A DNA stretch of 64,000 nucleotides from positions 62,001 through 126,000 of the forward strand of contig JBCCEW010000015.1 of assembly GCA_039030075.1 (NCBI GenBank). Direction: 5' to 3'. Below are positions 1 through 64,000 of this stretch, piece after piece. This stretch comes from Myxococcota bacterium (GTDB lineage: Bacteria > Myxococcota_A > UBA9160 > SMWR01). The notes beneath the pieces are model-generated. The model was not told the DNA's origin. It did no database searches and saw only the letters and a list, made by a program, of their open reading frames with translations. Numbering within the stretch: position 1 is the stretch's first letter; each line of letters starts with the position of its first letter. The position numbers and the translations under genes were made by a program.

Positions 1-1331
1 AGCGAATCGGGACGCGGTGCGCCGATCAGGGTGAGAGCGACGGCGACGGCGACGGCCGCGCCGGCGAGCAACGGGCGACGGGGGGCGACGAAGAGGGCCG
101 CGAGTCCGGCGAGCACGAGACTGGCGGTCGCGCCCGCCATCAACGTCCCCTCGAGGCCGAGCCAGGGGAGCAGCACGTAGCCCGTGCCGACCGCACCGAA
201 GATCGATCCGACAGTGTTCCACGCGTAGACGCGGGCGCTCGATGCGGTGGCTTCCTCGGCGTTGCGGGCCAGCAGTCGAACGGCGAATGGGAAGGTCGTG
301 CCGATGCACAGGGTGAGGGGCATCAGCGAGAGCAGCGAGACGAGCGCGCCCGGGCCGAGCGAGTTCACGTTGGCACCGAGTGCCGAGGCCAGCTCGGGGA
401 GGCGGTCGGCCGCCAGGAAGCCGAGCCAGGCCAGGCTGGCGGTGAGGAGCTGGGCGAGCACGAAGCCGAGGCCGGCGGCGCGCTGGGTCTTGGCGAAGCG
501 CGACGCGAAGGCGCTGCCGAGCGCGATGCCGGCCAGGAAACTCGCGAGCATCGTCGAGAAGGCGGCGGTGCTGGCGCCCAGGATGTGGCCGAGCATGCGG
601 AACCAGAGCACTTCGTACGCGAAGGACACGGCACCCGAGACGGCGATCAGCGGCAGGATCCAGGGCAGGCCGCCCGTACGCACGGGGGCGGGCGCGTCGT
701 GGGAGGGTGCCGCGCGCGAGAGCAGGGCGGCCGCCGCGAACACGAGCGCGTTGATGCCGGCACCGATCCAGACCGTGTGACGCAGGCCGAAGGCGGGCAG
801 CAGCACGAAGGCCGCGGCCAGGGTGCCTCCGATCGCGCCCAGGGTGTTCGTCGCATAGAGGATGCCGACCCGAGGTCCGATCTGGTCGTCGCGCGTCACG
901 GCATGCCGCGCCAGAAGAGGGAGGGTGGCTCCCATCAGTGCCGTGCACGGCACCAGGACGAGAAAGGTCCCGAAGAGATGGAAGGCGTGGGTGGCCCAGC
1001 CGAGCGTCTCGGGGAGGGCTTCCAGGCCGCCCAGCCAGCCGAGGTAGACGCCCCGGATCGCCCGAATCGCGGTCGGGACCGCCAGCGCCCACAGGGCGAT
1101 CGCGAGCTCGAGTACCCCGTAGACCCAGATGGGCCGCCGAATGCGCGGAGCCCAGCGCGCAGCGAGCGCGGCGCCGAGGGCGAGGCCACCCATGTAGGCC
1201 GCGAGCACGGCCACCACGGCCAGCTCCGAGGTGCCGAAGACGAAGGCGAACTCCCGGCTCCAGACCGTCTCGTAGAGCAGCGCCGAGAATCCGGAGAGGA
1301 AGAAGCACGTCAGCAGAAGCGCGAACAACAT
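1..1331 (-). CDS. Fused MFS/spermidine synthase-like protein, C-terminus beyond window
   Basis: Only the N-terminal 443 residues lie in the window; the reading frame is open to base 1. Translating back from the ATG at 1331 gives a polytopic membrane protein that closely matches the next gene (1465-4416): among the first 66 residues I count eight differences. Both share the motifs LSGFSALLYE near residue 12, ALMGATLPLLARHAV and YAWNTVGSI. This visible part is the MFS-like half of the family; the SAM-binding spermidine-synthase-like half would follow outside the window. The function of such fusions is not established. No Shine-Dalgarno sequence is visible before the ATG. A TAGAAT hexamer about ten bases upstream would fit a very short or leaderless transcript, which is only inference. 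Confidence 0.85.
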   Translation of the reverse strand, partial: MLFALLLTCFFLSGFSALLYETVWSREFAFVFGTSELAVVAVLAAYMGGLALGAALAARWAPRIRRPIWVYGVLELAIALWALAVPTAIRAIRGVYLGWLGGLEALPETLGWATHAFHLFGTFLVLVPCTALMGATLPLLARHAVTRDDQIGPRVGILYATNTLGAIGGTLAAAFVLLPAFGLRHTVWIGAGINALVFAAAALLSRAAPSHDAPAPVRTGGLPWILPLIAVSGAVSFAYEVLWFRMLGHILGASTAAFSTMLASFLAGIALGSAFASRFAKTQRAAGLGFVLAQLLTASLAWLGFLAADRLPELASALGANVNSLGPGALVSLLSLMPLTLCIGTTFPFAVRLLARNAEEATASSARVYAWNTVGSIFGAVGTGYVLLPWLGLEGTLMAGATASLVLAGLAALFVAPRRPLLAGAAVAVAVALTLIGAPRPDS

Positions 1332-1464
1332 GGGGGGGCGATTCTAACTGATCGGACTGCCTGGATTTTCCGGAATCCACGCGGTCCCGGAGCCACCCGG
1401 AATCGGGCCTCGCGAGCGGGTCGGATCCCCTAGGGGCATGGGCGCTGGGCGCGGGCGGACGGGC

Positions 1465-4416
1465 CTAGCGCGGGCGGTTCGCGGCGCGCAGTGCCTCGAC
1501 GATCCCGGGGTCGGGAGGCGGACCGAGGAGCCGGGCCAGCCGCAACGCGGGCGTGGCCAACCGGGCGTTGGGGCGGCCGCCCAGCTTGTCGGCCAGGGCG
1601 TCCAAGGAGTACCAGCCCAGGCGCTGCCGGCCGAGCTCGTAGCCGAGCCGGGCCCGCATCAGCAGCGAGCGGCTCTCGTAGCGGCGCTGGAGGCGCCGAT
1701 CCAGCAGCCGAAGCGCTTCCGCGTGGTCGTCCGCGTCCCCGATCTCGATGCGCCACCGGACGCGCAGCTCCGCCGCTTCGGGATACCAGACGTCTCCGGG
1801 CTTCCAGAGCGCGAGGCTGGTGTCGAGGTCGCGTACGGCCTCCCAGCTCTCGCGTTCCTGGCGCTTCGCCGAGATCAGGTCGCGCAGTTGCGGCGACAGC
1901 CCCTCGACGGTCGGGTCGCGACGCACGAAGGCGAGGGCATCGCGGGCCTCCGCGAGGGTGGCGTCGAACTGGGTGGCCGCCTCGAACTCGCGCATCGCCT
2001 CGGCGGGACGGCCGGCTTCGAGCGCGAACCAACCGCGTACCAGCGCCGCCGGACCCGGCGGGAGCGTGGCGGCGAGCCGTTTCAGACGCACGGGGGTCTG
2101 CCCGAACAGGCGCCGGGTCAGCGCGACCAGGTCGTAGTCGGTCGCGATGGCCGGGAGCGGATCGAGGGGCTGGAGGAGCGGGCGCAGGCGTTGACGGCCT
2201 CCGCCATAGACGAGGGTGCTCGCGGTGGCGAGCAGATTCCAGTCGTCGGTGGTGAGCTGGGCGCCCTCCGCAGCGGCGCGGCTGCCTTCGATGTCGAGCA
2301 CCCGGGCCGGCAGCAGGTCTTCGATGCGATCGAGGCCTTCGCGTGAATAGTCGTCCGGGTTGGCCGCGATCACCTGGGGCGCGACCTCGGTGATGTCGAA
2401 GGGAGCGGGCGACGCCATCAGGACGACCGCGCCACCGGCGGGCATGTACACCTCGACGTGGCCGAACACGGCCACGAGCGACGCGACGAGCGAGCGCAGC
2501 TGGTTCGGGTCGACGAAGCTCCCCCCGATCCACTGCACGAACATGCCGTCGTCGGAGAGTCGGGCTCGGACCAGTTCGAAGAAGTCCTTCGTGTACAGAT
2601 GGGACGCGCCGGACGTCCACGGGTGGCTCGGCTGGGAGACGATCGCGTCGAAGGTCTTGTCCGCGAGGATCAGAGCCCCCCGCGCGTCGGTGAGTCGCAG
2701 AGAGACCCGGGGATCCTCGAGCGGGTGGCCGTCGCTGCGCTCGGGTACCGAGCGATTCGCGGCCGCGACTTCGGGCTCGAGTTCGATGACGTCGACCGAA
2801 CGGACCTGTTGGGGGACCGCGCCGACGGTCACGCCGCCGCCGAGCCCGATGATCAGCATGTCCTCGATGTCCGGCCGCGCGAGGGTCGGCAGCAGCGACA
2901 GCCAACGCGCCGCCAGCGCGCCGTTGGGATAGCCGGGCGGGGTGATGATCGACTCGGGCAGGCCGTTCGTGGAGAGACGCCAGCTGACACCCTGGTCGAC
3001 CAGCGCGACGGTCGCGGAACGGCCGACCGCGAAGTAGTGGAAGTCGCCATCGGCGACGCCACCGCCCATCGGCGAAGAGCGGATCAGCGCTTCGGGGCGC
3101 GGCGGCGCGGCGAGGAGCAGGACGAGGAACGCCGCACCGGCGAGGTTGGCGAGGGGCACGCGTCGCGGCGTTTCCCAGAGCGCGGCGATCGCGGCGAGAG
3201 CCAGGTTCGTCGCGGCCCCGGCGACCAGCGTGCCTTCGAGACCCAGCCAGGGCAGGAGCCAGTATCCGGTGCCGACCGCGCCGATGATCGACCCCACCGT
3301 GTTCCACGCGTAGACCCGCGCACTCGACGCCGACGCATCCTCCGCATCCTTCGCGAGCAGCCGGACGGCGAAGGGGAAGGTGGCACCGACGCAGAGCGTG
3401 AGTGGCAGCAACGCCCCCATCGATACGACCGCACCGGCCCCGAGATTGTTGAGGCTCGCGCCGAGACCACGCGCGAGCTCCGGTAGCCACGCTGCGCCGT
3501 GGAAACCGAGCCAGGCGAGGGTGGCGGTGGCGAGCTGAGCCACGACGAAACCGTTGCGGGCCGCGGCGTGGGTGCGGGCCCAGCGCGAGGCGACGGCCGA
3601 CCCGAGCGCGATACCGGCGAGGAAGCTGGCGAGCATGGTCGAGAACGCCGCGGTGCTGCCGCCCACCACGTGTCCCAGCAGGCGGAACCACAGGACTTCG
3701 TAGCCGAACGACACGGCGCCCGAGACGAGAATCAGCGGGAGGATCCACGGCAACCCGGTACTGCGTACGGCGACGGGGCCGCCCTCGTTCGGGGCCTGCC
3801 GTGCCAGGCCGGCGGCCGCGAGGAAGACCAGACCGTTGATGATGGCGCCGATGTACACCGTGTTGCGGAGGCCGACGGCGGGCAGCAGGACGAAGGCCGC
3901 CGTGAGCGTCCCGGCGATCGCGCCGAAGGTGTTGATCGCGTAGAGCAGGCCGATGCGAGGACCCACCTGCTCGTTCTTGGTGACGGCATGGCGCGCCAGG
4001 AGCGGCAACGTGGCGCCCATCAGTGCCGTGCACGGAACCAGCACCAGGAACGCACCGAAGAGGTGGAAGGCGTGGGTGGAGAGTCCCAGGGTTTCCGGCA
4101 GCACGTCGAGGCCGCCGAGCCATCCCAGATACAGCGTTCGCAGGCCCCTGATGAGCCAGGGAACGGCAAGCGCCCAGAGCGCGATGCCGAGCTCGATCAC
4201 GCCGTAGGCCAGCACTGGGCGTCGCACGCGGTGGGCCCAGCGGCTGGCGACGGCGGCACCCAGGGCGAGGCCACCCATGTAGGCCGCGAGCACCGCGACC
4301 ACGGCCAGCTCCGACGTGCCGAACACGAAGGCGAACTCTCGAGACCAGGCGGTCTCGTAGAGCAGGGCGGAGAACCCGGACAGGAAGAAGCAGACGAGGA
4401 GGTACGCGAAGATCAT
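1465..4416 (-). CDS. Fused MFS/spermidine synthase-like membrane protein with C-terminal helical repeat region
   Basis: 983 residues. The first ~450 form an MFS-like membrane domain with about ten hydrophobic helices, starting MIFAYLLVCFFLSG. A Rossmann SAM-binding domain follows: LIIGLGGG near residue 522 and the acidic strand VIELEPE behind it. The C-terminal ~200 residues are helical and TPR-like. Authentic spermidine synthases carry an Asp-rich DxxDP active-site motif; the aligned stretch here (FDAIVSQPSHP, about residue 590) lacks both aspartates, so aminopropyl transfer is unlikely. The family is common in deltaproteobacteria and planctomycetes and has no proven activity. The gene follows its tandem duplicate (1-1331) on the same strand and diverges from a third, more distant member at 4614. 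The ATG at 4416 matches the duplicate's start. Confidence 0.88.
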   Translation of the reverse strand: MIFAYLLVCFFLSGFSALLYETAWSREFAFVFGTSELAVVAVLAAYMGGLALGAAVASRWAHRVRRPVLAYGVIELGIALWALAVPWLIRGLRTLYLGWLGGLDVLPETLGLSTHAFHLFGAFLVLVPCTALMGATLPLLARHAVTKNEQVGPRIGLLYAINTFGAIAGTLTAAFVLLPAVGLRNTVYIGAIINGLVFLAAAGLARQAPNEGGPVAVRSTGLPWILPLILVSGAVSFGYEVLWFRLLGHVVGGSTAAFSTMLASFLAGIALGSAVASRWARTHAAARNGFVVAQLATATLAWLGFHGAAWLPELARGLGASLNNLGAGAVVSMGALLPLTLCVGATFPFAVRLLAKDAEDASASSARVYAWNTVGSIIGAVGTGYWLLPWLGLEGTLVAGAATNLALAAIAALWETPRRVPLANLAGAAFLVLLLAAPPRPEALIRSSPMGGGVADGDFHYFAVGRSATVALVDQGVSWRLSTNGLPESIITPPGYPNGALAARWLSLLPTLARPDIEDMLIIGLGGGVTVGAVPQQVRSVDVIELEPEVAAANRSVPERSDGHPLEDPRVSLRLTDARGALILADKTFDAIVSQPSHPWTSGASHLYTKDFFELVRARLSDDGMFVQWIGGSFVDPNQLRSLVASLVAVFGHVEVYMPAGGAVVLMASPAPFDITEVAPQVIAANPDDYSREGLDRIEDLLPARVLDIEGSRAAAEGAQLTTDDWNLLATASTLVYGGGRQRLRPLLQPLDPLPAIATDYDLVALTRRLFGQTPVRLKRLAATLPPGPAALVRGWFALEAGRPAEAMREFEAATQFDATLAEARDALAFVRRDPTVEGLSPQLRDLISAKRQERESWEAVRDLDTSLALWKPGDVWYPEAAELRVRWRIEIGDADDHAEALRLLDRRLQRRYESRSLLMRARLGYELGRQRLGWYSLDALADKLGGRPNARLATPALRLARLLGPPPDPGIVEALRAANRPR

Positions 4417-4613
4417 CTGGATCGCGGAGTCGCGGGGGCGTGGCGGATTCGCGCCGCTTTACGGGCCCCGGTGCGGGACGCTTCGCGCTCGGTCGCGGGC
4501 GAGCAATCTAGCATACGCAGACCCTCGACATGGGACGCGAGAAGGGCGTTTGGCACGGCTTCTGGAGCTGCACGTCTATGTTAGGGTCCCCGGCCCGGGA
4601 GACCGCGCGCGCA

Positions 4614-7424
4614 ATGTGGCGAAGCTGGCTGATTCATGGGTTGTTCTTCGTCTCCGGGGCCAGCGGACTGATCTACGAGGTGGTTTGGGTCCGCGAGTTC
4701 GGCGTGCTCTTCGGCAGCACGGTGTACTCGGCAGCGTTGGTGACCGCGCTCTACATGTCCGGTCTCGGTGTCGGCGGGTACCTGGCAGGCCGCTGGGCGG
4801 ATCGCCGCTTCCGCACGGCGCCCACGGCTCCGCTTCGCTCCTACGCGCATTTCGAGTTCGCCATCGCGGGCTGGGCGCTCCTGTTGATTCCTGCGCTGCC
4901 CTGGGTGGCCCAGTGGTCCGCCGGCGTCGCGAGCTACGAACCCGACGCCTCGGGTTGGTATGTGTTGGCCAGCTCCGGATCCCTGGCCCGGTACGGCGCG
5001 GCCGCGCTGCTGCTGGCGCCGATCAGCCTGCTGCTTGGCGGCACCCTGACCTTGTTGATTCGATTCCTGGTGGGCCAGGACGTTGCGGGGGTCGGGGGGC
5101 ACGTCGGTCGGCTGTACGCGGTGAACACGGCCGGCGCGGCCTTGGGCTGCCTCTCGACCGACACCTGGCTCGTCCCGGTGCTCGGCTTGTCGTGGACCCA
5201 GGGCGTGGCCGTCGGGGGCAACCTGTTCGCGGCGTTCGGGGCATTGTGGTTGGCGCGGTCGCTCGCGGGGACGCCTCTCCCGAGGCCGGCGACCTCGTTG
5301 CCGGGAGATCCCCCGCGGCTCGGGGGACTGGCGGGGGTCGTCGCGCTGAGCGGCTTTCTCGCGATGGCGATGCAGATCGTCTGGTTTCGTCACCTGATCT
5401 CGATCTACGGCGCGAGTCGCGAGGTCTTCTCGATCCTGTTGACCGCGATCCTGTGCGGAATCTGGGTCGGATCCTGGCTCGGGGGCGAGGCGGCCCGGCG
5501 CTGGCGACGCCCCGGGGCGATCTACGCGATCTGCGTCGCGGGCTTCGTCGCCACCACCCTGGTCGCGCTCGGTTGGGCCAGCGTCGGGTCCGGGAGCGAT
5601 TTCTCAGCAGAGGTCGCCGGTGCGAAGCCTTCGTGGTGGACGGTCTACGGCGTCATGATCACGGACGTCGGCTGGAGCGTCGTCATTCCCGCCGCCTTCT
5701 CGGGCGCGGTCTTTCCCGTGGCGAATGCGCTCGCGCAACGCGACGCGGGGCGGGTCGGCGCGCACGCTGGGCTTCTCTATCTGTGCAACACGCTCGGGGG
5801 CGTGGCGGGATCCCTGTTGGCGGGTTTCGTCCTGCTGCCCAGCTGGGGGGTGCAGGGCACGACGACCGTGGTCGTGGTGACGGCGCTCGCCGCGCTGGTG
5901 CTCCTCGGTGCGACCACCCGGCGCTCCGGTGGGCTGGGTGTGGTGGGTGCGGCCGGCGTTGGCGTCGGCATCGCGCTGGTGGCCTGGTCGACCTTGCCCG
6001 CGGACCACCTGCTGCTGCGCTCGCTCCCCGAGCGACTCCGGCAGGACGCCCAGCAGATCCTGGCGGCACGCGAGGGCGTCAACGAGACGATCGCGGTCAC
6101 CGAGCGCGACGGCTATTGGCTCGAGCTCGTGACGAACGGGTACAACATGTCCGCGACGACGGTCGCGGCCCAGCGCTACATGCGTGCCTTCTCGCACCTG
6201 CCCGCGCTCGTCGGTGACGTGCGCACGGCGATGGTGATGTGCTTCGGCGTGGGCAACACGACCCACGCCCTCCTGCTCCACGAGGGCGTGGAGCGCGTCG
6301 ATGTCGTCGATCTCTCGCGGGACGTGCTGGAACACGCGCGCTACTTCGCCCCGGTCAACGGAGAGCCCCTGGCGGATCCGCGGGTTCGGGTGCACGTCAA
6401 CGATGCGCGTCATCACCTGCGCATGGCCGCGCCCGACACCTACGATCTCGTGACGGGTGAGCCGCCGCCGCTGCGACACGCCGGCATCGTCAACCTCTAC
6501 ACCCACGAGTTCTTCATCCTCGCGCGGCGCGCGCTGCGCGAGGGCGGGATGCTCAGCTACTGGCTGCCGATCGCCCAGCTCGACGAGGCCGTGGCGGTGG
6601 CGATCGCGGCTGCGTTCGTCGACGTGTTTCCCGAGTCGGTGCTCGTCGCAGGTCATGGGCAGCACCTGCTCCTGTTGGGGCGCAAGGACCAGCCGATCGT
6701 CCTCGACCCCGAGCGGGTCGCGACGGCGCTCGCCGAGCAACCGCGGGTGCGGGAGGACCTGCGCGCGATCTCCCTCGCGACGCCGGGGGAACTCTTCGGT
6801 GCTCTGCTGGCCGACGGGGAGGGGTTGCGCCGGGCCACCGACGGCGCGACGCCCCTGCGCGACGACCACCCGATCCTCGAGTACGGGCATCGCGAGTTCG
6901 GGGACGGTGTGGCCCGTGATCCGCTCTTCCCGGTGCCCGAGGTCGCGGCCTGGTGCCCAGGCTGCGCTTCCTTGCCCGAGCGGGATCAGCAGGAGATCCG
7001 CGGGCACCGCGAAATCCTGCGGCGCTTCTTCCTGCGCGGCGCCTTCCTGGGGAACCCGCGGCGCTTCGGCAACGATCCCCTCACGCCCGACGCGCTGCGC
7101 GCACTCACCCAGAGCTTCTACTTGCAGAACCTGCTGGCGCGGGCCCCGGCAGCCCAGCGGCGTGCGCGTACCGAGTTGCGCCACGGTCGGGCCGACGCCG
7201 CGCGCGCCGATCTCGAGGGTTTGTTGGTCTCCCAACCCGGGCGTCACCTCGCGCGGGTCGACCTGGCGGCGAGCTGGCTCGCCTTGGGCGAACCCGAGAA
7301 GGCACGCCGCGAGCTCGCGTGGGTGCTCGAGCGCGTGCCGGATCACACCGCCGCGCTGGGGCTCTGGCACCAGGCCGGCTTCGCGCCGATCTCGGCGGGG
7401 GCGTCGTCTATACTGCGCCCGTGA
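4614..7424 (+). CDS. Fused MFS/spermidine synthase-like membrane protein with TPR tail
   Basis: 936 residues from the ATG at 4614, chosen because the hydrophobic N-terminus begins there (MWRSWLIHGLFFVSG) with a GGGAGA element upstream; an in-frame ATG at 4530 would add 28 poorly conserved residues. About 480 residues of membrane domain are followed by a SAM-binding fold (MVMCFGVGN near 541, VDVVDLS). At the position of the spermidine-synthase DxxDP motif the protein reads VTGEPPP, so the key aspartates are replaced. A TPR-like tail occupies roughly residues 840-925 (LAASWLALGEPEKARREL). It is a divergent relative of the two genes at 1-4416 and heads an operon: its TGA shares one base with the next ATG. 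Substrate unknown. Confidence 0.85.
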   Translation: MWRSWLIHGLFFVSGASGLIYEVVWVREFGVLFGSTVYSAALVTALYMSGLGVGGYLAGRWADRRFRTAPTAPLRSYAHFEFAIAGWALLLIPALPWVAQWSAGVASYEPDASGWYVLASSGSLARYGAAALLLAPISLLLGGTLTLLIRFLVGQDVAGVGGHVGRLYAVNTAGAALGCLSTDTWLVPVLGLSWTQGVAVGGNLFAAFGALWLARSLAGTPLPRPATSLPGDPPRLGGLAGVVALSGFLAMAMQIVWFRHLISIYGASREVFSILLTAILCGIWVGSWLGGEAARRWRRPGAIYAICVAGFVATTLVALGWASVGSGSDFSAEVAGAKPSWWTVYGVMITDVGWSVVIPAAFSGAVFPVANALAQRDAGRVGAHAGLLYLCNTLGGVAGSLLAGFVLLPSWGVQGTTTVVVVTALAALVLLGATTRRSGGLGVVGAAGVGVGIALVAWSTLPADHLLLRSLPERLRQDAQQILAAREGVNETIAVTERDGYWLELVTNGYNMSATTVAAQRYMRAFSHLPALVGDVRTAMVMCFGVGNTTHALLLHEGVERVDVVDLSRDVLEHARYFAPVNGEPLADPRVRVHVNDARHHLRMAAPDTYDLVTGEPPPLRHAGIVNLYTHEFFILARRALREGGMLSYWLPIAQLDEAVAVAIAAAFVDVFPESVLVAGHGQHLLLLGRKDQPIVLDPERVATALAEQPRVREDLRAISLATPGELFGALLADGEGLRRATDGATPLRDDHPILEYGHREFGDGVARDPLFPVPEVAAWCPGCASLPERDQQEIRGHREILRRFFLRGAFLGNPRRFGNDPLTPDALRALTQSFYLQNLLARAPAAQRRARTELRHGRADAARADLEGLLVSQPGRHLARVDLAASWLALGEPEKARRELAWVLERVPDHTAALGLWHQAGFAPISAGASSILRP

Positions 7425-7888
7425 TGCCCCGGTGGCAGCAGTTCTTCTTCGGCCTCGGCCTGGCGGTGTGGATCGGGGTCTGGGGGCTCGGCCTGACCAC
7501 CGCCTGGCAGAGCGACCAGCGGCTGCCCGCGCTCTGGGTGGACGAGGGGCGCGACGTGGCCGCCGCCAGCGAACGCGGCGATTGGGGCGAAGCTTCCGAG
7601 CGTTCGCGGATCCGCTGGGTCCTGCATGGGCGCGCCGATGCGCTCCTGCAGGAGTCGAACGATCTCGCCGTGCGCGCGCGCGACCCCGAGCTGGGCGTCG
7701 CGGCACTGCGCCACGTACTCGCGCTCCGGCCCTACGCACACGGGGCGCGTCTCCAGCTCGCCGGGGCGCTGTCTCAACAGGGTCGACGCGAAGAGGCGAT
7801 CGCCGAGCTGCGCTGGATCCTCGCGGTCGACCCCAACCACCCGGGCGCGCGCCGCATGCTGGCGGGCTTTCGGAGAGGCCGCGGATGA
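7424..7888 (+). CDS. Small membrane-anchored TPR protein
   Basis: 154 residues beginning MPRWQQFFFGLGLAVW. The ATG overlaps the previous TGA (TGATG at 7422-7426), so translation is probably coupled. One N-terminal transmembrane or signal segment (residues 7-27) is followed by a hydrophilic helical domain with at least one clear TPR unit near the end (ALRHVLALRPYAHGA, then EEAIAELRWILAVDPNHP). The likely topology is an inner-membrane anchor with the TPR on the periplasmic side. Position between the SAM-domain membrane protein and the polytopic protein suggests a scaffold for that complex, which is inference. No specific family recognised. Confidence 0.75.
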   Translation: MPRWQQFFFGLGLAVWIGVWGLGLTTAWQSDQRLPALWVDEGRDVAAASERGDWGEASERSRIRWVLHGRADALLQESNDLAVRARDPELGVAALRHVLALRPYAHGARLQLAGALSQQGRREEAIAELRWILAVDPNHPGARRMLAGFRRGRG

Positions 7889-8946
7889 GCGCGCTCTCGA
7901 CCCAGGAGCGCTGGCTCGGGCGCTCCTTCGTGCACCCCGCGTACGACCTGCTGCTGATCGGTGGCGGCGCCAGCCTGATCGCCCTGATCGCGCTGTGGGC
8001 GTCAGGGGTCGGCGTCGGAGCCGACAGCGGTGACGCCGAGACGCTCTCGCGGCTGGCAGTGGTGCTCTTCCTCGCGAACAGCGCCCACTTCGCCTCCTCG
8101 ACGGTGCGGCTGTACACGAAGGAAGCGAGCTTCTCCCGCCATCCGCTGCTCACGATGGGGTTGCCCGCGGTCTTCGTCGGCATCCTGCTCCTTTGTCTGT
8201 GGCAGCCCGAATTGGTGGGCCGCCACTGGCAGGCGCTCTACCTGACCTGGTCGCCGTATCACTACGCAGCCCAGGCCTTCGGGATCGCTTCGCTCTACTG
8301 CACACGCGCTGGCCAACCGCTGGCATCGAACGAGCGACGCTGGCTGCGCATCGTCTGCCTGCTGCCGTTCTTCTACGCGTTCCTGGGAAGCCCCGTCACC
8401 GGTCTGGGGTGGTTGCTGTCGCCGGCGTGGATCACCTCGGTGCCCGGGCTTCCCCAGACGCTGGGCTGGCTGCAGTGGGTGCTCGCCGGTGCAAGCGTGG
8501 GGGGCCCAGCGGTGCTCTACCTATGGCTGCAGCGGCGCGCGGTGGGACCGATGCCGCTCGTGAGTCTGCTGGCGGTCCTGAGCAACGGGCTGTGGTTCGT
8601 CGTGTTCACCTACCTGGAAGCGTTCGTGTGGGCAACCGTGTTTCACGGGCTCCAGTACCTGGCCCTCGTGCTGGTCTTCCACGTCCGCGAGCGTTGCCCG
8701 GGGCCGGCGCCGCTGCGGGCGGTGGCTGGCCAGGCCCTGGGCTTCTATGCGGCGTGCGTGGTCCTGGCGTACCTGCTCTTCCAGGTCACTCCCTACGCCG
8801 GCTGGGCGCTCGGATTCGGCTGGGCCGAGAGTGCGATCCTGGTGGTGGCGACGATCAACATCCACCACTTCGTCGTGGACGCGTTCATCTGGCGCTTCCG
8901 TCCCTCGGACAGCAATCGGCGGACCCTCGATCCGGCACCGGCGTGA
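7885..8946 (+). CDS. Polytopic membrane protein with conserved-looking histidines, unknown function
   Basis: 353 residues. The ATG at 7885 overlaps the preceding stop as ATGA. Roughly nine to ten hydrophobic segments are visible. Histidines sit in or beside several of them: NSAHFASS (about residue 67), SPYHYAAQ (about 120), VFHGLQYL (about 255) and NIHHFVVDAF (about 312). This spacing of His, Asp and Trp in membrane helices resembles membrane metalloenzymes such as diiron or Brp/Blh-type proteins, but I cannot assign it to one. It lies between a TPR protein and an HTTM protein with overlapping stops and starts on both sides, so the products probably act together in the inner membrane. Confidence 0.75.
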   Translation: MSALSTQERWLGRSFVHPAYDLLLIGGGASLIALIALWASGVGVGADSGDAETLSRLAVVLFLANSAHFASSTVRLYTKEASFSRHPLLTMGLPAVFVGILLLCLWQPELVGRHWQALYLTWSPYHYAAQAFGIASLYCTRAGQPLASNERRWLRIVCLLPFFYAFLGSPVTGLGWLLSPAWITSVPGLPQTLGWLQWVLAGASVGGPAVLYLWLQRRAVGPMPLVSLLAVLSNGLWFVVFTYLEAFVWATVFHGLQYLALVLVFHVRERCPGPAPLRAVAGQALGFYAACVVLAYLLFQVTPYAGWALGFGWAESAILVVATINIHHFVVDAFIWRFRPSDSNRRTLDPAPA

Positions 8947-10334
8947 GCGCGCTCCGCGAGGCGTGCGCGCGCGTCTTCGCGCTCGATCTGCGCTCGCTCG
9001 GCGTGTTCCGGATCTTGCTCGGGGTGCTCGTCCTCGGCGACGCCTGGAGCCGCGGTCGCTTCGCCGCCGCGTTCTACAGCGACGCAGGCTTTCTGCCGCG
9101 CGCCCTGGCGCGGGAAGTGGCGCCCGAGTGGGTCGTGCCGATCCACTTCTGGTCCGGCGCGCCTTCCGTCGAGACGGCGCTGCTGGCCGTGAGCGGCGTG
9201 CTGGCGACCCTGCTGATTCTCGGGATTGCGCCGCGCTGGATGTGCCTCTCGCTGTGGGTGCTCGGGCGATCGCTCGTGCAGCGGAACCCGATGGCTTCCT
9301 ACGGTGCCGACTCCCTGTTGCTCTGGCTCTTGTTCTGGGGGGCGTGGTTGCCACTCGGCGAGCGCTTCGCGTGGCGGCGGGGAGGCAGGGCGTCCGACGC
9401 ATCGCCCACCGTGTGGTCGGCGGCCAGCGTCGGACTCTCGCTGCAGGTCCTTTGGCTCTACGTCTTCGCGGGCGTCGAGAAGACCGGTCCGATGTGGTTC
9501 GACGGGACGGCGCTCAACAACGCGCTCGGGCTCTCGTATTGGCAGCTGCCCGTCGGGCAGTTCCTCCGCAGTTTCCCGGCCCTGTGCGCTGCGTTGACAC
9601 CGGCCGTGCTCGTCTTCGAAGTGGCGGGGCCGCTGCTGCTCTATTCGCCCTGCAAGACGGTTCCGATCCGGACCGTCGGGATTCTGGCGTTCCTCGGGTT
9701 CCAGCTGGGGCTGGGGCTCTCCCTCGATCTGGGTTGGTTCCCGCTGGTCTCGAGTCTGGCGCTGGTGCCCTTGATCCCGGGCGCACTCTGGGACCGCTGG
9801 GGAGCGGCCGAGCCGCGCTGGAGTGCCGCCCCTCGCTGGACGTCGGGAGTCGGCGCCAGTCTCGCCGTCGCAGGGCTACTCGTGGCGAGCGTGGGGGTCG
9901 GTGTCGGGTTTCGTCTCGACGTCGACCTCTGGCCGGCCTCCCTGAACCGCGCCCTCGAGACCGCGGGGCTTCAGCAGCGCTGGGAGATGTTCAAGAACGT
10001 CCCGCCCTTCGATACGCGTCTGGTGCCCCACGGCGTGTTGGAGGACGGGCGTCGCGTCGATCTCTCGCGCTTCGCCGATCCTGGCTGGGCGCCGGTACGT
10101 GAGGCGCTCGGGACCACGCGCGGTCGGCGCTACCAGGTATGGCTCGCGACCCATCCGGCGCCGCGGCACCACCAGCGGATGGCGCGCTGGCTGTGCCAGC
10201 AGTGGCGGGACGCGGAGGTTTCCGAAGGGGCGCTGCGCGAGGTTCGGCTGTTCCGCGTCCGGCGCGTGTTCACCCCTGACGGGGGCTACGGCGAGCCCGA
10301 GCCCGTGCTTCGCCAACGGGTGGCGTGCAACTGA
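8943..10334 (+). CDS. HTTM domain protein (vitamin K-dependent gamma-carboxylase-like)
   Basis: 463 residues starting at a GTG that overlaps the previous stop (GTGA at 8943-8946). The opening LDLRSLGVFRILLGV and the following helices match the HTTM family, bacterial relatives of vitamin K-dependent gamma-glutamyl carboxylase. About eight transmembrane helices precede a soluble tail containing QQRWEMFKNVP, typical of the family's end. The real reaction of bacterial HTTM proteins is mostly unknown. It is the last gene of the 4614-10334 operon; 25 bases separate it from the convergent end of the next gene. A longer in-frame extension to 8193 is open but lies wholly inside the preceding gene and is not used. 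Confidence 0.85.
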   Translation: MSALREACARVFALDLRSLGVFRILLGVLVLGDAWSRGRFAAAFYSDAGFLPRALAREVAPEWVVPIHFWSGAPSVETALLAVSGVLATLLILGIAPRWMCLSLWVLGRSLVQRNPMASYGADSLLLWLLFWGAWLPLGERFAWRRGGRASDASPTVWSAASVGLSLQVLWLYVFAGVEKTGPMWFDGTALNNALGLSYWQLPVGQFLRSFPALCAALTPAVLVFEVAGPLLLYSPCKTVPIRTVGILAFLGFQLGLGLSLDLGWFPLVSSLALVPLIPGALWDRWGAAEPRWSAAPRWTSGVGASLAVAGLLVASVGVGVGFRLDVDLWPASLNRALETAGLQQRWEMFKNVPPFDTRLVPHGVLEDGRRVDLSRFADPGWAPVREALGTTRGRRYQVWLATHPAPRHHQRMARWLCQQWRDAEVSEGALREVRLFRVRRVFTPDGGYGEPEPVLRQRVACN

Positions 10335-10359
10335 CCCCGGCTTGCGTCCGCGAGCGGCG

Positions 10360-11019
10360 CTAGAAGCGGTACTGGAGACCGCCCGATACGTCGACGAAGG
10401 GGAAGCTCTCGCCGAGCAGGCGTCGCTCCGAGTAGATCGTGCTCGCTTCGACGTTCAGCACCACGTTGCGGCTGAGGTAGACCTCGAAGCCACCGCCGAC
10501 CCGCAGGTTCAGCTCCCAGTGATCGTCGCGGAAACCGACGCGAGTGGTGGGCGTACAGGCGTTCCCCGCTGCGTCGAAGTTGACCTGGCGCACCGAGGTC
10601 TTGTAACGACCGGCGCCCACGCCGCCGAGCAGGTAGGGGTGCACCGCATCGAAGGGCGCGAAGACCTTCACGTTGCCGGTGATGATCTGCGCGTTCGACT
10701 TCGAGCAGCGCTCGTTCCGCGTCTCCGAGTCCCACTCGCGGACCCACTGGTACTGGCCCTCGATCGCGATGTTCTTGTGCACCCGCACGCCAGCCCGTCC
10801 GCTGATCGCGAGGCTGGGCTGCTCTTCGACCCGGCTCTCGAAGGGCGGCGGCGTAAAGAACGTCTCGCCTTCGAAGTTGGGAAGCGCGGCCCCGAACAGC
10901 ACGCCGATGTACGGACCGGTGCGGTGCGACTCGATCTCGTCGTCGGCCTGCGCCGTCGACGCGAAGAGGGCGGCCAGCAGGAGCGCCCCGGTCGTTGCAA
11001 GGATTCGCATGAGGTGCAT
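10360..11019 (-). CDS. Outer-membrane beta-barrel protein (OmpA/OprF N-domain-like)
   Basis: 219 residues from the ATG at 11019, which shares a base with the upstream stop (TGATG). The N-terminus MHLMRILATTGALLLAAL with TAQADD is a signal peptide. The mature part has alternating-residue beta strands (GPYIGVLFGAALPNF, NIAIEGQYQW, HWELNLRVGGGFEVYL) and ends in GGLQYRF, a C-terminal aromatic BAM signal. The size fits an eight-stranded barrel. It is the last gene of the minus-strand operon starting at 18358. An earlier in-frame GTG at 11037 is less likely. Two cysteines fall in predicted loops. Its exact role, porin or structural, cannot be read from the sequence. Confidence 0.8.
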   Translation of the reverse strand: MHLMRILATTGALLLAALFASTAQADDEIESHRTGPYIGVLFGAALPNFEGETFFTPPPFESRVEEQPSLAISGRAGVRVHKNIAIEGQYQWVREWDSETRNERCSKSNAQIITGNVKVFAPFDAVHPYLLGGVGAGRYKTSVRQVNFDAAGNACTPTTRVGFRDDHWELNLRVGGGFEVYLSRNVVLNVEASTIYSERRLLGESFPFVDVSGGLQYRF

Positions 11020-12122
11020 CAGAACAGTCCCTTCCACACCACGCGGAAGCCTCCGCCTCCGCGGAACACGACCGGCCCGATCTCGGCCCTGGAAATGATC
11101 CCGATGGCGCCGCCGCCGGGATCGACGGGCGGGCAGAGGTCCGGCGGCGTGATCGTCAGCCCTTCCGGGTTCTCTTGAACGCAGCTTCCGGGGCCGCGAG
11201 TGCTGGTGCCCGCGTAGTCGATGCTGCGGTTGTGCATGATCCAGTAGATGCCGGACTGGGCAAAGAACTCGAAGACCATGTTCCCGACCTTCGCGACCTC
11301 GACGTCGATCTCGACGCGCGGCCCGAAGCCCTGGGCCCAGACCTCGCCGCTCTTCGCGCGAACCTCATTGGTCTGGCTGAAAGTGAACTGGTAGCGCTCG
11401 ACGCCCAGTCGGGCTGGGTCGTTGCCGCCGTTGATCGCGTTGCCGGCCTGGTTCTGGCCGGCGGTCGTGACATTGAGCACGTTGGTCTCGCCCTTGTAGG
11501 ACTGGGCGAACCAGTTCATCGAGGGGCGGAGGTGGAAGTTGTAGTTGCCGACGGGCAGGGTCAGATCGATGCCGAGGCCGGCGAAGACCGATCCGTTCAC
11601 GATGACGTCCTGGCGTGCCCGGACTTCGCAGGTACCCGCGGTAAAACTCGGGAAGTTGAAGGGATTGGCCTGGGTGGGCAGCGTGGCGCAGCTGCGGTCG
11701 AAGGCCGCGTTCTCGGCGGCCGGGTTCACCGGGTTCCGGTTCAGGGTGTTCAGCGAGTTGGTCGCCAGGTGTTCGTTCGTGAAGGGAACCGACCCGCCGC
11801 CGTGGATGAAGAAACGCGGCTTCCAGGCGCTGTCGCCCATGGTGGGCGCGAACAGCATGGCCTGGGCTTCCGAGAAGGCGAAGCGAATGCTGTTGGGGCG
11901 GTTCTCACCGGTCTCGGCGAAACCCGGGAACACATCGCCGCGCACTTCCTGCGAGTGGACGCCGAACCCGATGGACAGGGCAGGCTCCCAGCCGCGCGGG
12001 GCGATGTTGACCGCTTCTTCTTCCTCGGCGAGGGCAGGCAACGCGAGGAGGCAGCCGACGGCGCACAGGCCGAGGGCCCGGCGCGCGAGGTGGCTGCGGT
12101 GATTTCGGGCAGGACCCATCAT
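11019..12122 (-). CDS. Predicted outer-membrane beta-barrel protein, unknown family
   Basis: 367 residues. The start ATG at 12122 overlaps the upstream stop as ATGA; a second ATG follows directly. A signal peptide (GLCAVGCLLALPALA) precedes a mature protein with strand-like stretches: WEPALSIGFGVHS, FAGLGIDLTLPVG, YNFHLRPSMNWFAQSY and FEFFAQSGIYWI. It ends GGGFRVVWKGLF with a terminal phenylalanine as in BAM substrates. A cysteine-containing segment near residue 165 (RSCATLPTQ... GTCEVRA) may form a disulphide-stabilised loop. Its stop overlaps the start of the smaller barrel protein downstream, so the two are translated together. I do not recognise a named family. Confidence 0.75.
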   Translation of the reverse strand: MMGPARNHRSHLARRALGLCAVGCLLALPALAEEEEAVNIAPRGWEPALSIGFGVHSQEVRGDVFPGFAETGENRPNSIRFAFSEAQAMLFAPTMGDSAWKPRFFIHGGGSVPFTNEHLATNSLNTLNRNPVNPAAENAAFDRSCATLPTQANPFNFPSFTAGTCEVRARQDVIVNGSVFAGLGIDLTLPVGNYNFHLRPSMNWFAQSYKGETNVLNVTTAGQNQAGNAINGGNDPARLGVERYQFTFSQTNEVRAKSGEVWAQGFGPRVEIDVEVAKVGNMVFEFFAQSGIYWIMHNRSIDYAGTSTRGPGSCVQENPEGLTITPPDLCPPVDPGGGAIGIISRAEIGPVVFRGGGGFRVVWKGLF

Positions 12123-13333
12123 GAGGCGACCTCCGCGAGGGCGGCTTCGAGCTTCGTTCGGTCTGCGTCGCTCAGCTCGGTTTCGGTGAGCCAGCTCGCG
12201 GCCGACTCGGGCTCCGACGTGGCCCAGCGCTTCAGCACCGTGGTGAGTGCTTCGTCGCGGAGCGCCTCGTCTTCCAATTGCTGCGCCCAGCCGAGTGCCT
12301 GGGGCGGATCCACGTCTTGCAGACCGACGATGATCTCGGGAATGGCTTCCTGGATACGGGGTTGGGCCTTCTGGCCGTCCAGGAAGCGCTCGGCTCGATC
12401 GGGGTGGGTGCCGGCGAAGCGTTTGATCAGCCGCGCGACGGCGAAGCGACCGCGTTGACCCGGCTTCGTCACGCGCATCACCCAGGCGATGGCGCTCTCG
12501 GGGTCGACTTCGGTCCACTGCTCGCCGACGGCCGTCGGCACGATCATCCAATAGTCTTCGTCGGGGCGCGCCTCGAACCAGGCCGAGGCCTGTTCGGGGT
12601 CCGCCGTGGCGGTCCAGCGCGCCGTCAGGCCGGCGAAGTCGCGCTTCTGTTGCTTGTCGAGGGCGGGCAAGATCGTCTCGAACCAGGACAGGGCCTGGGG
12701 GACACCCCCTTCGATGAGCTGCGCACGGAGCAGGCTCTCGACCACGCGGTTGCGGCCATTCCCCTCCGGAAGTTCGAGGAGGTAGGCATTCGCCCCGGCC
12801 AGATCTCCCGCGCGGGTGCGCCCTTCGACGTAGAACGCGCGGGCCGGGTCGGCCACGCGTCCCTGGGTGAGCTCCCCGAGCAGGGACACCACCTCGTCGT
12901 GACGTGCCGCGAGACCCATCGCGTACGCGATCTGGCGCATGCCCCAGGAGCGGCGCTCGAGCTTCTCCCAGGTCTTCACGTAGGCGCTGGCTGCGCCGGG
13001 ATCGAAGCGCGACCAGCCGGCGATGAACGGGGCGAGGTCGCACTCGATCGTGAACTCGTGCTCGCGCTCGTAGCCCGCGCGGATGGCCGGCAGCGTCTCC
13101 GGCGAGAGCTCCTCCAGCGCACCGAGGAGGAGCGCCTCGCGCTCCAGATAGTCGGCCGTGCGCAACGCGGTTGCGACCTGATCTTCGAGAGCGAGGGCTT
13201 TCGCGTCGCCCCCCGAGGCCGGATCGTGCCACGCGGCCGCGAGGCCGAACATGATGCCGGCCAGGACGGCGACGAGTGTGACCGCCGCGCTGCCGCGCTG
13301 CCGCCGCGCCTGCTGGGTTCCGACGCTTCGCAT
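12119..13333 (-). CDS. Membrane-anchored helical-repeat (solenoid) protein, paralogue of upstream gene
   Basis: 404 residues. An N-terminal hydrophobic segment (VTLVAVLAGIMFGLAAA, about residues 19-35) follows a basic stretch, so the protein is probably anchored in the inner membrane with the rest in the periplasm. The body is alpha-helical with a degenerate repeat of about 35 residues marked by DP followed by A and W: DPEQASAWFE, DPESAIAWVM, DPPQALGWAQ, EPESAASWLT. The same pattern occurs in the gene immediately upstream (13333-14364), suggesting duplication. Start and stop overlap neighbours on both sides (TGATG and ATGA). The repeats look like a TPR/Sel1-type protein-binding solenoid, but no specific family is assigned. 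Confidence 0.78.
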   Translation of the reverse strand: MRSVGTQQARRQRGSAAVTLVAVLAGIMFGLAAAWHDPASGGDAKALALEDQVATALRTADYLEREALLLGALEELSPETLPAIRAGYEREHEFTIECDLAPFIAGWSRFDPGAASAYVKTWEKLERRSWGMRQIAYAMGLAARHDEVVSLLGELTQGRVADPARAFYVEGRTRAGDLAGANAYLLELPEGNGRNRVVESLLRAQLIEGGVPQALSWFETILPALDKQQKRDFAGLTARWTATADPEQASAWFEARPDEDYWMIVPTAVGEQWTEVDPESAIAWVMRVTKPGQRGRFAVARLIKRFAGTHPDRAERFLDGQKAQPRIQEAIPEIIVGLQDVDPPQALGWAQQLEDEALRDEALTTVLKRWATSEPESAASWLTETELSDADRTKLEAALAEVAS

Positions 13334-14364
13334 CAGAACGCCCTCCGGCCGCGTCCCTGGGGCGTCCAGAGCGTAACGATCTTCTTCGCCAGCTCGGGCT
13401 TCAGGTCGGCGTCACGCACCCAGGTCATGGCCGCGAGCTGATCGCGCGCCAGCCAGAGCTTCATGATCCGGAGCACCGCGAAGTCGCGTTCGTCGGTCTC
13501 GGGGAGCGCCATCACCCATTCGAGCGCCGCGTGGGGGTCGTTGCGCGACCAGCCGAGGGTGAGCGACTGGAGCGAGCCCTCGTGATAGGGCTTCCCCTCG
13601 TTCGCCTGATACCAGTCGATCGCCTTCTTCGGGTCGGCGTTCGAGAGCTGGCGGAGCGTGTTGTCGTAGACGGCCGCCTTGAAGTTGTTCGGTGCGTCAT
13701 CCGGAACGTCCGCGGCCCACTCCATCAGATGGTCTGCACTGTGGTCGTAGAGCAGCGGCCCGGCGATGTACATGAGATACATGCGATTGCGAACCTGACC
13801 CGTGTCTTCCGGGAGTCGCGCGAGATAGGTGGTGACGCCGTCGATGTCGTCGGAGCGGGCCCAGCCTCGGATGGCTCCCGTCATGGCCGACTCGCGTGCC
13901 TCGAGGTTCGGGATCGATTCGGCCGAGGTCACCGCCTCGAGTCCCCCGCCGCCGATCGCCCAGCCGTAGGACGCCGCGTGCAATCCCACCCCGCGCTTGC
14001 GGGCGCCGGTCCAGGACAAGGACTGCTCGAAGGCGCCGCGCGGATCGAAGGAGGCGCGGGCGTGCATGAACTGCCCGACCTCGCAGCTGTGGGACGGGAT
14101 CACCAGCTCGTCGACGGCTCGCGCGGCCTCTTCGACGTTGCTCTCGTCGAGCTGCGCGCCGACCGCGCGCATGGCGAGTGCGCGATCGAGGACGTCGGGC
14201 TCGAGCAGGGCCGCCCGCGTGGCGGCGTAGAGGTTGGTCGACACCTCGCTGCTGGACGCGCGCTCCGGGACGCCGGGCGGGCCCATCCAGTGGCCGATGC
14301 CGAACCCGGCGACGCCTCCGACGAGGATCGCGAGGAGGAGCTGGAACAATCGGGATCCGCTCAT
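13333..14364 (-). CDS. Membrane-anchored helical-repeat protein, paralogue of downstream gene
   Basis: 343 residues. The N-terminus SRLFQLLLAILVGGVAGFGIG forms one membrane anchor. The rest is helical with the same W-x-DP-A-W repeat style as the downstream gene: DPKKAIDWYQ, DPHAALEWVM, then a WLARDQLAAMTWV unit; an early copy reads DPRGAFEQSLSW. It starts two bases after the stop of the TonB-dependent receptor gene and its own stop overlaps the next start. Because both repeat proteins sit directly behind the receptor, they may scaffold or help the receptor or handle its substrate in the periplasm. That is inference from position; the sequence gives no catalytic motif. Confidence 0.78.
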   Translation of the reverse strand: MSGSRLFQLLLAILVGGVAGFGIGHWMGPPGVPERASSSEVSTNLYAATRAALLEPDVLDRALAMRAVGAQLDESNVEEAARAVDELVIPSHSCEVGQFMHARASFDPRGAFEQSLSWTGARKRGVGLHAASYGWAIGGGGLEAVTSAESIPNLEARESAMTGAIRGWARSDDIDGVTTYLARLPEDTGQVRNRMYLMYIAGPLLYDHSADHLMEWAADVPDDAPNNFKAAVYDNTLRQLSNADPKKAIDWYQANEGKPYHEGSLQSLTLGWSRNDPHAALEWVMALPETDERDFAVLRIMKLWLARDQLAAMTWVRDADLKPELAKKIVTLWTPQGRGRRAF

Positions 14365-14366
14365 GA

Positions 14367-16907
14367 TTACCAGCGCACCGTGGCGCTCACGCTGTAGGTG
14401 CGCGGCGGGCCAATGGCGTAGAGGACGGCCTGGCGGAAGCGCGTCAGCGAGATGGCGTCGGCCCGGAACACCGTGTCCTGGAGGTTGCGGACCGAAGCCG
14501 CGATCTCGATCGCTTCACTCGGGGAACGCCAGGCGAGTCGGATGTTGAAGAGCCAGAGCGCCTCCTGGCCGAGGAACTCCTGATTGTCGACGCTGAAGAA
14601 CACCTCGTCCTTGAAGCTCCAGTCGAAGCGGGGCTGCAGGAAGCCCAGGCCTTCGAGGTCGAGGTCCCAGGCGACGAAGCCGACGAAGGAGAACTCGGGC
14701 GAGTTGATCAGGGTGTTGCCCGAGAAGTCGTCGGTGATGATCGGCTGCCCGGCCACCGCCGCGTTGACGCGCGTCTGCTGGAAGTCCTTGTAGGTCCCGA
14801 CCGTCCACGAGAAGCTCGTGAAGATGGTCAGGCCCTCGGCCTGGAGCGGGGCCCAGCCGGCGAAGGGCTGCAGGGTCGTTTCGAGCTCGACGCCGTAGAT
14901 CTCGGCGTCGTTCGCGTTGATCAGGGTCGGGACCGGAATGCCGGACTCGGCGTTTCGCAGCTGGAAGATCTGGATGTCGTCGTAGTCGTAGTAGAAGCCG
15001 GCGCCGTTGAACTGCAGGCGACGGTCGAACCACTGGGTCTTGAAACCGCCCTCGAGGACGTTCACGGTCTCGGGGTTCACAGGTTCGAGCGGATCGTTGC
15101 CACTCTCGAGGGTGGAGTTGTCGAGAACGAGGCCGTTGATGTGGGGGCCCTTCCAGCCGCGGCTCCACTTGCCGTAGATCGTGACGTCTTCGTAGGGCTT
15201 GTACTCGAGCAGGAACTCACCGGCCCAGTCCTGCTCGGTGATGTTCGTCGCGCCGCCGTCGCTCGAGATGCCGCCGAAGTTCACCCGGTCGAAGCGCGAC
15301 GCGGTGATCGTGAAGTCGCGATCGTCCCAGTTCCAACGGAAGCCACCCGAGAGCGTGAACTCCTCGGAGACGGCCCACTCGGCCCAGCCGAAGAGGGACC
15401 AGTAGAGGGTCTCCTGGGTGTAGCGCTGTCGGGTGACGGCGGCGGGCGTGCCGAGCAGGAAGCGGTTGTCGACCGCGAGTCGCTCCCAGAGCAGGGAGCC
15501 GCCCGTCTTCGCCTTGAAGCTGCGGCCGGCGTCGTAGGTGAGGACCAGGTCCTCGTAGAACTGGTAGGCCTGGTTCTTGTTGGTGGTCTCGAGGCCGATG
15601 TTCGGGCTGCCGTCGAGGTCGAGCTCACTCTTGCGCTTGTTCCAGTCGAGGCTGGAAACGGTGCGCAGGGTCCAGTCGCCCATGTAGATGTCGCCGCCGA
15701 GGGTGGCACCGGTACGATCGACGCGGTCGACGCCGACGTTGTTGTAGTCGCCGGCGAAGGGATCACCGAGTTCGGGCGAGTCGATGTTCTGGAAGCCGAT
15801 TCCCGGGCCCAGACCCTGGCCGGGACTGTTCAAGCAGGGACCGTTGCCCGCGCCGCAGACCGTGTTGTCCCAGTCGCGGTAGCCCGAGCTGTCAGTGCGG
15901 CCGAAGAGCGGTGTGCCCGTGGCGTCGCGCACGGCCAGGTGCTGGAGCTGGGGCGCCTGGGCCCGGTTCTGGCTGTAGGAGATCTTGAAGGTCCAGTCGT
16001 GGCTGCGGGTGGGCTGGAAGCGCAAGAGCGTTCGCGCCGCCCAGTTGCTCACGTTGTTCACCCGGTCGGGGACGTAGCCGGGAACGCCGCGGAGCCACCC
16101 AAGGCCGCCCTGTTCCAGCGGCGACGCGGTACCGATGTCGAAGGCGCTGGTGCCGCCGTTGAAGCACGACTGGAAGACCAGGGTGCGGAACGAGGTCGGG
16201 TCGGCATCGCGCTGCGAGTAGAAACCGTCACCGCAGCGGTTGTCGGTGATGCCGTCGCGCCGGTTCCAGACGCCGGATGTTCGCATCGAGAGCTTGTCGC
16301 CCCAGAGCGGAAGCTCGAGCGCACCTTCGGCCTCGCGCTGATTGAAGCGGCCGTAGGTGGTGCGCGCGTACCCGTTGAAGGTTCCGATCGGTCGACGCGA
16401 CACGATCCGGATCGCGCCGGCGGATGCGTTGCGTCCGTAGAGCACGCCCTGCGGTCCGCGCAGCACGTTGACGTCTTCGACGTCGAAGAGCTGGGACAGC
16501 TGGCCGACGGGCGAGTTCATGTAGACGTCGTCGTTGAAGACCGCGACGGAGCTGGAGGAGTTCGCGTTGAAGTCGCGGAGACCGACGCCGCGAATGAACA
16601 GGGTCGGGTTCGTGTTGGAGTAGGGCGAGCGGATCTCGAGGTTCGGCGTGAACTGGGCGACGTCCGCGATCGTCTGGGCGCCCAGCGCCTCGAGGTATTC
16701 CTGGTCGAAGGAGGTCGCCGAGACCGCGGTGTCCTGCAGCGCTTGGGACTGACCCGAGGAGGTGACGATGAACTCTTCGATACCGGGGGTCTGCTCTTCC
16801 GGCGGCTCGGATTCCTCGGCTTCTTCCTGCGCGAATGCCGGGCCCGCAAGGAGCAGGGCAAGGCACGCGGTGATCCACAGGGGCAGGGCTCGGAGCGGAT
16901 GGTCCAT
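14367..16907 (-). CDS. TonB-dependent outer-membrane receptor
   Basis: 846 residues with signal peptide (cleavage after about residue 26, AGPAFAQ), an acidic linker and a TonB-box-like EEFIVTSS. The plug domain follows, with the conserved TLFIRGVG and VLRGPQGVLYGRNASAGAI motifs near residues 80-140. The remaining ~650 residues form the 22-strand barrel with TonB-receptor repeats, for example YKPYEDVTIYGKWSRGWKG. The protein ends in SVSATVRW with a terminal aromatic. Start at the ATG 16907, with CGGAGG seven bases upstream. The open frame extends far upstream but overlaps the sulfatase gene there and is not used. It lies 71 bases behind the sulfatase-fold gene and just ahead of the repeat proteins. 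The substrate is not evident; energising could come from the TonB operon at 43066-50020. Confidence 0.95.
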   Translation of the reverse strand: MDHPLRALPLWITACLALLLAGPAFAQEEAEESEPPEEQTPGIEEFIVTSSGQSQALQDTAVSATSFDQEYLEALGAQTIADVAQFTPNLEIRSPYSNTNPTLFIRGVGLRDFNANSSSSVAVFNDDVYMNSPVGQLSQLFDVEDVNVLRGPQGVLYGRNASAGAIRIVSRRPIGTFNGYARTTYGRFNQREAEGALELPLWGDKLSMRTSGVWNRRDGITDNRCGDGFYSQRDADPTSFRTLVFQSCFNGGTSAFDIGTASPLEQGGLGWLRGVPGYVPDRVNNVSNWAARTLLRFQPTRSHDWTFKISYSQNRAQAPQLQHLAVRDATGTPLFGRTDSSGYRDWDNTVCGAGNGPCLNSPGQGLGPGIGFQNIDSPELGDPFAGDYNNVGVDRVDRTGATLGGDIYMGDWTLRTVSSLDWNKRKSELDLDGSPNIGLETTNKNQAYQFYEDLVLTYDAGRSFKAKTGGSLLWERLAVDNRFLLGTPAAVTRQRYTQETLYWSLFGWAEWAVSEEFTLSGGFRWNWDDRDFTITASRFDRVNFGGISSDGGATNITEQDWAGEFLLEYKPYEDVTIYGKWSRGWKGPHINGLVLDNSTLESGNDPLEPVNPETVNVLEGGFKTQWFDRRLQFNGAGFYYDYDDIQIFQLRNAESGIPVPTLINANDAEIYGVELETTLQPFAGWAPLQAEGLTIFTSFSWTVGTYKDFQQTRVNAAVAGQPIITDDFSGNTLINSPEFSFVGFVAWDLDLEGLGFLQPRFDWSFKDEVFFSVDNQEFLGQEALWLFNIRLAWRSPSEAIEIAASVRNLQDTVFRADAISLTRFRQAVLYAIGPPRTYSVSATVRW

Positions 16908-16978
16908 GGAGAAGCCTCCGGACGTCCGGGCGCGCGGGCGGCCAAACCGCAGCGCGCCGTGGCGGGCAGGTCGGGTGC

Positions 16979-18358
16979 TCATTCGATCTCGTATCCAAGG
17001 GCTCGGAGTTGTTTCAGGCTGAGATCGTCGATCTCGACCGTCGGAGCGTCGCCGGCCGACCACGCGACGCCGCGCGCCACTTCGTCGGCGGCCATCTGCT
17101 TCAGCCGCTCGACCTCCGGGTGGTCGATGGGCAGCGGCCGCTTCTCCCCAGGATCCGTGGCGAGGTCGTAGAGCTCGCTCTTCTCGGGATCGTTCACGTG
17201 GTAGACCATGCGGAGGTTGCCTTCGCGGAACGCCAGGATCGGGTCCGGCTCTTCGCTCATGCGGCCCCAGGTGCGGTCCAGAAAGTCCACACCGATGTCC
17301 GGGTGGTCTCCCGGGGCGTCGTTCGTCATTTCGGCGACGTACGAGCGCCCGTCCACCGGGGACAGCGGGGGCAGGTTGAGGAGGTCGAGGAGCGTCGGCC
17401 AAACATCCACGTTGTGGCTCGCTTCCTCGACCACAATGCCTGGTTCGAGGCGAAAGGGGAAGCTCAAGATGAACGGCGTGTAGGTGACTTCCGGGTGGAG
17501 ATCCCGGGCGTGACCCTCGCGGCCGTGCTCCCCGAAGGCCTCCCCGTGGTCCGACGCGATCACGATCAGCGTCTTCTCGCGAAGGCCGAGCTTCTCGAGC
17601 CCGCCGATCAGCGCCTGGACCTGCTTGTCGGTCCACAGGATGGAATTGTCGTAGAAGTCCGAGTAGCTCGTGCCGAAGACCGAGAGTTCCTCGACGGTCA
17701 CGTACTGGTGCACGTCCATCAGATGGACGTAGAGGAAGAACTTGCGGTCGGTGTTCGAGCGCAAGAACTCGAGCCCCGAGAAGACGAGGTCGATGTCTGT
17801 GCCGTCGATCCGGCCGGCGCGGGCTTCGCGTCGGAGCGACTTCGGCGCCTGCTGGCGGTAGGGGTTCACGTACATGTCGAACCCCTGGCCGAACTGGAAG
17901 TTGGGAGCGAGCCAACCGTTTCGCCAGATACCGGCCGTCGTGTAGCCGGCGGCCTTGAAGATCTCGGCGGGCGTGGTGGCTTCTTCGGCCAGCGCGTCCG
18001 CGAAGCGCTCGACGCCCGTGCGCAGCGGGTTCAGGCCCGTCCACAGCGACGCCATCGAGCACTTCGTCCACGACGACTGGGCGCGGTGCAGCGCGAAGCG
18101 CGCCCCGGTGTCGGCCAGGTAGTCCATGTAGGGACTGGTGTCGCGCTCGTACCCGTACGAACCCAGGCGATCGGATCGCAGGGTGTCGATCAGGATGAAC
18201 AGGACGTTCAGGTCATCCCGTTCTGCGAGCTTCTTGACGTCTTCGACCGTTCCCAGCGGGCGAGGATCCTGTTGGATCTCGAGCTGGTTCCAGACGTAGA
18301 GGAGCGCCAAGACGAGCACCGCCACGAGGGCGAACGCTCTCGACTTCAGAAGGTTCAC
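16979..18358 (-). CDS. Membrane-anchored sulfatase-fold hydrolase with Thr at the nucleophile position
   Basis: 459 residues from a GTG at 18358. A membrane anchor (residues 8-24) is followed by an alkaline-phosphatase-superfamily domain. Metal and catalytic motifs: ILIDTLRSD (Asp58), SSWTKCSMASLWTG, YVHLMDVHQYV and ASDHGEAFGEHG near residue 267. Classical sulfatases have Cys or Ser in C/S-x-P-x-R for formylglycine. Here Thr98 takes that place and the Arg is Met, as in the Thr-type phospho- and sulfo-hydrolases or transferases of the superfamily. Formylglycine maturation is therefore not expected. It is the first gene of the operon with the TonB-dependent receptor and probably faces the periplasm. 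The substrate may be a sulfate, phosphate or phosphonate ester. Confidence 0.87.
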   Translation of the reverse strand: MNLLKSRAFALVAVLVLALLYVWNQLEIQQDPRPLGTVEDVKKLAERDDLNVLFILIDTLRSDRLGSYGYERDTSPYMDYLADTGARFALHRAQSSWTKCSMASLWTGLNPLRTGVERFADALAEEATTPAEIFKAAGYTTAGIWRNGWLAPNFQFGQGFDMYVNPYRQQAPKSLRREARAGRIDGTDIDLVFSGLEFLRSNTDRKFFLYVHLMDVHQYVTVEELSVFGTSYSDFYDNSILWTDKQVQALIGGLEKLGLREKTLIVIASDHGEAFGEHGREGHARDLHPEVTYTPFILSFPFRLEPGIVVEEASHNVDVWPTLLDLLNLPPLSPVDGRSYVAEMTNDAPGDHPDIGVDFLDRTWGRMSEEPDPILAFREGNLRMVYHVNDPEKSELYDLATDPGEKRPLPIDHPEVERLKQMAADEVARGVAWSAGDAPTVEIDDLSLKQLRALGYEIE

Positions 18359-18466
18359 GCGCTTGTCGAACTCCCCAGAACGGACCGCAACGGCGGATCC
18401 TGCACGAAGGGAGCCAGAGGGTCAAGTACGCGTGATCGATCGCGCGATGCGCCCGACCCGAGAACG

Positions 18467-18492
18467 GGGCGCCGGCCGGGGGCCGGGCGCCC
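18467..18492 (-). terminator. GC-rich hairpin after the TPR lipoprotein gene
   Basis: An almost perfect stem (arms of 11-12 bases with one bulge, three-base loop) lies three bases past the stop of the minus-strand gene 18496-20970. It lacks the usual U tract, so it may be only an attenuator or an mRNA 3' stabiliser. It separates that gene from the sulfatase operon. Confidence 0.4.
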
Positions 18493-18495
18493 GGA

Positions 18496-20970
18496 TCAAC
18501 CCTCCGGCGCGGGGCGCAATGCGTCGAGTGCGGCGCGCGTCTGCTCGGCTTCCGGGAACTCGCCCATCGCCAGTGCGGTCTCGAAGCTGCGGATCGCGGC
18601 GTCCTGGTCGCCCGCGTCGGCGAGCGCCGAACCGATGCGGTAGAGCCCGCCGGGACGCCCGCCGCTCAGCGACGCGGCGCGTCGTAGCGACTGGACGGCC
18701 GCCTGGGTCTCTTCGCGCGCCAGCTGGACGCGGCCCAGGGTCTCGAACGCGTCGGGACCCGGATCGGCGAAGAAGATCGAGGCCTGTTGGGCGTCGCGCA
18801 GGGTCTCGTCGCCGTGATCGCCGCCCTCGAGGCGGAGCGCGGCGAGCTGCTGGGCGGCGCGCCCCTCCCACGGCTGGTCTATCAGGAGCTCGCGCAGCCG
18901 CGTGGTGGCCCGATCGTGGTTCCCAGCGCCGATCCACATCTCGGCGAGCGCGTAGATCGGTGTCGGGTCGCGCGGATCCGCATCGAAGGCCGCTTCGTAG
19001 CCGGTGCTCGCCGCTTCGAGCTTCCCGTCTTCGCGGTCGAGCTGCGCCCGCGCCATCAACGCCTGCTTGTGTTCGGCGTCGATCGCCAGGGCGCGCTCCA
19101 ACGCCCCGCGTCCATCGGCGGGCCGCTCGAGCAGAACGAGTGCCACCCCGTGAAGCGCCTGCACGTCGGCGACGTCCGGATGCGCCTCGACCACCTTCTC
19201 GACCCGCGGCAGTCCCTCCTCGGCTCGCCCGAGTCGCGCCATGCGCTCGAACCAGGCGGCGAGGGCTTCGATGTTCGCGACGTCGTCGAGCTCGATCGTG
19301 ACGTCCTTCTCGAGGAACTCGAGGGCGCGCTCCGGGCCGTTCAGGGCGTCGAGGTCGCGCGCCTGGTCGGCCACGGCCTCGCCGACCCGGTTGTGGTTGA
19401 CCGCCAGGCCCGAGCGGGCGGCGCCGAGCACCTCGTTGTTCCCCACCCGCGCCGCCAGCCGTGCCTGCACGCGCAGCGCCTGGATGTCATCGGGGTGACC
19501 GAGCATGTGGTAGTTCAGCGGATCGAGCGCGAGCTTCGGCTCCCCCCGCGCGGTGTGGACCCGCGCGAGGACGAAACCCGCGTCGGTCGCCGACGAATCG
19601 GCGCGCAGGGAATTCCGGAGGTGTTCGATGGCGCGGCCGTCTTCCCCGAGGCGGAGCGCGGCGATCCCCGCCAGGTAGCGGGCGCCCGCGTTCGATGGGA
19701 AGGCGCGGAAGGCCTCTTCCCAGACGTCGAGGGCCTCGGCGAGCTGACCCTGTTCGTAGAGCAGGCGCGCTTCGAGCAGACCGTCGAGGGACTTCTCGGT
19801 GAGCTTCGACTGCATCTCGCGGGCGCGTTCGTAGTCGCCGTTGATGGCCATGACGATCGCGCTCTCGAACAGGTGCTGTTCCGGGATGCGCGCGTAGTCG
19901 AAGTTGGCGCTGTCGACCGGATGGCGGGCGAACGCACCGAGTAGCTGGTCCGAGGCTCGCTTCGCGCCCGGCAGGTCGTCCTCGTCGATCAGGAAGTTGC
20001 GGAGCAGGAGCCAGCTCTTCGGGGTTTGCAGGCGATCCGCCGCGTCCTCGAGCATCTTCCGCGCTTCATCCCGCTCGCCCATGTCGGCGAGCCGCACCGA
20101 GATGGCGCGGAACAACTCCATGTCGTTCGGTCGTTCCTCGGCTTTCGTGCGCAGGATCTCGAGGGCGCGCTCGGGCTTGCGAACCGCGTCGAAGAACTCG
20201 ACCGCCGTCAGGAAGACCGCCTGGCTCTCGGGGTGATCGGCCAGACACGCTTCGATCTTCGCTTCCGCCGCTTCCTCTTCGCCGCGGCTGCGCTCGAGCC
20301 CGGCCTCTCGCGTGCACAGGAGCGCGAAGGCGTGGTCGCCGATGTCGTCGCGCGCTTCGACTGCCGTCCGGAGCGCTTTCAGCTCCGACGCGGCGTCGTC
20401 GAATCGCTCGAGGTCGACGAGCGCGCTGAACTTCTGCTCGCGCAGATTCAGTTCGTCGGGGAAGGCCGCGATCAGCAGGTCGAGATCCTCGATGGCCTCC
20501 GGGTTGTCGCGGTTCTGCTGGCGTGCGCGCAGACGGAGCCGGACCGCCTCCTTGTTGTCCGGTTCGATGGCGAGGATGCGCTCGGCAGCGCGGACGGCGT
20601 CGTGGTTGTTGTTCGTGTTCACCAACGAATGGGCCAGCGCCATGTTGGCCGGCACGGCGTAGTCCGGGTGGGAGGCCGCGCGGCGTAGAGGCCAGGCCGC
20701 CAGGCTGGGCTGTTGATTGGTGATCAGCGCCCGGCCGTACATCAGGTTGATCTGCGGATCGTCCGGATTCTTCTCCACGGCCTCCCGCAGGATCTCGAGC
20801 GCCGGATCGAGCTCGCCGGCCTTGATCAGCTCGCGCGCCTGCTCCGCGGGGTCGGTTCCGCAGGCGATCGCCCCCAGCAGCGGGATCAGGGCGCAGATCA
20901 GTGCGAAGAGGCGGCTCCCCCGGGGATTCCGATGCCCCTCGGGGACCGCGGTTCGTGACGTCTCGGACAT
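18496..20970 (-). CDS. Large TPR-repeat lipoprotein, possibly PEP-CTERM-system related
   Basis: 824 residues. A basic N-terminus and hydrophobic segment lead to a lipobox ending at Cys37 (LLGAIACG). The rest is a continuous array of TPR units, for example ALEILREAVEKNPDDPQIN near residue 56, AERILAIEPDNKEAV and ALERALAIDAEHKQAL. Architecture and length resemble PrsT, the TPR lipoprotein of exosortase/PEP-CTERM loci. A PEP-CTERM substrate gene lies divergently at 21187, which supports a link, but no exosortase or polysaccharide genes are in the window. The start ATG at 20970 follows a run of A residues and a weak GAG. The outer-membrane or periplasmic location is inferred from the lipobox. Confidence 0.85.
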   Translation of the reverse strand: MSETSRTAVPEGHRNPRGSRLFALICALIPLLGAIACGTDPAEQARELIKAGELDPALEILREAVEKNPDDPQINLMYGRALITNQQPSLAAWPLRRAASHPDYAVPANMALAHSLVNTNNNHDAVRAAERILAIEPDNKEAVRLRLRARQQNRDNPEAIEDLDLLIAAFPDELNLREQKFSALVDLERFDDAASELKALRTAVEARDDIGDHAFALLCTREAGLERSRGEEEAAEAKIEACLADHPESQAVFLTAVEFFDAVRKPERALEILRTKAEERPNDMELFRAISVRLADMGERDEARKMLEDAADRLQTPKSWLLLRNFLIDEDDLPGAKRASDQLLGAFARHPVDSANFDYARIPEQHLFESAIVMAINGDYERAREMQSKLTEKSLDGLLEARLLYEQGQLAEALDVWEEAFRAFPSNAGARYLAGIAALRLGEDGRAIEHLRNSLRADSSATDAGFVLARVHTARGEPKLALDPLNYHMLGHPDDIQALRVQARLAARVGNNEVLGAARSGLAVNHNRVGEAVADQARDLDALNGPERALEFLEKDVTIELDDVANIEALAAWFERMARLGRAEEGLPRVEKVVEAHPDVADVQALHGVALVLLERPADGRGALERALAIDAEHKQALMARAQLDREDGKLEAASTGYEAAFDADPRDPTPIYALAEMWIGAGNHDRATTRLRELLIDQPWEGRAAQQLAALRLEGGDHGDETLRDAQQASIFFADPGPDAFETLGRVQLAREETQAAVQSLRRAASLSGGRPGGLYRIGSALADAGDQDAAIRSFETALAMGEFPEAEQTRAALDALRPAPEG

Positions 20971-21186
20971 TTTTTTCTCGACCTCGGAGAGCCCGCCGGC
21001 ATAAAATCAGTGCCGACTGACAACTGGGGATGGCGCGCCCGCAGGCTAGTACCGCATTTGGTTGCGGATCCTACTGGGCTGGAACGTGCCGACCCGCCCG
21101 TTGCGAAGGTCGCGGCGAGCGGAAAACGGTCTCGATGCATAACACCATCGGACCATCTTGGGTTCATCGTAATCATGAGGAAATCG

Positions 21187-22320
21187 ATGAAGACGAATCA
21201 CTTAGTAGCACTGTGCGCGCTCGCGCTCGCCGCGATCGCCATGCCGGCCACGGCCGCGATCGTCGAGTTCGACTCGACCACGACGGCGGGTCTCGGCGAC
21301 GGCGGTAACCCGGCGACGCTCGACGTCTCGCCGAACGGTCTGCCGATCTGCAACATGGGGCTTCAGCCCCACCTGAACGCTTCGCTCCCGGGCCACGGCT
21401 TCGCCGATCTCGGCACGGTCGCGCCGCGTTCGCTGATGGCGGTTCGCCCGTTCAAGTACGGCACGGCCGGCGCCACGACCGGTAACGCCACGATCATGGC
21501 GCGCCCCGGTAACGCGGGCGTCAACGGTCTCCCGCAGTACGTGTCGAGCACCTGCAACATCCCGTTCCCGACCGCGTTCCTGCCGGCGATTCTCGCCGGT
21601 CGTACGCAGTTCTCGCGCCTGACGGCTCCGGCCGACAACGCGATTACGACGACCACGACGGCGATGGGCAAGATGAACTTCATGGTCACGACCATGGGTC
21701 TCGAGCCGCATCACCTCCGCGCGGGCGGCGGTCCCGGCAACTTCACGTTCATGGTCCCCACGGTCTTCTCGCCGATGCAGACGATCATGGGCACGGCCGG
21801 CGCCAACACCTTCGGTGGTGGCTGGCGTGGGTCGGGCGGTGGTCGCGTGAACCTGGCCGTGAACGCGGCGCCTGGCGTCGTGATCTCCGGCTACTGGCTC
21901 ACCGGTCCCCGGAAGCTCGGTCACAACGACCCGGTGAACACCCAGCTCGTGACCCAGTCCGGTCTCTTCACGAACCTGGCGACGATGGGCGTGGCTCCGG
22001 TCACCCTGCGCGTCTGGAACGCCCGCTTCACGACGGGCATGGTGAAGGCCGAGGACAACGGCGGTCAGTTCATCACGATCCGCACCCAGACGGGCGCCGA
22101 CAACCGGTCGGGCGCGTCCTCGAGCATGGGTACCCTCCTGCTCGTGACGCCCTGGACGGCGAGCCTGATCCCGTTCCTGGGCGGCGCTGCGAACCTGTAC
22201 TTCGGTGGTACGGGTACGACGCGCTTCGAGTTCCTGCCTGAGCCCGGCCCCACGGCCCTGCTCGCGGCGGGCGTCCTCGGCGTGTTCGCGCTCCACCTGG
22301 TGGCGCGACGCCGCAAGTAA
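21187..22320 (+). CDS. PEP-CTERM sorting domain protein
   Basis: 377 residues from the ATG at 21187 with AGGA five bases upstream; an ATG at 21175 would place the Shine-Dalgarno inside the gene. The signal peptide is MKTNHLVALCALALAAIAMPATA. The mature protein is rich in Thr, Gly, Asn and Met (many TTTTTAMG-type runs) without a recognised domain, as is usual for exosortase substrates. The C-terminus carries the tripartite sorting signal: LPEPGPTALL, a hydrophobic helix, then the basic tail RRRK. It is probably cut by an exosortase and displayed or secreted. Its codons favour C-ending forms strongly, suggesting high expression. A strong terminator follows 36 bases after the stop. Confidence 0.9.
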   Translation: MKTNHLVALCALALAAIAMPATAAIVEFDSTTTAGLGDGGNPATLDVSPNGLPICNMGLQPHLNASLPGHGFADLGTVAPRSLMAVRPFKYGTAGATTGNATIMARPGNAGVNGLPQYVSSTCNIPFPTAFLPAILAGRTQFSRLTAPADNAITTTTTAMGKMNFMVTTMGLEPHHLRAGGGPGNFTFMVPTVFSPMQTIMGTAGANTFGGGWRGSGGGRVNLAVNAAPGVVISGYWLTGPRKLGHNDPVNTQLVTQSGLFTNLATMGVAPVTLRVWNARFTTGMVKAEDNGGQFITIRTQTGADNRSGASSSMGTLLLVTPWTASLIPFLGGAANLYFGGTGTTRFEFLPEPGPTALLAAGVLGVFALHLVARRRK

Positions 22321-22356
22321 GGAGCGGAAACGCTTCCTCACTTGAGGATCGATCTT

Positions 22357-22387
22357 GAGGCCCGGGTGGCATCGCCACCCGGGCCTC
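22357..22387 (+). terminator. Perfect 14-bp hairpin terminator after PEP-CTERM gene
   Basis: GAGGCCCGGGTGGC pairs perfectly with its complement across an ATC loop, followed by TCTTCGTT. It is the strongest stem-loop I saw in the window and sits 36 bases after the PEP-CTERM gene's stop. Confidence 0.85.
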
Positions 22388-22487
22388 TCTTCGTTCGAGG
22401 GCAGGGGCGGCTCCACCCGCACGCGAGTGGCGCTTTCCAAACGCCTGCCGTCGTCCGCATGCTAGGCTGCGGCCCTGGAGGTCTTGG

Positions 22488-22766
22488 ATGCATCGATTTC
22501 GCCGTTGCCAAGCCGTGCTCGTCGCACTCTTCCTGCTGGTGGCCACCGCCACTCCGAGTACGGCGCGCGCCGCCGAGGCCGGGCCCGTAATCTACGACCT
22601 CGTGCTGATCCGCCCTGTCACGGCGGCCCATACATTATTGGGCCTGGTCATGTTCGTTCCCGCCGGGTTGCTGTCGCTGCCGAGCGGTGGGGTCAAGGAC
22701 GCCTGGGCCACGTTCGTCTATGCGCCGTCGATCGACGCCTTCCAGCGCCCGCTCGGAGAGTTCTAG
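22488..22766 (+). CDS. Small exported or membrane protein, unknown
   Basis: 92 residues with good GGAGG seven bases before the ATG. A signal peptide (LVALFLLVATATPSTARAA) is followed by a short mature part with one hydrophobic stretch (HTLLGLVMFVPAGLLSLP) and a C-terminal PSIDAFQRPLGEF. It may be a small lipid-associated or inner-membrane periplasmic protein. It precedes the transglutaminase-like lipoprotein by 52 bases on the same strand and is probably co-transcribed. No family recognised. Confidence 0.7.
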   Translation: MHRFRRCQAVLVALFLLVATATPSTARAAEAGPVIYDLVLIRPVTAAHTLLGLVMFVPAGLLSLPSGGVKDAWATFVYAPSIDAFQRPLGEF

Positions 22767-22818
22767 GCGGAAGCAGGGAGCCTTCGGCCCGCCGCGGCGG
22801 GCGCTCCTTCCCGGTGCA

Positions 22819-23682
22819 ATGGCGCTCTGGGTGTGGGTCACGGGCTGTGCACTCGCGGGCCCGCTGGGTCCGCCGCTCGCCTATCCGCCGGGCGCCCTGC
22901 GGGTGGCCCTCGCGGAGCGGACCAGTCCGGAAGACGCCGCGGAGATCGGTGTGGCCTTCGAGGTGCCCGGCGACGCCGTCGCGCGTGCGCGCTGGGAAGT
23001 CGCGCGCGCAGCCCCCGGTACCGAGCGGATCCGGGCGCTGGTCGGGTTGCTCACGAAGCCCGAGCCCGAAGGCTTCGGCCTGCGGTACCGCTGGTCCTCG
23101 ACCACCAGCGCGTCGGAGGCCCTGGCCCGGGGCGAGGGAAACTGTCTGTCGCTGGCGTCGGTCCTCGTGGGCCTGGCGCGCGGTCTGGAATGGAAGGCCT
23201 TCTACGGCGAGGCGGGCGACCCGCGGCCGGAGGAGACGCTGTCCGAGTCGCTCGTCGTGCAAGCGGATCACATGGTCGTCGTCGTCGAGGCCGAAGGCGC
23301 CCGCATGATCGTCGATTTTCTCGGGCCGATCGAAGGTCGTCCGGTCCAGATCATCGACGACCTCGCTGCCACGGCGCATTTCGTCAACAACCGCGCGCTC
23401 GAGCAGGTGCTCGCTGCCCAGGCTTCGGGACAGGATGTTCCCTGGGACGAAGTGCTCGCTCGGTTCTCGCTGGCCACGCGGATCGATCCGCGATCGGCGC
23501 GGGCCTGGAACAACGTGGGCCTGGCGTTGGCGCGGCTCGGTCGCGAGCCCGAAGCGCGGAAGGCCTACCTCCGCGCCCGTTTGCTGGACGAACGGCTGGG
23601 GTCGCCGTTGCGCAACCTGGCGGTCCTCGAGACCCGCAGCGCGGCGGGCGCCCAGCCGAGCGTGGTGCCGCTCCCGCGCTAA
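22819..23682 (+). CDS. Transglutaminase-like lipoprotein with TPR tail
   Basis: 287 residues from the ATG at 22819, chosen because MALWVWVTGC makes a short lipoprotein signal; an upstream ATG (22720) overlaps the previous gene. The core has the three motifs of the transglutaminase-like cysteine-protease fold: GEGNCLSLASV (Cys), ADHMVVVV (His) and MIVDFLGP (Asp). A TPR unit follows near the end (RSARAWNNVGLALARLGREPEARKAY, described by its ends RSAR and KAY). Similar Cys-His-Asp plus TPR proteins belong to the SirB1-like group, whose activity is not established. Its stop abuts the stop of the convergent dehydrogenase gene with no spacer. Confidence 0.75.
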   Translation: MALWVWVTGCALAGPLGPPLAYPPGALRVALAERTSPEDAAEIGVAFEVPGDAVARARWEVARAAPGTERIRALVGLLTKPEPEGFGLRYRWSSTTSASEALARGEGNCLSLASVLVGLARGLEWKAFYGEAGDPRPEETLSESLVVQADHMVVVVEAEGARMIVDFLGPIEGRPVQIIDDLAATAHFVNNRALEQVLAAQASGQDVPWDEVLARFSLATRIDPRSARAWNNVGLALARLGREPEARKAYLRARLLDERLGSPLRNLAVLETRSAAGAQPSVVPLPR

Positions 23683-26157
23683 TCAGGCGCGCACCCGCGC
23701 CCCGGTCGGGTCGAACCAGGGGCGCAGGGATGCCTCGGCCGAGATCCGCCGGCCCGCCACTTCGAGCTCGTAGGTGCCCGCCCGGATCCAGTCCGGCCGT
23801 ACCGGGGCGTCGGGCTCCGGTGCGCGCACGTAGCCGAGCCCGAGTGCCGCGCCCAATTGGTGTCCGAAGGCGCCCGAGGTGATGTGACCCACGCATTCCC
23901 CGTCGCGCCAGACCGGTTCGTCGTGGAAGAGCAGGGCGCCGGATTCGTTCAAGCGAAATCCGACGAGTCGCTTTCGAACCCCGCGTTCGCGCTGGGCAAA
24001 GAGGGCGTCCCGACCGATGAAGTCGCGACCGCTCTCCCAGTCGACCGCGAAGCCCAGCCCCGCTTCCAGCGGTGTGTCCTCAGGCGTGACGTCGTGGCCC
24101 CAGTGGCGATAGGCCTTCTCCATCCGAAGCGCGTCGAGGGCCTGGTAGCCCGCCAGTTGGAGGCCGTGCTCCGCGCCCGCGGCGGTCAGCGTGTCGAGGA
24201 CGCCCACCGCGAACTCGCTGGGGATGTAGAGCTCGAATCCCAGCTCGCCGACGTAGGTGATGCGGTGCGCGCGCACCCGCGCGTAGCCCAGGGCGATCTC
24301 TTGGCTCGTGGCGAAGGGAAACGCGTCGTTGGAGAGATCGGCGTCGGTGAGGCTCTGGAGCAGGTCCCGCGCTCGCGGTCCCATGACGCCGAGCACCGCC
24401 CAGGCCGAGGTGATGTCCGACAGCGAGACGCGCTCACCCGGCGCGATCCGGCTGCGCAGCCAGGCTTCGTCGCGCACGCGCTGGGCGGCCCCGGTCACGA
24501 TCCAGAACCGCTGCTCGTCCAGGCGCGTCACGGTGAGGTCCGACTCCATGCCCCCGCGCTCGTTGAGCCAGGCCGTGTACACGACGCGTCCGGGCTCGAT
24601 GCAGAGGTCGGCTGCACACACGCGGTCGAGCACCGTCTCGGCGTCGGGGCCGTCGAGCAGCAGCTTTCCGAAGGAGGTCTGGTCGAAGACACCGACGGCG
24701 GTGCGCACCGCCTGGTGTTCGATCGCGACGTGGTCGAACCAGGGCGGCCGCCGGTAGCTGTAGTCGAGCCTCGGAGGGGCACTGGGGCTCCCAAATCCGC
24801 TCGGACTCCCATAGAAGTATGGGCGTTCCCAGCCGGCCAGCTCGGAGAAACAGGCGCCTGCCCGCGCGAGCCGATCGTGAAGGGGCGACCGCCGGGCTCC
24901 CCGCGCCGTCGCGTACTGGCGATGGGGCCAGTGCATGGCGTAGAGCAGGCCCAGGGACTCCACCGTCCGGTCTTCGAGGTAGTCGGGGTTGGCGTGGAAG
25001 GGCTCGAACCGGCGCAGGTCGACATCCTGGAGGTCCATGCCCGGGTGGCCGTCGACGATCCAGTCGGCGAGGGCGCGTCCCGCTCCCCCGGCGGAAGCGA
25101 TTCCCACGGAGTTGAAGCCCGCCGCGACGTAGTAGCCGCCGAGTTCGGGCGCTTCGCCCAGCAGGTAGCGATCGTCCGGGGTGAAGCTCTCGGGGCCATT
25201 GAAGAACTGGCGGATACCGACGGTCTCCAGAGCGGGCACCCGTCGGGCGGCTTCGGCGATCCAGGGCTCGAGGTGCGGCCAGTTCTCGGGTAGGGAATCG
25301 AAGGCGAAGCCTTCGGGAATGCCAGACTGCCCCCACGGTCGCGCTTCGGGCTCGAAGAACCCGACCAGCAGCTTCCCGCCGGCCTCGACCTTGAAGTAGG
25401 CGCAGCCGTCCGGGTCCCGAAGCGTCGGGAGCGCGTCGGCCACACCGGGGACGGGTTCCGTGATGAGGTAGAAGTGCTCGGCAGCATGGAGCGGGACCGA
25501 CACGCCGACGCCGCGGGCCAGCTCGCGCGCCCACATCCCGCCGCAGTTCACCACGACATCGGTCTCGATCTCGCCCCGGGCGGTGACCACGGCGCAAACC
25601 CGACCGCCACGCGTGCGGACCGCGGTGACCGGGCTGTTCTCGACGAGTCGGGCGCCGCGCTGCCGGGCCCCCGCGGCCAGCGCGAGGGTGACGTCGACGG
25701 GGCTCACCTGACCGTCCCCCGGAATCTCCACGGCACCCGCGAGATCGTCGGTGTGCGCGATCGGCCAACGCCGCGCGACCTCATCGATGCTCACCTCACG
25801 GGCGTCGATCTCGAAGGCGCGCGCCATGGACGCCCCACGCAACAGCTCTTCGAGGCGCTCCGGCGTTCGCGCGACCGACAGCGACCCGGTCCGCGCGTAA
25901 CCCGTCGCCTGGCCGGTCTCAGCTTCGAGGCGCGCGTAGAGCTCGGCCGAGTAGCGCGCGAGACGCGAGAGGTTGTGGGAGGCGCGCAGCAGGCCGACCA
26001 GCCCGGCGGCGTGCCAGGTGGTGCCGCAGGTCAGCCGCTGGCGTTCGAGCAGGACCACGTCGGTCCAGCCGCGCTGCGCCAGATGATAGGCGACACTACA
26101 GCCCGCCACGCCGCCGCCGATGATGACGGCCGAAGCGCGGCGCGGCAGATCAGTCAT
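23683..26157 (-). CDS. Dimethylglycine/sarcosine dehydrogenase-like flavoprotein (DAO + GCV_T)
   Basis: 824 residues in the family layout. The N-terminal DAO domain has GGGVAGCSVAYHLAQRG (residues 14-30). CGTTWHAAGL follows, whose His49 matches the covalent FAD-binding histidine of dimethylglycine and sarcosine dehydrogenases. A linker (FAO_M) spans about 370-430, the aminomethyltransferase (GCV_T) domain about 430-700 (GVFDQTSFGKLLL), and the GCV_T C-terminal barrel closes the protein. The likely reaction is oxidative N-demethylation of dimethylglycine or sarcosine with transfer of the one-carbon unit to tetrahydrofolate. The start overlaps the end of the AGCS symporter gene by eight bases, so import and oxidation of a methylated glycine are probably coupled. 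The exact substrate is not determined. Confidence 0.9.
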   Translation of the reverse strand: MTDLPRRASAVIIGGGVAGCSVAYHLAQRGWTDVVLLERQRLTCGTTWHAAGLVGLLRASHNLSRLARYSAELYARLEAETGQATGYARTGSLSVARTPERLEELLRGASMARAFEIDAREVSIDEVARRWPIAHTDDLAGAVEIPGDGQVSPVDVTLALAAGARQRGARLVENSPVTAVRTRGGRVCAVVTARGEIETDVVVNCGGMWARELARGVGVSVPLHAAEHFYLITEPVPGVADALPTLRDPDGCAYFKVEAGGKLLVGFFEPEARPWGQSGIPEGFAFDSLPENWPHLEPWIAEAARRVPALETVGIRQFFNGPESFTPDDRYLLGEAPELGGYYVAAGFNSVGIASAGGAGRALADWIVDGHPGMDLQDVDLRRFEPFHANPDYLEDRTVESLGLLYAMHWPHRQYATARGARRSPLHDRLARAGACFSELAGWERPYFYGSPSGFGSPSAPPRLDYSYRRPPWFDHVAIEHQAVRTAVGVFDQTSFGKLLLDGPDAETVLDRVCAADLCIEPGRVVYTAWLNERGGMESDLTVTRLDEQRFWIVTGAAQRVRDEAWLRSRIAPGERVSLSDITSAWAVLGVMGPRARDLLQSLTDADLSNDAFPFATSQEIALGYARVRAHRITYVGELGFELYIPSEFAVGVLDTLTAAGAEHGLQLAGYQALDALRMEKAYRHWGHDVTPEDTPLEAGLGFAVDWESGRDFIGRDALFAQRERGVRKRLVGFRLNESGALLFHDEPVWRDGECVGHITSGAFGHQLGAALGLGYVRAPEPDAPVRPDWIRAGTYELEVAGRRISAEASLRPWFDPTGARVRA

Positions 26158-27619
26158 CGGCTCCGCGGTTGCGGAAGGGGCGGATCTCCCCGGACGCGAG
26201 CCGCGCTTCGTAGCTCTCGAGCTCCGCGCGCAGGACCGGCGCGAGCAGGTAGAGGCCGAGCAGGTTGGCGAGGGCCATCGCGAAGATCATCGCATCCGAG
26301 AAGTCGAGGATGGCGGTGAGGCTCGTGGTGCAACCGACGACCACGCTCGCGCAGAAGATCGCGTTGTAGATGGCCTTGGTCCGCGGCGCCGGGCCGAAGA
26401 GGTAGATCCATCCCTCGAGTCCGTAGTAGGACCACGCAATCATGGTCGAATACGCGAACAGCATCACGACACCGGCGAGGGGCAGCGGGAACCAGGGCAG
26501 CACCGTCGCGAAGGCCTGGGAGGTCAGCTCGACGCCGCTCATCTCGCCGGTGGCAGTGGCGGGGTCGTAGACGGTCAGCGTGATCACGAGTGCGGTGATC
26601 GAGCAGACGATCACGGTGTCGATGAAGGGTTCGAGGAGCGCGACGTATCCCTCGGTCACGGGTTCGCGGGTGCGCACGGCGGAGTGGGCCACGGCCGCCG
26701 AGCCGATGCCGGCTTCGTTCGAGAACGCGGCCCGGCGGAAGCCCAGGATCAGCACGCCGAGCATGCCACCGGTCGCGCCCTCGGGAGAGAAGGCGCCTTT
26801 CACGATCCAGACGAGGGCCTGGGGGATCTCGGTCACGTTGGCGAGGATCACGAACAGTCCCGCGCCCACGTACACGAGAGCCATCATGGGCACGAGCTTC
26901 TCGGCGACCCGGGCGATGCTCCGAATGCCGCCGACGATCACGACCGCCACCAGGACGGCGAGGCCGATCCCGAAGAGCCAGCCCCGATCGGCGAAGAGGG
27001 AGACATGGCCACCCACGGCGTTCTGGAACTGCACGTAGGCCTGGTTCGCCTGGAACATGCTCCCGATGCCCAGGGTGCCGATCAAGATGCAGGCCGCGTA
27101 GTAGATCGCGAGGCCGCGCCCCAAGCGCGGCCAGCCGCGTTCCGTCAGGCCGCGGTCGAGGAAGAACATCGGGCCGCCCGAGATCGTGCCGTCCGGGTTC
27201 TCCTGGCGGTACTTCACACCGAGGGTGCACTCGGCGAACTTCGACGCCATGCCGAGGATGCCCGCGACCACCATCCAGAACGCGGCGCCGGGGCCACCCA
27301 CCGAGATCGCCACCGCGACGTGGGCGATGTTGCCGACGCCGACCGTGCCCGAGATCGCGGTGGCCAGTGCCTGGAAGTGGCTGACTTCGCCCGGATCGTC
27401 CGGGTCCGTGTAGTCGCCGCGCACCAGACGCAAGGCATGGGTGAACCCGCGCAGATTGATGAAGCGCAGGTAGACGGTGAAGAAGACGGCCCCTGCGACC
27501 AGCCACAGGACGATCAGGGGGAGATCCGCTTCGCCCACCCGAACGCTGAAGAAGATCACGTCGGAGAAGGCCTTGGCGACCGGGGCGAAGTACTGATCGA
27601 TGGCTTCGTCGATGGCCAA
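26150..27619 (-). CDS. AGCS-family sodium:amino acid symporter
   Basis: 489 residues, the normal length for alanine/glycine:cation symporters. About eleven membrane helices and the family signature GNIAHVAVAISVGGPGAAFWM (first and last residues quoted as GNIA and AFWM) near residue 100 are visible, followed by GVKYRQENPDG and ISGGPMFFL, also typical. It would take up a small neutral amino acid with Na+. Given the eight-base overlap with the dimethylglycine/sarcosine dehydrogenase gene, the cargo may be dimethylglycine, sarcosine or glycine rather than alanine; this is inference from context. It is the first gene of the pair; its promoter region (27620-27893) is shared with a divergent acyl-CoA synthetase gene. 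Confidence 0.92.
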   Translation of the reverse strand: MAIDEAIDQYFAPVAKAFSDVIFFSVRVGEADLPLIVLWLVAGAVFFTVYLRFINLRGFTHALRLVRGDYTDPDDPGEVSHFQALATAISGTVGVGNIAHVAVAISVGGPGAAFWMVVAGILGMASKFAECTLGVKYRQENPDGTISGGPMFFLDRGLTERGWPRLGRGLAIYYAACILIGTLGIGSMFQANQAYVQFQNAVGGHVSLFADRGWLFGIGLAVLVAVVIVGGIRSIARVAEKLVPMMALVYVGAGLFVILANVTEIPQALVWIVKGAFSPEGATGGMLGVLILGFRRAAFSNEAGIGSAAVAHSAVRTREPVTEGYVALLEPFIDTVIVCSITALVITLTVYDPATATGEMSGVELTSQAFATVLPWFPLPLAGVVMLFAYSTMIAWSYYGLEGWIYLFGPAPRTKAIYNAIFCASVVVGCTTSLTAILDFSDAMIFAMALANLLGLYLLAPVLRAELESYEARLASGEIRPFRNRGADD

Positions 27620-27686
27620 GAGCGGACTCGCTTCCCGGGGAGAACGGTGGCGCGGGAGCGCGGTCTCCCGACAGGGAACGCTGCGA

Positions 27687-27743
27687 GTGTGAGCCAGTCA
27701 CGACGCCGGTGCCAGGCTGTGACACACGCGGCGTGACTCACAC
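27687..27743. promoter_or_regulatory. Long imperfect inverted repeat between divergent genes
   Basis: GTGTGAG-(CCAG)-TCACG at 27687 pairs with CGTGACTCACAC ending at 27743: a 12-bp stem with a four-base bulge. It is centred in the 274-base spacer between the AGCS gene and the acyl-CoA synthetase gene, so it may be an operator for one or both. Confidence 0.4.
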
Positions 27744-27893
27744 AGCGGTCGCGACCCGGGTGCTCGTTGACCCAGCTCGCGGGCGTCGCGTGATAGACTG
27801 CGCCTCGCGAGCGGGGTCACGACGCCACAGTGTCGACTCCGCGGCGCACGCCGGGTTCGGACGAAGCCGCCAGGGCGAAGAGGGGAGGGACCG

Positions 27894-29462
27894 ATGGGAG
27901 CGGAAGCACTGCACCGTCCCATCACCCACACCGAACTCGTCTTGAACGCGCTCTCGAGATGGCGCGACCGAGAGGCCTTCCGCCAGGACGGCGAGAGCGT
28001 GCGCTACGCCGAAGCGGCGGATCAGGTGCGTCGCTTCGCGGCGGTGTTCCGCGACTGCGGACTCGGACGCGGCGAGGGGATCGGCGTGCTGTCGCCGAAT
28101 CGCGCCGAAGTCTGGATGAGTCAGTTCGGCGCGAACCTCGCGGGGGGGCGCTATACCGCGCTTCACCCGATGGGCAGCTTCGAAGACCACGCCTACGCGT
28201 GCAACGAAGCCGAGCTTCGCATCCTCTGCGTCGATCCGGCGTACGCCGAGCGCGCCGGGGAATTGCTGGCGCGGTGCGCGCCGGTCGAGACGGTCCTCAC
28301 CTACGGGCCCTCCGACGTGGGCACGGATCTCCTGACCGCGGCTTCGAAGATCGGCGCGGGTCCGCTCGAGCCCGGGCCCAACACCCCGGATGACATTGCC
28401 TGGCTCCTCTATACCGGCGGGACGACCGGGGTTCCGAAGGCGGCGCAGCTTCCCGAGCGCGCCGTGGCCCAGATGGCCCTCGCCGTCTCCGCGGGGTGGG
28501 ATCTGCCGCGGAGTCGGCGGTATCTGGCGTGTGCACCGATCACACACGCCGCGGGGATGCTCATCACCCCGACGCTCATGAGTGGTGGCACCGTGGTGTT
28601 GCAGCGCGGCTTCGATCCCGAAGCGTGGATGGAGGCAGTGCGACGCGAACGCATCACCCTCTCGCTGCTCGTGCCGACGATGATCTACGTGCTCCTCGAC
28701 CACCCGGGACTGGATGCGGCCGACTTCTCGAGCCTCGAAACGATCATGTACGGGGCCTCGCCGATGTCGCCAGCGCGCCTCGTCGAGGGCATCGAGCGTC
28801 TGGGGCCGGTCTTCGCCCAGCTCTACGGTCAGACCGAGTGTGGGGGCATCGCCACCAGTCTCTGGCGCGACCACCACGACACGAAGGATCTGGCGCGGCT
28901 GGCCTCGTGCGGAATCCCCATGCCGAACGTGCGCGTGGCCGTGCTCGACGAAGCGGGCCAGGCGGTCCCCGACGGCGAGGCCGGCGAGATCTGCGTCCAG
29001 GGGCCCTGCGTCATGACAGGCTATTACCGTCAGCCCGAGCTCACCGCCGACACGATCGTCGACGGTTGGCTGCACACCGGGGACATGGCCGTGCAGGATG
29101 ACGCCGGGTTCCTGACGATCGTCGACCGCAAGAAGGACATGATCGTGTCCGGCGGCTTCAACGTATTTCCGCGGGAGATCGAGGACGTGCTCACCAGCCA
29201 CGAGAGCGTCTCGTCGGTGGCGGTGATCGGGGTACCCGACGACAAGTGGGGCGAGGCCGTCAAGGCGGTGGTGGTGCCCCGGCCGGGGGCCGAGATCGAC
29301 GCCGACGTGCTGATCACGCTCGTGAAGGAGAAGAAAGGGCCCGTCTACGCGCCGAAGACCATCGACGTCGTGGATCAGCTGCCCTTGACCGCGGTCGGCA
29401 AGGCCGACAAGAAGGTCCTGCGTGCCCAGTACTGGGGCGATGCCCGCCGGGGTGTGCACTAG
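27894..29462 (+). CDS. AMP-forming acyl-CoA synthetase (ANL superfamily)
   Basis: 522 residues. Motif LLYTGGTTGVPK (about residue 172) is the P-loop, YGQTECGG the A5 motif, and GWLHTGDMAVQDD with VDRKKDMIVSGGFNVFPREIE the hinge region. The catalytic lysine lies in LTAVGKADKK near the end. It activates a carboxylic acid to its CoA thioester through an acyl-adenylate; the closest feel is medium/long-chain or aromatic acid ligases, substrate undetermined. It begins the plus-strand operon with an MFS carrier 11 bases downstream. The ATG at 27894 follows AGGGAGGGACCG, a strong ribosome site. Confidence 0.93.
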   Translation: MGAEALHRPITHTELVLNALSRWRDREAFRQDGESVRYAEAADQVRRFAAVFRDCGLGRGEGIGVLSPNRAEVWMSQFGANLAGGRYTALHPMGSFEDHAYACNEAELRILCVDPAYAERAGELLARCAPVETVLTYGPSDVGTDLLTAASKIGAGPLEPGPNTPDDIAWLLYTGGTTGVPKAAQLPERAVAQMALAVSAGWDLPRSRRYLACAPITHAAGMLITPTLMSGGTVVLQRGFDPEAWMEAVRRERITLSLLVPTMIYVLLDHPGLDAADFSSLETIMYGASPMSPARLVEGIERLGPVFAQLYGQTECGGIATSLWRDHHDTKDLARLASCGIPMPNVRVAVLDEAGQAVPDGEAGEICVQGPCVMTGYYRQPELTADTIVDGWLHTGDMAVQDDAGFLTIVDRKKDMIVSGGFNVFPREIEDVLTSHESVSSVAVIGVPDDKWGEAVKAVVVPRPGAEIDADVLITLVKEKKGPVYAPKTIDVVDQLPLTAVGKADKKVLRAQYWGDARRGVH

Positions 29463-29473
29463 GAACCGATGCG

Positions 29474-30781
29474 GTGAGCGCTCCTGAATCTCCGCAGGCG
29501 GAGGCATCGCCTTCTCCGCCGATCCGGCCGGCGTACGCGAATTACGTCCTCGGCATCCTGTTCGTGGCGTACGTGTTCAACTTCGTCGACCGGCAGATCA
29601 TCTCGATCGTGCTGGAGCCGATCAAGGAAGAGCTCGGCGTCAGCGACACCGCGATGGGGTTCTTGACGGGCCCGACCTTCGCGATCTTCTACGCGACGCT
29701 GGGGATCCCGATCGCGCGCTGGGCCGATCATTCGGTCCGCCGCAACATCATCGCGATCGGGATCGCCGTCTGGAGCGCGTTCACGGCGCTCTCCGGACTC
29801 GTGCAGAACTTCCTGCAGATGTCCCTCGCGCGGATCGGCGTCGGCGTTGGCGAGGCGGCGCTTTCCCCGCCCGCCCATTCCCTGCTCGCCGACTACTTTC
29901 CCCAGGAGCGGCGCGCGACCGCCCTCGGCATCTATTCGATGGGCATCCACATCGGGATCCTGTTCGGCGTCATCGCCGGAGGCTGGCTCGAGGAGTTCTG
30001 GGGCTGGCGGAACGCCTTCATCCTGGTGGGATTGCCCGGGCTCCTGGTCGCCTTGCTCGTGCGCTTCACGGTGCGCGAGCCCCCGCGCGGCGCCCAGGAA
30101 GTCGCGCCCCAGCCGACCGAAGCACCTCCGTCGGTCGGCGAGGTGGTCCGGTTCCTGTTCTCGAAGCGGTCGTTTCGGCATCTCTCCCTCGGCACCGGTC
30201 TCACCGCCTTCGCGGGCTATTCCTTCGTGAGCTGGGCGCCGACCTTCTTTCGCCGGGTCCACTACTGGGACGGCGAACTCAGCACCAAGTACGGCATCGC
30301 GCTGGGCGTCTCGGGTGCGATCGGCTCGGTGCTCGCCGGCTATCTCGCCGATCGCCTCGGTCAGCGAGACCTGCGCTGGTGGATGTGGGTGCCGGCCTTC
30401 GCGTGTGCGGGGCCACTCCCGTTCACGCTCTTTTTCTTCTTCCATGGCGACATCGACGTCGCCCTGGCGGTCTCGTCGCTCGGCCTCTTGATTGCGGCCA
30501 TGTATCAGGGGCCGGTCTTCTCCACCGTGCAGACACTCGCGCCCGTGCAGATGCGGGCGGTGGCGTCGGGCGTGCTCCTGTTCGTGATCAACATCATCGG
30601 GCTGGGGCTCGGGCCCCAGGCCGTCGGCGTCCTGAACGATTTCGTGTTTACCGACGTCGGTCCCACGGCCATCCGCTATTCGATGGCCTGGGTGGCGGCG
30701 GTGATGGGGATCTGGTCGTGCGTCCACTTCATCATCGCCGCGCGCTTCTTGCGCGATGATCTCGCGAGCGCCCGCTCCTGA
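29474..30781 (+). CDS. MFS transporter (spinster-like)
   Basis: 435 residues from a GTG at 29474 with AGGA nine bases upstream, directly behind the acyl-CoA synthetase stop. The sequence VLGILFVAYVFNFVDRQIISIVLEPI with the FNFVDRQ signature and the 12 hydrophobic helices are typical of the bacterial spinster-like/phthalate-carrier branch of the MFS. The motif GIPIARWADHSVRRN carries the loop 2-3 signature. Location behind an acyl-CoA synthetase suggests uptake of the acid that the synthetase activates. The stop overlaps the start of the next gene. Confidence 0.88.
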   Translation: MSAPESPQAEASPSPPIRPAYANYVLGILFVAYVFNFVDRQIISIVLEPIKEELGVSDTAMGFLTGPTFAIFYATLGIPIARWADHSVRRNIIAIGIAVWSAFTALSGLVQNFLQMSLARIGVGVGEAALSPPAHSLLADYFPQERRATALGIYSMGIHIGILFGVIAGGWLEEFWGWRNAFILVGLPGLLVALLVRFTVREPPRGAQEVAPQPTEAPPSVGEVVRFLFSKRSFRHLSLGTGLTAFAGYSFVSWAPTFFRRVHYWDGELSTKYGIALGVSGAIGSVLAGYLADRLGQRDLRWWMWVPAFACAGPLPFTLFFFFHGDIDVALAVSSLGLLIAAMYQGPVFSTVQTLAPVQMRAVASGVLLFVINIIGLGLGPQAVGVLNDFVFTDVGPTAIRYSMAWVAAVMGIWSCVHFIIAARFLRDDLASARS

Positions 30782-32451
30782 GCGACTCGTCCGGCCAGGG
30801 CCGCTGGCAGGCCATCGTCGTCGGGACGGCACTCGTCGCGGCCGTACTCTTCGTCTACGGCCCGACTCGCGAGCATGCCTACCTCACCTTCGATGACCCG
30901 ATCTTCGTCAGTGAGAATCCGGCGCTGGAGCGTCCCTACGCGTTCGAGGGGCTCGGGTGGTCCCTCACGAGCTTCCGCGGTGGGAATTGGATGCCCGTCA
31001 CCTGGGCCACCTATTTCTTCGACGCCGCAACGAACGACCGGTCCAGCGCGGGCGTGCACACGACCCAGGTCTTCTTGCACGCACTCGCTTCTCTTTTCTG
31101 TTTCCTGGCGCTGCGGCGCGGGACCGGTTCGACGTTCACGAGTGCCTGGGTGGCGGGGGTATTCGCGCTGCATCCGCTGCAGGTGGAGAGCGTGGCCTGG
31201 GCCTCGGAACGCAAGGGCGTCGTGGCCGGCACCTTCTGGATGCTGAGCTTCTGGCTCCACGCCGGACCCCCGTCGCGCGTGCGTCGCTTCGGTGTTCCGC
31301 TGGCGGTCTGCGCTGCGCTCGGTGCGAAGCCGATCTCGGTGACCCTGCCGCTGGTACTCCTGCTCTGGGATGCGTGGCCGCTCGGGCGCATGCAGGACCC
31401 TGCGGGACGCTTCGCGGGCGCGGCTGTGTGGCGGTGCGTGCGTGAGAAGCTGCCCCTCCTCGCCGCGGTCGTGGGCCTCGCCGTCCTGACGGTCATGGCC
31501 CAGCGAGACGTGGGCGCGACGGCGAGCCTGGACGAGCTGAGTCTCGGTTCCCGGTTGGCCAACGCGCCGCTCGCATACGTCGGCTACCTCGGTGCGTTCT
31601 TCTGGCCTCGGGACCTCGCGGTGTTCTACCCGCATCCCGTGGTCCTCTCGGCCTGGGCGGTGGGTGGCGCGCTGGCGCTGCTCCTGGCCGTGACCGGCTT
31701 CGTCGTCTGGCAGTGGCGGCGAGCCTGGTGGGCGATGGGGTGGTGCTGGTTCCTCGGGGCGCTCGTGCCGATGCTCGGAATCGTGCAGGTGGGCGGCCAG
31801 GCGCGCGCGGATCGCTACGCGTACGTCACGATCGTCGGGCTCGCGATCGCGCTGGGTTTCGGCGTGCGCGATCGGGTGCGCGGCCCGACGCTCCGGGCGG
31901 CCGCGGCCACGCTGGCCGTCCTCACCCTGGTCGCGAGCGCGGTGGAGACGCGCCGGCAGCTCGCGTACTGGGTCGACGGGGTGACGCTCTTCTCGCGGGC
32001 CCTCGAGGTCGTCGGGCCCGACGCCCTGATCCATCAGCACCTCGGCGCGTCGCTCTTGCAACGGGGGGCGGTGCCCGCCGGGCGCGCCCATCTCGAGAAG
32101 GCCCACGAGCTGCGACCGCAAGTGAACGTCGCCAACAACCTGGCGTGGAGCTACGCCACCGACCCGGTCGACGCCCGGGTGCGGCCCGGCCGTGCGCTCC
32201 TGTTGGCGCGTTTCGCCGTGCAGCGGCAGCCCGAGGACCCGACCGTGTGGGACACCTTCGCCGCGGCCCAGGCCGCGGGCGGGTTCTTTCCGCGCGCGAT
32301 CGACAGCCAGCGTCGCGCACTGTCCCTGCTTCCGGCGCACGCGTCCGAGGCGCTGCGTGCGGGTCTCGCGGGGCGCCTCGCGCTCTACGAGCGCGGCGAG
32401 CGTTTCCGGGCGCCCCCGGCCCCGGACGCGTCGGGTGCCAGGAACCCATAG
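30778..32451 (+). CDS. TMTC-like polytopic membrane protein with C-terminal TPRs; probable CTG start
   Basis: 557 residues if translation starts at CTG 30778, which overlaps the previous TGA as CTGA. No ATG, GTG or TTG occurs in frame between the upstream stop at 30757 and the ATG at 30991. The residues before 30991 are clearly coding: one membrane helix (AIVVGTALVAAVLFVY) and the family motifs AYLTFDDP and GNWMPVTW. The body has about ten helices (HPLQVESVAWASERKG; FALHP; SERKGVVAG), as in TMTC/DUF1736-type glycosyltransferase-like TPR proteins, then three to four TPRs from residue ~400. A mannosyltransferase-like role is known for eukaryotic TMTCs; here it is unproven. The 3' end overlaps the convergent TetR gene by 67 bases. 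Confidence 0.8.
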   Translation: MSDSSGQGRWQAIVVGTALVAAVLFVYGPTREHAYLTFDDPIFVSENPALERPYAFEGLGWSLTSFRGGNWMPVTWATYFFDAATNDRSSAGVHTTQVFLHALASLFCFLALRRGTGSTFTSAWVAGVFALHPLQVESVAWASERKGVVAGTFWMLSFWLHAGPPSRVRRFGVPLAVCAALGAKPISVTLPLVLLLWDAWPLGRMQDPAGRFAGAAVWRCVREKLPLLAAVVGLAVLTVMAQRDVGATASLDELSLGSRLANAPLAYVGYLGAFFWPRDLAVFYPHPVVLSAWAVGGALALLLAVTGFVVWQWRRAWWAMGWCWFLGALVPMLGIVQVGGQARADRYAYVTIVGLAIALGFGVRDRVRGPTLRAAAATLAVLTLVASAVETRRQLAYWVDGVTLFSRALEVVGPDALIHQHLGASLLQRGAVPAGRAHLEKAHELRPQVNVANNLAWSYATDPVDARVRPGRALLLARFAVQRQPEDPTVWDTFAAAQAAGGFFPRAIDSQRRALSLLPAHASEALRAGLAGRLALYERGERFRAPPAPDASGARNP

Positions 32452-33026
32452 AGCCCCCGCGCGAGTTCGCGCAGCACCGGGGCCCGGTCGGGGCCGCGCA
32501 GCAGGAGCGGGTTGTTCAGGCCCTGCGCGAGGACGAGGAAGCCCCGCGCCAGGGTGTTCGGGTCCCCGCGGCGCACGAGCCCGGTGCGCTGGCCCCGTTC
32601 CACGAACTGGCGGATGCGCTCCAGGGTGCGTCGCTCCTGGTCTCGATACACGCGGCGCAGCGCGCGGTCGCCGGGGAGCTCGGCGAGCGCGCAGCGGAAG
32701 AGCAGGGCGTGTTCCGAGAAGAAGCGCACGCCCGCGGCCACGAAACCGCGGCTGAATCCCTCGAGACCCTCGTCCACCAGCGCTTCGAGCTGGACCTGCT
32801 CGGCCACGAAGGCGTCGAGGTCTTCCATCAGGTCATCGAACGCCGCCGCGAGCGCGTCGCGCTTCGACGGGAAGTACTGGTAGAAGGTGGCCACCGAGGT
32901 GCCGGCGCGCAGGGCCACCCGTTCGGCGCCGAAACTGCCATCGCGGGCGATCTCGGCACGGGTGGCGTCGATCAGCTTGCGCTGGGTGCGTCGGGTCGTG
33001 GGAGAGACAGGGTGCTTCGCGGCCAC
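32385..33026 (-). CDS. TetR-family transcriptional regulator
   Basis: 213 residues from the GTG at 33026; the longer open frame upstream enters the non-coding, AT-rich spacer and reads QSSAIIFSNF, unlike any TetR. The N-terminal helix-turn-helix reads GSFGAERVALRAGTSVATFYQYFPSKRDAL (described by its ends GSFG and KRDAL), a standard TetR DNA-binding domain; the rest is a helical ligand domain. It faces the crotonase operon at 33166, with an AT-rich palindromic spacer between, and very probably represses that operon and itself. Its coding end overlaps the end of the TMTC-like gene by 67 bases on the other strand. Confidence 0.88.
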   Translation of the reverse strand: MAAKHPVSPTTRRTQRKLIDATRAEIARDGSFGAERVALRAGTSVATFYQYFPSKRDALAAAFDDLMEDLDAFVAEQVQLEALVDEGLEGFSRGFVAAGVRFFSEHALLFRCALAELPGDRALRRVYRDQERRTLERIRQFVERGQRTGLVRRGDPNTLARGFLVLAQGLNNPLLLRGPDRAPVLRELARGLYGFLAPDASGAGGARKRSPRS

Positions 33027-33063
33027 GGGTCCCCGGTCTTGCGCGGGTGGCGCAGGAGAACTC

Positions 33064-33115
33064 GATTCCGAAAAATTCGAAAAAATTATAGCTGAACTCT
33101 GATTTTTCTGGAATC
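33064..33115. promoter_or_regulatory. AT-rich divergent promoter with inverted repeat, candidate TetR operator
   Basis: In the otherwise GC-rich spacer, GATTCCGAAAAAT (33064-33076) pairs with ATTTTTCTGGAATC (33102-33115) with a single extra base. A -10-like TTATAG lies between the arms. The location between the TetR gene and the crotonase gene fits an operator/promoter for both. Confidence 0.5.
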
Positions 33116-33165
33116 CTGTGCTGGCTCGCAGGCGCCCCGAGCGCCCCCCAGGACCCGGAGTCGCG

Positions 33166-33960
33166 ATGGACCCCTCGGCGTACCGCACCCTTCACTTCGA
33201 TCGTCCCGGCGACGTACTGCGCGTGACGATCGATCACCCGGATTCGAAGCTGAACGCAGTGGACGCCTTGCTCCACGACGAGTTCACCCGGCTGTTCCGC
33301 GAGCTCAAGCGCGAGGACCAGGCGCGGGCCATCCTGCTCACCGGGCGGGGCCCGGCTTTCAGCGCCGGTGGCGACTTCGCCTGGTTCCCGACCCTCGATG
33401 ACCTCGAGAAGCTCGAGCATCTGCGTCGCGACGCGAAGCAGATGATCTGGGATCTGCTGGACGTCGAGCTTCCGATCGTGGCAGCGGTGAACGGCCCTGC
33501 GGTCGGGCTGGGGGCGTCGCTAGCACTGCTCTGCGACGTCATCTTCGCGTCCGAAGCGGCGAGCTTCGTCGATCCGCACGTCCGCGTGGGCATCGTCGCG
33601 GGCGACGGAGGTGCCGCCATCTGGCCGCTGCTGGTCGGACCCGCGCGCGCGAAGCAGTACCTGCTCACCGGCGACCCGGTACCGGCGCCTCTCGCTGCCG
33701 AGATGGGTCTGGTGAACGAGGTGGTCCCGGCGGATGCGCTGGAGGAGCACGCGCTCGCCTTCGCCACGCGTCTCGCCGCGGGCGCGCCCCTGGCCGTCCG
33801 GTACACGAAGCAAGCGGTGAACAAGCTGGTGAAGGACGCGCTGAACACGTCGTTCGACACCTCGACCGCCCTCGAGATCGTCACGTTCCAGAGTGAAGAC
33901 CACCAGGAGGCACTGGCGGCAATGCAAGAGAAGCGCGCGCCGCGCTTCCGCGGCCGCTAG
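33166..33960 (+). CDS. Crotonase-superfamily protein lacking both hydratase glutamates
   Basis: 264 residues from the ATG at 33166 (GGAG six bases upstream). Overall crotonase fold: oxyanion-hole strands GPAFSAGGDFAWF and VGLGASLALLCDV. In enoyl-CoA hydratases the two catalytic glutamates lie in GGCELAMMCD and FGQPEI; here the aligned residues are Ser (GASLALLCD) and His (FVDPHV). An Asp follows in GIVAGDGG. It belongs to a recognisable subfamily with VRVGIVAGDGG, annotated as enoyl-CoA hydratase/isomerase, but water addition by the usual mechanism is unlikely. First gene of the cluster controlled by TetR; the nitroreductase follows after 14 bases. Confidence 0.88.
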   Translation: MDPSAYRTLHFDRPGDVLRVTIDHPDSKLNAVDALLHDEFTRLFRELKREDQARAILLTGRGPAFSAGGDFAWFPTLDDLEKLEHLRRDAKQMIWDLLDVELPIVAAVNGPAVGLGASLALLCDVIFASEAASFVDPHVRVGIVAGDGGAAIWPLLVGPARAKQYLLTGDPVPAPLAAEMGLVNEVVPADALEEHALAFATRLAAGAPLAVRYTKQAVNKLVKDALNTSFDTSTALEIVTFQSEDHQEALAAMQEKRAPRFRGR

Positions 33961-33974
33961 GGAGGAAGGCGAAG

Positions 33975-34634
33975 ATGAGCGACGTCGGGCTCTACGAAGC
34001 GATGCGGACGCTGCGCGCTGTGCGTCGCCTCCGGCCGGATCCCGTCCCCGATGAGGTGCTCGAGCGCGTTCTCGAGGCGGCGAGCTGGGCGCCCACGGGT
34101 GGCAACGTCCAGCCGTGGCGGGTCCTGGTCGTGAAGGATCCGGCGAAGAAGCAGGCCCTGCAGAAGCTCTATGCGGCGCGCTGGGCGAGGTACTCGGATC
34201 AACACATGGCCCAGCTCGAGGGCGCGCCCGAGGCCGTCCGCGCGAGGACCGAGCGGATGTTCGATGCCGGCAACTACCTCGCCGATCACTTCGGGGAGAC
34301 GCCGGTCGTCCTGATCTTCTGCTTCAACCCGAAGAACATGGCGATCACGGATCTCGAGCAGGATCGCGTGTCGGTGGTCGGAGGCGCTTCCATCTATCCG
34401 GCCGTCGAGAACGCGCTGCTCGCTTGCCGTGCCGAAGGCCTCGGCTGTGTGCTGACCACGCTCCTGTGCGAGACCGAACCCGAGGTGCGTGCGCTGTTGG
34501 GCATCCCCGAACCCTGGGCCACCGCAGCGGCCGTCCCGATCGGAACCCCGGTCCTGCGCGGACACGGTCCGATCTCGCGGAAACCCGTCTCGAAGCTCGC
34601 CTACGTCGACAGCTGGGGCGAGGCCTGGGGCTGA
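33975..34634 (+). CDS. Nitroreductase-family flavoprotein
   Basis: 219 residues. LRAVRRLRPDPVPDEVLERVLEAASWAPTGGN (quoted by ends LRAV and TGGN) is the family's N-terminal FMN-binding region; QPWRVLVV follows. GLGCVLTTLL and PIGTPVLRG complete the fold. It would reduce nitro groups, quinones, iodotyrosine-type or unsaturated substrates with NAD(P)H; the precise substrate cannot be read. It is in the middle of a redox cluster: preceded by the crotonase and followed two bases after its stop by an acyl-CoA dehydrogenase. Ribosome site GGAGG at 33961. Confidence 0.88.
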   Translation: MSDVGLYEAMRTLRAVRRLRPDPVPDEVLERVLEAASWAPTGGNVQPWRVLVVKDPAKKQALQKLYAARWARYSDQHMAQLEGAPEAVRARTERMFDAGNYLADHFGETPVVLIFCFNPKNMAITDLEQDRVSVVGGASIYPAVENALLACRAEGLGCVLTTLLCETEPEVRALLGIPEPWATAAAVPIGTPVLRGHGPISRKPVSKLAYVDSWGEAWG

Positions 34635-34636
34635 GC

Positions 34637-35815
34637 GTGTACTTCGCCGACGAACCCGAACACATCAGCGTCCTGCGCGACGTCGTCCGCCGCTTCGTGG
34701 CGACCGAGATGCCGCCCGATCAGGTGCGCCAGTGGGACCGCGATCACCGTTTCCCTCCCGAGCTGTTCCAGAAGCTGGCGGAGCTCGGCGTGTGCGGTGT
34801 GACCATCGACGAGGAGTACGGCGGTCAGGGGCGTGACCTGGTGGCGGCGATCGCGGTGATCGAGGAGCTGTCTCGCGGCGGTGCCTTCGCAGCCGGGCCC
34901 TTCATTCATGCGGCCTTCTACGGTGGCATGAACATCTCCGAGAACGGCTCCGAGGAGCAGAAGCGCACGCTGCTGCCGAAGCTCGCTGCCGGCGAGATCC
35001 TGTTCGCCTATGGCCTGTCCGAGCCCGACGTGGGTGGCGACCTGGCGAGCGTCACGACGACGGCGCGTCGCAGCGAAGATGGAAAGCACCTGATCCTCGA
35101 CGGCTTCAAGCGCTGGTGTACGGGCGCCGACTGGGCCGACTACATCTACTGCCTGGTGCGCAGCTACGCCGAGGCACCGCGCTACCAGAACCTGTCGTTC
35201 GTGCTGGTGCCGAGGGACACGCCGGGTATGCGCGTCCATCCGATCGAGCACGCGAATCTCCGCTACACGCTCTCGAGCGACGTGATCTTCGAGGGCGCGA
35301 AGATCCCGGCGGAGAACATCGTGGGCGGCGAGGCGGGCTGGAACCGGGGTTGGCGGATGCTCGCAGGGAAGGCCCTCGACGTCGAGAAGCTAGAGATCAC
35401 GGCCGTCGCCTTCGGGATCGCACAGGCCGCCGTCGAGGAGGCCTGGGAGTACGCCCAGCAGCGCAAGCAGTTCGGGGTGCCGATCAGCGCGCACCAGGCG
35501 GTGCGACACGACCTGGTCGAGGCGCGCACCAAGCTCGAGGCCTGCCGGGCCATGCTGTACCGGGGCGCGTGGCTCGCCCAGGAGGGCCGACCCTGTTCGG
35601 TCGAGACCTCGATGGCGAAGCTCTTCGTCGCCGACACCGGCGTCGAGATCGCGCTGCTCTGTCAGCGGGTGATGGGCGCCTACGGACTCGCCGAGGGACA
35701 CGACATGGAACGGCACGTACGCGATCTGCTCGGCATGCCGATCGTCGGAGGTTCGTCGAACATGCAGAAGAACAACATCGCCAATGGCCTGGGATTGAAG
35801 GGAGCGAAGTCGTGA
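34637..35815 (+). CDS. Acyl-CoA dehydrogenase with Glu in helix G position
   Basis: 392 residues from a GTG two bases after the previous stop. The three-domain acyl-CoA dehydrogenase layout is clear: helical N-domain, FAYGLSEPDVGGDLASV (flavin-binding beta domain), QRKQFGVPISAHQAVRHDL. The usual C-terminal YEGT catalytic motif is replaced by IVGGSSNMQ, with no glutamate. Glu250 in ALDVEKLEITAVAFG aligns with the helix-G glutamate used by isovaleryl- and long-chain-CoA dehydrogenases (Glu254), so it probably acts there. Neighbours: nitroreductase before, HsaA-like flavoprotein after with a GTGA overlap. Substrate unknown. Confidence 0.9.
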   Translation: MYFADEPEHISVLRDVVRRFVATEMPPDQVRQWDRDHRFPPELFQKLAELGVCGVTIDEEYGGQGRDLVAAIAVIEELSRGGAFAAGPFIHAAFYGGMNISENGSEEQKRTLLPKLAAGEILFAYGLSEPDVGGDLASVTTTARRSEDGKHLILDGFKRWCTGADWADYIYCLVRSYAEAPRYQNLSFVLVPRDTPGMRVHPIEHANLRYTLSSDVIFEGAKIPAENIVGGEAGWNRGWRMLAGKALDVEKLEITAVAFGIAQAAVEEAWEYAQQRKQFGVPISAHQAVRHDLVEARTKLEACRAMLYRGAWLAQEGRPCSVETSMAKLFVADTGVEIALLCQRVMGAYGLAEGHDMERHVRDLLGMPIVGGSSNMQKNNIANGLGLKGAKS

Positions 35816-36969
35816 CCGCCAGCGTCGACACCCTGGCGGCCGCCCGGTCACTCGATCCGGAGGTCCGCGCGCGCGCCGACGAGATCGAAAGCGCACGCCG
35901 CCTGCCTGCGGATCTCTCGAAGCGCTTCGCTGAGGCGGGCTTCTATCGGATGTGGGCGCCCGAGGTGTACGGCGGACTCGAGCTGCCGCCCGCGGACGCG
36001 GCGCGTACGATCGAAGCGTTGGCCCAGGCCGATGGGTCGAGCGCCTGGTGTGTGTTCATCGCGGTGACCTCGTCGACCGTGTTGGCGGCGCTGCCGCCGG
36101 AGTCGGCGCGCGAGATCTTTGCCGATCCCCATACGCTGCTCGGCGGTGTGTTCGCGCCGCGCGGCAAAGCGGTGGTCGAGGCCGGCGGCTTTCGGGTCGA
36201 TGGCCGCTGGGCATGGGGCTCGGGCACCCAGAACGCCGATTGGGTCATGGGGGGATGCCAGATCATCCGGGACGGCGAGGTGGAGAAGCTCCCGAATGGC
36301 GCGCCGCGCTCGCGGTTGATGCTCGTGCCGGCCGACGAGATCGAGTTCCTCGACACCTGGCACGTGTCCGGACTGTGCGGAACGGGCAGCACCGATTTCG
36401 CGATTCAGGATCGCTTCGTCCCGGACGGGCGCGCTGCGGGAGTGGGGGTGGACGGCCCGCTCGAGCGGCCGCTCTACGCCTTTCCCGCGTTCGGATTGCT
36501 CGCGATGGGCATCGCCGCGGTGTCGATGGGCCTGGCCCGCGCGTCGATCGAGGCGCTGGTGGAACTCGCAGGCGGAAAGCAGCCGGAGGGAAGCGCCCGG
36601 ACCCTGGCCGAGCGTCCCGCTTCCCAGGCCGAGGTGGCGCAGGCCGAAGCCGGCCTGCGGGCGGCGCGCGCGTTCTACTACGAGGCGATCGAAGCGGCCT
36701 GGGACCGAGCTTCGACCGAGGGGCGGATTGGGGTCGACGAGAAGCGCGACGTCCGCCTCGCCACGACCCACGCCACCCGCGCTAGCGCGGAGGCCGTGGA
36801 TCGCATGTATCACCTCGCCGGCGGCAGCTCGGTCTACCGGACGTCTCCTTTGCAGCGCATCTTCCGGGACGTGCACGTCGCAACCCAACACATGATGGTG
36901 AGCCCGGCGACGCTCGAGCTGACCGGTCGACTCCTGCTCGGGTTGCCGACCAACACCGCGCAGCTCTAG
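35812..36969 (+). CDS. Acyl-CoA dehydrogenase-fold flavin monooxygenase-like protein (HsaA/DszC group)
   Basis: 385 residues from GTG overlapping the upstream stop (GTGA). Although of acyl-CoA-dehydrogenase fold, the C-terminal motif YHLAGGSSVYRTSPLQRIFRD followed by VHVATQHMM (each short part as seen) is characteristic of reduced-flavin-dependent monooxygenases such as HsaA, DszC or C1-hydroxylases. The motifs DGSSAWCVF and GRWAWGSGTQNADW match this group too. It probably hydroxylates a substrate of the pathway using FMNH2 or FADH2 provided by a reductase, which the nitroreductase could supply; that link is inference. Twenty bases precede the LLM gene. Confidence 0.87.
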   Translation: MTASVDTLAAARSLDPEVRARADEIESARRLPADLSKRFAEAGFYRMWAPEVYGGLELPPADAARTIEALAQADGSSAWCVFIAVTSSTVLAALPPESAREIFADPHTLLGGVFAPRGKAVVEAGGFRVDGRWAWGSGTQNADWVMGGCQIIRDGEVEKLPNGAPRSRLMLVPADEIEFLDTWHVSGLCGTGSTDFAIQDRFVPDGRAAGVGVDGPLERPLYAFPAFGLLAMGIAAVSMGLARASIEALVELAGGKQPEGSARTLAERPASQAEVAQAEAGLRAARAFYYEAIEAAWDRASTEGRIGVDEKRDVRLATTHATRASAEAVDRMYHLAGGSSVYRTSPLQRIFRDVHVATQHMMVSPATLELTGRLLLGLPTNTAQL

Positions 36970-36989
36970 TAGAGGGGAGAGGGCTCTCG

Positions 36990-37901
36990 ATGCAGGATCT
37001 CTCGGTTGGCGTCCTCGCGGACGAGCACATGCTCGGCGGTCCGCTCGATGCGCGTCGTGCGCTCTTCTCGCGCGCCCGGGAGTCGGGCGTCGATCACGTC
37101 TTCGTCGCCGACCACATCAGCTTCCACACCGGGTTCGGGATGGACGGGCTGATCCAGGCGGCGACCGCAGCGGCGCTGGATCCCGTGTTGCGGGTGCACA
37201 TCGGCGTGTACCTCCTCGCGCTGCGGCACCCGGTACCGGTCGCGCGCCAACTCGCGAGCCTGGCCGAGGCGGCGCCGGGTCGGATCGTCCTGGGCGTCGG
37301 CGTCGGCGGCGAGGACCGCCACGAGATCGAGATCTGCGGCGTCGATCCGCGCACGCGAGGCCGACGCACCGATGCCTGTCTCACCGCGATCCGGGGTCTC
37401 TTGTCGGGGGAACCGACGAGTCACGACGATGCGTTCTTCTCCTTCGACGCGGCGCTGATTCGCCCTGCGCCCGACCCGGCAATCCCGATCGTCGTGGGGG
37501 GGCGGTCGGACGCGGCGATTCGCCGGGCGGGGACCCTCGGTGACGGATGGCTCGGCGTCTGGTGTTCACCCCGCCGCTTCGCGGCCGTGCTCGCGGAGGT
37601 GGCCGAACACGGGAAGGAGCGCGAGGTGACCTGGCGCCACGGTCTTCAGGTCTGGGTGGGCCTGGACGACGACCGCGACCGGGCCCGGGAGCGCCTCAAG
37701 CACCGCATGGAGAACATGTACCGAATTCCCTTCGAGCGTTTCGAAAAGTACTCGCCCTACGGAACGCCGGAAGCGGTTGCCGAGTTCCTCGCGCCCTACC
37801 GCGAGGTGGGCTGCGTCGACTTCAACGTGATGGCGGTCTCCGAATCGACCGAGGCTTCGATCGACGGCATCGCGCGCGTCCGCGAACAGCTCGCGGGATA
37901 G
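36990..37901 (+). CDS. LLM-class flavin-dependent oxidoreductase
   Basis: 303 residues with the TIM-barrel features of luciferase-like monooxygenases: DHVFVADHISFHTGF near the N-terminus, HIGVYLLALRHPVPVARQLAS (the conserved H-P-V-x-A-R region), and GRIVLGVGVGGEDRHE. It would bind FMN or F420. Substrate specificity is not visible. It is the fifth flavin or acyl-CoA enzyme in a row, with an AGGGGAGAGG-like ribosome site before it, and belongs to the same putative degradative operon. Confidence 0.88.
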   Translation: MQDLSVGVLADEHMLGGPLDARRALFSRARESGVDHVFVADHISFHTGFGMDGLIQAATAAALDPVLRVHIGVYLLALRHPVPVARQLASLAEAAPGRIVLGVGVGGEDRHEIEICGVDPRTRGRRTDACLTAIRGLLSGEPTSHDDAFFSFDAALIRPAPDPAIPIVVGGRSDAAIRRAGTLGDGWLGVWCSPRRFAAVLAEVAEHGKEREVTWRHGLQVWVGLDDDRDRARERLKHRMENMYRIPFERFEKYSPYGTPEAVAEFLAPYREVGCVDFNVMAVSESTEASIDGIARVREQLAG

Positions 37902-37960
37902 CCGCGCGGCCTGGTCGCCGCCCCTGGGACGTCGCAGAATACGCGGCGGAGGACGGGCGC

Positions 37961-39535
37961 ATGCGACGCGAGCGGCAGGCGAAGGACAGGGAGCGACGGC
38001 GGGGCGGGCGGTTCGCGCGCGTCACCGCGACGATCGGGCTCTGCCTCGCGGCGGCCGCCTGTGCGCCTAGCGTGCCGGTCCCCAGCGGTCCCCCGGCCGA
38101 ACTCGTGTTGCGCGGCGGTCGGGTCGTGGACCCCGAGACCGGGCTCGACGGGCTGCGCGACGTCGCGATCGAAGGGGGGCGCATCGTGGCGATCTCCCAG
38201 ATGCCGTTGGCGGGCGATCGCGTGGTCGACGTCCGAGGGCTCGTCGTCGCACCCGGCTTCATCGATCTCCACCGCCACGACATGACGCCTCTCGGTCAGC
38301 GCTTCCAGGTGCGAGACGGCGTCACCACCGGGCTCGAGCTCGAGGCGGGCAGCTATCCCGTCGCGTCGCTCGGCACCCACGCACCGCTCGACTTCGCGAA
38401 GCGGCCGCTCGGCAACTTCGGGGCGTCGACCGGCCACGCGTGGCTGCGCGGCCAGCTGCTGCTCGGCGAGGACGCCGCCTCGAACATCGGTGACGTGTAC
38501 GCCCATGTGCTGCGCGAAGGCGGCGGAGGTGGCCTCGACGGCCCGGCCTTCAAGGAGCTGCTGCCCGACGAACAGCTGCCCGCGCTGCGCGACGGCTTGC
38601 GTCGCGGCCTCGAGGAAGGGGGCCTCGGGATCGGTCTCTTGCTCGACTACATGAGCAGCGCGGTGAGCGACGCCGAGCTGCGCGTCGTGTTCGAGGTGGC
38701 GGCCGAGCGCGGGGCGCCGGTGTTCGTCCACGTGCGACGCGGCGTGGCGGGAGACCCGACGGGTCTGGACGAGGTGCTGGACCTCGCCCGCGAGACTGGC
38801 GCGCCGGTCCATGTGTGTCATGTGCAGTCGAGTGCGATGGGGGCGATCGACACCTTCCTCGATCGAATTCGCGCGGCTCGTCGCGATGGCGTGCGCGTCA
38901 CCACCGAATCGTTCCCGTACAACGCCGGGTCGACGGCGATCACCGCCGCCGTCTTCGATCGAGATTGGCAGCGGATCTTCGGGATCAGCTACGGCGACGT
39001 GCAGTGGGCAGAGACCGGCGAGTGGTTGACCGAGGAAACCTGGCACGACTATCGGCGGCGGTTTCCCGGAGGCGCGGTGATCCACCACTACAACCGCGAG
39101 GAGTGGACGCGGGTCGCGACCCTGGCGCCCGACGTGATCGTCGCCAGTGACGGGTTGCCCGTGTTGTCCTTCGACGTGGCGGTTCCGCCGTTCGGGATCG
39201 GGACGTTCGGCAAGGTGCTCCGGAAGTACGTGCGTGAGGAAGAGTCGCTCTCGCTGATGGACGCCCTCGCGAAGATGACGCTCGGCCCGGCACGGGTGCT
39301 CGAGGATTGGGCGCCAGTGTTCCGGCGGAAGGGCAGGGTGCAGGTCGGTGCCGACGCGGACCTCACCGTCTTCGATCCCGACACCGTGCAGGATCACGCC
39401 ACCTTCGAAGAGCCCTTCCGCGCGTCGACCGGCTTCGAGCACGTGCTGGTGCGTGGCGTCTTCGTCGTCGAGCACGGGGAAGTCGTCGACGGCGTCGCTC
39501 CGGGGAAGCGCCTACTAGCGCGCACGTCTCGCTAG
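37961..39535 (+). CDS. D-aminoacylase/dihydroorotase-type amidohydrolase lipoprotein
   Basis: 524 residues from the ATG at 37961 with GGAGGA seven bases upstream. The start lies beyond the previous stop; a much longer upstream frame is shadow. The signal sequence FARVTATIGLCLAAAAC contains a lipobox, so the protein is probably a periplasmic lipoprotein. The amidohydrolase core shows VAPGFIDLHRHDM (H-x-H metal ligands), VFVHVRRG, VHVCHVQSS and VIVASDG (catalytic Asp). The fold and motifs match the N-acyl-D-amino-acid deacylase group, but the usual cysteine after GVTT is replaced by Glu (GVTTGLELE). It might act on an amide-linked substrate of the cluster. Its stop shares CTAG with the convergent YeiH gene. 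Confidence 0.85.
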   Translation: MRRERQAKDRERRRGGRFARVTATIGLCLAAAACAPSVPVPSGPPAELVLRGGRVVDPETGLDGLRDVAIEGGRIVAISQMPLAGDRVVDVRGLVVAPGFIDLHRHDMTPLGQRFQVRDGVTTGLELEAGSYPVASLGTHAPLDFAKRPLGNFGASTGHAWLRGQLLLGEDAASNIGDVYAHVLREGGGGGLDGPAFKELLPDEQLPALRDGLRRGLEEGGLGIGLLLDYMSSAVSDAELRVVFEVAAERGAPVFVHVRRGVAGDPTGLDEVLDLARETGAPVHVCHVQSSAMGAIDTFLDRIRAARRDGVRVTTESFPYNAGSTAITAAVFDRDWQRIFGISYGDVQWAETGEWLTEETWHDYRRRFPGGAVIHHYNREEWTRVATLAPDVIVASDGLPVLSFDVAVPPFGIGTFGKVLRKYVREEESLSLMDALAKMTLGPARVLEDWAPVFRRKGRVQVGADADLTVFDPDTVQDHATFEEPFRASTGFEHVLVRGVFVVEHGEVVDGVAPGKRLLARTSR

Positions 39536-40755
39536 CCGAGCGAGAGCGAGATTCCGAGGGCGGCCACGGCTCCGATGCCGACGGCGGCGCCAAACCCGAC
39601 CATGAGCGGGCGCGCACCGAGCGCGCGCAGGCTCCGCAGGTGGGTACCCAGTCCGATCGCGGCCATTGCCAGAGCGAGGCAGATGGCCGAGAGGTCGGCG
39701 GAGAGGTCGAGGGCGGCATTCCAGCTCTGCGCGGTGAGCCAACCCCCGAAAGGCGCGTCGCCCAGATCGCCGAGGGTGCGGACGGCGGCCAGCCCGAGGA
39801 AGGCGAGGACGAAGAGCGGGACGGCCTGGTGCCAACGGACGCCCTTGCCGGCACCCGGGGCGGTGCCCCGTCGATGGTGCCAGGTCGCGGCCAGCGGGAT
39901 CACGAGCAGCAGGAAGGCGTTGCGCAGCAGCTTCGTGACCAGGGCGGCGTCGAGGATCTCGGGTGAGGCCTGCTGGGTCGCAGCCAACGAAGCCGCTCCT
40001 GCCACCTGAGCCGTGTCGTGAATCGCCGCGCCGAGGAAGGTGCCGATGGCCCAGGGATCCCCCGCGAACAGCGCGGGGGCGAGGAACGGGTAGGCGACGA
40101 GGGCGAGCAGACCGAACAGGGTCACGCATCCCACCGCGTAGGTGACCTCGTCGTCCTTCGCGCCGAGCACGGGGCCCGCGGCAGCGACGGCGCTGTTACC
40201 ACAGATGGCCGTTCCGACAGCGATCAGCGTGCCCAGTCGGGGCGACAAGCCGGCGGCCCGCGCGAGTGCGTGCACGCCGACGCCGGCCGCGAAGAGACAG
40301 GCGACGACGATCGGAAGAGCCTGGGCACCGAGGGCGCCGACCGCGGTGAGCGACAGGCGCAGTCCGAGCAGGGCAACCCCGAAACGGAGGATCTGCTGGG
40401 TGCAGAAGCGCAGGCCCGGCGCGTAGGCGCCCGGCAGGCCGAAGCAGTTGCGCAACGCCAGGCCGAACAGAATGGCCGCGAGAGAGGCCGGTAGGGGGCT
40501 CCGCTCGAAGCCGGCGGCCTGGGCGGCGAAGTGGGTGGCGGCGAGCGCGGCCGCGGCGAGCGCGGCGGCAATCGCCAGGCCCGGAAGCTGGTGGGCGAGG
40601 TCCTCGAGGGCGGTGTGGCCGCGGCGTCGCCAGCCATCCCCATCCGCGATGTCCGGCTGGGGCGGGGCGGGGGCCTCGGGTACGCCTTCCATGGCGCCCG
40701 CGAACCGGAAACGCTCGGGATTCTCGTACAGCGAGCCGAGGTCGCGCGTGCTCAC
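39532..40755 (-). CDS. YeiH/UPF0324 family putative exporter
   Basis: 407 residues from the GTG at 40755, where GGAGG stands seven bases upstream; an internal ATG at 40692 would give 386 residues and leaves the ribosome site unexplained. About ten membrane helices; YeiH family motifs: AAILFGLALRNCFG, LRFGVALLGLRLSL, GTAICGNSAVAAAGPV and GAAIHDTAQVAGA. Related proteins are annotated as putative sulfate or cysteine-related exporters. A divergent Lrp/AsnC regulator at 40948 is a likely controller, as with other YeiH loci beside LysR/Lrp types. Convergent with the amidohydrolase, sharing its CTAG stop. Confidence 0.88.
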   Translation of the reverse strand: MSTRDLGSLYENPERFRFAGAMEGVPEAPAPPQPDIADGDGWRRRGHTALEDLAHQLPGLAIAAALAAAALAATHFAAQAAGFERSPLPASLAAILFGLALRNCFGLPGAYAPGLRFCTQQILRFGVALLGLRLSLTAVGALGAQALPIVVACLFAAGVGVHALARAAGLSPRLGTLIAVGTAICGNSAVAAAGPVLGAKDDEVTYAVGCVTLFGLLALVAYPFLAPALFAGDPWAIGTFLGAAIHDTAQVAGAASLAATQQASPEILDAALVTKLLRNAFLLLVIPLAATWHHRRGTAPGAGKGVRWHQAVPLFVLAFLGLAAVRTLGDLGDAPFGGWLTAQSWNAALDLSADLSAICLALAMAAIGLGTHLRSLRALGARPLMVGFGAAVGIGAVAALGISLSLG

Positions 40756-40862
40756 CAATGCCCTCCTCGAGGGCGCCGCAGGCCCTCGTCCCGAACTTCG
40801 GCAGAGCTTAGGCTTCACTTGCGAGCAAAGGATCCCAAAACTGCCCCGATCGGCATCTGTCA

Positions 40863-40877
40863 TGGGAGATTCTGCTA
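40863..40877 (+). promoter_or_regulatory. Lrp-box-like sequence upstream of the Lrp/AsnC gene
   Basis: TGGGAGATTCTGCTA matches eleven of fifteen positions of the enterobacterial Lrp consensus (YAGHAWATTWTDCTR). It lies between the divergent YeiH and Lrp/AsnC genes. Regulator motifs vary between phyla, so this is tentative. Confidence 0.3.
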
Positions 40878-40947
40878 AGATAGGCACCTCGAGAAGCGTT
40901 CTTGCCCAGCCCGCGCCGAGGATCCGCGGTCGCGCCGGAGGAGCTCG

Positions 40948-41424
40948 ATGCCGAAGCTCGATTCGATCGATCTGTCGATCCTGCGGGAGCTCCAGCGCGA
41001 CGCGTCGCGGTCCATCGAGCAGATCGCGGCCGAGGTCGGACTGACCCAGAACCCGTGCTGGCGGCGGATCAAGCGACTCGAGGCCGAGGGCGTGATCGAG
41101 CGCCGCGTCGCACTCGTCGACCCCGCCGCCCTCGGGCTCGGACTGACCGTCTTCGTCTCGGTCCGCACCAACCAGCACACCGATGCCTGGCTCGCCCGCT
41201 TCGCGAAGGGGGTTCGCGCCATTCCTGAAGTGGTCGAGCTGTATCGGATGAGCGGGGAGATCGACTACCTGATGAAGATCGTCGCCCGCGACGTGGCCGA
41301 CTACGACCGCATCTACAAGCGCCTGATCCGGGTGGCCGACCTCTACGACGTCAGCTCGAGCTTCGCGATGGAGCGCATCAAATCGACCACCGAACTGCCG
41401 CTGGGCCCGGAACTCGGCGCCTGA
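40948..41424 (+). CDS. Lrp/AsnC-family transcriptional regulator
   Basis: 158 residues, normal for the family. The N-terminal helix-turn-helix (LDSIDLSILRELQRDASRS, then VGLTQNPCWRRIKRLEAEGVI) and the C-terminal RAM domain (VPEVVELYRMSGEIDYLMKI-type, here IPEVVELYRMSGEIDYLM) are clear. It is divergent from the YeiH exporter gene with a 192-base spacer, so it probably senses an amino acid or related ligand and regulates that gene and itself. It is separated by 76 bases from an acyl-CoA synthetase gene on the same strand. Confidence 0.93.
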   Translation: MPKLDSIDLSILRELQRDASRSIEQIAAEVGLTQNPCWRRIKRLEAEGVIERRVALVDPAALGLGLTVFVSVRTNQHTDAWLARFAKGVRAIPEVVELYRMSGEIDYLMKIVARDVADYDRIYKRLIRVADLYDVSSSFAMERIKSTTELPLGPELGA

Positions 41425-41500
41425 CGCCCGATTCCTCGCTTTCCAGCGTGTAGAATCGTCGGTCGGGCTGCTTCGCGCGCCCACTTCTCGGAGGGCTCTG

Positions 41501-43069
41501 GTGCTCGAGAGCATGGCCGACATCCTGAGGCAGCACGCCGACGCGCGACCGGATCACTGCGCCCTGATCTCCGGTGACCGTCGCTGGACCTACGCCGAGC
41601 TGCGCGACGAAGCGGCCCAGGTGTCCCAGGCCCTCGCGAGCGAAGGGCTGGGCGCGCAGGACCGCGTGGCCGTGCTCGACAAGAATGCGGGCGAGTACTT
41701 CGCGGTGCTCTTCGGCGCGGGCATGGGCAACGCGGTCACGCTCGCGGTGAACTGGCGGCTGGCGCCTCCCGAGATGGAGTACATCCTCAACCACTCGCAG
41801 GCCCGCGTGCTCTTCATCGGAGCCGAGTTCCTGGATCACCTCGCCCAGATGAAGCTCGAAACGGTCGAACGGGTGGTGGTGTTCGGCGCGCCTCGCGACG
41901 GTCAAGTCTGCTACGAGGACTGGATCGCGGCCCACCCCGCGACGGATCCCCGGGTGTCCTGTGATCCGAGCGACACCTGCTACCAGCTCTATACCTCCGG
42001 GACGACCGGGCTCCCGAAAGGCGTCGAGCTGACCCATCGCAACTTCCTGACCACCATGGATACCGGGGCGAAGGTCTGGAGCCTCGACGCCGAGAGCCGG
42101 GTCCTGGTGGCCATGCCCTTGTTCCACATCGCCGGCAGTGGTTGGGGAATCGCGGGATTCTGGGGTGGCGGCACCCTGGTCGTGCTGCGCGAAGTCGACC
42201 CCAGCGCAATCCTCGCGCTGATCGCCGAGCATCGGATCACCAACGCCCTGTTGGTTCCCGCCGTGCTGCAGATGCTCACGGTCGCGCCCGGTGCCGACGC
42301 GGTCGATTTCTCGAGCTTCCGCAGCGTCGTCTACGGAGCCTCTCCCATCAGCGAGCAGGTGCTGACGAGCGCGATGCAGCTCTTCGGCTGTGGCTTCGTC
42401 CAGGCCTATGGGCTCACCGAGACCACCGGCGGGATCGTCGCGCTCGTCGAGCAGGACCACGATCCGGGCGGGCCGCGCGCCTCCCTGCTGCGTTCGGCAG
42501 GACAGCCCTGGGGTGACGTCGAGCTGCGCATCGTGGGCTCCGATGGCAACGACGTCGAGGACGGCGAGGTCGGCGAGATCTGGTCGCGCTCCGCCCAGAA
42601 CATGAAGGGCTACTGGCGCAACCCCGACGCGACGGCCGAGACCTTCCCGGAAGGACGCGACGCTTCTGGCCTCGGTTGGCTTCGCACGGGCGACGCGGGC
42701 TATCTGCGAGACGGCTATCTCTTCATCCACGACCGGGTGAAGGACATGATCGTGTCGGGCGCGGAGAACGTGTATCCGGCGGAGATCGAGAACGTCTTGA
42801 TGGGGCACCCGGACGTCGCCGACGTCGCGGTGATCGGCGTGCCCTCCGAGCGCTGGGGCGAGACGGTCAAGGCCATCGTGGTCGATACGCCCGAGACCGC
42901 GGCCAGCGAGGAAGCGCTGATCAGCTACTGCCGCGAGCGGTTGGCCCACTACAAGTGCCCGACGTCGATCGATCGGCTCGCGGCGCTACCGCGAAACCCG
43001 TCGGGCAAGATCCTGAAGACCGAGCTGCGCGAGCCCTACTGGGCGGGCCAGAAGCGCAGGGTGAATTGA
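41501..43069 (+). CDS. AMP-forming acyl-CoA synthetase (ANL superfamily)
   Basis: 522 residues from a GTG with GGAGG six bases upstream (an ATG at 41513 is possible). The P-loop motif LYTSGTTGLPKG (near residue 163), YGLTETTGG, GWLRTGDAGYLRDG with DRVKDMIVSGAENVYPAEIE and the catalytic Lys motif PRNPSGKILK are all present. It activates an unidentified fatty or aromatic acid. It is distinct from the paralogue at 27894. A TonB-domain lipoprotein follows, its TTG start overlapping this gene's stop. Confidence 0.94.
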   Translation: MLESMADILRQHADARPDHCALISGDRRWTYAELRDEAAQVSQALASEGLGAQDRVAVLDKNAGEYFAVLFGAGMGNAVTLAVNWRLAPPEMEYILNHSQARVLFIGAEFLDHLAQMKLETVERVVVFGAPRDGQVCYEDWIAAHPATDPRVSCDPSDTCYQLYTSGTTGLPKGVELTHRNFLTTMDTGAKVWSLDAESRVLVAMPLFHIAGSGWGIAGFWGGGTLVVLREVDPSAILALIAEHRITNALLVPAVLQMLTVAPGADAVDFSSFRSVVYGASPISEQVLTSAMQLFGCGFVQAYGLTETTGGIVALVEQDHDPGGPRASLLRSAGQPWGDVELRIVGSDGNDVEDGEVGEIWSRSAQNMKGYWRNPDATAETFPEGRDASGLGWLRTGDAGYLRDGYLFIHDRVKDMIVSGAENVYPAEIENVLMGHPDVADVAVIGVPSERWGETVKAIVVDTPETAASEEALISYCRERLAHYKCPTSIDRLAALPRNPSGKILKTELREPYWAGQKRRVN

Positions 43070-44061
43070 GTTACCAGGCGGCGCGGCATCGCTCGGGGGC
43101 TACGGCTGCGCACGCGACCCGCGTGGCGGGCCCGAACGGCGCATTCGCGTGGATCGGCTCCCGACGGGTCGCGATCCTGCTCGTCTTGTTGCTCGCGACG
43201 GGTGGTTGCACCTCGATGTGGGAATCGGTGCGCGAGAGCCAACGCCGATCGTCGATTCGGCTCGCGCGCGACCTGGTCGAGCGGGGCAGTTGCACGCGGG
43301 CGCTCGATACGATCGGCCGCGCCCAGAGTGCGGCCGATCTCGGGCGCTTCGAGGCCGAGTCGGTATGGCTGCGCGCCCGCTGCCTCGACCGACTCGGTCG
43401 CCATCAGCAGGCACTCGCGCATTGGCGGTTGCTGGTCGACGGGTATCCCGACAGCACCTATGCCGGGCGCATTCCCGCGGAGCGCAAGGCACAACTCGGG
43501 GAGCGCGCACCGACCCGCGCACCCTCGTCGCCGCCGGCCTTCGAGTCGCCCAAGCCGCGCTACGAGCGCGGCGCGGAGCAAGCCAAGCTCGTCGGCAGCG
43601 TCTGGTTGGAGTTCGAGCTGGACGCCGCCGGCGGCGTGTCGCAGATCCGGGTGATCGAGACGCCACACCCGCTGCTCGCGAGCTTCGCGATCGAGTCGCT
43701 CGCCCTGGGAGCTTGGGTGGAGACGGACCGGACCGTCATCGCCGGTCGCTACGGGGCGAAGTACCTGTTCGAAACCTACTGGGCGACGCGGGACGCGCAG
43801 CGCGCACCGCCGCGCGCCGCGTCTCCCGAGCCGCCGAACGGTTCGGAGACCGCGACGAAGTCGGAGCCGAAGTCGGAGAGCGGGTCCGAGTCGGCGGCAC
43901 CGGAGGCGCCGGCCCCGGCAGTGCCTCCGGAAGAAACACCAGCGCCGAATCGGGTCGTCACCGGCAAGCCGGAGCCGCGCGAACCGCCCGGAGACGACGG
44001 CGCGACCGCGGAATCCGACGACGATGAGTGGGAGATCGAGTGGTTTCCGCGCCGCGAATAG
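43066..44061 (+). CDS. Lipoprotein with TonB C-terminal-like domain and acidic tail
   Basis: 331 residues from the TTG at 43066 (TTGA overlap with the previous gene); the in-frame GTG at 43123 would also leave a complete signal. The signal VAILLVLLLATGGC ends in a lipobox, so the mature protein would be lipid-anchored. A helical TPR-like region (residues ~50-130) precedes KLVGSVWLEFELDAAGGVSQIRVIE, which is the TonB C-terminal beta motif. The tail is low-complexity, rich in Pro, Glu, Ser and Asp (about residues 245-330). TonB proteins are usually inner-membrane anchored; a lipoprotein with this domain is unusual. It lies 143 bases upstream of the TonB/ExbB operon, same strand. Confidence 0.75.
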   Translation: MSYQAARHRSGATAAHATRVAGPNGAFAWIGSRRVAILLVLLLATGGCTSMWESVRESQRRSSIRLARDLVERGSCTRALDTIGRAQSAADLGRFEAESVWLRARCLDRLGRHQQALAHWRLLVDGYPDSTYAGRIPAERKAQLGERAPTRAPSSPPAFESPKPRYERGAEQAKLVGSVWLEFELDAAGGVSQIRVIETPHPLLASFAIESLALGAWVETDRTVIAGRYGAKYLFETYWATRDAQRAPPRAASPEPPNGSETATKSEPKSESGSESAAPEAPAPAVPPEETPAPNRVVTGKPEPREPPGDDGATAESDDDEWEIEWFPRRE

Positions 44062-44161
44062 GGCGCTACTCAAAGGGGCCGGCGTCGGCGCTCTCCCCGC
44101 GGGGCGCGACGTCAAGATGTTTCAACACGGAAGCATTCCGGTGATTTAGGCTACGGCGACG

Positions 44162-44188
44162 AAGTCAAGGCGGGGTGCCTTTTGACTT
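44162..44188 (+). repeat. Inverted repeat upstream of the DUF3450-TonB operon
   Basis: AAGTCAAGGC (44162) pairs with GCC-TT-TTGACTT (44177-44188) around a GGGGT loop: a stem of ten base pairs with a two-base bulge. It ends just before the GGAGG of the DUF3450 gene. TTGACT also resembles a -35 element. Operator, attenuator or part of the promoter. Confidence 0.4.
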
Positions 44189-44204
44189 GGGAGGAAAGTG
44201 TTTC

Positions 44205-45029
44205 ATGTCATGGTCAAGGAACGTGCTCGCCATCACAGCGAGTGCGCTGGGAGCCGTCGTGCTCACCCTGGGTTTGCCCGACGGAGCCCTCGGCCAAGCG
44301 GCCGACGCCGCATCGGATGACAAAGAGAAGCTCGCCGAAATCGTCGACGAGCGTTCCGACGCCAACGATGCATCCGCCGCCGTTCAGAAGACCATCGATG
44401 AGCTGAGCGATGCCACCGGTGGACTGCTCGAGCAGTACCGAACGACGCTCAAGCAGATCGATGCGATCCGGGTCTACAACGATCAGATGCGCTCGCTGAT
44501 CTCGTCCCAGGAGGCCGAGCTCGCGTCGCTGACCGACCAGGTCGATCGCGTCGAGATCGTCGGCCGCAGCGTGACGCCGCTGATGCTCCGCATGATCGAA
44601 GCCATCGATCAGTTCGTGGCGCTCGACATTCCCTTCCTGATCGATGAGCGCACCAAGCGCGTCAACGATCTGAAGGCGGTGATGGGACGCGCCGACGTGA
44701 CGACTGCCGAGAAGTTCCGCCAGATCATGGAGGCCTACCAGATCGAGAACGAGTACGGCCGCACGATCGAGGCGTACCGCTCGACGCTGAAGCAGGGTGG
44801 GAAGGAGATCACGGTCGACTTCCTCCGCTTCGGTCGCATCGCGCTGGTCTATCAGAGCCTCGACGAGACTCAGACCGGTGTGTGGAACAAGGAAACCAAG
44901 AGCTGGGACGCGCTCGATTCCAGCTACCGATCGGCCGTGCGGCAGGGCCTGCGCATCGCGCGCAAGCAGGCTGCGCCGGACCTGATCCGACTGCCGCTGC
45001 CCGCGGCCACCTCCGGAGGGTCGGTCTGA
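44205..45029 (+). CDS. DUF3450 periplasmic coiled-coil protein
   Basis: 274 residues from the ATG at 44205 with GGAGG ten bases upstream (an earlier GTG at 44175 contains that site inside the gene). Signal peptide LAITASALGAVVLTL...ALGQA; the mature part is a long coiled coil, then conserved motifs of DUF3450: LTPLMLRMI-like SVTPLMLRMIEAIDQFVALDIPF (parts SVTP and FVALDIPF), RTIEAYRSTL and GRIALVYQSLD near residue 205. DUF3450 proteins always accompany TtpC/ExbB-type TonB systems. Its TGA overlaps the next ATG (TGATG). Confidence 0.92.
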   Translation: MSWSRNVLAITASALGAVVLTLGLPDGALGQAADAASDDKEKLAEIVDERSDANDASAAVQKTIDELSDATGGLLEQYRTTLKQIDAIRVYNDQMRSLISSQEAELASLTDQVDRVEIVGRSVTPLMLRMIEAIDQFVALDIPFLIDERTKRVNDLKAVMGRADVTTAEKFRQIMEAYQIENEYGRTIEAYRSTLKQGGKEITVDFLRFGRIALVYQSLDETQTGVWNKETKSWDALDSSYRSAVRQGLRIARKQAAPDLIRLPLPAATSGGSV

Positions 45030-46408
45030 TGCGCTGCTCGATTTGCAAGATTTGGATCGGCGCGGTTGCGATGACCGCGCTCGTGATGCCGCTGTCGGCG
45101 TTCGCGCAGGCGAAGGTCGACGCACCCGAGGCCGGTTCGCTCGAGGAGCTCCTCGAGCTCGTCCGTCAGGGGTTCCAGGTCGAGAAGGCCGAGAACCGCC
45201 AGCGGCTGACCGAGTTTCAGCGGGAGCGCGAGCGACAGGCCGAGCTGCTCGCGCAGGCGCAGGGCAACCTGCGCAGCCTCGAGAACCTCTCGCAGCAGCT
45301 CGAAGAGACCTACAACACCAACGAAGGCAAGCTCGGCGACTACGAGAATCGCCTGACCGAGGCGCTCGGTCAGATGGGCGAGCTCTTCGGCGTCGTGCGC
45401 CAGGTGTCGACGGACCTTTCGGGTTACGTGTTCGCATCGCTCACCAGCTCCGAGCTGGGCGGGCGCCGCGAGCTGCTCGATCGTCTGGGACGCAGCAAGG
45501 AGCTGCCTTCGACCGAAGACCTCGAGAGCCTCTGGTACGAGCTCCAGCGGGAGATGACCGCCCAGGGGAAGGTGTCGCGTTACACCACGCCGATCCTCAC
45601 CACGGACGGACAGGTCGAGGAGCGCGAGGTCATCCGCACCGGGCCCTTCGGCGCGATGTCGGGTGGCAAGTACCTCCTCTGGGAAGCCGAGGAGCAGAAG
45701 CTGCGGGAGCTGACGCGTCAGCCGCCGTCGCGCTACGTCGACACGGTCGAGCCGTTCGCGGCGACCACGACGGGCTTTGCACCCCTCGCGGTGGATCCCT
45801 CGAGCGGTTCGCTGCTCAACGCCCTTACCGATACGCCCGGCTTCACCGAGCGGATCAACCAGGGTGGCGTGGTCGGCTACGTGATCCTGTCGCTCGGCTT
45901 CTTCGCCCTCGTGCTGGGCCTGATCCGCTGGGCAGTGATCTCGAACACGAGCCGCAAGGTCGAGGCGCAGCGCAAGGCGAGTGGTGCCCGCGAAGACAAC
46001 CCGCTCGGGCGCATTCTCAGCGTTCACGAAGAGAACCGGGAGGTGGACGCCGAGACCCTCGAGCTGAAGCTCGACGAAGCGGTGTTGCGCGAGTCGTCGA
46101 ACCTCGAGCGCTTCCTCTGGCTCGTGAAGACGGTGAGCGTCGTGGCCCCGCTGCTGGGTCTCCTCGGGACGGTCACCGGTATGATCCAGACCTTCCAGGC
46201 GATCACCCTGTTCGGCGCCGGCGACCCGAAGATGATGGCCGGCGGTATTTCCGAGGCGCTGGTCACCACGATGCTGGGTCTGGTCACGGCCATTCCGCTG
46301 GTGTTGCTGCACGCGACGCTTTCGAACAGCACGCGCCGGATCATCGACATCCTCGATGAGCAGAGCGCGGGCCTGATCGCGACGAGGGCCGAGCACGGGA
46401 ATGTTTGA
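45029..46408 (+). CDS. TtpC-like MotA/TolQ/ExbB proton channel protein
   Basis: 459 residues with GGAGGG eight bases upstream. A signal peptide (VMPLSAFAQA) and a long periplasmic coiled-coil region (residues ~35-115) precede a MotA/TolQ/ExbB domain with three membrane helices: GGVVGYVILSLGFFALVLGL (about 275-295), VSVVAPLLGLLGTVTGMIQTF (quoted by ends VSVV and IQTF) and TTMLGLVTAIPLVLL. This extended ExbB relative corresponds to TtpC of the Vibrio TonB2 systems, where it is needed for energy transduction. It overlaps the exbB gene by eight bases. Confidence 0.92.
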   Translation: MRCSICKIWIGAVAMTALVMPLSAFAQAKVDAPEAGSLEELLELVRQGFQVEKAENRQRLTEFQRERERQAELLAQAQGNLRSLENLSQQLEETYNTNEGKLGDYENRLTEALGQMGELFGVVRQVSTDLSGYVFASLTSSELGGRRELLDRLGRSKELPSTEDLESLWYELQREMTAQGKVSRYTTPILTTDGQVEEREVIRTGPFGAMSGGKYLLWEAEEQKLRELTRQPPSRYVDTVEPFAATTTGFAPLAVDPSSGSLLNALTDTPGFTERINQGGVVGYVILSLGFFALVLGLIRWAVISNTSRKVEAQRKASGAREDNPLGRILSVHEENREVDAETLELKLDEAVLRESSNLERFLWLVKTVSVVAPLLGLLGTVTGMIQTFQAITLFGAGDPKMMAGGISEALVTTMLGLVTAIPLVLLHATLSNSTRRIIDILDEQSAGLIATRAEHGNV

Positions 46409-46928
46409 ATTCGAGGCCTACGGCGCCGTACGCGACTTCATCGAGCTGGGCGGCAACGTCCTGCTCGTGATCGCGTTCGTCACGGCGGTGATGTGGACCC
46501 TCATCATCGAGCGCTTCTGGTACTTCCGAACCGGGCACAAGGAAGAGACCCATCGCGTGCAGCGCGCTTGGGACTCGCGGGACGATCACTCGTCCTGGAA
46601 TGCCCACCAGATCCGTCGGATGCTGATCTCGGAAGTCCAGCAGAAGCTCGAGCGGGGTCTGAACCTAATCAAGACGATCGTGGCGGTCTGTCCGATGTTC
46701 GGACTGCTCGGCACGGTGACGGGCATGATCGAGGTCTTCGACGTCATGGCCATTGCCGGCAGCGGAAACGCGCGCGGCATGGCCGGTGGCGTGTCGAAGG
46801 CCACGCTGCCCACGATGGCCGGGATGGTGGCCGCCCTGTCGGGGATGCTCTTCAGCATCCAGCTCGACCGCTTTGCGCGGGACGAGAGCCAGCGGGTGTC
46901 CGACCAGCTCGAGATCGTTCACGAGTAG
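46401..46928 (+). CDS. exbB: ExbB-type biopolymer transport protein
   Basis: 175 residues. An N-terminal helix (NVLLVIAFVTAVMWTLIIERFW) and the two conserved later helices (IVAVCPMFGLLGTVTGMIEVF and TLPTMAGMVAALSGMLFSI) make the MotA/TolQ/ExbB proton channel, short as in the ExbB2 type. It forms the inner-membrane proton channel with ExbD and transfers proton-motive force to TonB. Overlaps the TtpC-like gene by eight bases and ends six bases before exbD. Confidence 0.93.
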   Translation: MFEFEAYGAVRDFIELGGNVLLVIAFVTAVMWTLIIERFWYFRTGHKEETHRVQRAWDSRDDHSSWNAHQIRRMLISEVQQKLERGLNLIKTIVAVCPMFGLLGTVTGMIEVFDVMAIAGSGNARGMAGGVSKATLPTMAGMVAALSGMLFSIQLDRFARDESQRVSDQLEIVHE

Positions 46929-46934
46929 ACTGGC

Positions 46935-47339
46935 ATGAGACGCCGCAGAGCTAGAGGCGAAGACGAAGAAGAGGTGAACCTGACGCCCATGTTGGACGTC
47001 GTGTTCATCATGTTGATCTTCTTCATCGTGACCGCGTCCTTCGTGAAGGAGGCGGGCATCGACGTCAGTCGCCCGCCCGCCTCGAAGTCGACGAAGCCCG
47101 CCAAGGGCAACATCGTCGTCATGATCACGGGGAACAATCAAGTCTGGATGGATGGCCGCCCGGTCGACCCCCGCGCGCTCCGGCCGAACATCGAGAGGCT
47201 CCATGCGGAGAACCCGCAGGGCTCGGTGATTGTCCAAGCAGATCAGGAGTCCGAGAACGGTCTCCTGGTGCAGGTCATGGATGCGGCCCGCCAAGCCGGC
47301 GTCGAGAGCGTGTCGCTGGCAGCCGAGGTCGTGAATTGA
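46935..47339 (+). CDS. exbD: ExbD-type biopolymer transport protein
   Basis: 134 residues. Short cytoplasmic tail, then the membrane helix NLTPMLDVVFIMLIFFIV carrying the essential aspartate (Asp21), then a periplasmic domain. Typical ExbD. Works with ExbB and TonB. The preceding gene's stop is six bases upstream; its own TGA overlaps the TTG of tonB (TTGA). Confidence 0.94.
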   Translation: MRRRRARGEDEEEVNLTPMLDVVFIMLIFFIVTASFVKEAGIDVSRPPASKSTKPAKGNIVVMITGNNQVWMDGRPVDPRALRPNIERLHAENPQGSVIVQADQESENGLLVQVMDAARQAGVESVSLAAEVVN

Positions 47340-47953
47340 CCGCCGCTCGCTTCCCTGTCGCCATTGGCCTCGCGATGGTCATCACCTTCTTCCTCTTCTG
47401 GGGGATGCAGGCGCTCGTGACCGTCACCGGAGAGCTGGGTGATGCGAGTGGCGGCAGCTCGATCGAGTTCGTTCGCGTCAAGCGGGACACCACTCCCGAG
47501 GCGAAGAAGCGCGAACCCCCGAAGCGGGAGAAACCCGAGCAGCCGCCGCCGCCGCCGCAGATGAACCTCGCCCAGAACATGAACCCCAGTGAGGGCGTGG
47601 GTGAAATCGTCCCCGTGGTCGACACCAGCGTCGAGCTGGCGAGCGCGACCAGCCTGGGAGCCGGTGGTGCCGACCAGGACGCGGTGCCGTTGGTCCGGGT
47701 CGAGCCGCAGTATCCGCCGCGCGCGGAGCAGCGGGGCATCACCGGTTGGGTCGAGGTCGGCTACACGATCGCGGCCAGCGGGTCGGTGAAGGAAGCCTGG
47801 GTCATCCGCTCTTCTCCGCCGAGCATCTTCGACCGCGCGGCCGTGACCGCCGTCAAGAAATGGCGCTTCAACCCCCGCATCGAAGACGGAAAGCCGGTCG
47901 AGCGGCCGGGCATGGCGACGCGGGTGGTCTTCGAGTTGGGGAAGAAACGATGA
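47336..47953 (+). CDS. tonB: TonB protein
   Basis: 205 residues from a TTG overlapping the exbD stop. One membrane anchor (FPVAIGLAMVITFFLFWGM), a Lys/Pro/Glu linker (KKREPPKREKPEQPPPPPQ), and the C-terminal TonB domain (PQYPPRAEQRGITGWVEVGY, VTAVKKWRFNP) complete the family plan. The linker is short compared with E. coli TonB. It contacts the TonB box of outer-membrane receptors such as the one encoded at 14367-16907. Its stop overlaps the next start (ATGA). Confidence 0.94.
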   Translation: MTAARFPVAIGLAMVITFFLFWGMQALVTVTGELGDASGGSSIEFVRVKRDTTPEAKKREPPKREKPEQPPPPPQMNLAQNMNPSEGVGEIVPVVDTSVELASATSLGAGGADQDAVPLVRVEPQYPPRAEQRGITGWVEVGYTIAASGSVKEAWVIRSSPPSIFDRAAVTAVKKWRFNPRIEDGKPVERPGMATRVVFELGKKR

Positions 47954-49350
47954 GATCGTCGTACAGCGCTCACCGGATTCTCGTACTCGCTGGTCTTCTG
48001 GCCTGTGGGTTGCTGTTCGCCGCTGCAGCCCACGCCCAGTACGACGACCCCGACGCGCGGCGGCCCGCTCCCGAACCGGTGGCGGAGCTCTCCGCCGAGG
48101 ATCGCGCGAAGATGGAGCGCCTCCGCGCGCGCGACGCCGAGCGGAAGAAGCTCCGCAAGAAGTTCATTCTGCGGTCGCGCGCTACGCGTCTCCTGACCGC
48201 GGCCGGCGAGGAGCTCGAGGCCGAGGATGGCGAGGCTGCGCTCGCGCACCTCGCGAAGCTCAACCCGAAGCGCCTCAACCCCTTCGAGCGCGCCCGGGTG
48301 TACCTGATGCGCGGCTACGCCTCCTACGCCGCCGGCAGTCCGGCCGGAGCGGTCGAGAACTTCCGATTGGCGGTGCAGCAGGAGATCCTGCAGTCGAAAG
48401 AGGAAGCGGGCCTGCGCTTCAACACGGCTCAGCTGCTCGCGGGTCAACAGAAGTGGCCCGAGGTCACCGAGGCGATCATCGAGTGGTTCGACTACACCCT
48501 CGAGCCGACACCCATCGCCTACTACCTGCTCGCGGTCTCCTACTACCAGCAGGAGAAGCCGAAGGACGCGTTGGCCGCGGCGGAGACCGCCGTCGACATG
48601 TCCGACGAGCCCAAGGAAGGCTGGTTGACGCTGCTGGCGGCCCTCTACATCCAGAACGAGGACTACGGCAGCGCGATCCCGGTGTTCGAAGAGCTGGTGC
48701 TCCGCTATCCGAAGAAGCAGTACTGGGTGCAGCTGTCCCTGCTCTGGGGTGCGCGCGACAACTACCGGCATGCGCTCGCGGTGCAGCAGCTCGCCTACAA
48801 GCAGGGCTTCCTGGACGACGACAAGGAGCTGGTCCGGTTGGCACGCTCCTACCTGTTCCACGAGTTGCCGTACCCCGCCGCGAAGGTGCTTCAGCAGGGG
48901 CTGGAAGAGGGCCGGGTCGACGAGAACGTCGACAATCTCGAGCTGCTCTCCAACAGCTGGATCGCCGCCCGCGAGTACGAGAAGTCGCTGGCGCCCCTGG
49001 CGCAGGCGGCGGAAATGGCGCCGGACGGTAACCTGTACGTGCGGCTGGGCCAGGTGTACATGCAGCGCGAGAATTGGGGTCAAGCCGCGAAGCTGCTGAA
49101 GAAGGCCATCTCGCGCGGGGGGCTCGACAATGTCGGCAACGCCCAGTTGCTTCTCGGGATCGCCTACTACAACGACAAGAAGGTCTCGCAGGCGGTGGCT
49201 TCGTTCGGGCGTGCTTCGCGCTACGAGAAGTCGAAGCGAGCGGCCGAAGGCTGGATCACCCACATCGAGCGCGAAGCCGCGGCAAGCGGCGGGGGCGAGC
49301 AGGCCGCCGCGAGTGGTGGTGGCGATACGGCAGCGGCGACCGGCGGCTGA
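47950..49350 (+). CDS. Exported TPR protein of the TonB operon
   Basis: 466 residues from ATG overlapping tonB's stop. Signal peptide ending AAAAHAQ; charged coiled-coil (KMERLRARDAERKKLRKK); then TPRs across most of the protein (for instance ALAHLAKLNPKRLNPFER, AYYLLAVSYYQQEKPKDAL, LGQVYMQRENWGQAAKLL); low-complexity AASGGG repeats at the end. TPR proteins always stand downstream of TonB in DUF3450/TtpC clusters. Periplasmic scaffold or receptor adaptor, by inference. Confidence 0.9.
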   Translation: MRSSYSAHRILVLAGLLACGLLFAAAAHAQYDDPDARRPAPEPVAELSAEDRAKMERLRARDAERKKLRKKFILRSRATRLLTAAGEELEAEDGEAALAHLAKLNPKRLNPFERARVYLMRGYASYAAGSPAGAVENFRLAVQQEILQSKEEAGLRFNTAQLLAGQQKWPEVTEAIIEWFDYTLEPTPIAYYLLAVSYYQQEKPKDALAAAETAVDMSDEPKEGWLTLLAALYIQNEDYGSAIPVFEELVLRYPKKQYWVQLSLLWGARDNYRHALAVQQLAYKQGFLDDDKELVRLARSYLFHELPYPAAKVLQQGLEEGRVDENVDNLELLSNSWIAAREYEKSLAPLAQAAEMAPDGNLYVRLGQVYMQRENWGQAAKLLKKAISRGGLDNVGNAQLLLGIAYYNDKKVSQAVASFGRASRYEKSKRAAEGWITHIEREAAASGGGEQAAASGGGDTAAATGG

Positions 49351-50020
49351 CCCTCGGCTCTGGCTCGCTGCGGCGGCCCTCGCCGCTGGCGTGGGCTGTG
49401 CGCAGCCCGGCGTGCACTACCTCCCCGAGGCGCTCACGCCCGACGGGCTGCAGCAGGTGCGGTCGTATCGCGTGTGGGGCGCCTACGCGAAGCCCACCCT
49501 CGACCTCGGCCAGTACCAGAAGGTCCGTTTCGAGTTCGGGGCGATCGGCTACCGGGGCACACCTCGACTCGAGGCCGGTGCGCGGCCCGTGCGCGGAGCG
49601 GCTCCGCAGACCGGACGTCTCACCGAGAACGACGAGATTCGGCTGCGGCGCTACTTCCAGGAAACCTTCGAGCGCGAGTTCCGCAAGACGGGCGACTGGC
49701 AGCTCGCCGACGCCCCGGGGCCCGACACCTTGACGGTTCGCGCCCACGCCCTCGACATGGTGGCGCCGGTCGTCGCCACGCCGCGTGGTTCGGAGACGCG
49801 TTTCAGTCGTCGCGCCCCGGCCTTTACGATCGTGTTGGACGTACGCGATTCGGTCAGCAACGAGCCGCTGGCACGCGTCGTCGACCGACGTCAGGCGGTG
49901 GTCCGCTTCGGCGCTCCCATTCAGAACCAGGGCAACGTCCTCGACGGCGCCGGGGCGCGTCGCGCGATGCGACACTGGGCCCTGCAGCTGCGACGACACC
50001 TCGAGCGCCTGCGCACCTGA
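49319..50020 (+). CDS. DUF3313-like lipoprotein
   Basis: 233 residues if it starts at one of three consecutive GTG codons (49313, 49316, 49319); the start overlaps the TPR gene by about 30 bases. The region RQRRPAADPRLWLAAAALAAGVGC supplies a lipoprotein signal peptide (basic start, hydrophobic core, Cys). The mature protein has GAIGYRG, YFQETFEREFRKTGDW and RAPAFTIVLDVRDSVSNEPL, the style of DUF3313 lipoproteins. It is the last gene of the operon. No ribosome site is obvious, so the start is the weakest point. Confidence 0.7.
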   Translation: MAIRQRRPAADPRLWLAAAALAAGVGCAQPGVHYLPEALTPDGLQQVRSYRVWGAYAKPTLDLGQYQKVRFEFGAIGYRGTPRLEAGARPVRGAAPQTGRLTENDEIRLRRYFQETFEREFRKTGDWQLADAPGPDTLTVRAHALDMVAPVVATPRGSETRFSRRAPAFTIVLDVRDSVSNEPLARVVDRRQAVVRFGAPIQNQGNVLDGAGARRAMRHWALQLRRHLERLRT

Positions 50021-50075
50021 ACCGCAGACGGTCCGCGCTTTCTTCGCGCGGGAACGGGACCGCGCCGCGGGTCGG

Positions 50076-50621
50076 CTACCAGAGACCGAGCGGGGCCTTG
50101 GCGCCTGCGCGCCGCCGCGAGCGCCGGCGTTCGCGGTCCGAGCGTCGGTTGCGGCGCATCCGGCCCTGAAGGGCGAGGCGCTTGCGCTCGGTCTCTTCGG
50201 GCGCGCGTTTCCCCGAGGCCTGGAACTCGCAAAACTTGTCGTAGGCCTCGATCTCGTGGCGCAGCTCCTGCACCACGAGTTCCACCATGATCGCGTCGTC
50301 GAGGTAGCCGATGCCGGGAATGCGATCGGGGATCAGGTCGTCCGGGTCGACGAAGTAGGCGAGGACGTTCAGGACGCGCGCGCGGTCGGGGCCGGTGAGG
50401 CGCCAGCGCTCGTCCTCTAGCATGCGAACCAGCTTCTCGAGTTGCTTGAAGCGGTCTTGAACGAACTCGGGGGCCTCTGCTTCTGCCACCTCCTCCATCA
50501 GCTCGTTGGATGCCTGGAGGATCAGCGCCTCGTCTCCGCCCCGCTTGCCTTTCTTCACCGTCTGAAGGCACTTGCGGAAGTAACGGAGATCCTTGTCGGA
50601 GAGGTCGAGTACGATTCGCAT
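50076..50621 (-). CDS. DUF1232 (YkvA-like) protein
   Basis: 181 residues. The core DPDDLIPDRIPGIGYLDDAIMV (residues ~92-112) is the hallmark of DUF1232/YkvA. The N-terminal part is helical; the C-terminal end is a basic, disordered-looking tail (RRNRRSDRERRRSRRRAG). Such proteins are poorly characterised and often linked to membranes. Convergent with the DUF3313-like lipoprotein; the region between 50622 and 50727 carries no gene. Confidence 0.88.
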   Translation of the reverse strand: MRIVLDLSDKDLRYFRKCLQTVKKGKRGGDEALILQASNELMEEVAEAEAPEFVQDRFKQLEKLVRMLEDERWRLTGPDRARVLNVLAYFVDPDDLIPDRIPGIGYLDDAIMVELVVQELRHEIEAYDKFCEFQASGKRAPEETERKRLALQGRMRRNRRSDRERRRSRRRAGAKAPLGLW

Positions 50622-50727
50622 GCCGGCATCCTAGTCCCTCTGGGACCTCGAGGGCAGCCCTTTTCGCCGCTGTGCCGGGGCCCTTTCGGCCCGGGCTGCA
50701 GCCTCAAGAAGAGGCGCCGTTCGCTCG

Positions 50728-51501
50728 ATGGGTCCCTCGATGGATTCACCGACCGGGTCCCTGCTGACCCTGGCGATCGCTGGGGGGCTCGCCGCGATGG
50801 GCGTGCGAGTGCTCGCCGCGGCCTGGGCGCGCGAACGCGCGCCGGAGGTCGGCATCGGGGTCTTCTTCATCGCGCTGGGTGCCGAGATCGCGTCGTACCC
50901 GCTCTCCCTCGGGCAGCGCGGGCTCTTCAACGGGCTGGCGGTGAGTACGTCGTGTGCCGCCCTGTTGATGTTCACCTATCGCGTGTTCCGACCGGGGCAG
51001 ATCCTTGCGCTCGCGTTCGCCTGGGGCTGCGGACTGGTCGTGGCGAGTCTCTTCATCGTTCCGCACCTCGTGGGCTGGCAGTCGTTGACTCTGCGCTTGG
51101 CGTGGGCCTTGGCCCGCAGCGTGGCGCTCGTTTGGGCCACGTTCGAGTGCGCCCGCTACTACCTCCAGATGCGACGTCGTCTCCAACTCGGGTTGGCCGA
51201 TCCGGTGACCGCGAACCGCTTCCTGCTCTGGTCGCTGTGGATCGGAGCGGCCGCCATGCTGCCCTTGTCCGGCGTGGTCATCCGCCTACTTGCGCTGCAG
51301 GGGCAGGCGACCGACGTCACGGTGACGACCCAGCCGGAAGGCGGGGTGCTCTTGTTCGCGGCGTGGATCTTCGGCTGGTTGCTGGTGGCCCTCGTCGCCC
51401 TGTGGCTCAGCTTCTTCCCGCCCGAGCGCTATCTCGGCTGGGTCCGTCGCACGGCGGTTTCGGGCGATCTGGCCCTCGGTACGGCAGCGCCCCGGAGCTG
51501 A
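50728..51501 (+). CDS. Seven-helix membrane protein, unknown
   Basis: 257 residues (or 253 from the ATG at 50740). Seven hydrophobic segments are visible: TGSLLTLAIAGGLAAMGV, IGVFFIALGAEIASYPL, ILALAFAWGCGLVVASL and others. Arg-rich loops and a final cytoplasmic tail are consistent with a 7TM sensor-like or structural protein, but no signalling domain is attached. No family recognised. Converges with the carotenoid oxygenase gene (four-base gap). Confidence 0.72.
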   Translation: MGPSMDSPTGSLLTLAIAGGLAAMGVRVLAAAWARERAPEVGIGVFFIALGAEIASYPLSLGQRGLFNGLAVSTSCAALLMFTYRVFRPGQILALAFAWGCGLVVASLFIVPHLVGWQSLTLRLAWALARSVALVWATFECARYYLQMRRRLQLGLADPVTANRFLLWSLWIGAAAMLPLSGVVIRLLALQGQATDVTVTTQPEGGVLLFAAWIFGWLLVALVALWLSFFPPERYLGWVRRTAVSGDLALGTAAPRS

Positions 51502-51505
51502 GCGC

Positions 51506-53020
51506 TCAGGCGGCGCGGAAGCGCCCGTGGAGCCCGAGCGGCAGCGCGTAGGGCAGTCGCCATACGCCGACCGGTCCGTCCGCGACCCGCTGGGCATCGA
51601 AGACCTGGAACTGGGTCCGCCCGGAACCGAAGTCGAGGGAGGTTCCGACGAGCCAGCCCGCGCCGGCGGAAGCGTCGCTCGCCGGTACGAAGACGTGCTC
51701 TTCGGGGAGCCACTGTTCGGGGAACGGAAACTCCTGGCGCTTGCCGCTCTCGGCGTCGATTCGCACCAGGCCATCCAGCAGCGGGTGGGCTCCAGCGTTG
51801 GCGGGGCGGATCCGCGCGAGATGCGACACCGATCCGTAGCGTCGCCCGACCTGGCGTGGGTCGATGCTCGGGAACTCGGCGTTCCCGCCGAGCGTCTCGA
51901 TCTGGACGGCTCCGCCGTCGGTCGGCAGACGCCAGCGCTGCAGCTCCGCCAGCGGAGAGCGCGACGACCACTCGCCCCACATGATCTTGCGCTGTTCCTC
52001 GAAGACGAGATCTGCGTTGGGGTAGAAGCAGCCATCGAGCCAGATCTCGTCCCCGCTCTCGAAGGCGTTGGCGAAGTGGAAGACGAAGGCCGCGGGCGCT
52101 TCGAGCCAACGCTGTCGCGTGGGGTCGGCCTTCTCGACCAGGAGGATGCGCGTGGATCGAGAGCCGTCCCATCGATGTCGCCCGAGGAAGGTGTGGGCAT
52201 CGGCCGACGCGCGGTAGAAGAGCGGAGGCAGCACGAACACGAGGTAGCGCTCGGTGACGGTGAAATCGTGGATCATCACCGGTTCCTCGATCGGGATCGG
52301 CGTAACCGATCGCAGGTCCCCGCCGGCCGACAGGTGATAGACGAGCAGCCGGTCGACCCACGGCGCGCTCCCGAAGTTCCAGATCGTGCCGTCGGGCTCG
52401 ATGCGCGGATGGGCCGAGAAGGGGAGTCCCTGCATCGCAGGATCGGGGGCCCAGGGACCCGCCGTCGTCAGCGCCTCCGGATCCAACCGGTATGCCGAGC
52501 CCCCTTCCCAGAGCGCGAGCAGCGCGTCGTCGAGCGGGAGCACGCTGATGTTCGCGACGTTGCCATCGTCGGGAGTTCCCGAGTCCGGCAGATCCGGCCA
52601 ATGGGTCCCGAAGCCGGCTTGCAGGGGCCGGCCGGCCTCGCGCTCGCGGCGCCGCTTCGACGTTTCGATGAAGCGCGCACGGTGCCGCACGCCACCGTCC
52701 TCGAGAGCGAAGGCCTGCATGAGTCCGTCGCCATCGAACCAGTGCTGGTAGCGGCGCCCGGCGACCTCGTGGGCGGCCGGGCCGTTGCGGTAAAAGACGC
52801 CCCGGAGGCCCTCGGGCAGGGCTCCGGAGACGCGCTCGGCCGTTCCGGCGAAGGCTTCCTGCTCTGCGCTGGCGTAGCCGAGCAACCAGGGCCGCTGCTT
52901 CCGGGCCTTCGCGAACGCGGCGTGGACCGGATCCACGGCGTCGGCGCGGGACGACCAGGGCCAGCTCGCGGCGCCGACCGCACCGGCCAGCGCACCGCGC
53001 AGAAAGTCTCGGCGCCGCAT
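51506..53020 (-). CDS. Tat-exported carotenoid oxygenase
   Basis: 504 residues. The N-terminus MRRRDFLRGALAGAVG is a Tat signal. The seven-bladed propeller family has four iron-binding histidines; they are visible as FSAHPRI (about residue 204), MIHDFTVTERY (248), FHFANAFE (315) and LGLHGRF (497). Family motif RYQHWFDGDGLMQAF and GVFYRNGPA also occur. It would cleave a carotenoid or stilbene-like double bond with O2. Secretion to the periplasm is unusual for this enzyme and suggests an extracellular or lignin-type substrate. It overlaps the DUF2141 gene by one base, whose start overlaps that of a PadR regulator. Confidence 0.9.
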   Translation of the reverse strand: MRRRDFLRGALAGAVGAASWPWSSRADAVDPVHAAFAKARKQRPWLLGYASAEQEAFAGTAERVSGALPEGLRGVFYRNGPAAHEVAGRRYQHWFDGDGLMQAFALEDGGVRHRARFIETSKRRREREAGRPLQAGFGTHWPDLPDSGTPDDGNVANISVLPLDDALLALWEGGSAYRLDPEALTTAGPWAPDPAMQGLPFSAHPRIEPDGTIWNFGSAPWVDRLLVYHLSAGGDLRSVTPIPIEEPVMIHDFTVTERYLVFVLPPLFYRASADAHTFLGRHRWDGSRSTRILLVEKADPTRQRWLEAPAAFVFHFANAFESGDEIWLDGCFYPNADLVFEEQRKIMWGEWSSRSPLAELQRWRLPTDGGAVQIETLGGNAEFPSIDPRQVGRRYGSVSHLARIRPANAGAHPLLDGLVRIDAESGKRQEFPFPEQWLPEEHVFVPASDASAGAGWLVGTSLDFGSGRTQFQVFDAQRVADGPVGVWRLPYALPLGLHGRFRAA

Positions 53021-53436
53021 CAGCGCAGCTCGATCGTGATGGAAGCGCCCTCGGCCCCCACTTCGATGGCCATGTCGTCGAAGGCGGGCGGGCCGAAGCT
53101 GCCACGCGCGTTGCGGCTGAAGCCGAAGCGTTCGGTCGGCACGCCGACCAGGTTCCGATCGAGTTCCTCGTTGGCGTTGGCATCGTGGAAACTCGAGACC
53201 CCGTAGCGCCCGGGTGCGATGTTCGGGAACACGAACTCGACCCGCTCGCCGGCAACGCGGAAGCTGCCGGCCAGGGGAGCATCGCCATCGAAGGCCTCCA
53301 CCGAGGCGAAGAGGGCCGCGCGGACGGAGCCCGCGTTCGCCTCGGCGCCGGTGATCGTGACCCGGAGGTCACCGGCGGAGGCGCCAAGGGGAAGCAAGGC
53401 AGCGATCAGAGTCGAAGCGAATCCGAGACGCGTCAT
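53020..53436 (-). CDS. DUF2141 exported protein
   Basis: 138 residues with signal peptide (MTRLGFASTLIAALLPLGASAG). DUF2141 core: LRVTITGAEANAGSVRAALF (short parts), APGRYGVSSFHDANANEELDRNLVGVPTERFGFS with the conserved HD(x)N. It is a small beta-domain protein of unknown role, seen near outer-membrane enzymes. Sandwiched between PadR (ATGA overlap) and the carotenoid oxygenase (TGATG overlap), so it is co-translated with both. Confidence 0.88.
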   Translation of the reverse strand: MTRLGFASTLIAALLPLGASAGDLRVTITGAEANAGSVRAALFASVEAFDGDAPLAGSFRVAGERVEFVFPNIAPGRYGVSSFHDANANEELDRNLVGVPTERFGFSRNARGSFGPPAFDDMAIEVGAEGASITIELR

Positions 53437-54044
53437 GAGCGTTTTCCTTTACGAGATGCGGGCGCGGCGGGTTTCTTCGGCGGCACGGGTTCGACCATGC
53501 CTTCGAGCTCGGCCAGGACTTCCGCGCACCAGGTGAGCTGGGCCTCGGCCCGAAGCTCGCCGCTGCGCAGGGTCATCAGCCAGAACCGCTGGTCGGCGGG
53601 CGCGCTGGCGGCGACCGCTTCGAGACGCGCGCGCGTCTCGGCATAATGTTCGAGGGTGCCTTCGAGCTCGGCGCGGAAGTCGCGGACCAGCCGTCGCGAA
53701 GCCTCGAGGTCCGTCCGGGCGCCGAAGAAGAGCTTGAGCAGGCGTTCGTCGCGCGGGGGGCGGTCGACGGGCGGCTCGTGGAGCCAGCGCTCCAGCGCTG
53801 CGCGTCCGGCGGCGGTGATCGTGTAGACATGGCGCGGGCGACCGCCCGCGCTCTCGGACTCGGCGCGCGTGGCGAGTCCGGCGGCGGCGAGCTCGGCGAG
53901 CATCGGGTAGATCCGGCCGAAGCCCTCGCTCCAGAAGTTCGAGATCGACCCTTCGATGACCCCGCGCAGGTCGTAGCCGCTCATGGGTCCCCACGAGAGG
54001 AAGCCCAGGAGCGCGACCTGGGTCCGGTTGGGTTGGGACGCCAT
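53433..54044 (-). CDS. PadR-family transcriptional regulator
   Basis: 203 residues. The winged helix SYDLRG-type region (LGFLSWGPMSGYDLRGVI, GRIYPMLAELAAAGL, GRPRHVYTITAAGRAAL) is diagnostic; the C-terminal helical dimer domain follows, ending in a basic tail. PadR proteins usually repress phenolic acid or similar stress genes. An AT-rich repeat in its promoter (54068-54089) looks like its operator. It leads the operon with DUF2141 and the carotenoid oxygenase, which it probably controls in response to an aromatic compound. Confidence 0.93.
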   Translation of the reverse strand: MASQPNRTQVALLGFLSWGPMSGYDLRGVIEGSISNFWSEGFGRIYPMLAELAAAGLATRAESESAGGRPRHVYTITAAGRAALERWLHEPPVDRPPRDERLLKLFFGARTDLEASRRLVRDFRAELEGTLEHYAETRARLEAVAASAPADQRFWLMTLRSGELRAEAQLTWCAEVLAELEGMVEPVPPKKPAAPASRKGKRS

Positions 54045-54067
54045 GGCCGAAGCCTAATACATCCAAC

Positions 54068-54089
54068 GGATATATAACAAGGATATATC
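54068..54089. promoter_or_regulatory. AT-rich repeat, candidate PadR operator
   Basis: GGATATAT occurs twice with a five-base spacer (54068-54075, 54081-54088) and the inner GATATAT and ATATATC form an inverted repeat. It is an AT-rich island in GC-rich DNA, 24 bases before the PadR start, comparable to known PadR boxes. Confidence 0.55.
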
Positions 54090-54182
54090 GGTTCGCCGGG
54101 GATCCCGAGCGCACGACGCGGCGGTTCCGCCCGGGCCAGAGCTCGGGGGTAGGGCGCGAGGACCGTGGGGCGGGGCGCGGAG

Positions 54183-54848
54183 CTAGGCGCGCCGGCCGTG
54201 CCAGGCCAGGCCGACGAAGCCGAGCGCCAGCAGGGAGCCGGTCGAGGCTTCGGGCACCACGATGACGCGGAGCTGGTCGGTGAAGCCGTCGAAGACGCGG
54301 AAGTTGTCGATCGTCAGCGTGAGCCGGTCGGCGCTCAGCGTGATCGAATCGGCGGCTTCCCAGGTGTCGCGCCCCGACACGCCGGTGGGGTAGGCGGTGC
54401 CGGGCGCGCCCAGGCCGGCGTCCGAGGAGTTCAGTTCCGGGTCGGAGCCGATGATCCCCAGGATCGGGCGATCGAAGATGATCGAGCCCGACAGCTCGGC
54501 GCGGTTGGTCGAGCCGCCGTCTCCACTGTCGACGATGTCCATGTGGAGGAAGTAGGAGTCGACCACGCTACCCGCCGACAGGAACGAGACGCCGGGCGTG
54601 GTGGTGTAGGTGCCCGGTGTGGTCACGTTGACCGCGAGGGGGGAGCCCAGCGTCGTCGCCGAGCGTTCGAGGAACAGGAAGATCTGGCTGTCGCTCTCGA
54701 GGCCTTCCTCGATGACCGAGGGCGGCGCGTTGATCAGTTCGACGATGTCACCCGTCACCGACAGGCCGGCCGCGGTGCCGGGGAGCGCCAGGGCCACGCC
54801 GAGCGCGAGCGCAGCGCGCCAGGACTTCGCGGGTGTATTTCGCCCCAT
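54183..54848 (-). CDS. PEP-CTERM-like sorting domain protein
   Basis: 221 residues. Signal peptide (ALALGVALALPGTAAG), a mature region rich in Ser, Thr, Gly and Asp without recognised domain, and a C-terminal sorting signal: VVPEASTGSLLALGFVGLAW followed by basic HGRRA (parts as seen). VPEAS replaces VPEPS, a common variant. Exosortase substrate. A hairpin immediately precedes its ATG. The mature part contains STNRAELSGSIIFDRP, a pattern seen in other PEP-CTERM extracellular proteins. Confidence 0.85.
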   Translation of the reverse strand: MGRNTPAKSWRAALALGVALALPGTAAGLSVTGDIVELINAPPSVIEEGLESDSQIFLFLERSATTLGSPLAVNVTTPGTYTTTPGVSFLSAGSVVDSYFLHMDIVDSGDGGSTNRAELSGSIIFDRPILGIIGSDPELNSSDAGLGAPGTAYPTGVSGRDTWEAADSITLSADRLTLTIDNFRVFDGFTDQLRVIVVPEASTGSLLALGFVGLAWHGRRA

Positions 54849-54850
54849 GA

Positions 54851-54874
54851 AGGACGTATCGGGCGGTACGTCCT
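54851..54874 (-). promoter_or_regulatory. Hairpin adjacent to the PEP-CTERM start codon
   Basis: AGGACGTA and its complement TACGTCCT (eight bases each) enclose an eight-base loop. The stem ends two bases before the ATG at 54848 and its 5' arm contains the only AAGGA-like ribosome site. It could gate translation. A second small stem (GAGGG/CCCTC, 54881-54896) lies just upstream. Confidence 0.45.
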
Positions 54875-54968
54875 TTGCTTGAGGGGAAAAGCCCTCTTTC
54901 GGCGTATCCGACCGGCTTTCCCGCAGTGGGGCCCGCCGTTGTCGCGCCGGTTGCCGGTGGCTGTGGGG

Positions 54969-56147
54969 CTAGGTGGGCTGCCAGGACCGGTCGGGCGCAG
55001 GCACCTGGTAGAGCGCGGCCGCATTCTCGAAGAGCACCTTGCGACGGATCTCGTCGGGGTGGTCCCCCCAGGCCGCGTCGATCTTCTCGCGGACGTTGCC
55101 GTAGAGGCAGATCGGATGTGGGTAGTCGGTCTCGAAGAGCACCCGATCCACGCCGATCTCCTCGATCAGGTGGCGCGCGGCGAACTCCTCGAAGAAGGAG
55201 CACGCCCAGACCTGGTCGCGGAGGTACTCGCTCGGCTTGCGCGTGAACTCGGGCTTCTCGGAGGGCACGTCGGTGTAGCCGAAGCCGTGGTCGAGGGCTT
55301 CCTTCACGAACGGGATCCAACCGATGCCGCTCTCGACCGAGACGACCCGCAGCTGCGGGTTGCGCGGCAGGATTCCCGACATCGCGATGTCCATCATCTG
55401 AATCGCGTTGTGCAACAGCAGCGCCATCGATTGGGTGACCGTCGTGGCGCGAATCCCGTGGGTCGCGAACCGGGCCGGGTTGTTCAGGTCGTCGGCGATG
55501 TCGCCGCTGCCGATGTGGAGACTGATCGGCAGGTCGACGTCCTGGGCGGCCTTCCACAGCGGCTCCCAGTGCGCGTCGCCCAGCAGGGGCATGCCGAAGT
55601 CCTGGGGCGCCCCCGTGAACAAGATGGCGCGGTGGCCGAGTGCGTGGGCGCGGTGGATCTCGCGCACCGCCGCGGGCACGTCCCAGAAGGGCAGGGCCAT
55701 CACCGGGATGAAGCGGCGCGGGTCGGGCTCGATCCACTCGATCAGCCAGTCGTTGTAGGCCTGGACGCACGCGATCATCAGGTCCGGATCCTGGAGGCCC
55801 AGGAAGCTCTCGCTGCCGAAGCCGCCGACGTTCGGGTAGAGGCCCATTGCCCAGATCCCGACTTCGTCCATGTACGCGAGTCGTGCCTTCGCGTCGTAGG
55901 CGGCCGGCGGGCACTCGTCGAGATTCTTCGGCATCGAGGGGAAGGGTTCGTCCCAGCCGCCGATGGCGGTCGCTCCGACGGGGATCGCACGCTCCGCCGT
56001 TCCGAAGCGCCACACGTCGACGCCTTCCTCGGTGCGGACCATGTGGGGGGCTTGGTCCCGGTACTTCGCCGGGAGACGCGAGGTCCAGACGTCACCGGGC
56101 TCGGTGATGTGGGTATCCGCGTCGATGAACCAATCGTCGTACTTCAT
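54969..56147 (-). CDS. Amidohydrolase-2 family metal-dependent hydrolase/decarboxylase
   Basis: 392 residues from ATG 56147 with AAGGAG seven bases upstream (the earlier ATG at 56168 lacks a site). Family features: FIDADTHITEP near the N-terminus, LPISLHIGSG, VVSVESGIGW and VLFETDYPHPICLYGN near the end, which supply the metal ligands and catalytic Asp of ACMSD-like decarboxylases/hydrolases. The usual H-x-H is D-x-H here (DADTH), as in many members annotated only as amidohydrolase. Opposite strand to the BKACE gene, sharing a 92-base promoter region. Confidence 0.9.
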   Translation of the reverse strand: MKYDDWFIDADTHITEPGDVWTSRLPAKYRDQAPHMVRTEEGVDVWRFGTAERAIPVGATAIGGWDEPFPSMPKNLDECPPAAYDAKARLAYMDEVGIWAMGLYPNVGGFGSESFLGLQDPDLMIACVQAYNDWLIEWIEPDPRRFIPVMALPFWDVPAAVREIHRAHALGHRAILFTGAPQDFGMPLLGDAHWEPLWKAAQDVDLPISLHIGSGDIADDLNNPARFATHGIRATTVTQSMALLLHNAIQMMDIAMSGILPRNPQLRVVSVESGIGWIPFVKEALDHGFGYTDVPSEKPEFTRKPSEYLRDQVWACSFFEEFAARHLIEEIGVDRVLFETDYPHPICLYGNVREKIDAAWGDHPDEIRRKVLFENAAALYQVPAPDRSWQPT

Positions 56148-56239
56148 GGCAGCTCCTTGGGCTGCCATTCTATTGGTTGAGCTGTTCCGAGGGCAATCGT
56201 ATGCTGCGAGACGATCGATGGGAACGTCCTGGAGTATCC

Positions 56240-57145
56240 ATGTCCCAACCGGTGATTCTCGAGGCGGCGATCAACGGCGTCACCACCGAAGAGAAGAATC
56301 CTCACGTCCCGATCCTGCCCGACGACGTCGTTCGCGACGCCCTCGCGTGCTTCGACGCGGGCGCATCCGTCGTCCACGCCCACAACCGCAACATCATGTG
56401 GGTTGGGCGGGAAGCCGCCGACGACTACCTCCTGGCGTGGCGCCGCATTCTGGCCGAGCGCCCGGACGTACTCTGGTACCCGACGGGGTCCTCGGGGTCC
56501 GACACCGCGTCGCTCTACGAGCACGTGCGCCTGATCGATGAAGAGGTCTCGCTGCCGATCTGCTTCGTCGATCCGGGGTCCACGAACATCGGGTTCCCGG
56601 GCCCTGATGGATTGCCGGCCGGCGTCGTCTACGCCAATGACTTCGAGCGTATCCGCGACGCCTTCAACCTGTGTCGCTCCCTCGAGATGGGACCCAGCCT
56701 GGCGATCTACGAGCCCGGCTGGCTGCAGACGGTGCTCGCCTACGTGCGGCGCGGCGCGATGCCCCCCGGTGCGATGGTGAAGCTCTACTTCGGGGGCGAC
56801 TACGGACTGTTCGCGTCCGAGCCCGGTGTCACGTTCGGGCTTCCACCGAAGGAGTCGGCGCTCCTGGCCTATCTCGACATGCTCGAGGGCTGCTCCCTGC
56901 CATGGTCGGTGTCGGTGTGGGGCGGCGATCTCCTCCAGACACCGGTGGCGCGCCTCGCGCTCGAGCGGGGCGGGCATCTGCACGTCGGCCTCGAGGAGCA
57001 CTTCGACCCGGATCGCAAACCGACGAATGTCGAGCTCGTCGAGGAGGCCGCAGCGCTATGCGCCGAGGTCGGGCGGCCCCTCGCGACCTGTGCAGAAGCG
57101 GCCGAGATCATGGGCCTGCCGCGCAAACCGGTCGTCCGCGCCTGA
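56240..57145 (+). CDS. BKACE-family (DUF849) beta-keto acid cleavage enzyme
   Basis: 301 residues from the ATG at 56240 (GGAG five bases upstream; the upstream ATG at 56177 is in the neighbour's promoter). VILEAAINGVTTEEKNP and GASVVHAHNRN place Zn ligands His46 and His48, exactly the numbering of Kce from Candidatus Cloacamonas (His46, His48, Glu230). The family condenses a beta-keto acid with acetyl-CoA. Kce itself acts in lysine fermentation, but many BKACEs have other keto acids. A dehydrogenase follows after 55 bases, probably co-transcribed. Confidence 0.92.
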   Translation: MSQPVILEAAINGVTTEEKNPHVPILPDDVVRDALACFDAGASVVHAHNRNIMWVGREAADDYLLAWRRILAERPDVLWYPTGSSGSDTASLYEHVRLIDEEVSLPICFVDPGSTNIGFPGPDGLPAGVVYANDFERIRDAFNLCRSLEMGPSLAIYEPGWLQTVLAYVRRGAMPPGAMVKLYFGGDYGLFASEPGVTFGLPPKESALLAYLDMLEGCSLPWSVSVWGGDLLQTPVARLALERGGHLHVGLEEHFDPDRKPTNVELVEEAAALCAEVGRPLATCAEAAEIMGLPRKPVVRA

Positions 57146-57200
57146 CCGACGACGCCTGGGATCGTCGCTAGAGTCGCGCTCGAACCAGGAGGAAGCGCGC

Positions 57201-58265
57201 ATGCGAAACGTGGTCGTCTGGGGCACGGGAAACGTCGGGCGACCCGCATTGCGCGCGGTGCTCTCCGACCCGCGTCTGCAGCTGGTGGGGTGTGTCGTCA
57301 GCGATCCCGCGAAGGAGGGCCGCGACGCCGGAGAACTCTGCGGTCTGCCGCCGGTCGGCGTGGCGGCGACGCGGGACACAGCGGTTGCGCGGGCGGCCGA
57401 CGTCGATTGCGTGGTCTATGCCGCGACCGGAGACACCCGTCCGCTCGAAGCCCTCGAGGACGTGACCGGCTGCCTGCGGGCGGGAGCGAACGTGGTATCG
57501 ACATCGCTCTACGGCCTGCTGTATCCGCCGGCGCTCGCGGGACCGATCGCCGACCAGTTCGCGGAGGCGTGCAAGGAAGGCAGCAGCTCGATCTTCGTCT
57601 CGGGGATCGACCCGGGCTGGGCTCTGGACGTGCTCCCGCTGCTCTTGAGCGGGGTGGTGGCCGACCTGCAAGAGGTGCGGTCCCAAGAGGTCTTCAACTA
57701 CGCCCTCTACGACCAGCCCGACGTGGTGCGCAACGTGATCGGTTTCGGTGGGTCGATGGACGAGCTGCCCGCGATGCTCAACGAGTTCGCGTTGCGCTCG
57801 GTCTGGGAGCCGATGGTGCGAACGGTCGCGGACGGGCTCGGCGTGTCCCTCGACCGGGTCGAGACCGAAGTGGAGCGACGCCCCCTGGAACGCTCGATCG
57901 AGGTGTCGGGCATGGGTCGCTTCGAGGCCGGCACCCAGGGCGCATTCCGCTTCGAGGTGCGCGGCATCGTCGGGGAGGCCCCGAGGATCGTCGTCGAACA
58001 CGTGACGCGGATCGACGATGCCTGCGCCCCCGAGTGGACCCAGTCGCCCGGCGGCCAGAGCATGCACCGGGTGCTGCTGCGCGGTCGTCCCTCGTTGACC
58101 GTCGATCTGCACTCCGAGGACCCGAGTGAGCCGGGCGCGGGAGCCGGGGGCAATGCGACCGCCGCGAACCGCGTGGTGCTCGCGATCCCCGACGTGTGCG
58201 CGGCGCCGCCCGGACCGCTCGGCGTGCTCGACCTGCCGACACCGCGCGCAGCGGTGCGCTGGTAG
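57201..58265 (+). CDS. DapB-like NAD(P)-dependent dehydrogenase
   Basis: 354 residues with AGGAGGAAG before the ATG. VVVWGTGNVGRPALRAVL is a Rossmann NAD(P) motif; VVYAATGDT and ANVVSTSLYG resemble the dihydrodipicolinate reductase N-domain. The same family includes 2,4-diaminopentanoate dehydrogenase. Residues 130-350 form the substrate domain without close recognisable motif. Reduction or oxidation of a ketoacid/amino acid derived from the BKACE reaction is plausible from position, not proven. Confidence 0.85.
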   Translation: MRNVVVWGTGNVGRPALRAVLSDPRLQLVGCVVSDPAKEGRDAGELCGLPPVGVAATRDTAVARAADVDCVVYAATGDTRPLEALEDVTGCLRAGANVVSTSLYGLLYPPALAGPIADQFAEACKEGSSSIFVSGIDPGWALDVLPLLLSGVVADLQEVRSQEVFNYALYDQPDVVRNVIGFGGSMDELPAMLNEFALRSVWEPMVRTVADGLGVSLDRVETEVERRPLERSIEVSGMGRFEAGTQGAFRFEVRGIVGEAPRIVVEHVTRIDDACAPEWTQSPGGQSMHRVLLRGRPSLTVDLHSEDPSEPGAGAGGNATAANRVVLAIPDVCAAPPGPLGVLDLPTPRAAVRW

Positions 58266-58308
58266 CCCGCCGGCCGTCCTGCACCAGCATCGGGTCACCA
58301 GGTCGACT

Positions 58309-59553
58309 TCAGACGCTCGTCGCGAAGAGCCCCGGCGTGCGGTCAGGGCGGATCGTGTAGTCGGGAAACAGCCGATCCGCGTCTCGACTTCCCAGATGGA
58401 CGTCGAGGGCCTCGGCGAAGACGTCGCGGTAGTCGGTGGTGATCTGCAGGTCGCGCCCGTCGTAGAGATCATCGTCGGACAGTCCCGGCCAGGAGTCGTC
58501 GCGCAGGTGCACCCGCCCACCAGCGACGCCACCTCCGAGCGCCAGCATCAGACCGCCGTGACCGTGCTCCGTTCCGCCGCCATCGTTCTCGTCCGCAGTG
58601 CGGCCGAACTCGGTCATCGCGAGGAGGGCCGTGCGGTCTCGATCGCTGCCGAGGTCGGCGTCGAAGGCCGCCAGCGCGGCCGCCAGGTCCGCGGTGAGGC
58701 CGCTGAGCCTCGGGGTTTCATTCGAGTGGGTGTCCCAACCGCCGGTGTTGACAGTGACGATGCGCACGCCGATGTCCGCCTTCACGAGGGCGGCCGCGTC
58801 GCGCAGGGCGCGGCCGAGGCTCGAGTTGGGGTAGGGCGCCGTGGTGCTCGCTTCGACAGAGGCCACCGTGTCGATGGCAGACAGCGCCTCGGCGAAGCCC
58901 CGCTTCACCGCTTGCTCGGGCAGGGCGGCGTAGCGCTGCTCGAGGGCGGCACTGACCACTTCGGGGTACTGGCCCCGGATCCGGAACCGATCGATGGAAG
59001 GGAAGGCCAGGGCGGGAGCCGGTCCCACGATCGACACGTCCTTGGCGTTCCCCAGCGTGATACCGGCGAGGGCCTGCCCGCCGGCTTCGGCGGCGAGGTA
59101 GCGGTTCAGCCAGCCGGTGGAGACCGTCTTGTCGCCGGGGACCCCGCGCTCCATGAAGTCCTGAGCGTCGAAGTGGGAGCGGGTGGGGGATGGACTCCCA
59201 CTGGCATGCAGGAGGGCCAGGCGTCCGCCGGTGTAGAGCGGCGTAAGCGCAGCGAGCCCCGGGTGGAGGCCGAAGAAGCCGTCGAGGTCGATGAGCTGGC
59301 CCTCCGGGATCGCGAGGGTCGGTCGCCGCGCGTAATAGTCGGCGTCACCGGCCGGGACACACAGATTCAAGCCGTCCGCTGCACCGCGTAGGAAGAGGGT
59401 CACGAGGACGCGGTCGGTCCCGGCCGCGCGCCCGAGGCGGGGGAGCAGCAGGGCGCCCCCCGTGGCCACGGCTCCCTGTAGGAACGCACGACGGCTCCAG
59501 CCGCGACGGCTCATGCGACGGTCTTTGCGATGGGTCTCTCGTGTTCCAGGCAT
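58309..59553 (-). CDS. DUF1501 Tat-exported protein
   Basis: 414 residues from ATG 59553 with AAGGAG six bases upstream. Tat signal RRMSRRGWSRRAFLQGAVATGG. DUF1501 motifs: LVTLFLRGAADGLN, GGRLALLHASGSPSPTRSHFDAQDFME (short parts), GWDTHSNE and LLAMTEFGRTADEN, related to alkaline-phosphatase-like sulfatase folds but uncharacterised. It follows the DUF1800 gene after 11 bases, the well-known genomic partner. The pair is common in planctomycetes and deltaproteobacteria. Confidence 0.92.
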   Translation of the reverse strand: MPGTRETHRKDRRMSRRGWSRRAFLQGAVATGGALLLPRLGRAAGTDRVLVTLFLRGAADGLNLCVPAGDADYYARRPTLAIPEGQLIDLDGFFGLHPGLAALTPLYTGGRLALLHASGSPSPTRSHFDAQDFMERGVPGDKTVSTGWLNRYLAAEAGGQALAGITLGNAKDVSIVGPAPALAFPSIDRFRIRGQYPEVVSAALEQRYAALPEQAVKRGFAEALSAIDTVASVEASTTAPYPNSSLGRALRDAAALVKADIGVRIVTVNTGGWDTHSNETPRLSGLTADLAAALAAFDADLGSDRDRTALLAMTEFGRTADENDGGGTEHGHGGLMLALGGGVAGGRVHLRDDSWPGLSDDDLYDGRDLQITTDYRDVFAEALDVHLGSRDADRLFPDYTIRPDRTPGLFATSV

Positions 59554-59564
59554 GATCATCTCCT

Positions 59565-61364
59565 TCAATGAAGCAGGAATTCGGGGCTCGAGAGCAGAAA
59601 GGCGGCGGCTTGTTCGACCCGCTGGTCGACGGGGCGCGTGCGGAGCGCGTGCGTCACCCCGATCGCGCCGCTCCGCGTGGCGGCGGAGACGCCTTCGGGG
59701 AACCAGCGCGCGATGAGCGCGTCCACGATCTCGAAGCCGTTCGCTCCGTCGTCGATGCCAAAGGCTGGTGCGTAGCCGTCGCGCCCGCGGGCGGCGCGCT
59801 CGATCTGGTTGAGGGTGGTGACGAGACCACCGGGGCTCGCCCAGGCTCCCGAAGTGTCGGGGTAGCCGGTCGGGGGGCGCGCACGGAAGGGGCTCTCGCC
59901 GAGCTCGGCGATCTGGTCTTCCACGGTGTCGGCGATGGCGTCGACCGGCGCATCGAGGCGTCGGGCGAGGCTCGCTACGAGCACGGCAGGTCGCTTGACC
60001 TTCGAACCGCGAAACCTGGGGGTGTCGAGGAACTCGGGAGAGCCGAGCAGTACGCGCATCACAGCACGGAGATCGCCTTCGGTGGCCAGGTAGCGGTTCG
60101 CCAGCTCGCCCACCAGACGCTCGGGGGCCGATTCGTCGACGAAGCGCACCACGAGCTTGCGTGCCAGAAAGCGCGCCGTCTCGGGACGCCGAGCGAGGTG
60201 CTCGAGCAGGCGTTCCCCCCCGGAGAGCCCTTCGCCCGCGTCGATCGGGAAGCCGAGCGGTGCTTTGGAGGCGTCGTCGTGACGGTCGCTCCGGAAGCGG
60301 AAGCCATCCGGTTGGCTCTGATCGAGGGTCCAGCCGGTGAGCGTGCGCGCCACCTCCTCGATGTCAGCCTGGGTGTAGCCCGAGTCGACACCCATGGTGT
60401 GGAGTTCGAGCAGCTCTCGGGAGTAGTTCTCGTTCAATCCGCCGTCGCGATTGAAGCGGTTGTCGAGGTACTCGAGCATGGCTGCCGAGCGCGCCGTGGC
60501 GATCAACATGTCCGAGAAGCGACCGAGCACGTGGGGGCGGATCGCATCGCGTTCGAAGGGAACGACGGTGCGCCGCAGGTTTCCGCCGCCCGCGAAGACG
60601 CTGAAATGGTTGAACCAGAAGTCGACGAGCTGCTCCTCGAGCTGTCGTCGCGACGAGAGCATGCGAAGGATACGGGCTTCGGTGAGCTCCTCGCGTGGGG
60701 TGGCGTCGTCGAAGCGCGCCCGCAGGGTGGGGACGTCCATCGTCAGGCTGGCGAGCCGCGCGAGACGGGCGCCGAGCGCAGGGTCGGCGAGGCTCCCCGG
60801 TGCCAGTTGGGCCTCGATGAACGCGGTGACTCCCAGGGCTTCGATCTCCTGGCGCGTCGCGGCATTCGCTCCGTAGGTCAGCCGCGCGAGCACGTGTTCC
60901 GCCTGGGAAGGGGCGGGCGGAGGCGCTGCGCAGGGAGGGCGTCCCGCACAGGCGAGGCCCGAGGGGCCCGGGCGCCCGGTGCTCGAGTACTGCTCGATGA
61001 AATGGCCGAAATCGACGCCGTCGACTGTGGCCGAGCCGTCGGCATCGGCATCGAGCGCATACGCGGCGTCGCGTTCGCTCATCCCGAAGCTCTCGAGGAA
61101 GCGAAGGAAGTCGCGCCCGTCGACGCGGCCGTTCGCGTCCAGGTCGGCGTCGCAGCGGTTCCCGAAGCCGTCCAGGTCGGTGTCGAGCTGGGAGGGGTTC
61201 GGGGTGTCCAGGCAATTGTCGTCCGGGTCGCAGACCCCGTCTTGGTCGACATCGGGCCCGCTCGGACACGCCAGCGCCGGCGGTGCCGCGAACATGCAGA
61301 CGAGGACCAGCGCAGAGTACCCGAGCGTCGCGCTGCGAAGATCGAAGGAGGGAAATCGGAGCAT
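59565..61364 (-). CDS. DUF1800 protein with thrombospondin-type calcium repeats
   Basis: 599 residues from ATG 61364. Signal peptide (ATLGYSALVLVCMFAAPPALA), then Asp-rich thrombospondin type-3/dockerin-like repeats: DVDQDGVCDPDDNC, DTDLDGFGNRCD, DLDANGRVDGRDF, DADADGSATVDG (residues ~45-125). The DUF1800 domain (LARLTYGANAATRQEIEALG onward, ending SPEFLLH) fills the rest. Calcium is probably bound by the repeats, giving extracellular stability. Function of DUF1800 unknown; next to DUF1501, which is its usual partner. Confidence 0.93.
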   Translation of the reverse strand: MLRFPSFDLRSATLGYSALVLVCMFAAPPALACPSGPDVDQDGVCDPDDNCLDTPNPSQLDTDLDGFGNRCDADLDANGRVDGRDFLRFLESFGMSERDAAYALDADADGSATVDGVDFGHFIEQYSSTGRPGPSGLACAGRPPCAAPPPAPSQAEHVLARLTYGANAATRQEIEALGVTAFIEAQLAPGSLADPALGARLARLASLTMDVPTLRARFDDATPREELTEARILRMLSSRRQLEEQLVDFWFNHFSVFAGGGNLRRTVVPFERDAIRPHVLGRFSDMLIATARSAAMLEYLDNRFNRDGGLNENYSRELLELHTMGVDSGYTQADIEEVARTLTGWTLDQSQPDGFRFRSDRHDDASKAPLGFPIDAGEGLSGGERLLEHLARRPETARFLARKLVVRFVDESAPERLVGELANRYLATEGDLRAVMRVLLGSPEFLDTPRFRGSKVKRPAVLVASLARRLDAPVDAIADTVEDQIAELGESPFRARPPTGYPDTSGAWASPGGLVTTLNQIERAARGRDGYAPAFGIDDGANGFEIVDALIARWFPEGVSAATRSGAIGVTHALRTRPVDQRVEQAAAFLLSSPEFLLH

Positions 61365-61591
61365 CGCGGACCTCTCCCCCAAGGTCCGCGCTGGCACTCT
61401 CGGGTTCGGACCCGTCGTCGAGCGGTGACGCCGGTCACCGAACCCCGCCGGTCGCGAAAAATCTCGATCCGCGAAGGCACGCCGAACGGAGATGTAACGA
61501 AGTCGTCCGAGCGACCGACTCTTCGGGAGAGCGATGTCTGCCTGCAGGTGCGTCGCGGTAGACTGGCCCCGTTGCAGCCGGGAGGAGTTCC

Positions 61592-62425
61592 GTGCCGATT
61601 CGTCGCCCAGGCCTTGCCCACCTCTGCGCCGTTCTGATGATGCTGGGGGCGGGATCCTCCGCGTGGGCGGTTCCGCTCGCGGTGACGAACCCTGGCTTCG
61701 AGGATCTGTATCTCGCGGGCAATCTGCCCGCCCAGTACATGGGCGACGTGCCGGGAGGCGCGTTCCCGACGGGTGGTCCTCCGACGGGTTGGGACGCCTT
61801 CACGCCGGCGGGAGCGCCTGGCCTCGTCGGGGTCCTGAATCCTGCGCAGCCGCCCGTGGCGACCTGCTTTCCGGCCGGCGCACCCGAGGGCGACAACGTG
61901 CTCCTGCTCTACCAGAGCGGCGGTGCCGGCGGGAACCCGTACGGGGTGCGCCAGATCCTCGTGGACGAACTCCAGCCCAACACGCGCTACACGCTGACCG
62001 TCGAGGTCGGCAACATCGCGTCCTGCGCCGGACTGGTCAGCCCGTACACCGGGTTCTTCGACCTCGAAGGGTTCCCGGGCTACCAGGTGCAACTGCTCGC
62101 CGGTGGCAGTCTGCTCGAGGAGGACGACAACACGCTCTTCGCCGAGCTGCTGCCCGCCGAGGGCGAGTTCCGGACCAGCCAGATCGTCTACGAGAGCGGT
62201 GACACGGTGACGCCCGGGCAGGCGCTCGAGATCCGGCTGATCAGTCTCAACCAGGCGACCGCGGCCCCGGGGCAGGACGGCGTGGAGGTCGATTTCGATC
62301 AGATCGTGCTCGAGGCCACGCCGCTGCTGGCGGTGCCGAGCGTCCATCCGGCCTGGCTCACCGCGGTCCTGGGGGTCGCCGGCGTCGCAGCCCAGCGGCG
62401 TCGCAGCCTTCGCGGTAGGCGCTAG
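61592..62425 (+). CDS. Exported protein with lectin-like fold and sorting-like C-terminus
   Basis: 277 residues from a GTG with GGAGG five bases upstream. Signal peptide ending SAWAVPLA; the mature protein begins VTNPGFED, a hallmark of carbohydrate-binding beta-sandwiches, and continues with GWDAFTPAG, RYTLTVEVGN and VEVDFDQIVLEAT, as in many extracellular PEP-CTERM-linked proteins. The C-terminus reads VPSVHPAWLTAVLGVAGVAAQRRRSLRGRR (described by ends VPSV and RGRR): a hydrophobic helix plus basic tail like a sorting signal but without PEP. Convergent with the diguanylate cyclase, sharing CTAG. Confidence 0.78.
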   Translation: MPIRRPGLAHLCAVLMMLGAGSSAWAVPLAVTNPGFEDLYLAGNLPAQYMGDVPGGAFPTGGPPTGWDAFTPAGAPGLVGVLNPAQPPVATCFPAGAPEGDNVLLLYQSGGAGGNPYGVRQILVDELQPNTRYTLTVEVGNIASCAGLVSPYTGFFDLEGFPGYQVQLLAGGSLLEEDDNTLFAELLPAEGEFRTSQIVYESGDTVTPGQALEIRLISLNQATAAPGQDGVEVDFDQIVLEATPLLAVPSVHPAWLTAVLGVAGVAAQRRRSLRGRR

Positions 62426-63351
62426 AGCGACTCGAGCTCGCTCGCGACGACTACCTGATTGCGTCCGCGCGCCTTCGCCTCGTAGAGCGCGCGGTCCGCG
62501 GCGGCGATCACGGTCTCGAAGTCGGGGATGTGGGGGTTCCAGGCGGCGACCCCGATGCTGAGCGTGACCGAGACGGATTGCCCCTGTCCCGAATCGATCT
62601 GCAGCTCCTCGACCGCGGCGCGCAGCCGTTCGGCGAAGATGAGCGCACCCGGCGCGTCGTTGTTCGTGAGGACGGCCAGGAACTCCTCGCCGCCGTAGCG
62701 TCCGCCGCAGTCCGTGGCGCGGACGCGCTCGCCGATCACGCCCGCGACCCGACGCAGGACCTCGTCCCCGACCAGGTGTCCGAACTGATCGTTCACGCGC
62801 TTGAAGTGGTCGATGTCGATCATCACGACCGCGAACGAGAGCTGGTGGCGCCGCGAGCGATTGAACTCGGCAGCGAGCGTCTGGTCGAGGAATCGGCGGT
62901 TCGGCAGGCCGGTCAACGGGTCGGTCGACGAGAGGCGCTCGAGCTCCCGGTTCTTCTCGATCAACTCCTTCTGGGCCGTCACGAGCTTGAGGTTCAGGGC
63001 GATCCGCGCGATCAGATCCTCGGGCTGAAAGGGCTTGCCGATCACGTCGGCGGCACCGCGGCGCAGCAAGCGTGCGCGCCGGGCGGCGTCGGTCACGCTG
63101 GTCAAGACGATCACGGGCACCAGCGCGCCGTCGTCTCGCTCGGCGTTGGCGCGCACGAGCTTCTCGCCGTCGAGGAGCGGCATCACGAGATCGCAGAGCA
63201 CGAGATCGACGGGCTCGGAGAGCAGGCGTTGGAGCCCGGTCACGCCGTTGTCGGCCTCGAGGATGCGGTCGAAGAGCTCGGACTCCTCCAGCGCCTTGCG
63301 GATCTCGGTGCGCTGACGATCCGAGTCCTCGATCAGCAGAATCGTGGACAT
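62422..63351 (-). CDS. Response regulator with diguanylate cyclase output
   Basis: 309 residues from ATG 63351 (GGAAG upstream; the long upstream frame is non-coding). Receiver domain with acidic pocket (LIEDSD) and phosphoacceptor Asp54 in VLCDLVMP; K in IGKPFQ. The GGDEF domain carries YGGEEF at about residues 219-224, with an RxxD inhibitory site (RATD) five residues earlier. It makes cyclic di-GMP when phosphorylated and is product-inhibited. No sensor kinase is nearby. Its stop shares CTAG with the convergent exported-protein gene. Confidence 0.94.
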   Translation of the reverse strand: MSTILLIEDSDRQRTEIRKALEESELFDRILEADNGVTGLQRLLSEPVDLVLCDLVMPLLDGEKLVRANAERDDGALVPVIVLTSVTDAARRARLLRRGAADVIGKPFQPEDLIARIALNLKLVTAQKELIEKNRELERLSSTDPLTGLPNRRFLDQTLAAEFNRSRRHQLSFAVVMIDIDHFKRVNDQFGHLVGDEVLRRVAGVIGERVRATDCGGRYGGEEFLAVLTNNDAPGALIFAERLRAAVEELQIDSGQGQSVSVTLSIGVAAWNPHIPDFETVIAAADRALYEAKARGRNQVVVASELESL

Positions 63352-63506
63352 GACGGCTTCCAACCCAAGGGAGCTCCGGTACCGGTGCAAGGGGCTTCGG
63401 AAATGGGGGTACGACAGTCCTGCATCGGCAGGATGCGTTCCGGACCGAAGCGGCTTGGGCGTCCGCGCCACAATCTGGTGTGGGCAACGCTCGGCCGTGC
63501 GCAACC

Positions 63507-63522
63507 GGGCGCCGAAGCGCCC
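63507..63522 (-). terminator. UUCG-loop hairpin after the acyl-CoA dehydrogenase
   Basis: On the minus strand GGGCGC-TTCG-GCGCCC is a perfect six-pair stem with the stable C(UUCG)G loop, 33 bases past the acyl-CoA dehydrogenase stop. It lacks a clear U tract, so termination strength is uncertain. Confidence 0.5.
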
Positions 63523-63555
63523 AGGCTGGGAGCTCTTTCCGAGTGCGGTCGGGGA

Positions 63556-64000
63556 TCAGTGGGCCAGCAGGTCCTTCGCGATCGCGCGGATCTGGATCTC
63601 GTCCGTGCCCGCGTAGATCTGCAGGACCTTCGCGTCCCGGGCGAGCTGCTCCACGACGTACTCGGCCATGTAGCCGTTGCCGCCGTGCACCTGCACCGCC
63701 TCCATCGCCACCTCGACCGCCGCCCGCGCGGCGTAGAGCTTCATGGCCGACGCCTCGGCGAAGGTCATCGACTTGCCATGGGCATTGAGCTCGATGGTGC
63801 GGAACACCAGGTTCTGGAGGTTCATCCGCGCGACTTCCATCCGCGCGAGCTTGTCCTGGATGAGCTGGTACTCGCCGATCGGCCGTTCGAACTGCACCCG
63901 CTCGCGCGCGTACTTGAGCGAGAGCTCGAGGCAGCGGTCGACCATGCCCAGGGCCATGGCGGCGACCCCCGAGCGCTCGGTCTGGAAGGTGTCCTTTGCG
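63556..64000 (-). CDS. Acyl-CoA dehydrogenase, C-terminal part (5' end beyond window)
   Basis: The last 147 residues are in the window; the frame is open to the window edge. Motifs: TFQTERSGVAAMALG, RVQFERPIGEYQLIQDKLARME, VQVHGGNGYMAEY and LQIYAGTDEIQ. The YEGT-type catalytic glutamate is Ala (YAGT). The Glu in TERSGVAAMALG aligns with the helix-G glutamate of isovaleryl-CoA dehydrogenase, as in the acyl-CoA dehydrogenase at 34637. An internal ATG at 63957 is not the start. Confidence 0.9.
   Translation of the reverse strand, partial: AKDTFQTERSGVAAMALGMVDRCLELSLKYARERVQFERPIGEYQLIQDKLARMEVARMNLQNLVFRTIELNAHGKSMTFAEASAMKLYAARAAVEVAMEAVQVHGGNGYMAEYVVEQLARDAKVLQIYAGTDEIQIRAIAKDLLAH

Follow-up and report, generated by a model that had tools for sequence, protein, structure and literature searches.

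Several described systems resemble, in part, the locus reported here. The SusCD loci of Bacteroidota likewise combine a TonB receptor with a partner exposed at the cell surface and with an enzyme of the envelope, and occur as several paralogous copies per genome. ZepA, a PEP-CTERM exoprotein, takes part in zinc supply, and its genomic neighbourhood includes TBDTs and further PEP-CTERM genes (PMC10957091); its likeness to the surface protein described below lies in this context. In the XrtA/PEP-CTERM/EpsH system, a TPR lipoprotein referred to as PrsT is tied to PEP-CTERM proteins (PMC1569441). EptA/MCR, LtaS and the phosphoglycerol transferases are, like the enzyme of the present locus, membrane-anchored and share with it a Thr at the nucleophile position and Asp-His metal residues. 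In Oar/PopC secretion of Myxococcus xanthus, a member of the same phylum, a TonB-dependent receptor (TBDR) is linked to an extracellular protein (PMC6434023).

The present locus departs from each of these. Unlike SusCD loci, it lacks SusD, its TBDR is not of the SusC/RagA type, its surface partner carries an exosortase tag, and its enzyme is neither a glycoside hydrolase nor a formylglycine sulfatase. The neighbours of ZepA named in the available part of the source include no counterpart of the SULF, TPR or H genes (PMC10957091), and neither Zur nor zinc genes were seen in the module. In contrast to XrtA/PrsT, the TPR protein of the module scores far below the PrsT cut-off, its surface-protein genes show no sigma-54-like enrichment upstream, and it does not form an EPS locus. 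The enzyme is nearer in sequence to S1 sulfatases than to EptA/MCR, LtaS and the phosphoglycerol transferases, with all transferase equivalog models far below cut-off, and the receptor, unlike that of Oar/PopC secretion, is devoid of a CarboxypepD_reg domain.

The window, i.e., the whole 64,000-nucleotide stretch of Myxococcota DNA that was analysed, carries on its minus strand, from 18358 to 10360, the six genes of the original prediction, which were all confirmed in the order given and are henceforth referred to as SULF, TBDR, H1, H2, OM1 and OM2. SULF (16979..18358) encodes a membrane-anchored, sulfatase-fold enzyme of the alkaline phosphatase superfamily, and TBDR (14367..16907) encodes a TonB-dependent receptor. 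H1 (13333..14364; family A3), which contains DP-x-A-x-W repeats, and H2 (12119..13333) encode mutually homologous alpha-helical solenoids, each with an N-terminal anchor. OM1 (11019..12122; family A4) encodes a probable outer-membrane beta-barrel with a signal peptide and a C-terminal Phe, and OM2 (10360..11019) a small outer-membrane beta-barrel matching PF13505 (OMP_b-brl) at 6.4e-13. The predicted short gaps and overlaps were borne out, every junction read from the sequence being an overlap or a gap of 2–71 nt. The SULF stop lies at 16979–16981, and TBDR starts either at ATG 16907, leaving a gap of 71 nt, or at an alternative ATG at 16982 that overlaps this stop (ATGA). A gap of 2 nt separates the TBDR stop from the H1 ATG at 14364, H1 and H2 overlap by 1 nt at 13333, and H2 and OM1 overlap at 12119–12122. 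OM2 has an ATG at 11019 that overlaps the stop of OM1, and the GTG start listed at 11037 is thus probably 6 codons early. No promoter-like matches were found within the six genes, no Rfam elements were found in the region, and terminator-like sites in a scan of the region did not exceed their frequency in shuffled sequence.

The conserved unit is larger than these six genes. The originally predicted boundaries were too narrow and missed the two most constant partners, a TPR lipoprotein and a sorted surface protein. The TPR gene (18496..20970, minus strand) encodes an 824-residue tetratricopeptide lipoprotein with a lipobox (...GAIAC) and lies upstream of SULF on the same strand; the intervening 137 nt could leave room for a separate promoter. 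The PEPC gene (21169..22320, plus strand; the start may be 21187) is divergent from the operon and encodes a secreted protein whose C-terminus bears a PEP-CTERM sorting signal, FLPEPGPTALLAAGVLGVFALHLVARRRK. Two possible accessory genes of a single family lie further away in the window. One (4530..7424, plus strand) encodes a fused MFS/spermidine-synthase-like membrane protein with a C-terminal TPR (NF037959, 65 bits against a cut-off of 40), and the other (1465..4416, minus strand) is also spermidine-synthase-like (PF01564, 2.9e-9). This family is present in about 30 loci and, in some modules, lies between H and TPR.

Conservation of the unit was evident in related genomes. In a congener (L039), all six orthologues are found in the same order, with identities of 67% for SULF, 66% for TBDR, 40% for H1, 35% for H2, 43% for OM1 and 53% for OM2. 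Around the best relatives of H (20 loci), TPR was present in 20/20, TBDR in 19/20 and SULF in 14/20, and a contig end is close in most of the loci without SULF. A second set was based on SULF and comprised 80 loci, the best 80 of 236 matches from a pattern scan; where at least 9 kb was available on both sides of SULF (n = 24), TPR was found in 22 loci, TBDR in 14, H in 15 and all three in 13. Removal of duplicate loci left 30 distinct complete modules (TPR, SULF, TBDR and H). Between any two of these genes, the pairwise distance matrices are correlated (rho 0.44–0.74, permutation p 0.001), a correlation that includes a contribution from host-genome relatedness. Because these distances correlate, the module genes appear to be inherited together. 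The earlier proposal of a functional unit is supported, and the gene content of this unit is conserved.

Gene order, the conservation of which had been proposed as a check, is kept in part. The order of the window is retained in L039 and, with small differences, in six further loci (L067–L072); since it recurs in these six, the absence of any conserved order, named in the original prediction as evidence against it, was not what we found. Outside the nearest copies the module is strongly rearranged, for example as H, TPR, SULF, TBDR and OM1 on alternating strands or as TBDR, H, TPR and SULF in a row. This variation in order and strand rules out a fixed co-directional operon across the order. 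The SULF subfamily (E < 1e-100) was found in almost all genomes sampled from the order, usually with several paralogous module copies per genome, while seven sister-family genomes of the class and the rest of the phylum yielded weaker SULF relatives only (best 3.7e-82). All genomes with the module are metagenome-assembled and carry the labels Myxococcales, Myxococcota or Deltaproteobacteria, some of the records being oddly named; loci L092 and L095 come from genomes G221 and G273 of the order, as indicated by identical match coordinates. Among the genomes sampled, the module recurs across one uncultivated Myxococcota order and is an order-specific variant of the TonB receptor locus. No description of the gene set was found in the open-licence PMC literature.

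SULF matches the sulfatase fold (PF00884, 5.7e-43, Pfam), and its conserved metal residues and nucleophile position place it in the alkaline phosphatase superfamily. Alignment to solved sulfatases (7oz8 and 5g2v), with the register checked, identified Thr98 of the window protein as the formylglycine position. Thr occupies this position in 97/97 SULF sequences (83/83 of the subfamily and 14/14 more distant relatives), and the metal site is intact, with Asp58, Asp270, His271 and His283 invariant in the aligned sequences. The Cys/Ser-x-Pro/Ala-x-Arg motif of formylglycine (type I) sulfatases is absent, and all 83 members of the subfamily carry Thr-Lys-x-Ser-Met, with Met and not Arg at position +4. 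To our knowledge, the known formylglycine-generating enzymes do not take Thr as a substrate. With Thr at the catalytic position of every aligned homologue, SULF is not a formylglycine sulfatase and, judging from these residues, is unlikely to be a sulfatase in the ordinary sense. The sulfatase fold of the original prediction is correct. The closest solved relatives of SULF by sequence are S1 sulfatases. In NCBIfam, models of PEtN/phosphoglycerol transferases and of the EptA/MCR/LtaS type gave at most 38.4 bits against cut-offs of 404–1250. The invariant Thr and metal residues are consistent with a phospho-hydrolase or -transferase that depends on metal and uses Thr as its nucleophile, in the manner of phosphoethanolamine and phosphoglycerol transferases; this would be the putative chemistry of the enzyme.

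The TPR lipoprotein matches Pfam TPR models, and its best NCBIfam match is PrsT (TIGR02917) at 150.9 bits, below the cut-off of 312; an assignment as PrsT was consequently rejected. Its gene, found in 22 of the 24 well-flanked SULF loci, is the regular companion of SULF. In two genomes, TPR and a SULF-related domain occupy a single reading frame (L166, 2512–6207; L167, 9093–12983), the fused copies belonging to a more distant SULF group. These fusions support the view that SULF and the TPR protein act together.

PEPC has the features of an exosortase substrate, i.e., a signal peptide, a PEP motif, a transmembrane segment, a basic tail and exosortases in the genome, which contains about 70 PEP-CTERM genes together with three strong exosortase genes and a weak one. 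The PEP motif is invariant in 26/26 aligned relatives, in which the hydrophobic stretch and basic C-terminal residues are also kept. NCBIfam PEP-CTERM models match members of the family; the PEPC protein of the window itself gave no match. Its AlphaFold model is beta-rich and of low confidence (pLDDT 54), which precluded a search by fold. Modules of another arrangement carry a second surface-protein family (C053), whose C-terminus contains PEP in some members and is IPTL-CTERM-like in others, with IPTL-CTERM model scores below cut-off. A protein of one or the other family was found in 32/34 loci with all four core genes (TPR, SULF, TBDR and H). Where a PEP-CTERM gene is present, the nearest lies at a median of 140 nt from SULF and within 1 kb in 29/45 loci. 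The overall count was 64 observed against 13.5 expected at the rate of the window genome, figures that combine different genomes and two methods of detection. The usual neighbour of PEPC is SULF or TPR rather than TBDR, and in L068 a PEP-CTERM gene lies between TPR and SULF. PEP-CTERM genes are still present in 18/30 loci without TBDR and H, and G021 and G056 have four and two PEP-CTERM genes, respectively, in tandem beside SULF. A sigma-54 promoter motif, a feature of the classic PEP-CTERM regulon, was not enriched upstream of PEPC genes (mean 4.1 versus 4.8 in shuffles).

The receptor contains both the plug (PF07715, 2.4e-16) and the barrel (PF00593, 2.9e-30) of TonB-dependent receptors, and its similarity to solved receptors is limited to the plug region. 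On a profile built for the module it scored 1048 bits, whereas TBDR regions elsewhere in the genome, beyond its two full modules, reached at most 274; on these scores, the module TBDRs are a subfamily of their own. Assignment to SusC/RagA was rejected (TIGR04056, 22.6 bits against a cut-off of 368), as was assignment to the Oar type, since only Plug and barrel were above cut-off and the N-terminal CarboxypepD_reg is absent. Within three genomes of the order, 8/18 TBDR genes lie within 5.1 kb, a distance chosen post hoc, of a PEP-CTERM gene (1.64 expected, P = 7.7e-5). The predicted lack of SusD proved correct, with no match to PF07980 anywhere in the window genome.

H1, H2 and OM1 belong to no Pfam or NCBIfam family, and no solved structures close to H by sequence were found. 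The AlphaFold model of H2 is a continuous alpha-solenoid (pLDDT 92.3, pTM 0.82) that matches only generic PPR, HEAT and TPR solenoids, with low TM-scores. H was seen in this order only, in 29/284 sampled genomes at E < 1e-20. By a crude motif test, 6/52 H proteins have a lipobox, and the remainder have an apparent N-terminal hydrophobic membrane anchor. Because most are so anchored and a lipobox is rare, the H proteins are most likely periplasmic rather than surface-exposed like SusD, and a role as a surface stand-in for SusD is disfavoured. OM1 adjoins TBDR in many modules, and OM2 is sporadic, occurring in few loci.

We tentatively favour, at somewhat below an even chance, the interpretation that this conserved and repeatedly duplicated envelope module is a TonB-dependent uptake-and-processing unit in which an exosortase-sorted surface protein takes the place of SusD. 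The PEP-CTERM protein would be exported, cut by one of the exosortases of the genome and displayed on the surface, where it would capture a ligand. As its family suggests, TBDR, aided by OM1 and OM2, would carry the ligand into the periplasm. There, membrane-anchored SULF, held by the TPR lipoprotein, would act on it through the Thr nucleophile and metal site, presumably as a phosphoester-type hydrolase or transferase and not as a formylglycine sulfatase. The H solenoids, on the basis of their predicted fold, may be periplasmic scaffolds that join enzyme and receptor. The module may thereby take up an ester substrate, as originally suggested. The computed basis of this scheme consists of the gene content, co-inheritance, the TPR-SULF fusion, the catalytic Thr, the sorting signals and the solenoid fold. 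Uptake in particular is favoured by the dedicated TBDR subfamily that is co-inherited with the module, by the TBDR genes near PEP-CTERM genes and by the ZepA precedent; the sorted protein in 32/34 loci, the absence of SusD, the exosortases, Thr in 97/97 sequences, the fusions and the H fold are further points in its favour. Against it, PEPC usually adjoins SULF or TPR and not TBDR, no inner-membrane importer, regulator or substrate-specifying enzyme was found in the module, solved receptors match TBDR in the plug only, and the PEPC fold is not confidently predicted.

SULF and TPR, as enzyme and adaptor, could instead act on the sorted protein itself or on the lipid or glycan that anchors it, and transfer a phosphorylated group in the manner of PEtN/phosphoglycerol transferases; TBDR, H and OM1 would then have been added later, to use or expose the protein once modified. 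Loci with SULF, TPR and PEP-CTERM genes and no TBDR or H, such as those in G021 and G056, indicate that the tie of the enzyme to sorted proteins needs no uptake receptor. The closeness of PEP-CTERM genes to SULF, the Thr nucleophile with its Asp-His metal residues and the TPR-SULF fusion also agree with such modification, and Haft et al. raised the possibility that PrsT, a TPR protein, directs a covalent modification in PEP-CTERM systems (PMC1569441). However, the co-variation of a dedicated TBDR subfamily and H with SULF and TPR is left unexplained, no PEtN/phosphoglycerol transferase model reached its cut-off, and a general modifying role for SULF is ruled out by the disparity between the roughly 70 PEP-CTERM proteins of the genome and its few SULF-A genes. 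Modification is ranked second, as a possible but doubtful explanation, although it and uptake can be parts of one scheme. Export of the sorted protein with the assistance of TBDR, ranked third, is improbable. Nearly every full module has its own TBDR and its own cargo-like sorted protein, and Oar provides a precedent in the same phylum (PMC6434023), but the window TBDR lacks the N-terminal CarboxypepD_reg domain that marks the Oar subclass, and TBDR genes are missing from the vicinity of many PEP-CTERM genes in the genome, which argues that export does not generally need a TBDR.

A conventional locus for the utilisation of sulfated glycans would be suggested by the sulfatase fold and by the S1 sulfatases among the best solved relatives of SULF. 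The replacement of Cys/Ser-x-Pro-x-Arg by Thr-Lys-x-Ser-Met in 83/83 sequences refutes its formylglycine mechanism, the genome has no SusD, and no glycoside hydrolase or polysaccharide lyase was present among the module genes scanned, leaving this explanation very unlikely. The differences in strand and gene order between loci would speak for a chance run of unrelated genes; in 30 loci, however, the gene content has outlasted rearrangement and the distances correlate, which refutes this explanation, to which we assign a negligible probability. Extending the uptake interpretation to the order as a whole, its exosortase-sorted (PEP-CTERM or IPTL-CTERM-like) proteins could serve as dedicated surface partners of TBDRs for ligand capture of a non-SusD kind, with the Thr enzyme and TPR adaptor as the processing arm; we regard this generalization as rather unlikely on present evidence.

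The H solenoid family is new to Pfam and NCBIfam, and the module is new to the open-licence literature as a variant of the TonB receptor locus. Genes annotated as "sulfatase" in this lineage can be devoid of the sulfatase nucleophile, so sulfatase counts are no basis for inferring the use of sulfate esters. PEP-CTERM proteins are numerous in environmental bacteria, and the role of most of them is obscure. The module links specific PEP-CTERM families to a single TBDR subfamily, a single enzyme and a solenoid family that had not been classified before, and thereby offers a concrete, testable role for such proteins.

Tetratricopeptide-repeat (TPR) and sulfatase-fold (SULF) domains, the kinds found in the conserved module, are fused within a single reading frame at L166:2512-6207 and L167:9093-12983. 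In one module type, an unclassified membrane protein directly follows OM1, the probable outer-membrane beta-barrel, at 10 loci (L129:15181-17388, L136:9157-11367 and eight more). Weak C-terminal TPR matches were obtained for one member of this group, and by eye the N-terminus (DDAWLHLALG) looks like that of a GT-C-like glycosyltransferase.

Three neighbouring fused MFS/spermidine-synthase-like genes lie in the window at 3-1343 (-), 1465-4416 (-) and 4530-7424 (+), and many modules have a member of this family within or adjoining them, in some cases between the helical solenoids (H) and the TPR gene. An HTTM-domain (PF05090) membrane protein (8193-10334, +) is convergent with the operon and has a homologue at the equivalent position in the congener (L039, 9427-11040). 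A putative FAD-dependent dimethylglycine dehydrogenase, judged by eye, occupies 23683-26157 (-); a DAO-family gene was seen repeatedly close to other modules (e.g. L082:2777-4252). FG-GAP/UnbV_ASPIC proteins adjoin the gene for the PEP-CTERM surface protein (PEPC) in one module type (L077:2896-6123, L079:5650-8070).

PEP-CTERM genes, recognized by C-terminal pattern, were close by in 7 of 9 other TonB-dependent receptor (TBDR) regions; L153-L160 are other TBDR loci of the window's own genome. Using PF07589 in three genomes, including G056 and G021, 8 of 18 TBDR genes had one within 5.1 kb, a distance chosen after inspection. Closeness of TBDR to PEP-CTERM genes is a general tendency in the order, beyond the module alone.
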